From Cyrtodaria siliqua (lineage: Eukaryota > Mollusca > Bivalvia > Adapedonta > Hiatellidae): DNA of 64,000 bases. Positions 1 through 64,000 of the stretch are shown in pieces. The stretch spans positions 496,001 through 560,000 of the forward strand of contig JAWPHD010000094.1 in the NCBI GenBank assembly GCA_037043455.1. Direction: 5' to 3'. The position numbers and the translations under genes were made by a program. Every line of letters starts with the position of its first letter. The first letter of the stretch is position 1. The notes under the pieces are model-generated. The model was not told the origin of the DNA and ran no database searches. It worked only from the letters and a program-made list of their open reading frames with translations.

Positions 1-3000
1 ATGTAAATGCCTGACATAAATGTACATATCAGTCATAGACAACCATTTAAATGTATACATAGGATAAAGGCACTTTCTCTTCTTCAGAAGACTGTTACCC
101 TGTAGTGACATCTCATATTTGCGCATATGATGGCCATTCCAAATACCCAGTTATGGTACATTAGATTAAAGACGCTGGTTCCAATATCAATTACCAGTTG
201 TAATGATCCAGGGCAGGAAAATTCCTGTGTTGTCAATCCACAACATTTCCCCCTCCTACTTTCTCAATATTGTTGTTGATACATTCATACAAGAAAATCT
301 ATCTAACATGTACCAAATAATGCTGATTGTTGAATACTAGTTATTGTATATTTGTTTTAACAAGGTAGGTATTGAGTTTAATATTGCTTTTAACAATTAA
401 CATTTCAATACACATTTTCATAAATTAGACAGTTAATATATCAGTTATCCAGTTTTTTTTCCACAAAATAACCAGGCTAGGGAGTCTTCACAATTTCAGG
501 AAAAAAGCCCTGAGTGGTAGACTCAACCACTTAAAACCGAATATCATTCATAGCTTAAAATGTGCTGGAAAATTATGTTAAACACCAAAATTGTTTTTAG
601 TGCAAACATGTTGCTGTCGTGTAAATTTAAGCGCGTACGAAAAGCTGTATGTTGTTACTCCTACTAACAAATAAATTTTGCATACGTTTTTATTGAAAGC
701 TTGTTTTCAAATCCTGCCCATGTATTATTTGACATATTGTTCATCACATTTCTTGAATACATATTGTTTAAACCAAATAGATTTGTAGGCAGGTTCCCAG
801 ATTCCAATGTATCCTTCCTGTCTCTCTGGGTCAGCTCTTCATAAGGCCAGCGTTATTTTATTTGTTGGTTACAGGAGAGCCTGCCCTATTTTTGCCCAAA
901 TCAAAATCAAAATAAAATTTAAAATCCCGATTTTATTTTTATTGCCAGTCCGACTTCACACAGTTTTGATATAATTATTCACTTTGAAAAAAATACTGTT
1001 TGAATTCACTGACCATTTGACCTGTGACATCCACCATATCCACAGTCTGCAAAGGCTAAAAGATTTACTGAGAAAAAACTTTAGCCATTTGTAACCCCTG
1101 CCCCCATCCAACCCGGGACGTAGCAGGTGTAAAGAACAGGACTTTGACTTTCGACTGTCCCGATTGTGCTGTGGATAGCAGGGGTTTTGCATCCAAATAC
1201 TAGGAAGACAGCGGTCCAAGAGGTTTCACTATATTTAACTAAAAATTAGTTTCTATTATAAAAAAACAGATGAAAAAAATCATAAAAAGTCACATCAGAG
1301 TTCTTCTGTTGTTGTTTTCAAAAACATGAAAACAATAAAATGTCTCAAAAAGTTACTTTTATTTTTAAGTTTAGCATTTTTCAATGTAAATGCTGGTCTT
1401 AATTTTATTTTTATTTCGTCCTTCCTACAGCAATGTTTAGGAAAGCTTCCCGTAAACCAATAAATAAAAAAACTCTGGCCTAACCTTGATGTTGATGAGC
1501 CGTTTAACAACATTCAATTCATCAACTGATTTTAAAGTACACCTGCACCCAAGATATACCATGCATTTATATCATATTTTAATAAAAGGAACAAAGATTC
1601 TCTTTATCAGTAATTAAATAAATACAAATGTCTGCACACATTCTATTTCGGTCAATTTTGAACCCAGAAACCTAAACGTATTAAAATAAAAAAATATTTA
1701 TCCGTTGTCCTGGAAACAAAATTCAAAGTAATCAGATCAGCAGAGTTTACAAAGAAAGTCAGGGTTTACGCTGTTGGCTACTCTGCCAATAATTTCTGCA
1801 AAACATCATTTTGTAGTACAAATGGATTCATAGGAAAATCCATTTTAATTTCAAATGTAAGCTTATGTGACTTGAGAGTGACAATGAGAAGTACCATTAA
1901 AGGGAAACACGGAAATCTTGATGTTTTAAAACTCATGGCATCCCGTTAGTTTTTCTATATAACTTGCATTTGTTCAATCATTAATATTTATTATAAGAAT
2001 AGTATGAAGCGAATTAGTTTTGCATATATAACTAACTGTCGATTAAATTTCACCAATGATATATTTAAACCTACGGTAGAATAACGAAACAAAGTAAAAA
2101 CACAAAATTGTATTTAAATATATGCAGGCAGATTTAACGTCAAACTGATACTGGAATAGTAAATCGAGAGGCTAATTTTAATGCTTGATAACGATTTCAA
2201 GATTGCCATATGTGACTTTAAACTTTGTGAAAGTGTAATTTCAGTAAAAGGTAAAATATATATACATATATAATTATATATATATACCGTAATAAATACA
2301 TAACGATTCATAAATAATTCAAAATACCATTTGTTTAGCTGCATGTTTTGGTGTTGTTCCTATTAGAGTACCACGTTTACAAATGGGCCCCAATTGGTCA
2401 ATGTTTACCTTTTCAATAGAATTTCTGCATGGGCAGCCATCTTGAATTTTATGTGTAGAATCGCCATTCGACGGTGAATATCTGGCCTCCTGTGCAGAGC
2501 ATTGTGGGAGGCCAGGGAACCAGGCTATGAAGCGTGATGTTATTCACTTTTTGCGTCGCTATTCCGACAAAGCCTACACTATAACGTATTAAAAAAAGAA
2601 ACGTTTTCGCTATTCAACTCAGTATCGATCAAGAGATATGCGTTTCAAAAAAGAATAGAGCGGTCGACAGCGACAAAAATCAGTGTACATCTTTTTTTCC
2701 AGTTTTAACCCTCCTTAACTGTTTAAAAAATGACTTGATTTAATGGATTAAATGCTTCATAACGTCAGTAAACATGAAGAAATCAAGAGGATTGGCTACC
2801 AAAACTGCTTTTTGAATGCAAAATGTGATGATTTTCAGGCCAGAATCCAATTTTCAAGGCAATTTTTCACTATTTCTTAATTTGGTAACACTACAGGAAT
2901 ATATAGGAATCCCAAATACTCCTAAAAGCAAGTCTGTTACTAGCTTTGTGCTTAAAAGCCAAGTTTTAATGACTGGGCAGCGTACCTACAGTTCTCTCTC

Positions 3001-3400
3001 ATTATCTCAGAAAACCCAATTTTAAGGGGTAAGGGGAAGGATTTTTTGGTGTCATGCCTGATACTTGATGCCAAAATATCCACAGAAAAGTGGGGGTCAT
3101 GTATCTCCTAAGAAAGAACTTGTCTCATGAATGAATGCTCCCTTTAAAAACATAAACACTGAGATGCCAAAATATTGTATTCATGCACTCAGTCCATATA
3201 CGCAAAAAAAATAATTCAAAAAACAATTTTAACATGACAATGCTTGGAAATGTAACAAATATATCAACAATGTGATATAAACCAAAAACGGCACTTTAAA
3301 TTAGTGAAAAAGCCTTTTTTTACAAAAAGAAATGAGAATTATTTACTGACCGCCATTATGCGAACCCCAGGCGAACACTCCCTGTGATGCAATGGGTGTG
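1..3400. other. Gene-poor stretch, no supported gene
   Basis: AT-rich, with only short open frames that show no recognisable domain, signal peptide or splice-flanked exon. It holds a SINE 3' fragment near 786-860 and a short TA-rich run near 2260-2290. A second piece near 1470-1525 resembles the same SINE tail (GATGAGCCGTTTAACAACATT). I see nothing else I can support. Confidence 0.6.
786..860 (+). mobile_element. SINE 3' fragment
   Basis: The stretch with GGCAGGTTCCCAGATTCC and TGTATCCTTCCTGTCTCTCT matches the 3' half of the tRNA-derived SINE seen at 5213-5452, 19172-19482 and 57691-57952. The tRNA head is absent, so this is a truncated, diverged copy. Confidence 0.6.
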
Positions 3401-3490
3401 CTACACCACTTCGGTAAGTTCCGGGAACAAATCACGCGTGCAAACCGTATGTCGTGTACATTTCTTGCATGCCGAATTATATGAATCTTT

Positions 3491-3624
3491 CATGGGTATC
3501 CGTTGAAGATAGGGAATTCCAACCCGAGGTATAAGTGTTTTTATCGGAACCGATGCTCTGCCGCGGTTCCGATTAAAACACTTAAACCGAGGGTTGGAAT
3601 TCCTATCTGAACCGAATACCCATG
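3491..3624. repeat. Imperfect foldback, about 61-bp arms
   Basis: The arms 3491-3552 and 3564-3624 are near-perfect reverse complements: CATGGGTATCCG.. to ..TTATCGGAACCG, and CGGTTCCGAT.. to ..GAATACCCATG. They are separated by about 11 bp. The structure would form a long hairpin. It resembles a short foldback element or MITE core. No target duplication was identified. Confidence 0.7.
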
Positions 3625-3639
3625 ATAAATACTTTTTCT

Positions 3640-4870
3640 TGCATATCAGAGACATGTTGTGCGTTGACGCCGCCAGCTACAAACGTTTTGCATCTATGAA
3701 AATAAATGAAAATAAAATACGTTCACTTCGAAACAATACAATTTCAATATCAGCAAACTTTTGTGCGGAAAAGTGACATACTTTCGTCCACGCATGTACA
3801 CGCTCTACATGGGGATATTTACTTCTTTAATTGGATTTAACATTTAAAACAATTTAACCGATTTAACTAAACTATGACTTGTTTTCTAAGTTGTTATTCA
3901 GTGTTCAATCAATCCTCACAATGTAGAATTTAGAAATCTTTTGTGTCTTTTTATATATATTGTTTAATTCGCAGTATTATTTCATCTATACAAATATACG
4001 TCTTATATAGATTACAAAATTCCTATTGGTTCAATTGCCACCACGTGACCACCGATAGAACGCGATTAGTCCTTGGTCCTTAGGTCCACAGAACCCTTAT
4101 CAAAAGTCTATTATTGTATATTATACAGTTTTATAATAAAACGTGTGATTATATGGTGCTATCGCTAAAAGGGGGGACATATATATATATAACTATCAGC
4201 ACGTTTAACTCGTGGTAGCAGCAGTACAACTACATTGAGATTCAAATACAAATTATTACCTTAAAGAAATAACTCGTCAAATAACGGCAATATTACACCA
4301 AAAGGCCGTCCATTAAAATTCTCTGTCCAGGTTTTCAGGTCATATAAAAAATAATATGTGATGATTATAAGCATTGCTTTTTAAGGGTTATTAAAATACC
4401 CGTGATTGAATATGGTGAAATTAATTATTAGTCGGTGAGTTATGAGTTATAAGTTCTTAATACGCTCAAGTTGTGGGATTTGGCTTGGCTGGTTAAAGCC
4501 GTTTATAGAGTTTGGATTCTCAAAATATGTAAATTATATATAAACATCGTCGTCAGTAGGCTTAGACGCCTCCACGCGCTTGCAATCAGGACAGTTATTC
4601 ATTCGATCTTTGGAGATCGCTGAGTACGATACTTATATTTAGTTATCGGTGGTACATTTTTAATTGCTTTTGTTTTCTTACTCTGGGTATTGTTAAACCA
4701 CTCATAGGATATGTTGTCTGCTTTTTAATTTAGTATTTTGGCTGTTACTTGTGATACGCAGGCTTCATAACCGCTGCTCCCAACTAATATCCATTTTGTT
4801 TATTTCGCTCTTCGGGGCATAGTATTTTGTTAGATACTGGGACCATACGCAGCTGGACCTGGGGGAAGAA
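3640..4870. other. Non-coding stretch
   Basis: AT-rich DNA with a short TA run near 4181-4195. I see no coding exon, RNA gene or repeat array here. Confidence 0.5.
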
Positions 4871-4872
4871 AA

Positions 4873-5062
4873 TATCTCTATGTCCACCGCCATATGCATC
4901 CCATCTTTGGGATATGCATGCCATCTTTGGGATGGTTAAAAGTATGTACTACTGATTTTATGAATATTGAGTTCTGCACAATCCGGGGCTAGAGGGCGTG
5001 AGCGGTAGCTAGCATATGTCACTACCCTTCATGAACAGTCTCAATCAAACCGAGACTTGAAT
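4873..5062 (+). repeat. Dispersed repeat, copy 1
   Basis: Blocks such as TGTCCACCGCCATATGCAT, TTTATGAATATTGAGTTCTG, GGGCTAGAGGGCGTGAGCGG and TCATGAACAGTCTCAAT recur in inverted orientation at 61412-61556, inside a coding exon there. This copy has an extra duplicated ATGCATCCCATCTTTGGGAT segment. No coding capacity is seen, so it is probably a small non-autonomous element. Confidence 0.7.
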
Positions 5063-5212
5063 ATTTCGTATGTGTTCGGCCATTTCGAAAGGTCTCGTAC
5101 TCTTTTAGAAACGGTCTACATCTGTTGTAAAATGTGTCTGCTTTAATCAGCCAAATTCCATTATGTCAAGTAATGGAAGATAATACATATATAGGGATTG
5201 CCTGTTTACTCA

Positions 5213-5452
5213 ATTAGCGTGTTTGGGCAAGACACTTTCCCTTAGCCCCGTCCGTCGGATGGGGACGTAAACCGGGTGGTCCCGTGTATCGGTCTATCCT
5301 CCGAGCACGTTAAAGAACCATAGGAATCTATTCGATAATAAGAGTAGGGCAGGTTCCCGTATTCCTATGTATCCTTCCCCTCTCTCTGGGGCGGCTCTAA
5401 ATAACCTATACTGTGTTGATGAGCCGTTAAACAACATTCAGTTCAATTCAAT
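5213..5452 (+). mobile_element. tRNA-derived SINE, 5' truncated
   Basis: It contains the SINE body from GGGCAAGACACTTTCCCTTAG through CGTTAAAGAACCATAGGAAT to the tail GATGAGCCGTTAAACAACATTCAG followed by a short CAATT repeat. The tRNA-like head present in the 19172-19482 copy is missing. It lies just upstream of the cationic-peptide exons. Confidence 0.8.
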
Positions 5453-5713
5453 TCAATTAGCATTCATAGATATCATGAACAAGTTTTCATAATTTGCAAT
5501 TCTTCTTACCATTTAAATATTTATGAAAAGTAAATTCATTTACGGAAAATTATTTTCTATTCAGTACATCAAATGACCAAATGTAAATGTTAGCATTATG
5601 TTGATACCCATATCACGTTGATAGCTGACCCTGTTTACAAGTTACGCAGATGTAACAACCAACTGGTTAAGTTGTATAGGTCATATATTAATATTCAACT
5701 TTTTGTGTTGCAG

Positions 5714-5813
5714 AAACTGGAAGCGATTTTGGAGAGGAGTGCGAAATGTCATCAGAAGGATTCGAATCCCATTCCGATACACGTATCCGCTCGGGAAAAG
5801 CGAACAGACGTAG
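5714..5813 (+). CDS. Candidate terminal exon A, cationic peptide
   Basis: An acceptor (TTTTGTGTTGCAG, ending at 5713) precedes a 32-codon frame that needs two bases from an upstream exon, the same phase as the last exon of the peptide gene at 20159-24430. It begins NWKRFWRGVRNVIRRIRI, carries nine Lys/Arg against one Glu and stops at TAG 5811-5813. AATAAA follows near 5879. Exon B, about 260 bp downstream, repeats the plan with conservative changes (K/R, V/F, I/L, R/K). The role inferred is the effector part of a membrane-active antimicrobial precursor. No upstream exon with signal peptide was found. A second frame of the same DNA (5618-5950) is also open, so the reading frame is not settled. 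Confidence 0.4.
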
Positions 5814-5976
5814 ATCTTACCCCGCTCTTCTACCACATGTATTTTAAATGTTTAATAATTATTATTTTAGAACGCTTAATAATAAAGAGCGGCATCTCCT
5901 ATACACTAATGAGCAGTATGCAAAAGAAAAACAACAACACAATGGGTTAATTGTATAATTATACTGTATGTCGCAG

Positions 5977-6061
5977 AGCTCCAAGAAAGAAGAGCTGGAG
6001 ACGATTTTGGTCAGGAGTGCGAAATTTTCTAAAGCAGATTCGAATTACAGTGACCAAGTAA
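5977..6061 (+). CDS. Candidate terminal exon B, cationic peptide
   Basis: After an acceptor (TGTATGTCGCAG, ending at 5976) a 27-codon frame runs to TAA 6059-6061, again in the phase needing two upstream bases. It begins APRKKSWRRFWSGVRNFLKQ, has nine Lys/Arg and no acidic residue. The WRRFW..VRNFLKQIRI part would form an amphipathic helix. It is a diverged duplicate of exon A, and the 3' flanks also match (CTACCACATGTATT, AATAAA, AGCGGCATCTC). If spliced to shared upstream exons, A and B would be alternative terminal exons with their own poly(A) signals. A competing open frame exists here too, so confidence is moderate. Confidence 0.42.
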
Positions 6062-6339
6062 AGTCTACAGACGTAGATCGTATTCTGCTCTACTACCACA
6101 TGTATTAAAACCACTATATTGTCTTGGAACGCTGAAAATAAAAAGCGGCATCTCTTAAAAGAAACAAAAACAAAATTGTATGCAGAATAAAAACAACAAC
6201 TACACTAACTTGGTAAACATGTTATTGAAGTGTTATGAGATTATTTTTTTTCTTCAAATTCCTGTACTCTCTCGTATATATACTGAACAAAAAAAGAAAC
6301 TTCCGACTTTTTGCTGGTATTTCCATAGGTCAGTTTTTG

Positions 6340-6596
6340 AGGGCATATAGTTGAATTGGATTTTATAGTCGCACCAACAGCTAAGGTCATATGGCGACTT
6401 TCCAGCTTCCATTGGTGGAGGAAGACCCCAGGTGCCCCTTCGGGCAATTTTCGTGCACGGGCACCGACGTTCCGCAAGCCAGCTGGATAGCTTCCTCACA
6501 TAAAGATTCCTAGGCACCTGAGGGATCGAACCTACAGCGGTGAGGGGCAAGTGATTTCAAGTCAGAGACGTTAACCACTCGGCTACGGACGCCCCT
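6340..6596 (-). mobile_element. SINE with tRNA-Ser-like head
   Basis: On the minus strand the element starts near 6595 with GGGGCGTCCGTAGCCGAGTGG (A box) and has GGTTCGATCCC (B box). The anticodon-like segment CTTGAAA reads as TGA, as in tRNA-Ser. The body follows (GGAAAGTCGCCATATGAC). A head-truncated copy is at 15958-16128. The head is imperfect and continues into a non-tRNA body, so it is a SINE and not a functional tRNA. Confidence 0.8.
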
Positions 6597-6619
6597 TGAG
6601 GGCATATAAAAGCTTAAAC

Positions 6620-7320
6620 AGCGTTTAAATAAAACAATTGTTGATGTTTGTAAGCACTAAATATCCCATTAAACAGTTTCAAATTTGCCAAGAATATTTT
6701 ATGGATGGTATAGAAATGTTAAAGGGTGGTAATTTGATGATTGTTGATAATCAAAAGCTGCCATCTACACAATCTGTGTTATATTTTTTTGTTGACATTT
6801 TTGGTAAGGAACATATGCAGAATACTGAATTTTCTAAAAACATCTTTGTTTGGACTAGTGTTGGCGGTCTATCTAATTATTCTTAAAACATCATTAATTG
6901 TTTTGCTGTCTAGACAATCAGCATCAACATCAGCGGAAGTTTCTTTTTTTGTTCAGTATATTTACACACATTTGAACCTGTTTCTTTTCGCAATGTAACA
7001 TGTTAAATCTATTAATAGTACATTTATTACAAACCTGAATATATGGAGACTACAACAACCATCCTTGTTTTGTTTGTGTTATTTTTACGTTCCATATAAC
7101 CAGTACTACATATATCCATATAACCAGTACTACATATTATCGCGCATATTGCCTATTGTTCCAAAGGTTGACAATATCCACTTTAACCTTCACTGCGATG
7201 TACTATTTTTATTCCCCGCCACGTCTCTTGAGCGGACATATAGTGCTACCTTGTCGTCTGTACTTCCGTATGAACATTCAAAACTGAGAAAAGTGCCTCT
7301 AGAGAACCACAGTTCCCAAA
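6620..7320. other. Non-coding stretch before the first minisatellite
   Basis: Open frames of up to about 85 codons occur on the plus strand, but none shows a domain, signal peptide or repeat support. I see no gene here. Confidence 0.5.
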
Positions 7321-7323
7321 CAC

Positions 7324-8224
7324 AAAGGCACCGTATGCCCGCACAGTACCATAAAAGGCACCGTAGGCCCGCACAGTACCACAAAGGCACCGTAGGCCCG
7401 CACAGTACCACAAAGGCACCGTAGGCCCGCACTGTACCACAAAGGCGACGTAGACCCGCACTGTACCATAAAGACACCGTAGGCCCGCACTGTACCACAA
7501 AGGCACCGTAGACCCGCACAGTACCACAAAGGCACCGTAGGCCGGCACAGTACCACAAAGGCACCGTAGATCCGCACAGTACCACAAAGGCACCATAGAC
7601 CCGCACAGTACCACAAATGCACCGTAGGCCCGCACTGTACCACAAAGGCACCGTAGACCCGCACTGTACCACAAAGACACAGTAGGCCCGCACTGTACCA
7701 CAAAGGCACCGTAGACCCGCACAGTACCACAAAGGCACCGTAGGCCCGCACTGTACCACAAAGGCGACGTTGGCCCGCACTGTACCACAAAGGCGACGTA
7801 GACCCGCACTGTACCACAAAGACACCGTAGGCCCGAACTGTACCACAAAGGCACCGTAGACCCGCACTGTAGCACAAAGGCACCGTAGACCCGCAGAGTA
7901 CCACAAAGGCACCGTAGATCCGCACAGTACCACAAAGGCACCGTAGGCCCGCACAGTACCACAAAGGCACCGTAGGCCCGCACTTTTCCATAAAGGCACC
8001 GTAGGCCCGCACTGTACCACAAATGCACAGTAGGCCCGCACTGTACCACAAATGCACCGTAGACCCGCACAGTACCACAAAGGCACCGTAGGCCCGCACT
8101 TTTCCACAAAGGCACCGTAGGCCCGCACTGTACCACAAATGCACCGTAGGCCCGCACTGTACCACAAATGCACCGTAGACCCGCACAGTACCACAAAGGC
8201 ACCGTAGGGCCGCACAGTACCACA
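7324..8224. repeat. 29-bp minisatellite, about 31 units
   Basis: The unit is close to CCCGCACAGTACCACAAAGG plus CACCGTAGG, with variants CACTGTACC, ATGCACC and GCGACG. Because 29 is not divisible by three and the unit lacks minus-strand stops, all three minus frames stay open for about 340 codons. They encode the same 29-residue peptide in rotated order. This explains three overlapping long frames without needing a gene. Confidence 0.93.
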
Positions 8225-8225
8225 A

Positions 8226-9180
8226 AGAGCAAATTAAATATACAATGAAACGGAAAATACATAACATAAAGAGCGGTGAAGACAGGGTTACCGACTTGGA
8301 ACGGACAGTAGGCAATAAGGCCTACAGGTTAGCTTAGCTTAAATCGATTTTATATGTACATAACCTCGCTATCATCCTGTCTTCAGCTCCTACATTGACA
8401 AGATATTGTAAATAAAAGGACATGCATATACAATCTCTAACAGTAAATTCCACATCAAGAGAAATTAGCAAACGATACTCGTATAATTTATGTTGTTTTA
8501 AATAATATATAAAAAATACATATCTAAAAACACCTCAGGATGTATCCAGAATTATACTGAACAATCACAACTGTTGCAGTCAAAGATAAAACTAGGGTAC
8601 GACCAGAAAACCTAAGGGGCAAAAGTTCATGCGCCAACCTCCCCTTTCAGGGTTTCAGAAGGTGCGATCAGACAGTCCCACGAAATTGTCCGGCCATCGC
8701 ACGTAGTGACTGACTGCATATACTTTTCTGACGAATTTTCTAACTAATTTTGTAAAGTGGTAAGGAAATCCTTCAGACCACTTTAATTACACATCCACAA
8801 AATAAATGTTGTGATAGTTTTACATTCAAGCTTTTCGTTAAGTCCATTTCTCAGACACCGGAAGCCATAAAACGTTCAATGTTCGCACATGTTTACATCT
8901 GCACGACAGCAGCATATTTCTACCAAAAGTAGGTAAATATAAATGTCATTCACCTACTTTTCGCACTTCGTCAATTAACATTACATTTTAGCAATCAAGT
9001 TTCTACATTTAAAATTTCTATTAAGACATTCGCAACAGAGTACGTGTTTAGATCTAGATGGCAGCAGTGTTCTTACCAAAAGTAGGTCATACGAATGATA
9101 TTCGCCTACCTTTCGCACATTGTTAATTTAATGCTGCCTTGTTAAAGGATATACCGTGGCGAGTATTTCTGTATTTACCC
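8226..9180. other. Non-coding stretch with two similar hairpins
   Basis: Two related segments, near 8918-8970 and 9072-9120, each place ACCAAAAGTAGGT before ACCTACTTTTCGCAC or a close variant, so each can fold into a short stem-loop. The flanks are partly duplicated as well. No coding exon is seen. Confidence 0.55.
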
Positions 9181-9186
9181 ACGTAC

Positions 9187-11092
9187 ATTTAACAATGTAA
9201 GCAACTGAATGTCACATTTAACACAGTATACAACTGAATGTCACATTTAACCAAGTCTGCAATTGAATGTTACATTTAACCAAAGAATGTCACATTTAAC
9301 AACTTATGCAACTGAATGTCACATGTAACCAAGTCTGCAACTGAATGTCACATTTAACAAAGTATGCAGCTGTATGTCACATTTAACAGAGTATGTCGCA
9401 TTTAACAATGTATGCAACTGAATATTACATTTAACAAAGTATGTCGCATTTAACAAAGTATGCATCGGAACGTCACATTTAACAAAGTATGCAACTGAAT
9501 GTCAATTTAACCAAGTCTGCAACTGATGACACATTTAACCAAATATGGAACTGAATGTCACATTCAACCAAGTCTGCAATTGAATGTTACATTTAACCAA
9601 ATAATGTCACATTTAACAACTTATGCAACTGAATGTCACATGTAACCAAGTCTGCAACTGAATGTCACATTTAACAATGTATGCAACTGAATGTCACATT
9701 TAACAAAGTATGCAGCTGTATGTCACATTTAACAGAGTATGTCGCATTTAACAATGTATGCAACTGAATATTACATTTAACAAAGTATGTCGCATTTAAC
9801 AAAGTATGCATCGGAACGTCACATTTAACAAAGTATTGAACTGAATGTCAATTTAACCAAGTCTGCAACTGATGACACATATAACCAAATATGGAACTGA
9901 ATGTCACATTTAACACAGTATGCAACTGAATGTCACATTTAACCAAGTCTGCAATTGAATGTTACATTTAATCAAAGAATGTCACATTTAACAAGTTATG
10001 CAACTGAATGTCACATGTAACCAAGTCTGCAACTGAATGTCACATTTAACCAAATATGTAACTGAATGTCACATTTAACAAAGTATGCAGCTGAATGTAT
10101 CATTTAACAAAGTATGTCGAATTTAACAAAGTATGCAACTGAATGTCACATCTAACACAGTATGCAACTAAACGTCGCATTTAACAAAGTATGCAACTGG
10201 ATATTACATTTAACAAAGAAAGTCGCATTTACCAAAGTATGCAACTGAATGTCACATTTAAAAACGTATGCAACTGAATGTCACATTTAACCAAGTCTGC
10301 AACTGAATGTCACATTTAACCAAATATGGAACTGAATGTCACGTTTAACAAAGTTTGCAGCTGAATGTCACATTTAACAAAGTATGTCGAATTTAACAAA
10401 GTATGCAACTGAATGTCACATATTACACAGTATGCAACTAAACGTCATATTTAACAAAGTATGAAACTGAATATTACATTTAACAAAACATGCCCCATGT
10501 AATAACGTATGCAGCTGAATGTCACACTTAACAAAGAGTGCAACTGAATGTCACATTTAACAAAGTATGCGACTGAATGTCACACTTAACAAATAATGCA
10601 ACTGAATGTCACATTTAACAAAGAATGCAACTGAATGTCACATTTAACAAAATATGCGACTGAATGTCACATTTAACAAAGTATGCAACTGAATGTCACA
10701 TTTAACAAAGAATGCAACTGAATGTCACATTTAACAAAATATGCGACTGAATGTCACATTTAACAAAGTATGCAACTGAATGTCACACTTAACAAAGAAT
10801 GCAACTGAATGTCACATTTAACAAAGAATGGAACTGAATGTCACACTTAACAAAGAATGCAACTGAATGTCACATTTAACAAAATATGCGACTGAATGTC
10901 ACATTTAACAAAGTATGCAACTGAATGTCACACTTAACAAAGAATGCAACTGAATGTCACATTTAACAAAGAATGCAACTGAATGTCACATTTAACAAAA
11001 TATGCGACTGAATGTCACATTTAACAAAGTATGCAACTGAATGTCACATTTAACAAAGAATGCAACTGAATGTCACATTTAACATAGAATGC
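9187..11092. repeat. 29-bp satellite, about 65 units
   Basis: The unit is CAACTGAATGTCACATTTAA plus CAAAGTATG, spaced exactly 29 bp in the homogeneous part (10500-11080). It is more diverged before about 10500, where shortened units such as AGTATGTCGCATTTAACA interrupt the phase. It shares only the unit length with the array at 7324-8224. Confidence 0.93.
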
Positions 11093-11099
11093 AATTGAC

Positions 11100-12560
11100 C
11101 ATAATTCGGCCAATGAATCGTAATCTGTCAGCGATATGCGCACCAATACTGATACCACCCACTTTGATTATGATGAGTTGCGAGTCACACGATTCTGGAC
11201 AAACTAAAGGGTGGGAGAAGGAACGGCAACGCAAAACGTAACCCTATAGATTCTCCGATTTCCGAGTATACTCGCAATAGGCAGGAAAATGACGTCCTTT
11301 ACACACGTCAATATTGTGATACAGACGTGTATACATAACATACATTTTGTATTTGCTTGATTTGTATTAGCAATATTATAAACTTGATTTGTATTAAGAA
11401 ATACTACAACTACGTTATTTTGAGTGTTTAAATGTGTGACTAGGGGTTCATGTATATATTTAACTGTTATGCATTCTTGCATACCAATTTAGAACTAGAC
11501 AATCATCGGTGGATAATACCTAATGTTGCGCGTAATAGCCTTCGGGGATTTTCCATCTGAGTGCGTCATCCACAGCGTGATGCTGCATCAATAGCATAAC
11601 CTTGATCGTGCAGGTACGGGAACAAATCATGCATGCAAACTGGAATTCGGGTTCATATCATATACCATTCAAACACTCTGTCTCGCGACACAATTATTAA
11701 AATAATACATATAAAGTAAAATTAGATGCACGAATTTATTACGCATATTATTTTAGTTTTTGTTGAAACATCTTAAAGGCTTGGGCAATATCATAAATCA
11801 TTCTGCTAACGACCAACTCATCAGTTAACTATTTGGCAACTGGACGTAACCGTATGCTATACAGAAGTAGATATAAAAGTAGAGGAGGACATGTAGCATT
11901 GTAGGACCACTGTCAACCAAAACTACGCATAGAAGCAAACAATGATTACAAAGACGAACAAGCAAGATTTTACACAAGCGTAAAATAAAATAGCTGCCGA
12001 GAGACATCAAGTCACAAGTGTTAAAACAATATTGAAAACAATAACGCCACGACCGTTTTTTCTTACATTATTTCCGATTTTTACCAGGCATTTTACCTTC
12101 CTACCTAGCATTTTGAATCAATGTGGGCGACCTCGCTTCTTTCTGTTCAAATACCTTGACATGCCTTACATATTGATTGCAATTCACCCTTGTAACACGA
12201 CGTGCTAGAAGTACACATCAGTACGTGTGCGTTAGTGTGTGCATTACAACACAAGTAAACTGTTCACTATTATCATATTGCGTTATCAAAGTAAAAACCG
12301 TAAAGGAACTGTTGCTTCCTTACCAATAGCAATAATGAAAACCATAATAATGAAAATTTAAAAAAAGAAAGCAAAAAGGAAATCAGCAGGCTTGAACACG
12401 ACCTCCCACGGCACAAACACGACGCCTTAGTCAACTGCGTAACTTCGCCCAAGTTTTTCAAGTTTTTCAAACGAGTACTCTAGGAATTCAAGTTGTAAAG
12501 CATGCTTATAGCCACTTATATAAGTCACAATCTGTTTACTAATAGATATATATAAAACCC
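11100..12560. other. Non-coding stretch between arrays
   Basis: I see no coding exon, RNA gene or clear repeat. A short piece at about 11600-11635 (GGGAACAAATCATGCATGCAAAC) resembles 3420-3443 and may be an old dispersed repeat. Confidence 0.45.
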
Positions 12561-12564
12561 ATAT

Positions 12565-13725
12565 GAAGGTCAGGTACATGTATCGATATCTGCCTATATA
12601 TACTTATTGTAAATGGTACGTTTATCGATATCTGCCTCTATATACTTCTTGTGAATGGTACGTGTATCGACATCTGCCTCTATATACTTATTGTGAATGG
12701 TATGTGTATCGATATCTGTCTCTATATACTTATTGTGAATGGTACGTGTATCGATATCTGCCTATATATACTTCTAGTGAATGGTACATGTATCGACATC
12801 TGCCTCTATATACTTCTTGTGAATGGTACGTGTATCGACATCTGCCTCTATATACTTATTCTGAATGGTACGTGTATCGATATCTGCCTCTATATACTTA
12901 TTGTTAATGGTACGTGTATCGATATCTGCCTATATATACTTCTAGTGAATGGTACATGTATCGACATCTGCCTCTATATACTTATTTTGAATGGTGCATG
13001 TATCGAATATCTGCCTCTATATACTTCTAGTGAATGGTGCATGTATCGATATATGCCGCTATATACTTATTGTGAATGGTACATGTATCGACATCTGCCT
13101 CTATATTCTTCTTGTAAATGGTACATGTATCGATATCTGCCGCTATACACATTAATTTGAATGGTACCTATATCGAAATCTGCCTCTATATACCTCTTGT
13201 AAATGGTACATATATCGATATCTGCCGCTATACACTTATTGTAAATGGTACATGTATCGATATCTGCCGCTATACACATTATTGTGAATGGTACATGTAT
13301 CGACATCTGCCGCAATACACTTAGTGTGAATGGTACATGTATCGGTATCTGCCTTTATACACTTATTGTGAATAGTACAAGTATCGATATCTGCCACTAT
13401 ACACTTATTGTGAATGGTAAATATATCGATATCTGCGTCTATACACTTATTGTAAATGGTACATGCATCGATATCTGCCTATATACACTTATTGTCAATA
13501 GTAAATGTATCGATATCTGCCTCTATATACTTATTGTTAATGGTACGTGTATCGATATCTGCCGCTATATACTTATTGTTAATGGTACATGTATCGATAT
13601 CTGCCGATATACTTATTGTGAATGGTACATGTATCGATATTTGCCTCTATATACTTCTTGTGAATGGTACATGTATCGATATCTGCCGCTATATACTTAT
13701 TGTGAATGGTACGTATATATCGTTG
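12565..13725. repeat. 42-bp minisatellite, about 28 units
   Basis: The unit is near TGTATCGATATCTGCCTCTA plus TATACTTATTGTGAATGGTACG, repeating every 42 bp. As 42 is a multiple of three, each frame gives its own 14-residue repeat, which explains several 60-180-codon open frames on both strands. No start, signal peptide or splice evidence supports coding. Confidence 0.92.
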
Positions 13726-14224
13726 TCATATTGCAAAGAAAATTCTCAGGATTTCATTGGTCAATGCGCCAACATAGGACGAATTCCCCGTAGGTGCCCC
13801 ATTACTCCAATACACAAAAACAAAATGGCGACGATAACGTTGTCGATTCGTTTTGGAAACCGCCGATTGTTTCCTTCCTATCGCTCTTCTGCGCTTTCCA
13901 CTGTGTGTAAAAGTCTGAAATAATCATAAGTGTATTTTTTTTGGCAATTTTACAGATAATAAAACATTAACATATTGATAAAATACGTTTATTTTATTAA
14001 AAAATCCGCCAAAGTTAACGACGTTAGAGCGATGACGTCACGAAAGTAAACGTCTAGTTAGAGGCACGTTACGGGGAAATTGGCGCAATAAAAATGAAAT
14101 CGTGTCTTTGGCTGTTTTTTCCTTAAATTAATGGTTACACCTTTGGAGTATGACAAATTCGTTATTAGGATTCTTGACAGGGGACATGGGCTCACATTCC
14201 CTGCCTGGAAATATATATTCCCCC

Positions 14225-14400
14225 TCGCCGTTGTATCTATATCTGCCATGTCTGCTGCTATATACTTATTGTGAATGGTACATATATCGATATCTGCTGC
14301 TATATACATATTGTGAATGGTACATGTATCAATATATGCGTCTATACACTTATAGTGAATGATTAATGTATCGCTATCTGCCTCCATGCACTTGTAAATC
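14225..14400. repeat. Outlier block of the 42-bp minisatellite
   Basis: About four diverged units of the array at 12565-13725 (TATACTTATTGTGAATGGTACATATATCGATATCTG) appear after some 490 bp of unrelated sequence. This suggests one array split by insertion or deletion. Confidence 0.8.
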
Positions 14401-14448
14401 GTTTATTCGTCGAAAAACTACTATGCTTTCTAGTAAGCATAACAACTC

Positions 14449-15215
14449 GTGATGACGCATAAAAAGGCTGATTTTGCAAAACTTAACGCTCTTATAACAT
14501 CTTATGACCGGAGAAACCTAATACATGGATCTGTTCATGAAGCGTGTAAGACTTTTACAAATACATTTATAGAGCTTGTTAAATTATGTATTCCATCAAA
14601 ACTTGTTACTATTAGGCCTAATGATAAACCGTCGTATGCCTCGGAATTAAGGCGCGTTTCAAATCAACGTGATCGTCAAAAACAGAAGGCTGTCCGTACT
14701 AATACACCGGAGAACTGGAATTTATATAAATCACTGAGAAACACAGTTAACAGTTTAAAATAACATGCAAGAGAAAACGTTTGAATAGTGAACAAAAGCG
14801 TACGCTCTTTATTTCGACACGACCGTTCCATCCGTTAAGTGTTGATAAGTTGTGTTCTGATAATACAGAGCTGAACGATAGCGATAATGAGCTTGTGTTT
14901 ATAGCAGTGCAAAAATATATTAAAGATACCAGGCGTTTTCGATGAAACTCACTATGTTCACATTTGATCCCTTACGAGACGTCTTTAACTGTCTGTCTTT
15001 TTTCTCCTCTTCCTTTCTCTTTACAAATATCTGTTAACTTCAGTAATGCATTTCTTATACTTTTCGTTTAAATGTTTTATGATTATAACTGCCATACTAT
15101 TTACTTTGTAAACAAACTGTGTAGCGACGGGCCGTAACTAATGTTGTAGAACTTGTGGCGCAACCCTTTTGCAAACGAATATAAATGTTGCAATAAAATA
15201 TGTTTAAACCAAACC
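14449..15215 (+). mobile_element. Non-LTR retrotransposon (CR1-like) fragment
   Basis: The frame 14449-14763 (104 codons) resembles the linker between endonuclease and reverse transcriptase of CR1-type LINEs (motifs DKPSYASELRR, RDRQKQKAVR and LYKSLRNTVNSLK). A second short frame ending at 14945 looks like the C-terminal end of the same polyprotein, so the polymerase core has been deleted. The sequence to about 15215 is probably the 3' UTR. It is a dead copy. Confidence 0.6.
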
Positions 15216-15219
15216 ATGA

Positions 15220-15955
15220 CGCATTCCGTATATATGAATGCCCAGGGCCAAAAGCATTTTAAATATAAATTTATATAGATGTTATCTTGATAACTGGTTT
15301 GTTGTTGTCAATATACGATGCACCTTTTTGCAACAAAACTATGCATTTCATATTCAAGGTCATTACATCGATTTCTGAAATAAGGCGAGAAGTACGTGAT
15401 AATCTATACTGAGTCAAAAAAAGAAAGAGTGCACTCAAATTTTCATAATCAACCTGATTACGAATATTACATTGCTGGAAACTTTGCGTCGTCAAACTAA
15501 AGTTATGTTCGAGAAGACGTTTGACCTATTTTGCAATTTTGTTTTTGCTCTCTTTTGTCTGAGGAACTCAAACAATGTCAGTGAATGAACTTTTCAGACA
15601 AAGGTATCACATTTTGATTAATGCATACATTTTGTATATCCTAATTTATTTTTTTGCTAAAATTACCATTACAACTTTTTGAATATTTCTAAAAATATAT
15701 GTGCACACAGAGTATATATTACAACCTATTTTTTTGCTCTTGAATTGTCAGTAAGTTGTTTACTGACTAGATAGTCTATGTTTGGGGAAAATGATTGTAA
15801 AATACTAAGTTTAAGTGGTTGTTTTGACAGTTTTATTTGTTTATTTTTTTGTGAAGAATATACAGTTTAAGACCAAGGCTACCTTATCATCAAAACAGAA
15901 CATTGTAGGGATAACATGTGTGATATAAAACACATGTACATACATTATTTCCTAA
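15220..15955. other. Non-coding stretch
   Basis: AT-rich sequence with many homopolymer T runs. I see no exon, RNA gene or repeat. Confidence 0.5.
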
Positions 15956-15957
15956 AA

Positions 15958-16128
15958 TGGAATTGAATTGGAATTTATAGTCGCACCAACACCTATGGTC
16001 ATATGGCGACTTTCCTGCTTCCATTGGTGGAGGAAGACCCCGGGTGCCCCTTCGGGCAATTTTCTTGCACGGACGGGCACCTTGGTAGAACCACCGACGT
16101 TGCGCAAGCTAGCTGGATAGTATTTCTT
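15958..16128 (-). mobile_element. SINE, tRNA-Ser-like family, head missing
   Basis: The body matches 6340-6510: TTTATAGTCGCACCAACA, GGTCATATGGCGACTTTCC, CATTGGTGGAGGAAGACCCC and CTTCGGGCAATTTTC. The tRNA-like head found in the other copy is lost at the right end. Confidence 0.75.
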
Positions 16129-16419
16129 AAAAGCTTTATTATCCCCAAAGGTGAAAACCAGAGATGAACGTCTTTTTATCTGCTTTTTTTTCTTTCTTTT
16201 TTTTGTCTTATAAGTATATACAACTAAACAGAATGATTCAGTTGGCGACTATACATTTGATCTGTTTATGTCGATGAGAGAACCTTTTTTTAAAAGAAAT
16301 AAATTGATGGTAAGCGTGGTAAGCAAGACAACACGGGTTATGACTCATAATAAACAACATATTTGTATATTTTCTACTGATTTTGATGATTCCTATTATG
16401 TCTATATTTCCATCTATAT

Positions 16420-16475
16420 CATGTTATACACCATCTATATCATGTTATACACCATCTATATCATGTCATACACAA
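16420..16475. repeat. 21-bp triplication
   Basis: CATCTATATCATGTTATACA plus C occurs about two and a half times in tandem. It is a local microduplication in otherwise non-coding DNA (16150-16870). Confidence 0.8.
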
Positions 16476-16871
16476 AACAAAATTAAGTTTCTAGTATCAT
16501 GTAAAGTATACATGTAGCGTTAGGAGTTTTGTTTAGTGAATTTTGATATTAATTGTATAGCTAAAATATTAATTGTACAGCAAATATGGCACATTTACAG
16601 TATACACTAAAACTATTGTCTAGACAAAAGAGGTCCTCAGAACGGATGGGCTCCAGTCCCCTTTCGTATACTAAATATGCGGTTCCTGTATTATATCCAC
16701 CACCTCGAGTATGTGGGAAATCAGAGATATGGTTGATTACACATCTGGTGAAATGCAAGTGTATTACGCAAATACGTGTTTCACATCTAACATATTCTTG
16801 ATCAGTTTACCAGTTTAGGACGCTGTCCCGGAGGAGTCAACGATTTTTGTCTTCCATAATTATGTTAGTTG

Positions 16872-18470
16872 CGATGCATACCTACTGGCTACTAGTTCGG
16901 TACTGGAGCCACACACATAGCAATGCATACCTGCTGGCTACTAGTTCGGTGATGGTGCCACACATAGCGATATAGCGATGCATACCTACTGGCTACTCGT
17001 TCGGTATTGGAGCCACACATAGCGATGCATACCTACTGGCTACTAGTTCGGTACTGGAGCCACACATAGCGATGTATACCTACTGGCTACTAGTTCGGTG
17101 CTCGAGCCACACATAGCGATGCATACCTACTGGCTACTAGTTCGGTACTGGAGCCACACATAGCGATGCATACCTACTGGCTACTAGTTCGGTGCTGGAG
17201 CCACACATAGCGATGCATACCTACTGGCTACTAGTTCGGTGCTGGAGCCACACATAGCGATGCATACCTACTGGCTACTAGTTCGGTGCTGGAGTCACAC
17301 ATAGCGATGCATACCTACTGGCTACTAGTTCGGTACTGGAGCCACACATAGCGATGCATACCTACTGGCTACTAGTTCGGTGCTGGAGCCACACATAGCG
17401 ATGCATACCTACTGGCTACTAGTTCGGTACTGGAGCCACACATAGCGATGCATACCTACTGGCAACTAGTTCGGTACTGGAGCCGCACAGAGCGATGCAT
17501 ACCTACTGGCTACTAGTTCGGTGCTGGTGGAGCCACACATAGCGATGCATACCTACTGGCTACTAGTTCGGTACTGGAGCAACACATAGAGATGCATACC
17601 TACTGGCTACTAGTTCGGTACTGGAGCCACACATATAGATGCATACCTACTGGCTACTAGTTCGGTACTGGAACCACACATAGCGATGCATACCTACTGG
17701 CTACTAGTTCGGTACAGGAGCCACACATAGCGATGCATACCTACTGGCTACTAGTTCGGTACTGGAGTCACACATAGCGATGCATACCTACTGGCTACTA
17801 GTTCGGTACTGGAGCCACACAGAGCGATGCATACCTACTGGCTACTAGTTCGGTACTGGAGCAACACATAGAGATGCATACCTACTGGCTACTAGTTCGG
17901 TACTGGAGCCACACATATAGATGCATACCTACTGGCTACTAGTTCGGTACTGGAACCACACATAGCGATGCATACCTACTGGCTACTAGTTCGGTACTGG
18001 AGCCACACATAGCGATGCATACCTACTGGCTACTAGTTCGGTACTGGAGCCACACATAGCGATGCATACCTATTGGCTACTAGTTCGGTACTGGAGTCAC
18101 ACATAGCGATGCATACCTACTGGCTACTAGTTCGGTATTGGAGCCAGACATAGCGATGCATACCTACTGGCTACTAGTTCGGTACTGGAACCACACATAG
18201 CGATGCATACCTACTGGCTACTAGTTCGGTACTGGAGTCACACATAGCGATGCATACCTACTGGCTACTAGTTCGGTATTGGAGCCAGACATAGCGATGC
18301 ATACCTACTGGCTACTAGTTCGGTACTGGAATCACACATAGAGATGCATACCTACTGGCTACTAGTTCGGTACTGGAGCCACACATAGCGATGCATACCT
18401 ACTGGCTACTAGTTCGGTGCTGGAGCCACAGATAGCGATGAGTATAAACTAACTATTAATTCGGTATTGG
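16872..18470. repeat. 47-bp minisatellite, about 34 units
   Basis: The unit is GCGATGCATACCTACTGGCT, ACTAGTTCGGTACTGGAGCC, ACACATA, repeating every 47 bp with high identity. Higher-order patterns are visible: blocks of consecutive variants (GGAGCAACACATAGAG, ACACATATAGATG) occur twice, near 17560-17680 and 17850-17960. This points to recent duplication of multi-unit blocks. It abuts a Gypsy fragment on the right. Confidence 0.94.
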
Positions 18471-18483
18471 AGCCACACATCAA

Positions 18484-19012
18484 GGAAACACACCGCCGAG
18501 TTTCAGCTGCTCTGTTGAGCGAAATCAAGGAACACCTACAGCAAATGATGGGTGTTGGTGCTTTTAGAGTATCCAAGTGTCCATGATCTTCAAACGCAGT
18601 GATTGTCCGAACGTCAGGCGTTTATGTTTAGGTTTACGGAAGTTAAAATAGAGCACAAGGAAAGACGCTTATGCTATTCCGTCGATGAAGACACACTGAA
18701 CCTTTTGGCAGTATTTTTTTTTAAAACTAGTCCTCAGATCTGGCTATTGACAAGTAGAAATTTGAGAGCAGAACAATGCAAAGCTAGCATACCAAGTAGG
18801 AAGTGGAAAGAGCTTCTATGAATGTATTGTGTGTCTTCTGTATGAATGTATTGTGTGTCTTCTGTATGAATGTATTGTGTGTCTTCTGGACTCTGCAACG
18901 CCCCAGCCACTTTTCAGCGCCTCATGTAGTGTAAGAATGGGCGACGACTTATTTATCTTGACAACACACGAGTCTTCTTAAGTTCAGACCTCGAAAGCCA
19001 CATTGAAAATTA
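18484..19012 (+). pseudogene. Ty3/Gypsy reverse-transcriptase remnant
   Basis: Short stretches in changing frames match the Gypsy reverse-transcriptase core. Near 18487 there is HRRVSAALLSEIKEHL, near 18880 GLCNAPATFQRLM, and near 18955 YLDN followed by SSDLESHIEN. YLDN stands where the catalytic YLDD is expected. Stops and frame changes are frequent. A 24-bp segment ending GTGTGTCTTCTG is tandemly triplicated at about 18820-18890 inside the remnant. It is a dead LTR-retrotransposon piece, with no LTR seen. Confidence 0.7.
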
Positions 19013-19171
19013 AAGCATTGAAAATTAAAGCCACATTGAAAATTTGGATGCCACCCAGTATAATTGGAGAGCTTCTGTAATGGCGAAGTGCATCACGATG
19101 TTCCTGCAGATTGGCAGGTTTATAGCGTACAGGTATATTCATGTAGTAGATAATGAAGTCTGAACCGAATG

Positions 19172-19482
19172 TTGTTTAACGGATCATCAACACAGTATAG
19201 GTTATTTAGAGCCTCCCCAGAGAGAAAGGAAGGATACATAGGAATCCGGGAACCGTGCCCTACTATTATTATCGAATAGATTCCTATGATTCTTTAACGT
19301 GCTCGGAGGATAGACCGATACCCGGGACCGCCCGGTTTACGTCCCCATCCGACGGACGAGGCTAAGGGAAAGTGTCTTGCCCAAGAACACATCGATGAAA
19401 CTCAGTGGCACCACGGAGGATTGAACCCTGGGCCTCCGGTTACAAATCCGCCGCGCTACCGACTGCGCCACGCCAGCACTCG
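19172..19482 (-). mobile_element. tRNA-derived SINE, near full length
   Basis: On the minus strand it begins near 19480 with GGCGTGGCGCAGTCGGTAGC (A box) and has GGTTCAATCCTCC (B box). The body has GGGCAAGACACTTTCCCTTAG, then GTTAAAGAATCATAGGAATC, and the tail is GATGATCCGTTAAACAACATT. It is the most complete of four copies in the window. The tRNA-like part lacks a good acceptor stem and leads into the SINE body, so it should not be called as a tRNA. Confidence 0.87.
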
Positions 19483-19977
19483 ATAATGAAATCTGTGACA
19501 ACACATTGATACACAGTGCATTTGTAGTTGGAGGGGAGAGTGAGGATGGCAATGACACTTTTTAATTGGCATTATTTGTGTTGCGGGTATTACTCACCAA
19601 AGGTCAATGAAGTTGTCTGTAAATGCAATTATATATGTTTACAGTTACCCACAAGAATGAAACATATATAATCAGAATAAATACTGTGTGTATTTCTGGG
19701 CATTTAAGTACCAGCTATATATATATATATTTTTTATTCTTCTAATTTCATTTTGAAAATTAAGATTTATTTTGTTTAACTTAAACACTGACCTTTGCAA
19801 CTGACGTAGGACCTTAAGAGTGCTTACTGTTTTATTTTGTATAGTACACCGTTTTAAAAATGACCTTTAGCCTTGTCATTTGACCGTTAGATGTCATTGA
19901 CAAAATTGGCAACATTGTTTTTCTATTATTCCTTATGGCCTAACTTTAAAATGATATATAGTGCTTCCTTCCTGCAG

Positions 19978-19987
19978 GATTTTCCCA
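19978..19987. promoter_or_regulatory. Rel/NF-kappaB-like decamer
   Basis: GGATTTTCCC lies directly upstream of a TATA-like box and about 170 bp before the ATG of the peptide gene. It is close to Rel-family sites but is not a perfect match. Such sites commonly drive inducible immune genes. The link here rests on position and motif only. Confidence 0.35.
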
Positions 19988-19994
19988 CGGGAGT

Positions 19995-20001
19995 TATATA
20001 T
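19995..20001 (+). promoter_or_regulatory. TATA-like box of the peptide gene
   Basis: TATATAT sits about 158 bp before the ATG at 20159. Transcription would start about 25-30 bp downstream, giving a 5' leader of roughly 130 nt. This is a positional inference only. Confidence 0.35.
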
Positions 20002-20158
20002 GGGACAATTGTATCTGGACTATATTCCGAGTTTTTGACAGACTCGAATGAGTGTATCCGGGCGGAACCGATGCACGGAGGCGTCATATACTAAACCGTG
20101 ATATAATGTAAGGCTCTCATCTCCGTGTCATTGTAAGCTTGCTCCTGAACTTGTCAAC

Positions 20159-23100
20159 ATGAGGACTCTGATTTTGTTCGGGCTGCTGTGTGTGATTCTG
20201 GCGGTATTCGTGTCGGCAACATGTAAGTTACTTAGATCTTAAAACTTTTACAATAAATTAAACAATTTTAGTTATTTATAAATAAAAGATAATTTATCTC
20301 TTTATTCGCCATATAGTGTTTTTTTTTTTAATATTTAAGTTTGTCACGCAATACCTTTTTTTAATTAATATTAAAATAAAATAAAACATTGTTTACATTT
20401 TTCCGCCATCCGTTTTTCGATTTGGTGTTTACGTGTAGCCTGTGTAATTTTGTATTTAAACTTGCTATGACATTGTTTTGAACGGCTTACAATATTGAAC
20501 ATCTCATGGTAAAAGCATACGCTCTGGGCAATCAAAGGAAAGTAACTATATCTTAAGCCTTCATTTAATAAAAATATAACTTCAATAATTGGTTTAATGT
20601 TTTTATGTCCCCCAGCGGCCTTTTTTGTCACTGACCGTTCCAAGGCGGTAGCCCTATTGTCAACCCTTATGTGTTTGTGATGTCTTATTTGGTATTTTAT
20701 TAATCTTTAAAGTTGTTCATTGCTTCTGTGTGTGTTCGTGTATGTGGTCGTCCTTGAATGCTACTTTTCCTGTTCGAGTTTTATATCTATATGTATGCTT
20801 TTTAAAAATTGAGTATTGTGAGTTTAATCTAAAAACTCTTTACACTTAGCTTAGAATATATTGTATTGGGTTTTGCTTGAAGAAAACGGTACAAAGGTTT
20901 CAAATATCAAGAACTGAAACGTTAAACATTGGCCAAAATACTGATATCTGTTACTCCCACCACACCTTGGCATATGGCAACACAAATTCTATTTACCCAA
21001 GAAGAATTGAGAGTATATTAAACAGGTGCGTAAACACATTGCAAAATCGTAATATTCATAGTCACATTTCTTATGGTTCGCGTATGTAAACTTAATTATG
21101 TAAATTGTTTGGAGTTATATTTCTATGACGAATAGTAAGCGCTTCGTTGCAAATTGGATGAAAAAATAATGTTCGGGTTGTACTTAAATTGAAATGAGTT
21201 GGATTTATTTTTTTAAAACTCTGTGAAAGTAAATTCAATTCTTGCATATCGGATAAGGTTATCCGTGTTTTACATGGGTAATGAATAACCTGATCTTACA
21301 CATGAAGGAAGATAAAAGTCACACGTTGATATCAACAATGACAATGTCAAATGGTAATGCGATTTATCTAGTACTTTCCGAGATTAGCCCTCCCAAATTC
21401 TTGGAAACGAAATAAATATATGACCATGTGCATTTTGGGAGGGCTAATCTCAAAAAAATACGGAATGAACCAAATTGCATTTTAGGGCGAAAGAAAGAGC
21501 TCAAATTGTAAGGGTATGTGCGCGTTATTTGAACAAAAATCGTTAAATATTAAGGAAGTTAGGAAGAAATTCCCAAACTGAATCGAGCAGTTTGTTTACT
21601 TTTTTTTTGCCGTGAAACCGATCAAAAAGTCACGTAGTTTCGCCACCCTGATGTAGCATTCAAAGAAAGCAGCCGAACAAAATTCGAACACGCGTGTCAA
21701 AAATCCTGCAATCTGATTGGTTGACGTTCATACGTTTGCGACTGTTAAATAGTGCATCTCGTCGGAAAATCGGTCATATGACGTTCAATCGTCAAAAACG
21801 TGACGTCATTACGTTTTATTTCAATGCATGTGCGAGTAGACTAAAACTGTCAAAAACAATGAAATGTGTTAAAAACGGGTTAACCGGTATCTATTGACGG
21901 GTTAGCCGGTATCTATTGCAGGTTAACCGGTATCTATTGACGGGTTAACCGGTATCTATTGATGGGCTAACCGGTATCTATTGACGAGTTAGCCGACAGG
22001 TATCTATTGACGGGTTAACCGGTATCTATTGACGGGTTAGCCGGTATCTATTGACGGGTTAACCGGTATCTATTGAAATGTTGACGGTATATCAGTCGTT
22101 TAACGATATGAGTTCTCACACAACACACATGGTTGCCAGTTCGGATACTGAATTAGAACGCCCATATTTGGCCAGTGACAAAAAGGTCACGCGGGGTTTA
22201 AACCGGTTCCTAGATTGACCAAAATAATTATAATCTTACCTGTACTGAAATTTGATTCCATGTCAAAGTTTGTGGTTGAATGTTATACTGTATAGTGTAA
22301 TCATTCGAAAAATCCGCCACGTTTCCGAAATGTTCAAATGTACAAGATTGACTGGAAACAAAACATTTCGGAAACGGGGCGAATTATGCGAATATACTAT
22401 GAATCATTCACCAACAAATAAAAGAAAATCAAATAAAAAAAAGGAATCAAGTACTGCACATTCCCTTCTCTTTGCGCCATATGTCATAAACATGCGCACA
22501 GTAACAAAAAAGTAAAATATTACTTCTAATCGGGAAGATTTGAATGGTAAAGTATATCTTAAGATTTGAACTTTAAAGAAAAGCTTACTTCTAATCGGGA
22601 AGATTTGAACGGCAAAGTAAAGCTTACTTCTAATCGGGACGATTACAACGGTAAAGAAAAGCTTACTTCAAATAGGTACGATTTAAACGGTAAAGAAAAG
22701 CTTACTTCTAATCGGGACGATTTTAATAGTTTTCAAGCAACTTGATTCCCCCACTCTGTATCAAATATCTTGGTTTCAGATACTGCTGACAAGAAGGCGG
22801 ACATCGAAGAGGTGATAAGAGAACTCCAACAGGCTTATAATGAAAACATCGACGACGGTGATATAGATGAAGCGTTAATGGTAAATAATATTCTAATATG
22901 TATTTGCTAGTTTATATTAACACATTGTAGCATGGTCGGTGATATTTCCTTCGATGAATGCAGAGCATTAACTCATTTAATTTAGGGTACTTAAAGGGGC
23001 GTGGCTACACCGTACTACAACTACCGGATATCTAATACTTAGAGTTCGGTCACTATGACGTCACAGTGTTACTAAGTACACCATGCTACAAAAAAGATAG

Positions 23101-24430
23101 AGTCTGTCTCAGCTCGTTGGTTATTTAAATTTATTACTTAATGAATACCTCGTGGATAATCTACAACAATCTCTGGATTGTTTGCACATTCTATATCTAA
23201 AGCAGGGACAAGACCATGTGTTTTTCTCTTACAAAATATCTACGTACGGCGTACATGGTAGCGTTTGTCTTAGCCATATTTAAGAGAAACAGAGAAAAGT
23301 GGTGTATGATACAACCTATATAACTTGTAATATAAAGAAAGCGTTTTTGAGGAATTCCGATTTATGTCTAACCCTACTCTGTGTTGTATATTCTTTATGT
23401 ATGACCCCACTCTGTGTTGTATTTTTTTTATGTTTGACCCACTCTGTTATGTTTGACCGCACTCTGTTATGGTTGAAACCACTCTGTTATATTTGACCCC
23501 ATTCTGTTTTGTATACTTTTCATGTTTTGACACTACTCTGTTATATTTGACCACACTCTGTTATGGTTTCCCCCGCTCTGTTATGTTGACCCCACACTGT
23601 TATATTTGACTCCACTCTGTATGTTTGACACCCACTCTGTTTTGTATACTCTTTATGTTTTGAACTCACTCTGTTTTGTAGACTTTTTATGTATGACTGT
23701 ATACTTTTTAACCGACTCTGTTTTGTATTTTATTTGTGTTTGACACCTCTCTTTTTTGTGTACTTTTGTTTTAACTTACTTTGTTTTGTAATACCTTCTA
23801 ATGAGTTTAACAACTAAATGTACGTACATTTTTTATATCCTTAGAAACGTGACTCTTGTGAAGACCTCTGTGGGGACGATACAGACTGCATGCAAACCTG
23901 CGAGGATCAGGAACCGTCGTAAGTAAATTGCATATTTCGCATAGTAAAAGCTGTGTTGTGATTCCAAAGGGGCGGTGGTCTGTTCAATCCCCGTCCCGGT
24001 CACACCAACACGACTTCATTAAAGTGGCGCTAGAGGTACTCATTTGAATTCACCATATATGGTGAGTGGAATCGTAAACGAAATAAGTCGGAATAGCAGG
24101 CATGCATACTGTGAGTTTCATTATTAATATAATAAGGAGTCATTTTTAAGATAATTCATTATATTTGGACCCTCTGGAATAGAAAATATCACAAGTTTCT
24201 CTGCATACATGATTTAGTTCTCTATTCATGAATACGAAGATGCATAGACGTTTTATCCATGAATGTGTCTGGCATATATTTACTATTGTTATTGTAGATA
24301 CCCTGGCAAAAAAGCTTGGCTTCCAAGGGTTCCGTGGAGAGCTCCAAGGATTCCGTGGAGAGCTCCAAGGATTCCGTGGAGAGCTCCAAGGAATCCGTGG
24401 AGAGCTCCAAGATGGGGAAAGAAGAAGTAA
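20159..24430 (+). CDS. Secreted Pro/Trp/Arg-repeat peptide precursor, copy 1
   Basis: Four exons (20159-20222, 22780-22880, 23845-23918, 24298-24430) join in frame through GT-AG introns (phases 1, 0, 2) into about 123 residues. Exon 1 is a hydrophobic signal peptide (MRTLILFGLLCVILAVFVSA). Exon 2 is an acidic helical pro-region. Exon 3 starts with Lys-Arg and carries CX3C-X5-CX3C. Exon 4 has a Lys-Lys site, then 34 residues built on a PWRAPRI heptapeptide (nine Arg, nine Pro, six Trp, no acid), then Gly-Lys-Lys-Lys, a typical amidation and trimming signal. The plan matches antimicrobial peptide precursors; a neuropeptide is the alternative. Exon 4 comes from a 21-bp tandem repeat. AATAAA is at 24536. 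I do not recognise a named family. Confidence 0.8.
21380..21462. repeat. Small foldback in intron 1
   Basis: GAGATTAGCCCTCCCAAA near 21383 is mirrored by TTTGGGAGGGCTAATCTC near 21436, giving a stem of about 17 bp with a loop near 35 nt. In the duplicated copy at about 34999-35055 the second arm is mostly deleted. Confidence 0.7.
21880..22085. repeat. 22-bp minisatellite in intron 1
   Basis: The unit CGGGTTAACCGGTATCTATT plus GA is repeated about nine times with small changes. The duplicated copy (near 35248-35270) has a single unit, so the expansion or contraction happened after the segmental duplication. Confidence 0.9.
22305..22397. repeat. Foldback in intron 1, kept in both gene copies
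   Basis: CCGTTTCCGAAATG-type arms face each other: CGTTTCCGAAATGTT near 22320 and AACATTTCGGAAACG near 22362, flanked by further partly paired bases (ATTCG and CGAAT). The second gene copy has the same structure at about 51866-51946. It looks like an old MITE in the ancestral intron. Confidence 0.65.
22520..22735. repeat. Degenerate tandem repeat before exon 2
   Basis: CTTACTTCTAATCGGGAAGA followed by TTTGAACGGTAAAGAAAAG repeats about five times at roughly 40-bp spacing, just upstream of exon 2. The duplicated gene carries a longer version at about 52060-52335. Confidence 0.85.
23360..23780. repeat. T-rich degenerate repeat in intron 2
   Basis: Irregular copies of CACTCTGTTATGTTTGACCC with TTTTGTATACTCTTTATGTT variants fill most of intron 2. 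The same array with its own indels fills the matching intron of the second copy (52745-53190), confirming common descent of the two genes. Confidence 0.85.
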
Positions 24431-24651
24431 ACTGAACAAGACTGGGAAAAAAAGAAACAAACATGTGTTCCACTCCAGATGTGCTTGAGAAATGTGACGA
24501 TCATATATATAATCAGTACAGTTTATTGAAATTATAATAAACATATATTGTGCTTGACAACTGCAAACACAATCGAATTTTACTATTTCGGTATTTGTTC
24601 TATGTAACAATAAACATCTGATACAACTTTATCTTTTGTTGTCTTGATAAT

Positions 24652-27600
24652 AGTGTATACATTGTAACATTACATGTGTAGAAATCCATCATGTATACAT
24701 TGTTGCTATATATGTGTAGAATACCATCGTGTATACATCGTAACATTACATCTGTAAAATACCATCGTGTATACATTGTTAATATGCATGTGTAGAATAC
24801 CATCGTGTATACATTGTAACATACCATGTGTAGAATACCATCGTGTATACATTGTAACTCTACATGTGTAGAATACCATCGTGTATACATTGTTACATAC
24901 CATGTGTAGAATACCATCGTGAATACATTGTTACTATACATGTGTAGAATACCATCGGGTATACATTGTAACTCTACATGTTTAAAATACCATCGTGTAT
25001 ACATTGTTACATACCATGTGTAGAATACCATCGTGAATACATTGTTACTATACATGTGTAGAATACCATCGTGTATACATTGTAACATACCATGTGTAGA
25101 ATACCATCGGGTATACATTGTAACATTACATGTGAAGAATACCGTCGTGTATACATTGTTACTATACATGTGTAGAATACCATCGGGTATACATTGTTAC
25201 TATATATCTGTAGAATACCATCGTGTATACATTGTACCATACCATCTGTAGAATACCATCGTGTATACATTGTTACTATACATGTGTAGAATACCATCGT
25301 GTATACACTGTAACATTACATGTGTAGAATACCATCGTGTATACATTGTTACTATATATGTGTAGAATACCATTGTGTATACATTGTAACATACCATGTG
25401 TAGAATACCATCGGGTATACATTGTAACATTACATGTGTAGAATACCATCGTGTATACATTGTAACATTACATGTCTAAAATACCATCGTGTATACATTG
25501 TAACATACCATCTACAGAATACCATCGTGTATACATTGTAACATACCATGTGTAGAATGCCATCGTGTATACATTGTAACATTACATGTGTAGAATACCA
25601 TCGTGTATACATTGTAACTCTACATGTGTAGAATACCATTGTGTATACATTGTTACTATATATGTGTAGAATACCATCGTGTATACATTGTAACATACCA
25701 TGTGTAGAATACCATCGGGTATACATTGTAACATTACATCTGTAGAATACCATCGTGTATACATTGTAACATTACAAGTCTGAAATACCATCGTGTATAC
25801 ATTGTAACATACCATGTGTAGAATACCATCGTGTATACATTGTAACATACCATGTGTAGAATGCCATCGTGTATACATTGTAACATTACATGTCTAAAAT
25901 ACCATCGTGTATACATTGTAACGTTACATGTGTAGAATACCATCGTGTATACATTGTAACATTACATGTGTAGAATACCATCATGTATATATTGTTACTA
26001 TACACGTGTAGAATACCATCGTGTATACATTGTAACATTACATGTGTAGAATACCATCATGTATACATTGTTACTATACACGTGTAGAATACCATCGTGT
26101 ATACATTGCAACGTTACATGTGTAGAATACCATCGTGTAAACATTGTTACTATATATGTGTAGAATACCATCGTGTATACATTGTAACATACCATGTGTA
26201 GAATATCATCGGGTATACATTGTAACATTACATGTGTAGAATACCATCGTGTATACATTGTAATTCTACAGTGTAGAATACCATCGTGTATACATTGTTA
26301 CTATATATGTGTAGAATACCATCGTGTATACATTGTAACATACCTTGTGTAGAATGCCATCGTGTATACATTGTAACATTACATGTCTAAAATACCATCG
26401 TGTATACATTGTAACGTTACATGTGTAGAATACCATCGAGTATACATTGTTACTATAAACGTGTAGAATATCATCGTGTATACATTGTAACATTACATGT
26501 GTAGAATACCATCATGTATACATTGTTACTATACACGTGTAGAATACCATCGTGTATACATTGTAACGTTACATGTGTAGAATACCATCGTGTATACATT
26601 GTAACATTACATGTGTCGAATACCATCGTGTATACATTGTTACTATACACGTGTAGAATATCATCGTGTAAACATTGTTACTATACAGGTGTATAATACC
26701 ATCGTGTATACATTGTTACTATAAAGGGGTAGAATACCATCGTGAATACTTTGTTACTATACATGTGTAGAATACCATCGTGTATACATTGTTACTATAC
26801 ATGTGTAGAATATCATCGTGTATACATTTTTACTATACACGTGTAGAATACCATCGTTTATACATTGTAACTATACACGTGTAGAATACCATCGTGTATA
26901 CATTGTAACATACCATGTGTAGAATATCATCATGTATACATTGTAACATTGCATGTGTTGAATACCATCGTGTATACATTGTTACTTTACATGTGTAGAA
27001 TACCATCGTGTATACATTGTAACATTGCATGTGTAGAATACCTTCGTGTATACATTTTTACTATACACGTGTAGAATACCATCGTTTATACATTGTTACT
27101 ATACACGTGTAGAATACCATCGTTTATACATTGGAACATACCATGTGTAGAATACCATCATGTATACATTGTAACATTACATGTGTTGAATACCATCGTG
27201 TATACATTTTTATTTTACATGTGTAGAATACCATCGTGTATACATTGTAACATTGCATGTGTAGAATACCGTCGTGTATACATTGTTACTATACACGTGT
27301 AGAATACCATCGTGTATACATTGTAACATACCATGTGTAGAATACCATCGTGTATACATTGTAACGCTACATGTGTAGAATACTATCGTGTATACATTGT
27401 TACATGCCATGTGCAGAATACCATCGTGAATACATTGTTACTATACATGTGTAGAATACCATCGGGTATACATTGTAACATTACATGTGTAGAATACCGT
27501 CGTGTATACATTGTTACTATACATGTGTAGAATACCATCGGGTATACATTGTAACATTACATGTGTAGAATACCATCGTGTATACATTGTAACTCTACAT

Positions 27601-30058
27601 GAGTAGAATACTATTGTGTATACATTGTTACTATACATGTGTAGAATACCATCGTGTATACACTGTAACATTACATGTGTAGAATACCATCGTGTATACA
27701 TTGTAACTCTACATGTGTAGAATATCGATGTGTATACATTGTTACTATATATGTGTAGAATACCATCGTGTATACATTGTAACATACCATGTGTAGAATA
27801 CCATCGTGTATACATTGTTACATACCATGTGTAGAATACCATCGTGAATACATTGTTACTATACATGTGTAGAATACCATCGTGTATACATTGTTACTAT
27901 ATATGTGTAGAATACCATCGTGTATACATTGTAACATACCATGTGTAGAATACCATCGTGTATACATTGTAACATTACATGTCTAAAATACCATCGTGTA
28001 TACATTGTAACGTTACATATGTAGAATACCATCGTGTATACATTGTAACATTACATGTGTAGAACACCATCGGGTATACATTGTTACTATACACGTGTAG
28101 AATACCATCGTGTATACATTGTAACGTTACATGTGTAGAATACCATCATGTATACATTGTTACTATACACGTGTAGAATACCATCGTGTATACATTGTTA
28201 CTATACATGTGTAGAATACCATCGTGTATACATTGTAACATTACATGTGTAGAATACCATCGTGTATACATTGTTACTATACACGTGTAGAATATCATCG
28301 TGTAAACATTGTTACTGTACATGTGTAGAATACCATCGTGTATACATTGTTACTATACACGTGTATAATACCATCGTGTATACTTTGTTACTATACATGT
28401 GTAGAATACCATTGTGTATACATTGTTACTATACATGTGTAGAATACCATCGTGTATACATTTTTTACTATACACGTGTAGAATATCATCGTTTATACAT
28501 TGTTACTATACACGTGTAGAATACCATCGTGTATACATTGTAACATACCATGTGTAGAATACCATTATATATACATTGTAACATTACATGTGTTGAATAC
28601 CATCGTGTATACATTGTTACTTTACATGTGTAGAATACCATCGTGTATACATTGTAACATTGCATGTGTAGAATACCGTCGTGTATACATTGTTACTATA
28701 CATGTGTAGAATACCATCGTGTATACATTGTTACTATACACGTGTAGAATACCATCGTTTATACATTGGAACATACCATGTGTAGAATACCATCATGTAT
28801 ACCTTGTTGCTATACACGTGTAAAATACCATCGTGTATACATTGTTACTATACATCTATACACGTGTAGAATACCATCGTGTATACATTGTTACTATACA
28901 CGTGTAGAATACAATCGTGTATACATTGTTGCTATACACGTGTAGAATACCATCGTGTATACATTGTTGCTATACAAGTGTAGAATACCATCGTGTATAC
29001 ATTGTTGCTATATACGTGTAAAATACCATCGTGTATACATTGTCACTATACACGTGTAGAATACCATCGTGTATACATTGTTACTATACACGTGTAGAAT
29101 ACCATCATGTATACATTGTAACATACCATGTGTAGAATACCATCGTGTATAAATTTTTACTATACACGTGTAGAATACCATTGTGTATACATTGTTACTA
29201 TACACGTGTAGAATACCATGGTGTATACATTGTTACTATACACGTGTAGAATACCATCGTGTATACATTGTTACTATACACGTGTAGAATACCATCATGT
29301 ATACATTGTAACATACCACGTGTAGAATACCATCGTGTATACATGGTTACTATACACGTGTAGAATACCATTGTGTATACATTGTTACTATACACGTGTA
29401 GAATACCATCGTGTATACATTGTTACTATACACGTGTGGAATACCATCGTGTATACGTTGTAACATTACATGTGTAGAATACCATCGTTTATCATTGTTA
29501 CTATACACGTGTAGAATACCATCGTGTATACATTGTAACATTACATGTGTAAAATACCATCATGTATACATTGTAACATTACATGTGTAGAATACCATCG
29601 TGTATACATTGTTACTATACACGTGTAGAATACCATCGTGTGTGCATTGTAACATACCATGTGTAGAATACCATGGTGTATATATTGTTACTATACATGT
29701 ATAGAATACCATCGTGTATACATTGTAACAGTACATGTGTAGAATACTATCGTGTATATATTGTTACTATACACGTGTAGAATACCATCGTGTGTGCATT
29801 GTAACATACCATGTGTAGAATACCATCGTGTATACATTGTATCATTACATGTGTAGAATACCATCTTCTATATATTGTAACTTTACTGTGTAGAATACCA
29901 TCGTGTCTACTGTGTAACATTACATGTGTAGAATACCATCGTGAATATATTGTAACTTTACTGTGTAGAATACCATCGTGTAAACATTGTAAGTCTAAAT
30001 GTGTAGAATACCATCGTGTATACGTTCTAACTACATACGTGTAGAATACCATCGTGTA
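24652..30058. repeat. 38-bp satellite, about 140 units
   Basis: The unit is TAGAATACCATCGTGTATAC plus ATTGTTACTATACATGTG, with exact 38-bp spacing in most of the array. Two main variants alternate in the second half (GTTACTATACACGTG and GTAACATTACATGTG). It starts about 110 bp after the poly(A) signal of peptide gene 1. Open frames on both strands inside the array are by-products of the unit. The same satellite follows peptide gene 2 at 54078-55475. Confidence 0.96.
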
Positions 30059-30217
30059 TAGCCCTTTCCAGAAACTAGGTTAGCTCCCTTGAAAATTATC
30101 TTCCCGTAACACTTCTGCGCATGCGCCAAACGGTCCCTCACTTCCGGAGACTTCCTTTGTTTATCAATTTATCAACAGTTATCAGTTATTCTCAAGTACG
30201 ATTACGATTTGGTGACA

Positions 30218-33200
30218 ATGTTAGCGGTTAACCAGAAGAAAATAACTTTGAAGTATTGCTGTATATGTAAAGGAGTTCATCGAGGCAAAGTAGTGGACAG
30301 CAGAACCGTTTCTCTTCACAGATTTCCGCAAAATAAACAAGAGGGCCATGATGGCCCTATATCGCTCACCTGAGTAAATTTGAACCATTATTGCTAAGAT
30401 GGTCCTAAAGCGATCAACTGAGTACTGGCACATTATCGAACTTCTTCGAAATCTTATGGTCATATACAATCTGTGCAAGTTTGGTTAAGATTGTTCAAGA
30501 AATGTGGGCTCTGTTGTGTATAACAACATTGATATAGACAGTTTAAGACCCTGACAAAGTTTGGTAAAGATCAAATACAAAACGAAGGTGCTAGAGAGTA
30601 ACACCTTGGGCAGAGCCAAATGTGACCCTAGGGCTACATGTAATATATGAGAGCTGTGTGCCTTGTGGTTTTAGAGAAGAAGATTTTTTAAGTTTTTCCC
30701 TATACAAGTCTATGTAAAACTTGTGACCCCTGGGACAGGGCCAAATGTGAGTCCAGGGTCACCATTTGAACAAACTTGGTAGAGGACCATAAGCTTATAG
30801 CAAATGCAAAATATTAAACCTCTGGCTCTTGCAGTTTCAGAGAAAAAGATTTTTTAAGTTTTACCCTATGCATGTCTATGTAAAACATGTGACTCTTGGG
30901 GCGGGGCCAAATGTGACCCGAGGGTCACCATTTGAACAAACTTAGTCGAGGATCATAAGCTGATGCTACATGTAATACATGAGACCTCTGTGCCCTGTGA
31001 TTTCAGAGAAGAAGATTTGTTAAAGTTTTTTCCTATATGAAAAACATGCAAAATCTCAATATACAAACTTTGGACCCCCGGGGCATGGCCATTTTTAACC
31101 CCGGGGCCTTCATTTGAACAAACTTGATAGTCTAGGCGTTGGCGATAATTTTAAAAGAAAAACTGTTGAAATCTGTCCAGCTGTTCTTGAGAAGAAGATT
31201 TTTTAAGGTTTCAATTATATATGGTAATGGTGGCCATCTTGGATGTCGCGCTGACCTAATTTTAACAAATCTAAAAAGCATTCATCTAAGGATCATCCAC
31301 GTGAAGTTTGGTCAAAATTGGCCACGCGTTTTCTGAGGAGAAGTCGTTTGAAGCAAAAGTTAACGACGGACGACGACGGACGACGGACGAAGAGTGATCC
31401 TAATAGCTCACCTTTGAGCCTTCGGCTCAGGTGAGCTAAAAACTGAAACGTGTGTGGATCCAACGGTGTCGAACTGTGATGAGGACTTTCAAGTGGAATG
31501 AACACAAATTGCTTTGTAGTGAACATTTTGTTGAATTCCGAGGCCCTACGATTCTGCACACACTGTCGTCGATCTTCTCTACCGAAAACGGAGCAAGAAA
31601 GGTGTTCCCAAACACGGTACGTTTATGAACATGTACCCCACCCACATAGTTTAGTATAGTTTAGTAAGTTAGTAACACTTAATCACAGCTTTACTGTTGG
31701 CCTATGCCAGTTTGTTAATTGCTATTTTTACACTGATAAAATAACTTGATTAGAATTATGGTGTTTATATTACAATTTTGAAGGTCTTTTAATGCTTTGA
31801 AGTTTGATGTGTGTAGGAGAAAAACATCTTTATTACCACTAAAAATAAAATGCCTACACGGACAACCTGACCAAAAAATATCTGACTGTGTTTGACCTCA
31901 TTCACTATCCATTGCCAAAATATTGGGTCGTATGATAAAACTATATAGGAAGCAAGTTGTTTATTTTAACTTGAGATATACTTTTCAATCGTTATATTCC
32001 ATTTCAGGATTTGAATGAAAACGAACAAATACTGGATCTGAAGATGAAGACCCAGTCGAAATGTACACAGCGACCCCTATCAACATGGCAATGTATACTG
32101 TGGATGGCGAGCTTACTACAACAGATAGTGGACCCAGCTTTGTACAAAGTGTGGCACATTCAGCCCTAGACGTTTCCCTTCTTCTTCACGACTACTGTTC
32201 TGACCAGTCCCAACAGAAGATTTGAAAAGGTATAGACTTAATGACCAACTCTGTTTGTCACCATTAAATAACCGGGGTTTTCTGTAACCTAAACAATCTG
32301 TGTTTTATGCTCACTACAGTGTTTTAAAAAAATAACATTGTCTGTTTCTTTCCATACAATTACTTATTTTTCATGTTGTACATTCACACGCATAATATCG
32401 TTTTAGTTTATATACATGCCCGTGAACTATGCACGTCAATAAAAAGTATTAAAATAGGAACAATGTTTATGATAAAAATCAGAGTATAATTTTTTATTTC
32501 AGAAATATAGCTACTCAGACGTACCCGGACATGTGTTCCCAGGCGACAGAATCAAAGGGAGAATCAACAGTAAAGCAGTTTGCTAGTATAGGTACACAGA
32601 CAAGTGTCGAAACGAATGATTTTAATGAACAAACAAACCTGCCCCAACTTGTGTACGAAAATGTCATGAACACGGATGCTAAGATAATGTTCTAAACTGG
32701 AATTCCGGACAAAAATACATGTGATGCACTGTTTGACGAAATCAAGGATGATGCCCATGAAAAAACATCTAGTAAAGCATCAAATTAGACCAGCACTTCT
32801 GGTGGTAGACCTAGAGCTTTGAGAACTATTGATGATTTTTTTTTATGATTCTAATGCGACTAAGGCTTGGACTCTTGGCCGAGGATTTAGCAGACCGATT
32901 CTGCATTTCACCATCGGCATGCGGTCATATTCTAAACAAATGGATAGACTATTTAGACACCAGGCTTGACTTTTTGATTATGTGGCCTGCAATGGAGGAG
33001 GTGAAATACAATATGCCAGGGTCTTTCGGGAGAAAATTCCAGATACACGGGTGATAATCGATTGCACTGAAATTCGAACATAGACACCAAGTTCGCTTCA
33101 ATACAAATCGCTAATGTATAGTGACTACAAATCGCATATGACTTACAAGTCATTAGTGGGTATAAGTCCATATGGACATGTGACATTTATCTCTGACCTT

Positions 33201-33530
33201 TGGTGTGGCTCAATAAGTGATAAAGAAATAACAAAAAGGAGTGGACTATTAGAACTTTGTGAAGAAGGAGATGCCATTATGGCTGATAAAGGATTTACAA
33301 TTTCAGACTTGACAACACCAAAAGGAATTAAGTTAATCATCCCACCATTTAAAAAGAAAAATGTACAATTTTCAAAAAGGGACGTTTAAAGTACGCGGGA
33401 AATCGCAAATGCAAGAATACACGTTGAAAGACAGATGGAACGAATTAAGAACTTTAGAATTGTGCAGGGCGTTATGCAAATAACTAAGTCCAAACGAGTC
33501 TCTAAAGTGTGGAAATTGTGCGCAAAATGA
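30218..33530 (+). pseudogene. Decayed THAP plus DDE (DDE_Tnp_4-like) transposase gene
   Basis: Exon 1 starts at ATG 30218 and encodes the first half of a THAP zinc finger (CCICKGVHRGK, VSLHRFPQNK). After a 1.1-kb inserted repeat the frame resumes near 31440 with the second half (KRVWIQRC, LLCSEHF) up to a donor near 31616. Further exons start near 32008 and 32503. From about 32845 come a transposase helix-turn-helix (LRLGLLAEDLADRF) and, from 33054, a DDE superfamily endonuclease region (VIIDCTEIR, MADKGF, NARIHVERQMERIKNFRI). Stops and frame shifts break it at several points. The THAP-HTH-DDE order suits ISL2EU/IS4EU-type DNA transposons. Terminal repeats were not found. Confidence 0.7.
30338..31438. 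mobile_element. Dispersed 1.1-kb repeat inserted in the THAP exon
   Basis: It starts CAAGAGGGCCATGATGGCCC and ends CCTTCGGCTCAGGTGAGCTA. CGCTCACCTGAG near the left end pairs with CTCAGGTGAGC at the right end, giving short inverted termini. Inside, a module of roughly 180 bp (AGAAGATTTTTTAAGTTTT, then CCAAATGTGACC and CATTTGAACAAACTTGGT) recurs three to four times, and a GACGGACGAC run lies near the right end. It is non-coding and splits the THAP domain in two. Confidence 0.75.
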
Positions 33531-33539
33531 TCAAATCTT

Positions 33540-34008
33540 CAGCCCCCATTAGTGCCACATTAACATTGTGATGTAAGACATGTATATATAATTATTGCAT
33601 ACGCATTTACAAGCTCCGTTTACTTACAATTTAACGGGAAACGTCAATATTCGCTCATATTGACATGTAGTAAAGTCATATTGGGTGTGTAATGTATACT
33701 CGTTCGTGATTGGTGCACTTTTCTATTCACGTCAAAGAAAGTATGTCACATGATGTAAACTATGTTGGTTTCATTGAGAAAACCCCCACGATCTAACGAC
33801 AATATGTTTGTTTCAAATAATATTTTCTATGAAAATGAAATGTTAAAACCTATTGTTTTGTTCTAATTATTCGTTGTTATATTAAAAAGACGTATGCAAT
33901 AAAAAGGTTATTAGATTTGTAATGGGATATATGCACTCGTTCTTCTGGGTATACATATTGCGCTCCTATATATATAAAAATGTAAAATTTACACATTTAC
34001 ACTTTTCC
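33540..34008. other. Non-coding stretch
   Basis: AT-rich DNA after the transposase remnant. No exon, terminal repeat or RNA gene can be supported. Confidence 0.5.
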
Positions 34009-34437
34009 TGCTATTTATCGAAACGAGTCCAGTCTATCATAATTCTAGAGAAAACTAACATCAGGCAGAACATACATCATGTCAAATCTTCACACAACAA
34101 TTTACATATATACATGTATATATATGAATATTGATTTAAATTTACTAAACGAGTTTCACAGTATAAACAAAACCGAGTTGCTATTTATCAAACTTTCGAA
34201 ATGAGTCTAGTCCATCATAATACTAGAGGAAATGAACATCATGTAGAATATACATCATGTCCATTCTTCACACAAAAATTTACATAAATATATATATTAA
34301 TATTGATTCAAATTTACTAAACAAGTTTCACAGTTTGAACAAACGAAGTCGCTATTTATCAAACTTTCGAAATGAGTCTAATCCATCATAATACTAGAGG
34401 AAACGAACATCATGTCAAATCTTCACACACAACAATT

Positions 34438-34480
<43 letters not shown>

Positions 34481-34580
34481 GGATCTTGATTCAAATTTAC
34501 TAAACAAATTTCCCAGTTTAAACAAAACCGAGTTGCTATTTATCAAACTTTCGAAATGAGACTAGTCCATCATACATGGG
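34009..34580. repeat. About 171-184-bp tandem repeat, 3.3 units
   Basis: Each unit begins GCTATTTATCAAACTTTCGA, passes AATGAGTCTAGTCCATCATA and ends GATTCAAATTTACTAAACAA..CAAAACCGAGTT. Units start near 34009, 34181, 34352 and 34536 (partial). The third holds a (TA)n run at about 34441-34480. The duplicated intron segment starts directly after the last partial unit. Confidence 0.88.
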
Positions 34581-34582
34581 AA

Positions 34583-35309
34583 ACGTTAAATATTGGCCAA
34601 AATACTGATATCTTTTACTCCCAAATGGCAACACAAATTATATTTACCCAAGAAGAATTGAGAGTATATTAAACACATTGCAAAATCGTAATATTCATAT
34701 TCACATTTCTTATGGTTCGCGTATGTGAACTTAATTATGTAAATTGTTTGGAGTTATTTTCTATGACGAATAGTAAACGCTTTGTTGCAAATAATATTCG
34801 GGTTGTACTTAAATTGAAATGAGTTGGATTTCTTTTTGTAAAACTCTGTGAAAGTAAATTCAATATCGGATAAGGTTATCCGTGTTTTACATGGCTAATG
34901 AATAACCTGATCTTACACATGCAGGAAGATAAAAGTCACACGTTGATATCAACAATGACAATGTCAAATGGTAATGTAATTTATCTAATACTTTCCGAGA
35001 TTAGCCCTCCCAAATTCTTTGAAACGAAATAAATATATGACCAGGGCAAATCTCAAATATATACTGAATGAACCAAATTGCCTTTTACGGCGAGAGAAAG
35101 AGCTCACATTGTAAGGGTGTGTGCATAACTCGTCGCAAATTCGGTCATGTGACGTTCAATCGTCAAAAACGTGACGTCATTACTTTTTATTTCAATGCAT
35201 GTGTGAGTAGACTAAAACTGTAAAAAACAATGAAATGTGTTAAAAACGGGTTAACCGGTATCTATTGAAATGTTGACGTTTGTGACGGTATATCAGTCGT
35301 TTAACGATC
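34583..35309 (+). other. Duplicated intron-1 segment of peptide gene, copy 2
   Basis: This closely matches 20918-22108, for example TTGGCCAAAATACTGATATC, GAAGAATTGAGAGTATATTA, GATATCAACAATGACAATGT and TGACGGTATATCAGTCGTTT, apart from indels and the reduced 22-bp minisatellite. The match begins inside intron 1, downstream of exon 1, so no copy of the signal-peptide exon is included. It resumes on the far side of the Polinton near 51706. Confidence 0.88.
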
Positions 35310-35660
35310 GCAAACACGTCGCCATTTAACAAAATGTGTGACCATTAAACTGATAAACTGCTCTACGGCGCATGTCTTGTTCACTCAAACAAGCGACCGT
35401 CACCGGCCGATTTTTGAAACGGTGAATTTGATAGTGCATAAAGCGCATTTCAATTGCGATCATGGCCAAGCGCCTGATCTACGTTCTATAAATAGATATA
35501 GAAGATTGGGTTCTCCCTCAATATCGATTACACATTGCAGGCGCGTCATCCAATCAAAAAACAACCTAAGGGTTATTATGTAGATATTCTAGATGTAGGT
35601 ATGATGCGGAGGTAAGAAAGGGATTTGCAGGGGATTAAAGGAGGTATTTTGTAGATTGTC
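35310..35660. other. Unmatched flank left of the Polinton
   Basis: This stretch has no counterpart in the first gene copy, where only about 50 bp separate the two matching blocks. A short open frame on the plus strand shows no domain. Confidence 0.5.
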
Positions 35661-35666
35661 CATGTT
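35661..35666. repeat. Target-site duplication CATGTT, left
   Basis: CATGTT precedes the first base of the left terminal repeat and recurs at 50258-50263 after the right one. Six base pairs is the usual target duplication length for Polintons. Confidence 0.88.
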
Positions 35667-35901
35667 AGTAGTATAGAAACTGAGAGTATAGGCGCAATTT
35701 CCTCCCTCGCGACAAACAATCAATAGTTTTCAAGTTGTCTCCTGTTGGCTTTAACACACAAACATTTGCAAACGTCAAACAAATGACGATGCCATGCTTG
35801 CTGCCAGACCCCACACAACTACACAAAACTGCTTGATTACCCTTCGCTTACCAAAACCCTCAGTTTCTATTTTTTTTTTGTAAATGACTGAAACATTTAC
35901 A
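35667..35901 (+). repeat. Polinton terminal inverted repeat, left
   Basis: It begins AGTAGTATAGAAACTGAGAG and pairs with 50011-50257 in reverse complement. Differences include an 11-bp insertion in the right copy and a few substitutions. The polymerase frame ends inside this repeat at 35775. Confidence 0.9.
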
Positions 35902-38900
35902 CACTTACATCGTTTATCATCATAAGCTGATAAACTTTTTTTATTTATTACATTGCTGCTCACGTTATGCTTTTGTGATCTAATGACTTTCATCTCATGG
36001 TGAGCTTCTGCTGCCGTAAACAAAATCTTTTTGTAATCATCATGTGCTATCTGTTTTTTAACAACACATTTTTTAACACCCTTGCATTTCTTTGTATTAA
36101 CCTTATTGTCTAACATATACGAATATAGTTTACTTCGTAGTCCAACAAATTCAACAATGGGTATTCCACAAGTTTCATATTTCATCTTGCCAATAACCTT
36201 TTTATTATCATTGAAATGAAACTTACTTTTTGGATCATAATCACAATTATCAAAAAGTTCTTTATCCTTGTAAAAGTCTGCATACATATCTTTTGTTTTT
36301 ATTTCATAGCATAAGGAATCGGTATCAGTAAATAATAATTTAGCTTTTTTATCATATTTATTTTTAATGTAGTTGTAATGGAAATCATACATCAAATATT
36401 TTGACAAGTCTAAAATACACATACCAACATAGACAAGGCGATTTAAATCTAATCGTTCCTTTATTCTATTTATAGCAAATAAATTTTCATTAAACATTTT
36501 ACAAGAAACAAATGAAGGTATTGCCGCATATTTTAAAAGGACCTCCTCATCATAAGTCAATTTAATATTAATTCTTTTTCTCAAATTTTCCATAGTTTTA
36601 CCAAAAACTGAATTGTTCATCAGTTTGAAGAAATCCTTTTCAAAAGCATTTTTGCCGGCTGTTCTCTTAGCAGTATTAAAGTATATGTACGCCTTTAACC
36701 ACTGTGATTCGTCGAACTGTAGTATCCGATGTATTTTTGTTACCTTTAATCCAAGCTTTTTATACAATTCTAAGTTTCTAAAATGCATGACATACTCTTC
36801 TTTATTTTTCAACGTCGTGATAAGTTTGTTAACTTTACTAGATCCTAAATTAAACTTTTGTTTTAAATTTTTACAATAGTCTGACAACCACTCATCTTTG
36901 ATATTTAAACTTTCCGGGTCGAGAGGATAATCATTATGCGAGTCATGCAGTTTCTCAGGATACTTAATATCACACTCAACAATGTAATTTGATTTTCCTT
37001 TTTCAAACTTGTCAACCCACTTGAAGTTACCTCCGTTACCTACTGACACATAGCCCACCCATACAAGTTATTAGCATCAAGATATATTATGTACTTGCTT
37101 TCTTTTTCTTGTCATAGTTTTTCATATATTTATTGTTAGCCTGTGAATATCTGTTTGCAATATAACTCGTGCCGCCTCTTAATCCTTTTTCCACAAACAA
37201 ATATTGATCAATATCAGTGATTAAATCAAGCTGGATGCCAGTCATCTTAAGACTTGCATCCCAAGCTAAACCAGGACTACTGAAGTAATGACAAGGATCT
37301 AATTTGTAATACTCGATACACATTTTTCTAAAGTTTTCAAAAACATCTCAGCAACAATACATCAGTCTTAAGATACAGGTCATGATATTCTCCCATATTT
37401 TTAATCTTAAATGTTTTCCATATTGTTTTAGCGTGTTCATAATCTGCATCTGAAATATGCTCATCATTTAATTGAGAATAAAAGCTATCTTTACCAGGTA
37501 ACTTAGTATCCTTGAAGCGTTTAAAACTGTTCATGTAATCATAAGGATAAACACCTTTTCTTTTTATTAATTCTAACTTGTCGCCAGAGTATTCTTGAGA
37601 GGTATATTGAAACGACGGAACCTTTTTTACTAAATTTTCTAATGACTGAGACATAAACTGAAAACTATCAATAAACACCAAACGTTGTCCTAACATAACA
37701 GCCATGTACTTTTCCATGTTATTTGGTATAACATTTCTTTTCTTTTCAAACTTTCCAATGTGCTGCATTATAAAGTGAGAATCATAACCTCTCAAATTAT
37801 GAAAGACGTCAGGTATTTTTTCAGTCAGCTTGAAATTAATATTACATATATTGTGAGCGCTCCCCCTATACTTTCCAGTTATATGACAATGATCCCTGAC
37901 TTTTCTGATCAAGTTTTTATATGCCACTGTATGACCCGCGTTACCTTTTCCGAGAGTTGTTACAAAACCATGACCGCAAATATCACATGATTTAGATTTT
38001 TGGAATCTAGCTTCTTCTTCTCTTGACATCACCAAATATTTCTTAATATGCGTATTCGCAGTCTTTTTGAACCACTTTTCTTCTTCTATCATTTTTTCTA
38101 AAAACTTGTAAACAGCATTTGGTCATCTATACGTTACAACTGGTTTTGAATATTGATCATCATAACAACAAACAACTTTGTATCCATAACTGCAATCAGT
38201 ATGCTTTTGATATGCTTCTGTATGTGATTTTTTAGGATTGTTTGATGCTGATGAAATACTTTCGGTTACTGCTTCAAAATCAGCATATATAACAAAGGGA
38301 ACCATTAGTTGCCTTTTATAGTTTTTAAAATAAACTTTTTCATCTTTACCTGGCATCTCTACTGCTTGCTTACCATTATATGAAAGACAAACAGGCTTAT
38401 GTTTTTCTAAAACTCTTTCTAATGTAAAGCATTGGAGGCATGTTTTACAAAACCATTTTTTTTTCCATTGTGTGCTGTTTGATTATACGTCAAACTGTTA
38501 AAGTTTTTTATCCACACATAATGACTTTTTTCTTCTTCAGTGATTAAAAGCATATCACAAGTTTCTTTTGTTGTTTTGTTTTTTGATATGTGCAAAGGGT
38601 ATACTTGACTGTTTTAATATCCAAATATGTTAAAACAAATGTTGTTTTGTTTTTCTATTTTTGGGATTTGTTGAATTGTAACAGGAAATGTTATCCCCTT
38701 GTAATCAAGATCATCAATATGCTTTTTGTACTTTGTTATTCTTTGGAGATCTTTTTCAACAGGAAATTTATAAGCTAAATGACACCATCTAAAACATTCG
38801 TTATCTGTTTAATTTTTTATATTTATTAAACCTTTTTTGTGATGTTGCAGTTCTTTTGGTAATGCTAAATATGAGCTACCTCGCAAAGGCTTGTACTTTA

Positions 38901-39525
38901 CTCGATTTATATAGTGCGCGTCAACTGATGAAATTGCCCAACCACTTCCCTCACAAAGCCATCTTCCAATGTTATCTATTATTTTCATAATTACTCTAAC
39001 CAACACATCAGCAATTTCAGTTTTGTTTATGATTAATTCTGCATTGGAAGCAAAATAAGCTGTTTTATAAACGAATGTTTCATAACCTTCTTTATCACAT
39101 ACTAGTTGTCTCAAAGTAAGTTTTAAAACAACATTCATTTTAAGACCGTTTGTTTGCTCCAATTCCTTTTCAATAACATCTGTAACAGCTGGTAATGTTT
39201 CTAAAAGTTGTCTAAGTGGATATCTCCAAGTCATATTATTAACTTGAAAAACTTTCATATATTGCTTTGGTGATGTTTGTTTTTCGACAACTTTACCATA
39301 TTCTGGTGGTAATTTTCCAAATTCCGCAACATCTTTTTTTTCTTCCAATGCCGTACTATATTCTTCTGGTATTACTTTTACATCTTTTATAAGTCCTTTA
39401 ATTTCACCAATACGTTTTTTTTTAATTTTGTTATATTTTCCAGATGGTTTTATATAAGATTCAACCAATCTCTTAATTTTATCAAAATCGTCTGATTTTA
39501 CAATTTTCAAATCTTTTTCAGTCAT
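35775..39525 (-). pseudogene. Polinton DNA polymerase B (pPolB), interrupted
   Basis: Family B, protein-primed-type replicative polymerase of the element, read from 39525 down to 35775 in at least five frame blocks (starting 39525, 38356, 38092, 37323, 37058). Visible in order: an N-terminal Polinton-specific region, a C2H2-like Cys/His cluster near 38420, exonuclease I motif YADFEA, an endonuclease-VII-like DHCH motif near 37890, exonuclease II YDSHF, exonuclease III YHDLYLKTD, polymerase motif A region (LDANNLYG, straddling a frame break near 37070), motif B NNSVFGK and motif C DTDS. Stops occur between 38808 and 38357. All catalytic motifs survive but the gene is broken. TCTC, a variant of the TCTA element, lies 15 nt before the ATG. 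Confidence 0.9.
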
Positions 39526-39574
39526 TATATAATATTACATGAGATTTTATTTTTAAGCCTATATTTAATTTAAT

Positions 39575-40316
39575 TTAATTATTTGTTTTTAAAAGGAATG
39601 GTGCTAAAGTTTCACCACCGTCTATTTTTTTTTTAAAAAACCGAAATGGTATCATAATTGGCACCAGCAGCGTCATTATTACTAATACTTCGTGAATATC
39701 TATTTCTCCATCTAGAAGAATGTCCAAGTATTTCCAAAAGCATTCTTTTTCAAGAGTCCTGTCATCTACCATCTGGTTGATTTTTACATGATATTTACAG
39801 TATCTCTCGAAATCATCGGGTTTAAGATCACCTTTAGCAACCAGCAATCTTATTTTTTTTCACGTGCTCGCAATAGTTTATAAAATTGTTTTTATCAAGA
39901 AGCCTTTCATTAATCATCTCTTTTATGCTTTTAATAAACATTTCAAAGCCTTCATAACATCCGATATCAGTATTAATTATATGACTTTTTTTATTTTGCT
40001 GAGTGATTCATCCTTAAAATATTCAGCATCCTTGGCTACTGCATCTGCTCGTGTTTCGCTAAAAATCCTGATTTGTTTTATCGCCAGGTCTGTAAGAAGC
40101 TTTATAGCAGTATTAGCTTCATGCTCAGCCTTTATCGCCCAATCTTTTTTAAAAGCTGCAAGTTGTTCTTCCAATCGTTTGATATGACTTTCTTTAAACT
40201 CTTTGATCTCCTCGTCCGCTTTAGTTAAAAGAGTCTGTTCGTAGACAGCTACTTTTTCATAAACTATTTTTGTTTCATCAAAGTGTTTTCTTCTGCATAA
40301 CTTTCCATATAATATG
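39575..40316 (-). pseudogene. Polinton coiled-coil protein, unknown role
   Basis: Minus-strand pieces (40174-39977 and 39847-39575, with more between in other frames) appear to be one protein of about 220-240 residues starting near 40316. The first half is rich in Glu, Lys and Ala in heptad-like spacing (EEQLAAFKKDWAIKAEHEAN), suggesting a coiled coil. The end has a hydrophobic stretch (VLVIMTLLVPIMIPF). At least two frame changes break it. It lies directly upstream of the polymerase on the same strand. I do not recognise a named family. Confidence 0.55.
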
Positions 40317-40356
40317 GATTACATTATTTTAAAATATAATTCTGTAGTATAATAAT

Positions 40357-40920
40357 ATGAATTGCAAATATTGTGAAAGACTTTTAGATATTATTATTGA
40401 TCCTCCTGAGGTGTGCATAGATTGCGTCTTATTTTACACAACTAGTAAAAAGAAGCTTTGTAAATATTGTACCAGAGCCAAGCTGTGTTACAAGTCTACT
40501 TACGCATGTGTGAATTGTAATGATACTTATGAAGTTTTCGATAACGAACTCATTTGCCTTAATTGTGGCTCACATAACAGTTACAATCGTATTGCAGGTT
40601 ACGACTACAACCGAAAGAAAACTATTTACCATAGAAAGTATCATTTAAATAAATACTTGGTAGAATATGATTTGTCTTCCAAAAATAGACAAAGATTTGA
40701 AGATTTGTTTTACAAAATTGTGAAGATTTTGGATAAAATAGAAGGTCGGAAAAGATCAATCAAATTTGAATACATTTTTCAGAAAATATTTAAAATATTA
40801 AAAATAGAAAAAGAAACAAAACCAATTAAGAACAAAATCAACCAGAGAAATGTACGATAGGATATGGAAACAAGTCAGAAAAGAATTACGGGGGCTGGAT
40901 GATATGACCGTTTAACTTGA
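40357..40920 (+). CDS. Zinc-ribbon protein resembling viral late transcription factor 3
   Basis: 167 residues to the stop at 40858-40860. Cys pairs CKYC, CIDC, CKYC, CVNC and CLNCG fill the first 75 residues, and the last pair forms a zinc ribbon. It is followed by Tyr-, Lys- and His-rich sequence (YHRKYHLNKYLVEY) and a helical tail with repeated FYKIVKIL and IFKIL patterns. The layout is like VLTF3 proteins of large DNA viruses, which activate late genes. A shifted frame continues to about 40914 with IWKQVRKEL, which fits the family's C-terminal end, so the annotated stop may be a frame change. It is divergently placed from the coiled-coil gene, sharing a 40-bp AT-rich gap. Assignment is by pattern only. 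Confidence 0.5.
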
Positions 40921-40937
40921 ACAGATGCTCAACTAGC

Positions 40938-41368
40938 TTAATTTCCATTAAGCTTGAACCTTTTCATATACGTTTCCAGAGGTTCTGTAAAGTTATCATT
41001 CTTTTGAATTTCTAATATTTTATTAAAGACAATCCTAATTATCTCCTCATCATTTTCTAGTCCTGTGGTTCTTTGGACATATGATAGAAGTTGCTTGAAA
41101 CTTCTATGATGTGTTTTTAACAAAGTTTTTTTTCTGCTATTCTTGTTTTACTTGCTAAAACAGCAACTACTTCAGGAACTGCACCAACTGCAGCCACGAA
41201 AACAGGAATTGCCGGAACCAATGCCAATACGGCAGTACAACCAATTATCCCACTAACAATTTGTAGGGTTGTGTTTATGATACCGAACAATTTATAGCTA
41301 CGTCTGTATGCAGCCACAAGTCGTGCCAAATGATTAATTAATTCTTCTTTGTTAGTTATTTGTGCCAT
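40938..41368 (-). pseudogene. Small Polinton membrane-associated protein, frame-split
   Basis: The first part (41368-41117, 83 residues) has a helical N-terminus and a long hydrophobic segment of about 40 residues (IIGCTAVLALVPAIPVFVAA and following), likely one hairpin or two membrane passes. The second part (41123-40938) overlaps it by 7 bp in another frame and reads as a charged helical tail. Together they suggest a single protein of about 140 residues broken near the AAAAAAA run at 41118-41128. TCTA (TAGA at 41382-41385 on the plus strand) lies 13 nt before the ATG. Function unknown. Confidence 0.55.
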
Positions 41369-41381
41369 GTATAATTACAGT

Positions 41382-41385
41382 TAGA
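41382..41385 (-). promoter_or_regulatory. TCTA element of the 41368 gene
   Basis: TATCTAACTGTAATTATAC leads directly into ATG, with 13 nt between TCTA and the start codon. Confidence 0.5.
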
Positions 41386-41392
41386 TAATAAT

Positions 41393-42523
41393 TTAATTAA
41401 AATATTTAGAAAATAGTTGCTCATGTTCTTTGGATGCTATTTTACCTATTTTTAATAATTCATCGATTATGCTAATACCTTTATTTATTAACTGTGGACT
41501 ATTATTTCCTGATTCCATACTTCCGCATACTAACTCTAGATCATTCATTAACTCATCAGGACTATTGTAATATTCAACATCAGCACAACCTCTTAAAATC
41601 TTTTTAAACTTTGAAGAACCTTTATGAATTGGTAAACCAGATAATTCTGTTAGTTTCTTAAAAGCATTCTGTGACAGCTTTGAATAAGTTTTTTTATTAT
41701 TGTAACGCTTTGTTATCAAGTCTATAAAATCATCATCTACTTTTAGATCTAGCATGGCTGTTTTTCCCTGTTTAGCAATAAGCTTGTGATGACCAACAAG
41801 CTTAGGTAAATCAATTTGTAACACTCCGTAGTGGCCGTCTTTGTCGACTTTGTAGGAATTTTTATTTTGTTGCATCCCTGCACCTGAAACGATTTTCTAG
41901 GCACAACGAGCTTGCTTAACGAAATAGATCAATAATCCTACTTCTATAATCTACCAAAGCTTTTGACTTGTTTATTAGAGCTTTCCTATCTTGTTTATAT
42001 GCTTCTTTTTTTGCTACTTCTTTTTCTTTTGTTATCTTCTTGGATAGCGTACTCCTGTCGCGTCCAATTGCATCGATTTTATTAGAAACATGTTCAAGCA
42101 ATGGCTCAGAAACATACTCACCAGTGGCTAATTGCCGGACTAATTCTTTTGGCAAAGGATAGTTATATGTTTTTAACACGGCTTCATCCATACCAACATC
42201 AAAATCACCATCGACTTTTGTCATATGAGGTTCTTCATCAAATAACTGTGGTAATCCCTGATACATTTGTTTTTCTTGTACTTCCTCGCCTATTGCTGCC
42301 GGAAGAGTGGCTAATTGCTGACTTATTTCTGGAAGAGAAGCTAACTGCTCTGTTCTGACTGACTTTTTATTTCGCTAGTTACAGGTTTAAATATTTATGT
42401 GTATAAATCACGACTAGCTCCTTTTTCTAGTCTTTTTCGGGTAACTTTATTCTCATATTCTTTGACAAGTTCACTCGCTTTTCGCGATTTATCTGCTAAT
42501 TCTTTCCATTTTAACAAAGACAT
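41393..42523 (-). pseudogene. Polinton conserved protein of unknown role, fragmented
   Basis: Starts at ATG 42523 with a Lys/Glu-rich helical N-terminus (MSLLKWKELADKSRKASE). A stop follows near 42396. Later blocks 42266-41916 (116 codons) and 41875-41393 (160 codons) continue in other frames. The last block has a compact basic region (LITKRYNNKKTYSKLSQNAF) that could bind nucleic acid. The order and length agree with a protein often seen beside the Polinton packaging ATPase, but I cannot name its function. TCTA (plus-strand TAGA 42538-42541) is 14 nt before the ATG. Confidence 0.55.
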
Positions 42524-42537
42524 GTAATAATATAAGT

Positions 42538-42541
42538 TAGA
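42538..42541 (-). promoter_or_regulatory. TCTA element of the 42523 gene
   Basis: TAATCTAACTTATATTATTA leads into CATG, nearly identical to the sequence before the gene at 47424 (TAATCTAACTTATAATATAA). Confidence 0.55.
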
Positions 42542-42597
42542 TTAAAATAAGATAAATTAAAATAAGTTAAGACGAGTATTATCCAAGCATTATTATA

Positions 42598-43243
42598 ATG
42601 CAAATTCCAAACTATGATATGAAAACAGAAAACGGTAATTTTAAACAACTATGGTACTTTATGCCAGACTGTTGTTTTAGAATGTTAATTTGCGGTAATT
42701 CGGGTTCCGGTAAAACAAACACATTAGTTCACATGTTGTTAAAACCTTTAGTTTATTACGACAAGATTTATTTGTTTGCTAAAAACTTGGAACAGTCTAA
42801 GTACCAGGTTTTGTCACAAAAACTTGAAAAGATAGCAAAAAAGAATAAAATTTCGGTTGAAGATATATTAGAATGTTCAAATGATAAAGTTATCCCTGTG
42901 AATGATTTGCCAGATCCTGATACTCAAAAGATAGTTATTTTTGATGATTATGTTTGCGAGCGTAATCAAAACGATATTATTAATTATTTCATCCAGGGAA
43001 GACACAAAAATTGTTGTGTAATTTATTTATCTCAATCTTATTATAAAACTCCCAAAGACATTCGTTTGAATTGTTCTCATTACATCTTCTTTGCAACTCC
43101 GGTTAATCGCGAGCTTGGTATGCTTTCAAACGAACAAGATGTCAGCAAAGATCAGTACAGAAAAGCGACTGACAACAGTACGACTTTCTGTATCTGGATC
43201 GCCCTAGAAAGTTAGTAAAACGTAACTTCACTGGTGAAATTTA
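42598..43243 (+). CDS. DNA-packaging ATPase (FtsK/HerA type, A32-like)
   Basis: P-loop ATPase that would pump DNA into capsids. The main frame ends at 43215 after 205 residues. Walker A GNSGSGKT is at residues 33-40, Walker B IVIFDD at about 112-117, and a sensor-like Gln (YLSQSYY) follows. The last residues are out of frame: the next frame carries a plausible basic C-terminal tail to 43243, so one frame change near 43190 is likely. It is the first gene of the plus-strand block and is divergent from the gene at 42523. Unlike its neighbours it has no TCTA before the ATG. Confidence 0.88.
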
Positions 43244-43244
43244 A

Positions 43245-43248
43245 TCTA
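43245..43248 (+). promoter_or_regulatory. TCTA element of the fibre-like gene
   Basis: TTAATCTAATCATATATTAT leads into ATAATG. There are 15 nt between TCTA and ATG 43264. Confidence 0.5.
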
Positions 43249-43263
43249 ATCATATATTATATA

Positions 43264-44859
43264 ATGGGGCTTTTTAATGATCTCGGCGAGGAAGTTACTA
43301 CTGGCAGTGTTAATATTACAAACTTTGGTATTGTGCTGTCTGAGTATGTAAAACAAAAACATTTGGTTAATTATCTTAACAAAGGCGGAAACCAGGAAAA
43401 TGTTTTGAGAAGTGAGCTTAACATGGATAATAATAAAATTACCAATGTTGGTAATCCAACAAAAGCAGATGATGCAGCAACAAAGCAATTAACTGTAAGA
43501 AGAGTAACAAAAATCATACGTGATTATGATATTGATAAAATTCCAGATATGATAAACACTCTGACAACAGGTGTTGATGATAAACTAAGTCTGATACAAA
43601 CAAAGTTACAAGCAAACCGTGAGAAAATGATTGAAATTCAAAATGGATTGAAAGATGAAATAAAACTTTTGAGTGATGCTTTGAAAGAGCTAGAAAAGAA
43701 AGAAGACGGATTAGAAGATAGCGAAAACTACAAGAAATTAAGCGAACAAATAAGAGCTGGTGTTCAAAATATTAATACACGAATTGGAGAAATCAACAAA
43801 CGAATGGTTGATAACAATGAACTGGAAACTGCTATTGCTGATGCTTCAAAACAAATGAGAACTGCTTTTACTGCCGAAGTAACTCAAATTAAAATATTAC
43901 ATGAGCAGACAACCACTAACGTTGCTGGTATCAACAAGGAATTTGAAGACATCAAAAAGAAAATGGTTGACGGTAAGTCGCTGGAGACTGCTTTGAGCAA
44001 ACTGGTTAACACTGATAAACTTGGGACTGCTATTGATGATGTTTCAAAGCAATTGAAAGCTGCTCAGGATGATAGAAGTAAAGCTTTTGATGGTGAAATA
44101 GCTTCATTGAAACAGTTTAATCAAAAATCTGATAGTCGCCACACAGCAATTCTTAGCATAACTGATGAGTTGAAAGCAAAAGTAGACTATTTAAGCCGGA
44201 TTCTAATTCTAGAATATACAATAGATGATGGTATAAGCATCATGATAGATAATAATGCAAACAGCTACGGCTACGTATCATATCCAACACGAAAACCACT
44301 TGAAAGAACCAAACGTAATGGGTTTCTCAGTGCGTTTACTCTTGTAACTAATTCATTTGTAAAAACTGGAGAATATGCTACAGAATTGGGTGGAGGCTTG
44401 GTAATTGTAAAACCAGGTCGTTATATAGTTGAAGCAGACCTTGCATATACTGTTGTAAATACAAACAATCGTGGTGTGGAGTCCTTTAGTGTGTTTGAAT
44501 CGGGTGTTAAAGCAAAAATAGAAAACGGTAAACGAATACTAAAAGGAAAGAAATATAAAAAGATCGGACAGGGAAAGTAGCATTCAAGGAGGACAGTAAA
44601 CCACAAAACACAGAAACAAACACGCAAACAGACAAACAAGAAGGCAAAAGCAATAATAAATGCAAACGACATTACAAACACAAAAAGGGTTGACAATAGG
44701 GCTACCGCCTTGGAACGGTCAGTGGCAAAGTAGGCCACTTTTGAGGCATATCTTCCTAAATCTAAATATTGGACCATCTCTCCATTCAACATAGGTAACA
44801 CTACTCAAGTTTTCAATTTTGAAGAATCAAGTTTTAAACTGTATTACAAAGGTGATTAA
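43264..44859 (+). pseudogene. Fibre-like protein: coiled-coil stalk and C-terminal head
   Basis: Start ATG 43264 is chosen over 43234 because it follows the AT-rich TCTA leader. 438 residues reach the stop at 44580. Near residues 55-75 lies LNMDNNKITNVGNPTKADDA, a motif like those at shaft ends of phage tail fibres. Residues 90-310 are heptad-rich, with an internal duplication (KKMVDGKSLETALSK and KRMVDNNELETAIAD). From about 320 a beta-rich head follows (ELGGGLVIVKPGRYIVEADL). A later frame change moves the remaining head to another frame, with further stops, ending near 44859. By architecture it is a candidate receptor-binding spike, placed just before the minor capsid gene. Confidence 0.6.
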
Positions 44860-44864
44860 TTTTA

Positions 44865-44868
44865 TCTA
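44865..44868 (+). promoter_or_regulatory. TCTA element of the minor capsid gene
   Basis: TTTATCTACTAATATGTATA leads into ATGG at 44881, with 12 nt between TCTA and ATG. Confidence 0.5.
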
Positions 44869-44880
44869 CTAATATGTATA

Positions 44881-45642
44881 ATGGAACAAAAAATTGTATT
44901 ATCATCAGAAAAAGCTTCAATAATTAACAGCTCAAATACACCGAGTAATTTTACAACTGTATTTGATAGACCATTAATATTAGGCAAGAACAAACAGTAT
45001 GGCATTGGACTTGATAAGATTAATTCCATGACTTACTCATGGTATAATATTAGTGAGGATTTTAATAACAAAGTGATAAGGTATCACAATGGAACAGATT
45101 GGAAAAGTATTAATTTTACAAATGGAAATTACAGTTATGCTGATATTGATAATTACATAAAAGAAACATTGTCTGTAAACAATGATTTAACCGATGACTC
45201 ACCCATCCCGATAAAAATTGAGTTTGATTTATCAAGTTTCAAATGTTTGGTTACCATCCATAATAATTTCATGCTTGATTTGAGAGAATCAAACTTTCAC
45301 ACCTTGATTGGGTTTAGCAACGATGCAGTTATCAGAGAAACTAAATTTGGAACTGTGACGCCAAACATAACAAATTCTATCGATACATTGTATATCCACT
45401 GTGACTTGATAAGTATTTCTATTGTTGATGGATCATATGGAGATGTCATTTATGAAATAAGCACACCTGATCTTACGAGATCATATCCTTTCAAAGATGA
45501 ACCGATAAGAGTCGGGTTCTGTGAAGTAAACAAAACGATCATTAACAGTATTAACATTTACATAACCGATTTCTCCGGTAAAATTATTAATCTTAATGGT
45601 GTCCACACATCATTTCGATTTGTTTTGAAGGAATTAATGTAA
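44881..45642 (+). CDS. Minor capsid (penton) protein, single jelly-roll type
   Basis: 253 residues, uninterrupted, beginning MEQKIVLSSEKASIINSSNT. Size, position after the ATPase and before the major capsid gene, and strongly beta-patterned sequence fit the Polinton minor capsid protein, which forms pentamers at capsid vertices. This rests on family knowledge and resemblance, as there is no short diagnostic motif. It is one of the few large genes of the element with no visible damage. Confidence 0.75.
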   Translation: MEQKIVLSSEKASIINSSNTPSNFTTVFDRPLILGKNKQYGIGLDKINSMTYSWYNISEDFNNKVIRYHNGTDWKSINFTNGNYSYADIDNYIKETLSVNNDLTDDSPIPIKIEFDLSSFKCLVTIHNNFMLDLRESNFHTLIGFSNDAVIRETKFGTVTPNITNSIDTLYIHCDLISISIVDGSYGDVIYEISTPDLTRSYPFKDEPIRVGFCEVNKTIINSINIYITDFSGKIINLNGVHTSFRFVLKELM

Positions 45643-45652
45643 CATAAGTTAT

Positions 45653-46069
45653 ATGGCACGTTTGAAAAAAGTTTATGACACTAGTACGGGAACATATACT
45701 CAAGTTGATCGATTAACCGGAGCTGGCATATTTGACATTTTTTCAAAAGTCGGCTCAAAGATATTTAGCGAGTCTGTGAAAACAGCAGGCAAGAAAGCAT
45801 TAGAAACTGCTGGAAAACAAATCTTAGAAAGTGGTTCTAAAAATCTTGGAGATGAGGTAGGAAAAATGGCTGCTGATAAATTAGTTTCAGTTATTAAACC
45901 TCCTAGTAAACCAAAAGGTGATATAATTTAAAAAGAACTTACAAAAGATGCAGCTAAAGTTGCGGCTGATAATGTAATTGAAGAAGATGTAAATGCAAAA
46001 ATTAACAGATTACTATCCGGAAGAGGAATCCATGCAATAATTAATCGATTAATTAATAATAAAAAATAA
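45653..46069 (+). pseudogene. Small virion protein with adenain-type cleavage sites
   Basis: 92 residues to TAA 45929-45931, then the same frame stays open to about 46069 for some 45 more codons, so the stop is probably a nonsense mutation. LTGAG at residues 21-25 and LSGRG in the downstream part fit the adenovirus protease consensus (M/I/L)XGX-G. Each is followed by a hydrophobic or amphipathic segment (IFDIFSKVGSKIF). This resembles the arrangement of adenovirus protein VI, a membrane-lytic cement protein, but that is an analogy. It starts 10 bp after the minor capsid stop. Confidence 0.55.
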
Positions 46070-46073
46070 TCTA
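46070..46073 (+). promoter_or_regulatory. TCTA element of the major capsid gene
   Basis: TAATCTAATTACTAGTATATA leads into AATG, with 17 nt between TCTA and ATG 46091. Confidence 0.5.
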
Positions 46074-46090
46074 ATTACTAGTATATATAA

Positions 46091-47395
46091 ATGTTTCGAA
46101 GTAATCAATATAATACTAGATATGAACATATACCTATTCAGTTAGATACTCCTATAACACAACCGGGAAATAATACCAGACAAATGAAAAGTGGTTATCA
46201 GTTTACAATAAATAATGGAAGTTCTTACTTTGATTAGTATAACACATATTTTGAAATCAGTTTTCAAGTAAACAAACTTGCTGATGGAGCTGCTTTTGCA
46301 GACGCTGACAGAATTGCTTTAATTAACGATGCAGCTTCATCGATTGATCAAATGCAAGTAAGGCAAAATGGAAAAACAGTTTACGATGGAAATAAACTTC
46401 ACAGATTTGTTAATGTAAAAAACTTGCTTGAAATGTCTGATGATTATGCAAAAACAACCGGAACAAACGAATACTTTTATTTAGATAAACCAGCTTGATC
46501 GTTTCGAGATTCTGCCACAGCCGTGGGGCTGTGGCAGAATCTCGAAACGATCAAGCTGGTTATAATTCAGGATTTGCAATTCGCCTTGCTTTAATCATAA
46601 CTAATCAAAAAGTTGATTCTATAATTCCATTAAACAAATATTCCTTCTTTGAAGGTTTGGAAACAAACATGCTTCCTCCTAGTCAGATTCAAATCAGATT
46701 GCAACTAACATATGATAATGTGCTAATTTTCAAAGCAGGTGGTGATGATGGCCGGGTAGTTATTAATAAATTAGTTTTGTGGATACCCGGAATGATATTT
46801 AACTCAGATGGTTTAAGTTATGTAATGACAAATCATATGATATCAACAAGATGGACTTACCTCCGTGAAATGATACAAGAAATCGGAAGTTCTGACGCAA
46901 CTGAATCCATATTTAGAATAACGGCTGGTGTTAAAAATCCCAAACATGTGTTTGTTTATTTGCAAAGGGCCGACAAGAGTTCTTTTCAAACACAAAATCC
47001 TCATCTTTTGGATACATACGTTTAAGGTAAATGCTGCTAATACTAATTGCTATTTACAATCAGCTAGACTGGAAGTTGGAAGTGGAGTTCATTATCCAGA
47101 AATCGAATACAGTTATGATAATATCGTAAGAATATTCAGAGATGTTATTAATTATTCTTACAAGCAAAATGATAAAAACACTGGAACTTTAATAAACGTG
47201 AGCAATATTAAAACTCTTTTCGGAATGATGTATTTCGATTTGAGTTACAAGAAAAATGGAGTCACTATTGATCCAAAACAACTAATTCTGAGATATAAAT
47301 TAAATATACCTCCTGCTGCTCGATATATAGTTTATGCTTTGATCTTATACGAGGAAAATGTTGTTATTGATACTGTCGGGTCGGGAATGAACTAG
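46091..47395 (+). pseudogene. Major capsid protein (double jelly-roll), broken
   Basis: Reads from ATG 46091 (MFRSNQYNTRYEHIPIQLDT) but meets an in-frame stop at 46234-46236, then a 35-bp hairpin at 46488-46561 that shifts the frame, then a frame change near 47025. The parts (46091-46490, 46560-47025 and 47025-47395) together span about 430 codons, which suits Polinton major capsid proteins. Position between the minor capsid gene and the protease also fits. Typical patterns are NDAASSIDQMQVRQNGK early and ILRYKLNIPPAARYIVYALI near the end. It cannot be expressed intact. Confidence 0.8.
46488..46561. repeat. Perfect 35-bp hairpin inside the capsid gene
   Basis: Arm 46488-46522 is the exact reverse complement of 46527-46561, with a 4-nt loop GTGG. 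The right arm reads in frame with the following capsid codons (AESRNDQAGYNSGFA) and looks native. The left arm looks like an inverted copy of it that replaced or displaced capsid codons. Best read as a template-switch mutation. Confidence 0.9.
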
Positions 47396-47406
47396 TTATT
47401 GTTTAA

Positions 47407-47410
47407 TCTA
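47407..47410 (+). promoter_or_regulatory. TCTA element of the 47424 gene
   Basis: TTAATCTAACTTATAATATAA leads directly into ATG 47424, with 13 nt between. Confidence 0.55.
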
Positions 47411-47423
47411 ACTTATAATATAA

Positions 47424-47861
47424 ATGACTTACGTAAATTATTCAGTAAATTTATCAGATGGCCAGAAACAAAGTTTAGCAAAGGCTTATGAAAACAGAAG
47501 TGAATTAAAACTCAGGTTAAAAAATAACCAACTGACTGGGAATTTTCCTTTGCTGCTAACAGCTACTCAGATTAACAATATTAACAAAGCTAAATCTGAT
47601 GGACGGGGATTAGACATAAATATATCAAAATCGCAAATGAGATCTCAGTCCAAGAATGGAGGCTTTTTAGGTGCATTAGCTGGTTTGTTGACTAAAACAA
47701 TTTTACCAACAGTTGCTAAATTTATTCCAAAAGTATTAGCACCGCTAGCAACAGGAGCACTTAGCGGCTTGGCAAGTACTGGAATTGGTAAAATATTCGG
47801 AAATGGGATGGTAACTATTCCTAGTGACAAAAACAAGCACCTCTTAGATCGAATAAATTAA
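47424..47861 (+). CDS. Polinton conserved hydrophobic-tail protein
   Basis: 145 residues, intact. The first 75 residues are polar with a repeated Leu/Arg/Lys pattern (KLRLKNNQLTGNFPLLLTAT). From about residue 78 comes GGFLGALAGLLTKTILPTVA, followed by a Gly/Ala/Leu-rich segment that could insert in a membrane. The same GGFLG.L opening occurs in the next gene. Position just after the capsid gene suggests a virion component. I do not know its function. Confidence 0.65.
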   Translation: MTYVNYSVNLSDGQKQSLAKAYENRSELKLRLKNNQLTGNFPLLLTATQINNINKAKSDGRGLDINISKSQMRSQSKNGGFLGALAGLLTKTILPTVAKFIPKVLAPLATGALSGLASTGIGKIFGNGMVTIPSDKNKHLLDRIN

Positions 47862-47881
47862 CACTTGCACAAAGAAACAAG

Positions 47882-48157
47882 ATGATAAAGTCTAAAGGTT
47901 GTTGTCCTATTAAACTAACAAAGCAGCAACAACAAGATGGAGGATTTCTTGGAATGCTTGCATCATTAGGAATTCCATTGATCGGATCTCTTATTAGTAG
48001 TTTAACTGGAAAAGGTTTGCAAGTAGGTAGAAAAGGAAAAGGACTAAGAGTTGATCGTGGAAAAGGTTTACAAGTAGACTCACAAATTAGGCCATACAGA
48101 AGTATACCATTTATAAATTATTATTTTTTTTTAAAAATGAACCTATCTCCGACTTAG
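47882..48157 (+). CDS. Small basic virion-type protein with adenain-type site
   Basis: 91 codons. The N-terminus has QQQQDGGFLGMLASLGIPLI, a hydrophobic stretch. LTGKG at residues 41-45 matches the adenovirus protease consensus and is followed by repeated (G)KGL(Q/R)V units (GKGLQVGRKGKGLRVDRGKG), a basic Gly-rich tail. This resembles small basic core proteins released by the viral protease. The last residues after about 82 run into the leader of the protease gene and may be altered by an indel in the T/A run at 48120-48136. Confidence 0.6.
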   Translation: MIKSKGCCPIKLTKQQQQDGGFLGMLASLGIPLIGSLISSLTGKGLQVGRKGKGLRVDRGKGLQVDSQIRPYRSIPFINYYFFLKMNLSPT

Positions 48158-48561
48158 ATATAATAAAATGGGTCAAGCAGCTAGGTATACAAAAATACAG
48201 GGGAGTGTTAAGTAAAAACAAATTACCGGCAAAACAAAATAAACAAGAATGTGGTATTATTAATCTTGATGATTAAATCGGACCTGGTACACACTGGACT
48301 TGTTATTATGGTAAGTATTACTTCGATCCGTTTGGTCTGAGTCCACCAAAAGAAGTTCTGACATACATACCTAATATAAAATACAATACCATTCAATATC
48401 AAGATAAAACAAGTGTCTTGTGCGGATATTTCTGTTTGTACTTTGTCAAAAGATTGCAAGAAGGAAACAGTGTGTACGATATTCTTTACAAATTATTAAA
48501 ACCATACAAACCGATAGAAAATGAAAACATCATAAAATCATATTTTGTAAACGAAGTTTAG
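48131..48561 (+). pseudogene. Adenain-like cysteine protease, one internal stop
   Basis: Maturation protease of the virion. One frame runs to TAG 48559-48561 with a nonsense codon near 48276-48278. Catalytic features in order: GTHW (His), YYFDPFGLSPP (Asp position), and CGYFCLYFV near the end (nucleophile Cys), the layout of adenovirus protease. There is no ATG in this frame upstream, so the start has also been disturbed, and the leader overlaps the previous gene. The catalytic triad is intact in the readable parts. Confidence 0.83.
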
Positions 48562-48565
48562 TCTA
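48562..48565 (+). promoter_or_regulatory. TCTA element of the phospholipase gene
   Basis: TAGTCTAATCTTATTTATAT leads into ATG 48579, with 13 nt between. It abuts the protease stop codon. Confidence 0.5.
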
Positions 48566-48578
48566 ATCTTATTTATAT

Positions 48579-49050
48579 ATGAGTTACTGTATTAAAGAAA
48601 GGATGGTTACTGAAAATATTAATCCTCAGTATGTGTTAGCCAAAAATGGTAGAAAAATGTTAAGAGCAACTTGTGCATCTTGCGGTATTACTAAAACACA
48701 GTTTGTTAAAAACACAGAATGTGGAAATATTGATATTCATAAAGCTTTGCTTCCTTTGCTACCTAAAAAAGGGCTAACAATTCCTGGTTATAAATATTGT
48801 GGTCCTGGTAATCCACTTGATAGCGGAGAACCGGTAAATGAACTAGATGCTGTTTGTAAAGATCATGATATTTGTTATGATGAAAATCCTAGTAATAAGT
48901 CGATGTGTGATAAAAAAATATGCTTGCTGGTTTGAAATCTAGCAAGTCTAAAACTATCGGAGAAAAGATTGCTAAAAATGTGATAGTCAAGCCTGTAATT
49001 AGTGCAAAATATAAACTTGGTCTTGGAGCATCAAAAAACGAGAAAAGGCG
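48579..49050 (+). pseudogene. Zinc-ribbon (DUF5679-like) plus phospholipase A2 protein
   Basis: 118 codons to 48935, then more Lys-rich sequence in another frame (KSSKSKTIGEKIAKNV) leading into the integrase region. Residues 1-47 resemble the DUF5679 zinc ribbon ([15 protein letters not shown]), but the first Cys pair is reduced to one Cys (YCIKER). Residues 70-105 hold [13 protein letters not shown], a calcium-loop pattern, and [12 protein letters not shown], with the His-Asp pair of secreted and parvoviral VP1-type phospholipase A2. Such domains help virions breach endosomes. The close junction with the integrase suggests they were once one reading frame or a tight pair. Confidence 0.75.
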
Positions 49051-49978
49051 TTGAAATGGACTGACAAGTTAGCAGATGAACTTCATAAGCCTATACGAAG
49101 AAAGTTCACTCGACGCCGTGTGATTGTTAATGAAATTGATAAAATATGGTCTGCTGACTTTGTTGACATGCAATCGTTTTCAAAGTATAATAAAGGTACT
49201 AAATACTTGCTTACTGTTATTGATATATTTAGTAAATTTGCTTGGGTTATTCCAGTTCCAAATAAAACTGGTTTAGAAATTACCAAAGCGTTCAAACAGA
49301 TAATCAGTACAAGAAGACAATGTAAATTACTGTGGGTTGACCAGGGTGTGGAGTTTTATAACAAAACGTTTAAGCAATTCCTTGATGATAATAATATCAA
49401 ACGTATCACACTTTTAATTTCGGAAAAGCTGTAGTAATTGAACGATTTAACAGGACATTAAAAGAAAAAATGTGGAAATATTTTACAGCTAACAATACAA
49501 ATATATATTTAGACGTGTTGCAAGAAATGGTTGATAAGTATAATAATACAAAACATCGGAGTATTAAAATGACGCCGATTGAGGCTAGAGATGAGAAAAA
49601 TTAAGGAAACAGTACATTTCAACTTGTATGGAAAGATGAAAAGTAATCAAATTAAGTCAAAGTTTAAAATAGGTGATAATGTCAGAATCAGCAAATATAA
49701 AAGAACGTTTGAGAAAGGTTATACCCAGAATTGGACTGAAAAAATATTTATTGTTGATAAAATTCAAAACACAAATCCTGTGACATACAAAATAAAAGAT
49801 TTAAACAACGAAAACATTGATGGAAGCTTTTATGATAAAAGCAAAGCAAGAAATATTCAGGATTGAAAAAGTAATACGACCCGATTATAAAAGGAAACAA
49901 GCATTGATTAAATGGAAGGGTTACAATGAGGATTTCAATAGTTGGGTTCCGTTTAATAATATTGAAAATATTAAATAG
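49051..49978 (+). pseudogene. Retrovirus-type integrase with chromodomain, fragmented
   Basis: The rve integrase core begins in frame 49051-49434 with the two Asp motifs (ADFVDMQ and WVDQGVEFYN). The Glu motif (ERFNRTLK) lies in another frame from about 49424 to 49602 after a small deletion. A third block (49633-49866) holds the SH3-like C-terminal domain (KFKIGDNVRISKYKRTF). A fourth to 49978 encodes a chromodomain (ALIKWKGYNEDFNSWVPF). The D-D-E set is complete but split by three frame changes. Chromodomains in Polinton integrases are thought to guide insertion to particular chromatin. Confidence 0.85.
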
Positions 49979-50010
49979 CAAAGCGATGATGAAGACTTTG
50001 CTTAACAAGT

Positions 50011-50257
50011 TGCAAATGTTTTAGTCATTTACAAAAAAAAAAATAGAAACTGAGGGTTTTGGTAAAGTTCTTCCTAAGCGAAGGGTAATCAAGCAGTTTT
50101 GTGTAGTTGTGTGGGGTCTGGCAGCAAGCATGGCATCGTCATTTTTTGACGTTTGCAAATGTTAGTGTGTTAAAGCCAACAGGAGACAACTTGAAAACTA
50201 TTGATTGTTTGTCGCGAGGGAGGAAATTGCGCCTATACTCTCAGTTTATATACTACT
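50011..50257 (-). repeat. Polinton terminal inverted repeat, right
   Basis: Reverse complement of 35667-35901 with an extra AGTTCTTCCTA segment near 50065-50075. It ends CTCTCAGTTTATATACTACT at 50257 and is followed by the CATGTT duplication. Confidence 0.9.
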
Positions 50258-50263
50258 CATGTT
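50258..50263. repeat. Target-site duplication CATGTT, right
   Basis: Exact match to 35661-35666. Confidence 0.88.
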
Positions 50264-51700
50264 GCAGAATCTGAAGAAAAACGCTTTTCCATTATTTTTA
50301 TTGTTTAAATAAAGTGGTGTATTCTGGGCTAAAATATAAATAATATAATCGGGAAAGGGTATGTATGTGTGAGGGGGGATAGGGAGGGGGGAGTGAGGTG
50401 CGTATAATTAGATATATACTATCTGGAATATCCCATTCCTGCCTATTGTTCAATAAGGAAATATTCAACAAGGGTCTAAAAACAAAACAAAAACTTTGCA
50501 TAGTGTGTTCTCAAGTTGCTAAGATACAGTCGTCAAGAAATGCATCAAAGAAAACAGCGTAACTACCTGTATCTTTGGTGAAAAAACATATAGGGCACCT
50601 GTATGGAATGAAACATTTTTGAAAGGTGATGTTGGGGATGTGGAGGTGTATCTACTATTAGGCCATATAGGCCCGGGTCTATTATACATCAAGTTGAAAA
50701 ATGAAAAAAAAAATAATGAAGGAAAACAGCCCAAAAATGCTATAAAACCTGAAGCCATAGGGGGGTGGGAGTCAATTATTTCTTCAAATACCACACAAGT
50801 TCTCTGTCAGATATACGCCAAAACGCACCATTGCATACCTAAGTTTAAAAATACCCCCGGACAACCGCCCATCTCCACCTCTTGTCAAGAAATGTTTTCT
50901 ATTAGAGGTGATTTTTAGGTAAGCGCATGAGGTAGGCTGCAAAGGATTTGCGAGGTGTGTTGGGTGGGGGTAGAGGAAAAATACACAGAGAGGTATTTCT
51001 GAGATATTTTTTTAAAATATATATATAAAAATCCATGGGGATATTTTTTAGATTTTTTAGGAGTTCGTGGTTTGATGAAAAGCTTTCCTAGGGTAGTGTT
51101 TGTTTCTGTAAGCCTAGGATGCTTTTGAGGAAAAAAACGTAAGTTGTATTTTTTTTTACTTTGTATGTGCAGGGTCTAAATCTAGAGTGGGTGGAGGTGG
51201 GGTGGGTGGGTATTTTGGACTAGAATAGCCATTTCCTTTCAAACAAGAGTAAAATTCGGTCAAATCCTCGGTGTAACTCCGGCCGACAGCCCCCACCCCT
51301 CCACCAACCCCATCCCCCACCCCCATCCTCATTCGCTAATCCGAGCAGAGAACTAGCCCTTTTTACGATTTTTGATACTTCATCTGGCTGTGTAAAATGC
51401 CACAAAAAAAAATATGAAAAAAAAGAATAAAAAAAGAAAAAAAGGCTTTTAGGGTCACAGAAGATCGCAACTCCTCATACTAAAAGTAAAATTCCTTGTA
51501 TCCATTATATGTCATTCAAACAGGGTAATACAGTAATACAGTTACATTCCATTTTCTTTTTATAATCAATCAATCAACACTTCACAATAAATCAAACTTA
51601 GTTTTTGATATGTCAGCTTCAACAGATTCAATCTCAAATAAATTACGCATACACAAGTGCAATACACAATCTATTAATAGACGAACACAAATTGGATGAC
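50264..51700. other. Unmatched flank right of the Polinton
   Basis: About 1.4 kb without counterpart in the first peptide-gene copy. It has G-rich and A-rich simple runs (GAGGGGGGATAGGGAGGGGG near 50370, poly-A near 51400-51440). Open frames of up to about 99 codons show no domain. No signal-peptide exon in the right phase was found here. Confidence 0.5.
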
Positions 51701-51705
51701 GGGTC

Positions 51706-52393
51706 TCGTCGGGTACTGAATTAGCACGGCCATATTTGGCCAGTGACAAAAAGGTCACCCGGATCCTAGGTTTACGAAAATAATTATAATCTTACCTGTA
51801 CTGATACTGATTCCATGTCACAGTTTGAGGTTGAATGTTATACTGTATAGGGTAATTATTCGAAAAATCCGCCCCTGTTTCCGAAATGTTCAAATGTACA
51901 AGACTGACTGGAAACAAATTATTTCGGAAACGGGGCGAATTATGCGAATATACTATGAAACATTCACCAACAAATAAAAGAAAGGAATCAAGTACTGAAC
52001 ATTCCCCTCTCTTTGCGCCATATGTCATAAACATGCGCACAGTAACAAAAAAGTAAAGAAAGGCGAAAATATTACTTCTAATCGGGAAGATTTGAATGGT
52101 AAAGTATATCTTACTTCTAATCGGGAAGATTTGAATGGTAAAGTAATGCTCACTTCTAATCGGGAAGATTTGAACGGTAAAGGAAAGCTTACATCTAATC
52201 GGGACAGTTTGAACGGTAAAGTAACGCTTACTTTCTAATCGGGACGATAATAACGGTAAAGAAAAGCTTACTTATAATAGGTACGATTTAAAAGGTAAAA
52301 AAAGGCTTACTTCTAATCGGGACAATTTTAACAGTTTTCAAGCAACCTGATTCCCCCACACTGTGTTACATGTATCAACTATCTTGGTTTCAG
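51706..52393 (+). other. Rest of intron 1, peptide gene copy 2
   Basis: Matches 22130-22779 of copy 1 (CATATTTGGCCAGTGACAAA, ATAATTATAATCTTACCTGT, CGAATTATGCGAATATACTA). It includes the conserved foldback (about 51866-51946) and an enlarged version of the CTTACTTCTAATCGGG repeat (52060-52335). Confidence 0.88.
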
Positions 52394-53872
52394 ATACTGC
52401 TGACAAGACGGACATCGAAGAGGTGATAAGAGAACTCCAACAGGCTTATAATGAAAACATCGACGACGGTGATATAGATGAAGCGTTAATGGTAATTAAT
52501 TGTGCTAGTTTATATTAACGCATTAATGAATACCTCGTGGATAATCTACTGTTTGCACATTCTATATCTAGAACAGGGACAAGAGCATGTGTTTTTCTCT
52601 TACAAAATATCCACTTACGGCATACATTGTAGCGTTTATCTTAACCATATTTAAGAGAAAAAGAGAAAAGTGGTGTATGATACAATGATATGATATATAA
52701 AATGTAATATAAAGAAAGCGTTCATCATGAGGAATTCCGATTTATGTCTAACCCTACTCTGTGTTGTATATTCTTTATGTATGCCCCCACTCTGTTTTGT
52801 ATTTGTTTATGTTTAACCCACTCTGTTCTGTTTGACCGCACTTTGTTATGGTTGAAACCACTCTGTTATGTTTGACCCCACACTGTTATATTTGACCCCA
52901 CTCTGTTTTGTATACTCTTCATGTTTTTGACCCCACTCTGTTATGTTTGACCACACTCTGTTATGGTTTTCCCCGCTCTGTTATGTTGATTCCACACTGT
53001 TATATTTGACTCCACTCTGTATGTTTGACACCCACTCTGTTTTGTATACTCTTTATGTTTTGAACTCTCTCTGTTTTGTATAGTTTTTATGTATGACTGT
53101 ATACTTTTTAACCGACTCTGTTTTGTATTTTATTTGTGTTTGACACCTCTCTGTTTTGTGTACTTTTGTTTTGCCTTACTTTCTTTTGTAATACCTTCTA
53201 ATGAGTTTAACAACAAAATGTACGTACAGTTTTTATATCCTTAGAAACGTGACTCTTGTGAAGACATCTGCGAGGGCGATACAGACTGCATGAACAACTG
53301 CGAGGATCAGGAATCATCGTAAGTAAATTGCATATTTCGCATAGTAAAAGCTGTGTTGTGATTCCAAAGGGGAGGTGGTCTGTTCAATCCCCGTCCCGGT
53401 CACACCAACGACTTCATTAAAGTGGCGCTAGAGCTACTCATTTGAACTCACCATATATGGTGAGTGGAATCGTAAATGAAAACCGTATATTGACACTAGT
53501 GGATAAGTCGGAATAGCAGGCATGCATACTGTGAGGTTCATTATTAATATAATAAGAAGCCATTTTTAAGATAATTCATTATGTTTAGACCCTCTGGAAT
53601 AGAAAATATCACAAGTTTCTCTGCATACATGATTTAGTGCATACGAAGATGCATAGAGGTTTTATCCATGAATGTGTCTGGCATATATTTACTATTGTCA
53701 TTGTAGATACCCTGACAAAAAAGCGTGGGGTTCGTGGAGAGCTCCAAGGTTTCCAAGGTTTCCAAGGATTCCGGTGAGAGTACCAAGAGTACCAATAAGG
53801 TTTCCAAGGATTCCGGTGAGAGTACCAAGAGTACCAATAAGGATTCCGTGGAGGAGTCGGGGAAAGAAGTAA
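52394..53872 (+). CDS. Pro/Arg-rich peptide precursor, copy 2, exon 1 not found
   Basis: Exons 52394-52491, 53245-53318 and 53707-53872 keep the splice sites and phases of copy 1. The acidic pro-region has one residue fewer. Exon 3 keeps Lys-Arg and CX3C-X5-CX3C. Exon 4 begins YPDKKAWGSWRAP and then becomes a Pro/Arg-rich tail of 46 residues (13 Arg, 11 Pro, three Trp, no acid) with a 14-residue unit RFPRIPVRVPRVPI repeated twice, ending in Gly-Lys-Lys. Regular Pro-Arg spacing is like Bac5/Bac7-type and insect proline-rich antimicrobial peptides. No signal-peptide exon lies nearby; the duplicated segment begins inside intron 1. It is either 5'-truncated or spliced from exon 1 at 20159. AATAAA is at 53962. 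Confidence 0.72.
52745..53190. repeat. T-rich degenerate repeat in intron 2, copy 2
   Basis: Counterpart of 23360-23780, with the same order of CACTCTGTTATGTTTGACC variants and a few indels. Confidence 0.85.
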
Positions 53873-54077
53873 ACTGAACAAGACTGGGGAAAAAGGAAAC
53901 AAACATGTGTTCCACTCCAGATACGATCATATATATAATCAGTACAGTTTATTGAAATTATAATAAACTTATATATTGTGCTTGACAACTGCAAACACAA
54001 TCGAATTCTACTGTTTCGGTATTTGTACTATGTAACAATAAACATCTGATACAACTTTACCTTTCGTTGTCTTGATA

Positions 54078-55475
54078 CTTGTGTATACATTGTAACATTA
54101 CATGTGTAGAATACCATCATGTATACATTGTTACTATACATGTGTAGAATACCATCGTGTATACATTGTAACATTATATGTGTAGAATACCATCGTGTAT
54201 ACATTGTTACTATACAAGTGTAGAATACCATAGTGTATACATTGTAACATACCATGTGTAGAATACCATCGTGTATACATTGTAACATTACATGTGTAGA
54301 ATACCATCGTGTATACATTGTTACTATACACGTGTAGAATACCATCGTGTATGCATTGTAACATACCATGTGTAGAATACCATCGTGTACATATTATTAC
54401 TGTACATGTATAGAATACCATCGTGTATACATTGTAACATTACATGCGTAGAATACCATCGTGTATACATTGTAACTCTACATGTGTAGAATACCATCGT
54501 GTATACATTGTATCATTATATGTGTAGAATACCATCGTGTATATATTGTAACATTACTGTGTAGAATACCATCGTGTATATATTGTAACATTACTGTGTA
54601 GAATACCATCGTGTATATATTGTAACTTTACTGTGTAGAATACCATCGTGTAAACATTGTAATATTACTGTGTAGAATACCATCGTGTATACATTGTAAC
54701 TTTACTGTGTAGAAAACCATCGTGTAAACATTGTATCATTACTGTGTAGAATACCATCATGTATACATTGTAACATTACTGTGTATAATACCATCGTGTA
54801 TACATTGTAACAGTACATGTGTAGAATACCATCGTGTATACATTGTAACATTACATGTGTAGAATATCATCGTGTATATATTGTAACTTTACTGCGTAGA
54901 ATACCATCGTGTAAACATTGTAAGTCTAAATGTGTAGATTACCATCGTGTATACATTCTAACTATATATGTGTAGAATATCATCGTGTATATATTGTAAC
55001 ATTACATGTGTAGAATATCATCGTGTATACATTGTAACATTGCATTTGTAGAATATCATCGTGTATACATTGTATCATTATATGTGTAGAATACCATCGT
55101 GTATATATTGTAACATTACTGTGTAGTATACCATCGTGTATATATTGTAACTTTACTGTGTAGAATACCATCGTGTAAACATGTTAAGTCTAATTGTGTA
55201 GAATACCATCGTGTATACATTCTAACTATATATGTGTAGAATATCATTGTGTATATATTGTAACATTACATGTGTAGAATATCATCGTGTATACATTGTA
55301 ACATTACATATGTAGAATACCATCGTGTATACATTGTAACATTACATATGTAGAATATCATCGTGTATACATTGTAACATTACATGTGTAGAATAACATC
55401 GTGTTCACCTTGTAGCATTATATGTGTAGAATACCATCGTGTATACATTGTAACATTATATGTATAGAATAGCAC
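54078..55475. repeat. 38-bp satellite, second array, about 37 units
   Basis: Same unit as 24652-30058, again starting about 110 bp after the poly(A) signal of the peptide gene. Many units here are shortened to about 36-37 bp (ATTACTGTGTAGAATACC). The array is roughly a quarter the length of the first. Confidence 0.95.
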
Positions 55476-57040
55476 CGCGTTAGTCCAGCAACCCTCCTTC
55501 GGTATTATCCAATTTATTATTCAGGGCAACCTAATACCTTAGTCCAGATAAGCCATGCATACACATCTAGGGAAAACCTACCATTGTCTTGAAATGTCAT
55601 TAATTTTAAGCACGTTTTGCACAAATCTTAAAAATGTTTTATTGATTAATTTGTTGCTGTAATATGTTCTCAGAATGAAGGAGTCAAAGAAAAACAACAC
55701 TTTTTTTTGCGGAAAATATGATCTGAATTTTACTCGCCAGTAGGCCTACTGTAGCGAGGGACATGCGTTTCCGAAAACCGCAAAGTATACGTGTCACCGT
55801 TGTAAATGCATTGTTTTTCAGACAAGATTTAAGCATTCAAACGGCCGTTTTTTCTCAAAATAATTAGTTTTCCTTAAAGTAGAATGATTAAACTCTACAA
55901 TGATATCTAATTTGTAAACTTTAATTATCGATAAAGTAGTTTTTATTGATCTAAGCTTACACCCATGCCCAGTCAATAAACGTAAAATCGCACCTTGCGG
56001 AAGTTGCGCAAGTGGAAGGTCGGCATGCTTAACTCGTGACTGTGGCTTAAACAATCAAGATACAGGAAAAATGTCATCTGAAAGAGCTAAGATTGGCCTT
56101 TCTAATGGTATTTTTAAAAATGGGAAATTCCTGAAAATAGCCCCGATGCAGCTTCTGAAGTCTTCGCCAATTTCCGTACTCGGTAATAGTGGCTCGGAAA
56201 GTATTGGGTGCCGCTCAATGACTTTTTGCATCAAAATGCAGCATTTGGTTCGGTTTTCGATTGTAGCTCTCCGCAAAATAGTGCTCTTTTACATAATGTT
56301 GTATTGATGAAAATATTGCAGATTTATGAGTGATTTTGATCAATTTCTTGATATTTTATTGCTATGACCGATACATTATACTTTTTAACAAAATAAATCC
56401 CCAAATATGTGTAGTTGAAATCAAGACGTTTCGGCCCCAAACAGTTGGTTCGGTCCCAAACAGTTCGTTCCATATAATGACTGATAGTTTGAAAGCATTA
56501 CTTTTGTTGAGTTTTCCAAATATATACTTTAATATTACGGTTGAATTGAAGGGAAAGGAGGAAGAGACATTGTAATTATGATTATATCATAGTATGGGAG
56601 TGATTGTTTACCGTATTGTCAGTCGAGAGTGTTATGTCAGCTGCATGCATATATGAACTTGATATTGTATCAGTAAATCAATTAATAAAACTCTAAACAA
56701 AGAAAGATATGACTCATGAAGTCCATACTGACGTCCATGGTACTTGATATATTGTTAAATTACGTTTATATGGTCTGCAGGTATATATTTTTACTCCAAT
56801 TCACAGACATTAGGATACACCTTTGACATGAGGGTTAGTTTATTGCAAGATATAGATCTTATACATATATCATCTAGTGAAAACATTCCAGATATCATAT
56901 ATTTAATATAAACAATATGAAATAGTTTATTTAACACTATTCCTATGTGATCAATGATTACATCAAATGTATTTATTTTATAAGGGCTATATCAGGCTTT
57001 TCTAGAAGCATCAAACATTTTTAAAATGTTTCAATTTCAA
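55476..57040. other. Non-coding stretch
   Basis: Short open frames on both strands near 55818-56307 lack domains or splice context. Nothing else is supported. Confidence 0.5.
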
Positions 57041-57048
57041 TCGGAGGC

Positions 57049-57655
57049 TCTAGTGTGTTTTACAAAAGATGGTTTACAGGAGGAATAACTTTTATCAATG
57101 ACATTTTAAACAAAAATGGAAATCTTTATTCATACATAGAATTGAATGAACACTATAATATACAGTCCAATTTTCTTGAATATGAAGGTATTGTAACTGC
57201 TGTCAGGAATTATTTGGCAAACCTGAATATTGTGCATCTGGCCTGTAACAGCCAAAAACCCTATTCGTCCACTAATCCTATCCTTAATTCTACAAAATGA
57301 GAAAGGCTGTCGAAACATATATTACATCATGATTAGAAATAATGTATATCCCAAAGCATTAAGTAAATGGAAACATGAAGTAGTTAGTGTTCCAAACTTT
57401 GAATTTGAAAGATTATATGCATTACCTTATAAAATAACAAAATATCCTAAGTTACCTTGGTTCAATTTAGATACTTGGAACAAATTACCTTTTATCTAAA
57501 ATGGATATTATTAATAACGATATGTGCAGCTTTTGCAAAAATACACCTGAAACTATCCAACATCTGTTTTGGAACTGTGAAACAGTAAAAGAATTCTGGT
57601 CAAATCTTCAAACTGATATTACCAAAAAAAATGCAATACAGCATTTGTAACTTTA
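57049..57655 (+). pseudogene. L1-like LINE 3' fragment (reverse-transcriptase tail and zinc knuckle)
   Basis: The frames 57055-57300 and 57230-57499 are shifted parts of one polyprotein C-terminus, with RWFTGGITFINDILNKNGNL typical of L1/Tx1-like elements. A third frame from about 57500 has CSFC..PETIQHLFWNCETVKEFW, the zf-RVT zinc knuckle pattern. The polymerase core is absent, so this is a 5'-truncated dead copy. A SINE follows within 40 bp. Confidence 0.72.
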
Positions 57656-57690
57656 ACAGAAACAGATATTTTTATTTGGAAATAGTAAAT

Positions 57691-57952
57691 TTGGTAGCGC
57701 GGCGGATTTGTAACCGGAGGCCCCGGGTTCAATCCTCCTTGGCGCTTCTGAGTTTCGTCGGTGTGTTCTTGACCAAGACACTTTCCCTTAGCCTCGTCCG
57801 TCGGATGGGGACGTAAACCGGGCAGTACCGTGTATCGGTCTATCCTCCGAGCACGTTAAAGAACCATAGGAATCTATTTGATAATAAGAGTAGTGCACGG
57901 TTCCCGGATTCCTATGTATGCTTCCCCTTTCTCTGGGGTAGCTGTACTAATG
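57691..57952 (+). mobile_element. tRNA-derived SINE with partial head
   Basis: Begins within the A box (TGGTAGCGCGGCGGATTTGT), has GGGTTCAATCCTCC (B box), then the family body GACACTTTCCCTTAGCCTCG and GTTAAAGAACCATAGGAATC. It is the same family as 19172-19482 and 5213-5452. The tail sequence is lost. Confidence 0.83.
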
Positions 57953-57959
57953 ATGAGTA

Positions 57960-58865
57960 GCAATGTATACATATTCTACAACGCCATGTATACGCCATGT
58001 ACGTCGCTGTTAATCAATGCACCTAATACATGTAATATAAACATTATCAAATCACTCGTATATTACACTCACTGAGTTATGCATGCACGCATGTCAACTA
58101 ATGACCACATTATACAACGCTATGCATACGCGTCGAACATTTATCCTAGTCACTCATCTCATTAGTAACTAATGTTAACAATCGTGTATTACAATCACTG
58201 AGTTATACGCCAACGTTAACTAATGCACCTATTATCCCCTGTTATCAAATTAATATTGTTTTACAATTAATGATCAATTACAATAATTACATCTAATAAA
58301 GTAACTTCAAAATCATATGCTAGTTTAAAGTTAATGTTTGAGAAACATCAATGCTAACCGGATGTCGTAACCGCCAACCAAGATGGCGCCGCCCACTGAA
58401 TACAAATGTACGATAAAAGTTTTAATAAAATAAATACTAACCACATGTTGCCTGTGAATTTTGCCGTCCAACCTCTGCTACAAACAAAGTAACTATCGAT
58501 CAATCCCGACAAGAACTAGAAGACAATGAGTTTTATAGCAAACATTACGCCCAAACCATTATTTCCCCCGTTCAGTCAGTGACAAACGTGGCTAAATCTG
58601 CAGTATTGAATCTACACGAGAGGCCCCTTATACAATTTTGCCGTTTAAGGAAGATAGACCTATACGTTTACATGCATTAGCACACAACTTATTACACGGC
58701 CACTCTGGCGGCCACTTAAAATGTGCACGCTTTTACGTGTTACATGAATAGATCATGGATATTGTGAATTTGTTTCAACTTGAACAAAAGATTAGAGTGT
58801 AACGGACAACTTACAAGAGCTATGTATGACCAATACTCTCTACCCGTGACATTTTGTGACAACAT
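57960..58865. other. Non-coding stretch
   Basis: AT-rich, with loosely repeated words (TCACTGAGTTATGC, ACTAATGCACCTA) near 58010-58240 that may be a very degraded tandem repeat. CCAAGATGGCGCCGCCC at 58378 resembles a YY1-type promoter motif, but no exon was found beside it. Confidence 0.45.
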
Positions 58866-58867
58866 GC

Positions 58868-59862
58868 TACTACTGAAGTTGAGACAACATGGAACAGAAG
58901 TATGCTACTACTGAAGTGGAGACAACATTGTACAGGTGTAGGCTACTACTGAAGTGGAGACAACATGGTACATAAGTATGCTATTACTCCAGTGGAGACA
59001 ACATGGTACAACAGTAGGCTACTACTGAAGTGGAGACAACATGGTACAGGTGTAGGCTACTACTGAAGTGGAGACAACATAGTACATAAGTATGCTATTA
59101 CTCCAGTGGAGACAACATGGTACAACAGTAGGCTACTACTGAAGTGGAGGCAACATTGTACAGGTGTAGGCTACTACTGAAGTGAAGACAACATAGTACA
59201 GCAGTAGGATACTAAGCAGTAGGATACTACTGAAGTGGAGACAACATGGTACAGCCGTATGCTACTACTAAAGTGGAGACAACATGGTACAGAAGTAGGC
59301 TACTACTGAAGTGGAGACAACATGGTACAGCTGTATGCTACTACTGAAGTGGAGACAACATGGTACAGCAGTAGGCTACTACTAAAGTAGAGAGAACAGG
59401 GTACAGAAGTAGGCTACTACTGAAGTCGAGACAACATGGTACAGCAGTAGGCTAATACTGAAGTGGAGACAACATGGTACAGCAGTAGGATACTACTAAA
59501 TTGGAAACAACAGTGTACAAAAGTAGGCAACTACTGAAGTATAGACAACATGGTACAGAAGTAGGCTACTACTGAAGTGGAAACAACATGGTACAGCTGT
59601 AGGCTACTTCTGAAGTGTAGACAACATGGTAAAGCAGTATGTTACTTCTGAAGTGGAGACATCATGGTACAGAAGTAGGATACTACAGAAGTGGAGACAA
59701 CATGGTACAGCAGTAGGCTACTACTGAAGTGGAGACACCATGGTACTGTAGTAGGCTACTACTGATATGTAGACAACATTGTACAGAAGTGGGCTACTAC
59801 TGAAGTGGAGACAACATGGCACAGCAGTATGCTACTACTCCAGTGGAGACAACATGGTGCAG
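58868..59862. repeat. 38-bp minisatellite, about 26 units
   Basis: The unit is GCTACTACTGAAGTGGAGAC plus AACATGGTACAGCAGTAG, spaced 38 bp. It is unrelated in sequence to the TAGAATACCATCG satellite of the same unit length. Some units have deletions near 59195-59220. Confidence 0.93.
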
Positions 59863-60289
59863 AAAAATACAACAGTATTATCTCCCTTGAATACCCGTGC
59901 CCTATAGATGAAGAAGTTGATAAATAAAAAACTCTTTTCTAAATTTCACAGGATACATGGATTCATCTTTACCAGGCTCTAAATCTACAGCATTTTAGGA
60001 AGAGATCACAGAAAAATTCATGTTGATTTCTAGCTAATTCTGCCTCATTTTACAAATCATGGTCTAATCACCACGGGGTTGTAATTTTGTCTAAATTGTT
60101 ATAGGTGTCACGCAAACATGAAATTTAAAAACATTCAATCAGGTAAATATTTGTTAATTGTGTTTTAAATTGCAGATATTGAATCAATGACGAATTTAAG
60201 CATAAATACATGTTGTAAATTTTGTTTATCTCTATGCCACGAACAAACACATTACAATGGGACTTTATGGAAATTTAATTGTGTATGAG

Positions 60290-60770
60290 ACGTTATGCCC
60301 CGTTCTCACCGCCGATCTGAGTACCTCGATCAAACTCGATCAAACTCGATTATGCGGTCTTGAAATGATCTACCTCGGTCTGCAGTGGGGTCCCGCCCGG
60401 TCTGCAGAGGTCTACCTTGGTCGGTAGCGGTCGGGGTTTCAACACGATTGTTTTTTACATGTCAACAAAATCCGTGTAGCGATCGAGTAGCCAGACGGTC
60501 TGGAAGCGGTCTGAAATACATCCTGTAGCGCTCTGGTAAACTCGTGTACAAAATCTAGTTCGTCGGGAAGACATCCGGTCACATATTTTTACCGATCTGT
60601 ACTCGACCAACTAGACCTGTACACGACCTGTACTCGGCCTTGTGCGACCCCAATCAGATGCATTTACTCGATCAACTCGATCATTTGCAGACCGCACCCG
60701 ATCTCTACTCGAACATACACGACTTCCACCCGATCATACCCGACCATACCCGACCACCTGGATGTACGTC
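60290..60770. repeat. Subterminal-type array of short CGATC/CTCG words
   Basis: GC-richer than its surroundings. It is full of short related words in direct and inverted form: CTCGATCAAACTCGATC, GGTCTACCTTGGTCGGTAGC, then GTACTCGACCAACTAGACC, ACTCGATCAACTCGATC and CCCGATCATACCCGACC. The left half is enriched for one orientation and the right half for the other. Such arrays near a coding start suit the subterminal transposase-binding region of a DNA transposon, or a promoter. It precedes the ATG at 60851 by about 80 bp. Confidence 0.5.
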
Positions 60771-61411
60771 ACAGCGGACGTTTTGGCGGTTTTTTCCATA
60801 ACTTGCCGGGATTCCATCGAAGCTACATCTACCTTCTGCTACAAGTCACCATGCCAAGGGGAAGAAAGAAGAGCCCAGCCGCTGTCTACATTGATGATGA
60901 GTCCGCCGAGGACAGCAGGTCGCCGTCGCCGTCGCCCGCAGAAGTGCCCCCAGAAGTGCCCAAAACCCAGAAGGGGACGGGCAAGAAGGGGGAAGACCAG
61001 CACTGCTGCCTATAGTGAGAACTCTCCTGCCAAGAATACAAGGACATAGACCAGCCATGTCTCTCCTGAGAAAGAGGTAAATTCCTATATGTTTTACATA
61101 TGCTATAAATGTATTTAAGAATATTATTGATGTAGTTATTATTGTACCTTTATAATTTTGTTTAATTATATTATTATATATTGTAACAAACTGTTGTCTG
61201 TTGTCATTTTCATTGTTATTTATCCATATTTATTGATGACTGTTATTTTATTTTTTCAGGTTCCTGAGTCCAAGACCAGGAGGTCGATGAAGAGACCTCT
61301 AACACAGGAGGAGGAAGATGTACTGGTGGAATGGCTACAGGAAGAGTGTGATAATGGACCTTTCGAAACGGCCGAGCACGACACATACGAAATATTGCAG
61401 TCTCGGTTTGA

Positions 61412-61556
61412 TTGAGACTGTTCATGAGTGGTAGTGAAATTTGCTAGCTACCGCTCACGCCCTCTAGCCCCGGGTTGAGCAGAACTCAATATTCATAAAA
61501 TCGACAGCATACAATTTTAACCATCCCGAAGATGGCATGCATATGGCGGTGGACAT
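61412..61556 (-). repeat. Dispersed repeat copy 2, inside an exon
   Basis: Reverse-complement relative of 4873-5062 (GAGACTGTTCATGAGTGG, CCGCTCACGCCCTCTAGCCC, GAACTCAATATTCATAAAAT). It interrupts the DNA-binding domain exon and introduces a stop at its left edge. Confidence 0.72.
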
Positions 61557-61887
61557 GGAGTTATCCTTCAACTCTTTCCTCTACAACAAAGCATAAGCAG
61601 ACTTCAAGATGAAGGACAAAAAGGCCCGGACTTGGTTGGAGAAGGAGCAGCAGATGGGGTAGAACGCTGGTGACATCTCTCTGGTCTGGTAACCCAATAT
61701 GAGGACACAGTACTCGAAGCTGGTAAAGATGGGCACCAAGAGTGGCAGTTGCCTGCAGGAACGGACGGCGAGGCAGACCTGGCTGTTGGAGAAGTTGCCT
61801 TCATCAGACCTTACCTAATACAGCTGCGTCAACAGCGTGGTTCCACAGTAAGTAATTACAAATTAACTCATAACTTGTATAATATTG

Positions 61888-62139
61888 ATGCGCAAAAGGG
61901 CTCTTAATGCCTCTGCGTAAAGTGTCGTTCTGGATCAGCCTGTGCAGTCCGCACAGCCTAATCCGGGACGTCACTTTCCGCTTCTGGGTGATTTTCTGTT
62001 GCAAGAAGGTCTACTCTTAGTATAAATCCACTGGAAGCGGAAAGTGTCGTCCCGGATTAGCCTGTGCGGATTGCACAGGCTGATCCGGGACGACACTTTA
62101 CGCAGAGGCATTAAGAGCCCTTTTGCCACGTTGCGCATT
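61888..62139. mobile_element. MITE with long inverted repeats, copy 1
   Basis: Arms of about 90 bp (TGCGCAAAAGGGCTCTTAAT, GCGTAAAGTGTCG, GTCCGCACAG, CACTTTCCGC) face each other around about 60 bp of unrelated sequence. Each arm itself contains an inner inverted repeat (CAGCCTGTGCAGTCCGCACAG), so the element can form a cruciform. Confidence 0.85.
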
Positions 62140-63386
62140 ATATAGGATCTGGCATGAGTTGTCATTTCATATTAACTGTTATTAAACAAGTTCAGGAAAT
62201 GTTTTATTACACGAGCCTTGCCGAGCTTAATAACATTTTTCTGGACGAGTTTAATACAAGTTTATATGGAACGACAACGAGTGTCAGATTCTTTTCATCC
62301 CATGCCTAAATTGAACAGAAATTTGGGTTTTATTTCACGCAGAGTCCCTGTCCATGATGAAATGTACATCATGTCAATCACTTCAACTAGTCGTCTGAGC
62401 GTGCCAATGCAATAGACATCATAGGGCGTTTTTGCCATATATATAAAAAATACTTTCGGTGTTTTTGTCTGGACTGAAGTTGTTTGGTCGGTCTCCATTT
62501 GCTTTTGGATTGTTTTGTTTGGCGGGGAGGGATGGTGGTTTATCTCGTACTGGTTATGTCTACCGCATATTTCCTTTCTATTGCAGTTCGCTGAGAAGAG
62601 GAAGGAATTTGCTTCATCAGATGCCACAGACGAGGATGTTCTAGACGATGGATCGGACGCATCCGTCCAGTCGTCATCTGCAGCCAGCACACCTGCCCAG
62701 CGTCCCAAAGCTGCCCGCCTCCTCGTCAGTTCGCTTAATGAAGAGCTGTCATCACTTAAAGACTCCATGACTGGGAACCAGGACAAGGTAGCCAGCACTG
62801 GCCAGTTCTTAGTTCACATGATGAGAGATATGACCGAGTCCACGAGGCAGGAGTTCATACTGACAGTTACAAAGATGGCGATAGAAGCAGTGCAGAGTGA
62901 TAAGGCAGACCTGGCTAGGCAGTATCAGCAGGAGGTGCAACAGCAGCATGTTTTTACAGTGCCCACCAGACGCCCTCCGCCGTCAGCAGCTGCAGGGTCC
63001 GCCAGCCAGCTCCAGCCAGTTATGTATCACGACCAGCAGCTACAGCAGGACTTCCAGTTGGCCACCGACATCGCCGCCTCTGCGCCGCCAGCACACATCA
63101 CACCACGGTTGAGCAGCTACCGCCATCTCCAACCACCCAACGTCCACCCAGTGTTTATACCATCATCATCGACATCACCATCGACCAGCTCCATCATCCG
63201 GCAGGCAATGACAACTGCATCGATCCCCAACACCAGCTACAACACCAGCTTCAACGTTGATACCTTTGAGGCCAACCTAGAAACTCTACCCAGACCAGCT
63301 GGAAACATCCAGTCCGAAGGACCCGGATTGGACTCGTTGTTTTAGTGCATTGAGAACTTTATTTTTTTAAATATATTTGGTGTTAG

Positions 63387-63562
63387 CAAATATGTTTGCT
63401 AACACCAAATATACTGAAGAAATAAATCAAGTTATTTGTACTTAGATAAGAAGAAAACTTAGAATGAAAATGAATAAGAAGAAAACTTAGAATCTTTTTT
63501 TATTAAAGTGCAAATAACAATATTTTTTTCTTCAATATATTTGGTGTTAGCAAATATATTTG
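63387..63562. mobile_element. Small MITE, about 176 bp
   Basis: Terminal inverted repeats of about 36 bp: CAAATATGTTTGCTAACACC at the left, and GGTGTTAGCAAATATATTTG at the right. An extra partial arm at 63372-63390 makes a perfect 19-bp palindrome with the left end. Inside, AGAAGAAAACTTAGAATG is duplicated. Confidence 0.72.
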
Positions 63563-63824
63563 AGGCGCAACGTTGGAAAACCTGGCTTATTGCATCTGCG
63601 TAAAGTGTCGACCCGGATCATTCTGTGCAGTCCGCACAGGCTAATCCGGGTCGACACTTTCCGCTACCGGGGGATAGATGGGTAGAGTGATCCTTCTTGA
63701 AACAGAAAATCATCCGGAGGCGGAAAGTGTCGGCCCGGATTAGCCTGTGCGGACTGCACAGGCTGATCCGGGACGACACTTTACGCAGATGCAATAAGCC
63801 CGGTTTTCCCACGACGTGCCTCAT
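63562..63824. mobile_element. MITE with long inverted repeats, copy 2
   Basis: Same family as 61888-62139: GCGTAAAGTGTCG, CAGTCCGCACAGGCTAATCC and GACACTTTCCGC arms in inverted order, with a different short middle (GGGGGATAGATGGGTAGAGT). It inserted directly beside the small MITE at 63387-63562. Confidence 0.85.
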
Positions 63825-63829
63825 TTAAA

Positions 63830-64000
63830 AACAAGAGGTGTCACTCGGAAGAGACATATGCCCCCGAAGTGGTGTGACCTTGACCTTCGAGGTAAGGACC
63901 TGGGTCTTGCGCGCGACACGTCGTCTCCATGTGGTGAACAATCATGCCAAGTTATTTTAAAATCCCCATGCACCAAAAAGTTATGGAATCGGACACGAAG
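63830..64000 (+). repeat. Start of another dispersed repeat, cut by the window end
   Basis: AACAAGAGGTGTCACTCGGA then GACATATGCCCCCGAAGTGG and TGACCTTGACCTTCGAGG. The opening ACAAGAGG resembles that of the repeat at 30338. I believe this type of sequence is common in bivalve genomes, but only one copy is visible here. Confidence 0.4.

Follow-up and report, generated by a model that had tools for sequence, protein, structure and literature searches.

Frog dermaseptin-type precursors and cone-snail conotoxin precursors carry a hypervariable mature end behind a constant signal and acidic pro part. The cathelicidins, as described in the accessible part of PMC3487008, are encoded by four exons, with the signal peptide in exon 1, the pro part in exons 2 and 3, and the mature peptide in exon 4. 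Their pro part is 99–114 residues long and contains four cysteines, their mature peptides are of very different kinds and span 12–100 residues, and in the pig exon 1 also holds part of the cathelin part (PMC3487008). The nearest bivalve case in the accessible topic literature is that of the myticalins. In these peptides and the modiocalins, from Mytilus and Modiolus, the mature peptide is central and the acidic part C-terminal, and the gene has three exons, the first of them non-coding, while a single phase-1 intron interrupts the coding sequence (available text of PMC5577615 and PMC12294457). Proline-rich antimicrobial peptides contain 14–49% proline, and a membrane action is reported for the myticalins (available text of PMC11678341).

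Here we describe a gene, termed gene A, in a window of 64,000 nucleotides of the genome of the bivalve Cyrtodaria siliqua (2.88 Gb in 26948 contigs); the window lies on contig C94. Judging from its sequence, we propose, with a probability of about three in four, that this gene belongs to a lineage-specific bivalve multigene family encoding precursors of secreted, linear, cationic and mostly C-terminally amidated antimicrobial peptides.

Gene A and its relatives in the genome

The four exons of gene A (table 1) join into a frame of 372 nt, that is, 123 codons followed by TAA, and all three introns are, as the first-pass annotation had claimed, GT-AG with consistent phases. That annotation was equally right about the tandem repeat, the downstream poly(A) signal and the tail, AWLPRVPWRAPRIPWRAPRIPWRAPRNPWRAPRW, whose 34 residues include nine Arg, nine Pro and six Trp and no Asp or Glu. 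Residues 4–18 of the signal peptide have a hydropathy of 3.34. Three features had escaped it: MKR closes the pro-segment, P(G/D)KK precedes the tail, and the C-terminal GKKK is an amidation-type signal.

Table 1. Positions within the window of the features of gene A and of its paralogue B.
Feature	Position	Strand	Content
Gene A exon 1, coding part	20159..20222	+	signal peptide MRTLILFGLLCVILAVFVSA, plus base 1 of the following codon
Gene A exon 2	22780..22880	+	acidic pro-segment ending at LM of ...ALMKR
Gene A exon 3	23845..23918	+	KR, then acidic four-Cys segment DSCEDLCGDDTDCMQTCEDQEP
Gene A exon 4	24298..24430	+	YPGKK, cationic tail, GKKK, stop
Gene A heptad-coding 21-bp tandem repeat	24322..24411	+	4.3 copies, 97% matches
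Gene A poly(A) signal AATAAA	24536..24541	+	second AATAAA at 24609
Paralogue B intron 1 remnant	34580..35268	+	matches gene A 20916-21521 and 21752-21897
Paralogue B exon 2	52394..52491	+	
Paralogue B exon 3	53245..53318	+	
Paralogue B exon 4	53707..53872	+	tail ...WRAPRFPRFPRIPVRVPRVPIRFPRIPVRVPRVPIRIPWRSRGKK, then stop

The open frame of exon 4 is by itself weak proof of the gene, since the 21-bp repeat leaves all three frames open. The exons, junctions and frame of exons 2–4 are seen again at 11 other loci of the same genome, which places the model beyond chance, and in the exon 4 copies of paralogue B and of locus L016 only the chosen one of the three frames is free of internal stops. Thus, the predicted four-exon gene looks real.

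Paralogue B, which the first-pass annotation did not include, is a second copy of exons 2–4 (52394-53872) in the same orientation as gene A. Its tail, WRAPRFPRFPRIPVRVPRVPIRFPRIPVRVPRVPIRIPWRSR, is of an Arg/Pro kind unlike that of gene A and lies in the same frame. No exon 1 was found for it upstream of the intron 1 remnant within the window.

A six-frame search of the genome with the product of gene A gave at least 24 exon matches, and all counts from the genome searches are lower bounds. The family comprises at least 12 loci that carry exons 2–4, namely gene A, paralogue B and ten others (L009–L018), and exon 1 is found at 11 of the 12; that of L009 lies further upstream, at C94:86752. GT-AG junctions are seen at the family loci, and all 12 lack internal stops, end in TAA and keep exon lengths constant modulo 3. 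Gene A, paralogue B and L009 are paralogues and not alleles, because all three lie on contig C94, and the loci on other contigs may include some alleles. A search with the 3'UTR found at least 13 places, which are the 12 loci and a deletion copy on contig C5001, in which exon 2 is fused directly to exon 4 repeat DNA. The fused frame, read by eye, is open, and matches to exons 1 and 3 are absent from the stretch examined there. A lone copy of the promoter and exon 1 lies on contig C1111.

A constant precursor plan with a variable end

The precursors share one order of parts, which runs from a signal peptide ending in VSA (exon 1) through an acidic pro-segment (exon 2) and an acidic segment of the form CX3CX5CX3C to a cationic core. 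This 3-5-3 cysteine spacing is present at all 12 loci, MKR ends the pro-segment at 10, a dibasic site of the form P(D/G)KK or PGKR precedes the core at 11, and GKK(K) followed by the stop ends 10. The exceptions are L017 and L018, which lack both MKR and the final GKK, and L018 also lacks the dibasic site before the core. From the end of the signal to the core the pro part has a net charge of -11 to -15, and the core with its end carries +4 to +26. Across the 12 loci there is no acidic residue among 397 core residues compared with 247 among 767 pro residues, the Glu of the final EKKK of L018 being assigned to the end and so outside the core count. We give no weight to a matching of charge between pro part and core, for which the correlation was -0.66 over 12 non-independent loci. 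The secreted precursor with acidic pro part and cationic tail that the first-pass annotation predicted is supported by the recurrence of the same plan at all 12 loci.

These parts suggest the following scheme. Once the gene is transcribed, the signal peptide would direct the chain into the secretory path, where the acidic pro-segment and the acidic four-Cys segment would hold the cationic end neutral and harmless. A proprotein convertase would cleave at two places, behind MKR and behind the dibasic P(D/G)KK; a carboxypeptidase would remove the C-terminal lysines, and the Gly thus laid bare would become an amide, so that gene A would yield AWLPRVPWRAPRIPWRAPRIPWRAPRNPWRAPRW-NH2. The released peptide would then attack and kill microbes.

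A signal, dibasic sites and amidation also mark neuropeptide precursors, and the Gly-Lys-Lys ends found here would suit a family of regulatory-peptide (neuropeptide or hormone) precursors. We consider this reading quite improbable. Each precursor has one core, which is its least conserved part: the mean pairwise identity of the 12 loci is 0.921 for exon 1, 0.955 for exon 2 and 0.904 for exon 3 but 0.640 for exon 4, and the variable stretch lies between the dibasic site and Gly-Lys-Lys. Such variability counts against a neuropeptide because the ligand of a receptor is expected to be the conserved part. The cores furthermore range from 18 to 89 residues and have unrelated compositions.

The tails fall into several kinds. 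In gene A and L009, exon 4 encodes RAPRIPW heptads, and in paralogue B and L016 it consists of 42-bp (two-unit) repeats, for example RVPRVPV RIPRIPL, giving Arg/Pro/Val/Ile tails of 46 and 89 residues; both types of repeat fit R-x-P-R-x-P-x, where x is mostly hydrophobic. The cores of L010–L012 are Ala/Arg-rich with 28–34 residues, those of L013–L015 have 18 residues (for example ILSGMAAAWAAKKAAGWL), and L017 and L018 have other sequences, with two Cys in the core of L018. We propose that exon 4 diversifies through point changes and, where it encodes R-x-P-R-x-P-x, through in-frame gain or loss of the 21-bp unit. The existence of the two-unit repeat copies and of tails of 34, 46 and 89 residues makes plausible the earlier suggestion that repeat slippage alters tail length. 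An amphipathic helix is not supported for the non-repetitive cores, with shuffle fractions of 0.12–0.71; the low fractions of the repeat tails (0.015–0.067) may be explained by periodicity alone.

Proline-rich tandem repeats that change in length would also be in keeping with a structural or adhesive secreted family of the byssus, the shell matrix or mucus. This is very unlikely given that eight of the 12 loci are without a repeat tail and have cores of 18–34 residues behind an unchanged precursor plan, and that acidic residues occur in none of the cores.

Variation within and outside the exons

The noncoding parts of the loci are about as alike as exons 1–3, with mean pairwise identities of 0.952 upstream, 0.907 and 0.894 at the two ends of intron 1, 0.941 in intron 2, 0.945 in intron 3 and 0.957 in the 3'UTR. 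The gap fraction is zero in exons 1 and 3, 0.04 in exon 2 and 0.37 in exon 4, compared with 0.10 and 0.28 at the ends of intron 1, 0.26 in intron 2 and 0.20 in intron 3. Together these values indicate that in exons 1–3 substitutions are about as frequent as in noncoding DNA, and gaps are few and keep the frame. The ratio pN/pS is 0.71 in exon 1 (signal), 0.45 in exon 2 (pro) and 0.89 in exon 3 (Cys segment), and on these values we reject strong purifying selection on exons 1–3 as a general claim. Exons 1 and 3 show only weak purifying selection, which weighs against the antimicrobial reading, as do the exceptions at L017 and L018, the unsupported amphipathic helix of the non-repetitive cores and the lack of a PRP motif (see below).

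Segmental duplication could have left decaying or non-expressed copies whose frames are kept merely by their youth. The copies are indeed young, their noncoding DNA being about 94–96% identical, and the missing exon 1 of paralogue B, the deletion copy on C5001 and the exon 1 fragment on C1111 fit such decay. The gaps argue otherwise. Counted as distinct gaps in multiple alignments, all 19 in the exons are multiples of three, whereas this holds for 18 of the 63 in introns 2 and 3 and the 3'UTR (p = 9e-9), so that DNA of the same age carries 45 gaps that are not multiples of three and the exons carry none. With indels counted pairwise, multiples of three make up only 75% in exon 4, a point against our reading, compared with 15–27% outside the exons. 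Given also the stop-free frames at 12 loci, decay has a probability that we regard as slight.

Between gene A and L009, a near-identical pair, exons 2–4 differ at 8 of 308 sites and introns 2 and 3 with the 3'UTR at 8 of 1541 (p = 0.002); exon 1 was left out of this comparison because its noncoding surroundings likewise show differences of 7–9%. An excess of replacements between these two copies is not significant (pN/pS 0.87, p = 0.72). In L013–L015, whose exon 4 copies are of equal length, each pair shows 2–10 replacement changes and no silent change. Least probable of all is a toxin or reproductive-recognition family shaped by a non-antimicrobial arms race, which would accommodate the faster divergence of exons 2–4 in gene A and L009 and recalls the conotoxins, in which a constant prepro part is followed by a variable mature part, but sits poorly with cores that are uniformly cationic, acid-free and of Trp/Arg/Pro or Ala/Arg make-up and with the absence of the conotoxin family from the Pfam hits with E values of 1 or below.

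A tree of the noncoding parts groups gene A with L009 (100) and paralogue B with L016 (80), in agreement with their tail kinds. It also groups L015 with L011 (87), yet exon 4 of L015 is of the L013/L014 kind, which suggests that exon 4 may have been exchanged between family copies.

Relation to described families

The first-pass annotation knew of no named family with this plan, and our searches agree. A protein search for homologues in a predicted-protein collection returned 21 candidates, none of which reached an E value of 1 or lower, and a search of that collection with an alignment as query scored 7995 candidates, again with no relative at this threshold, although such a collection could miss a gene whose coding sequence is spread over four short exons. 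Pfam scans of the 11 full precursors listed 12 families at E up to 1, with nothing at E 0.001 or better (best E 0.0047). Sequence searches of the PDB gave no convincing match, and a literal search for six sequence pieces gave none in the running text, figures and supplements aside, of 5.39 million open papers, a set without preprints and most subscription papers.

Dermaseptin-type and conotoxin precursors differ from the family in that no such model is among the Pfam hits of the 11 precursors up to E = 1, and the family has a four-exon layout with a four-Cys segment. The PRP motif, which is typical of many ribosome-targeting peptides, occurs in none of the 12 family precursors. It is found in some, not all, of the proline-rich peptides (Bac7, PR-39, apidaecins, Cg-Prp), which the tails of gene A, L009, paralogue B and L016 otherwise resemble, with 24–26% Pro (within the 14–49% range of that class), many Arg and no acidic residue. 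These four of the 12 members are the only ones of the Pro-rich kind (the other eight have 0–11% Pro), and their fixed R-x-P-R-x-P-x heptads are a further difference. As the PRP motif is absent, our guess for the Arg/Pro/Trp tails would be membrane action first, as is reported for the myticalins (available text of PMC11678341).

With the myticalins and modiocalins the family shares a bivalve host, multiple genes, a hypervariable linear cationic part that is in some members rich in Pro and Arg, and a Gly that often precedes the dibasic site (PMC5577615, PMC12294457). In contrast to them, its acidic part is N-terminal and its cationic part last at all 12 loci, it has four coding exons at 11 of the 12 (with a further non-coding 5' exon possible), and it has a four-Cys segment, which the available text of the two papers does not mention for them. 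The order of parts and the exon plan, as far as that text gives them, rule out identity with the myticalins.

The cathelicidins, which the first-pass annotation had called only a loose analogy, are closer than that in gene plan. The family shares with them the four-exon order of signal, pro, pro and mature parts with a variable exon 4 peptide and, at all 12 loci, a pro part with four Cys, compared by count and not by fold or pairing (available text of PMC3487008). The family differs from them in that no cathelin (cystatin-like) model is among the Pfam hits of the 11 precursors at E up to 1. The pro part is moreover about 60 residues, its cysteines occupy a short segment with 3-5-3 spacing, most loci have dibasic sites and Gly-Lys-Lys ends, and the host is a bivalve and not a vertebrate. 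The family resembles the cathelicidins in build, which is no demonstration of membership, and its gene plan probably has an independent origin.

A more far-reaching hypothesis, for and against which we see the balance as even, holds all of the following together. A bivalve lineage would have independently evolved a cathelicidin-like system with a constant four-Cys pro part and an interchangeable last exon, in which chain changes and repeat slippage between two processing sites give diverse amidated antimicrobial peptides, from R-x-P-R-x-P-x repeats to short Ala/Trp/Arg peptides; and paralogue B, with intact exons 2–4 and without exon 1, would perhaps be used by splicing to exon 1 of gene A, which lies some 32 kb farther upstream and has the same orientation. 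If this is true, the cathelicidin gene plan of constant pro exons and a free last exon has evolved on two or more occasions, which would suggest a general solution for the safe production of diverse cationic peptides. The family is a source of new predicted amidated Pro/Arg/Trp repeat peptides, and its tails of 34, 46 and 89 residues form a natural series for relating repeat number to activity.

The genome also contains a mitochondrial contig: COX1 (C22325:18611-19948) lies on a contig of 25.4 kb, and the 4311 bases shared by its two ends close it into a circle of 21,125 bases. Its large frames, which we take to be mitochondrial proteins, are all on one strand, and there are two cox2-like frames as well as extra frames. 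These features point towards a heterodont bivalve without proving it: coding on one strand is described as typical of marine bivalves, and heterodont clams have a gene block similar to nad4-trnH-..-nad3 of this circle (available text of PMC3285693).

Repeats and other features around the two copies

The two halves of intron 1 of paralogue B, the second copy of exons 2-4, are separated by a large DNA transposon of the Polinton/Maverick type, which was identified from domain matches together with frames recognised by eye (see table). The frames that we take to be its polymerase and capsid were assigned by eye only. Downstream of gene A, the candidate antimicrobial precursor, lies a 38-bp minisatellite of 142 units, and a 38-bp minisatellite of 37 units lies downstream of paralogue B. 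About 180 bases 5' of the start codon of gene A, GGATTTTCCC was spotted by eye; its sequence resembles an NF-kappaB-type site. A frame of 306 codons with stretches rich in Ser, Gln and Pro had no Pfam match at E 0.001.

Positions of features in the window
Feature	Position	Unit
Long minisatellite array	7321-8227	29 bp
Long minisatellite array	9185-11098	58 bp
Long minisatellite array	12573-13712	42 bp
Long minisatellite array	16972-18480	47 bp
GGATTTTCCC	19977-19986	
Minisatellite, gene A	24653-30060	38 bp
DDE_Tnp_4 transposase fragment	33084-33386	
Polinton/Maverick-type transposon	35775-50020	
Pox_A32-like ATPase, within transposon	42571	
Phospholipase-like, within transposon	48567	
Integrase core, within transposon	49015	
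Minisatellite, paralogue B	54081-55471	38 bp
Long minisatellite array	58866-59862	38 bp
306-codon frame	62425-63345	

Partial copies elsewhere in the genome

A solitary copy (L026, C1111:176527-176589, minus strand) consists of the promoter, exon 1 and the start of intron 1; no further exons were matched in the stretch analysed around it, which is a 95% match to L017, one of the 12 family loci with exons 2-4. In a deletion copy (L027, around 9139-9250 of contig C5001), exon 2 is joined straight to exon-4 repeat DNA, and the stretch analysed there has no match to exon 1 or exon 3.

A mitochondrial-looking circle

The contig carrying COX1 (C22325, stretches L023-L025) looks mitochondrial and forms a circle of 21,125 bases. 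It holds two frames resembling cox2 and a number of additional frames, features also found in bivalves with sex-linked mitochondria.
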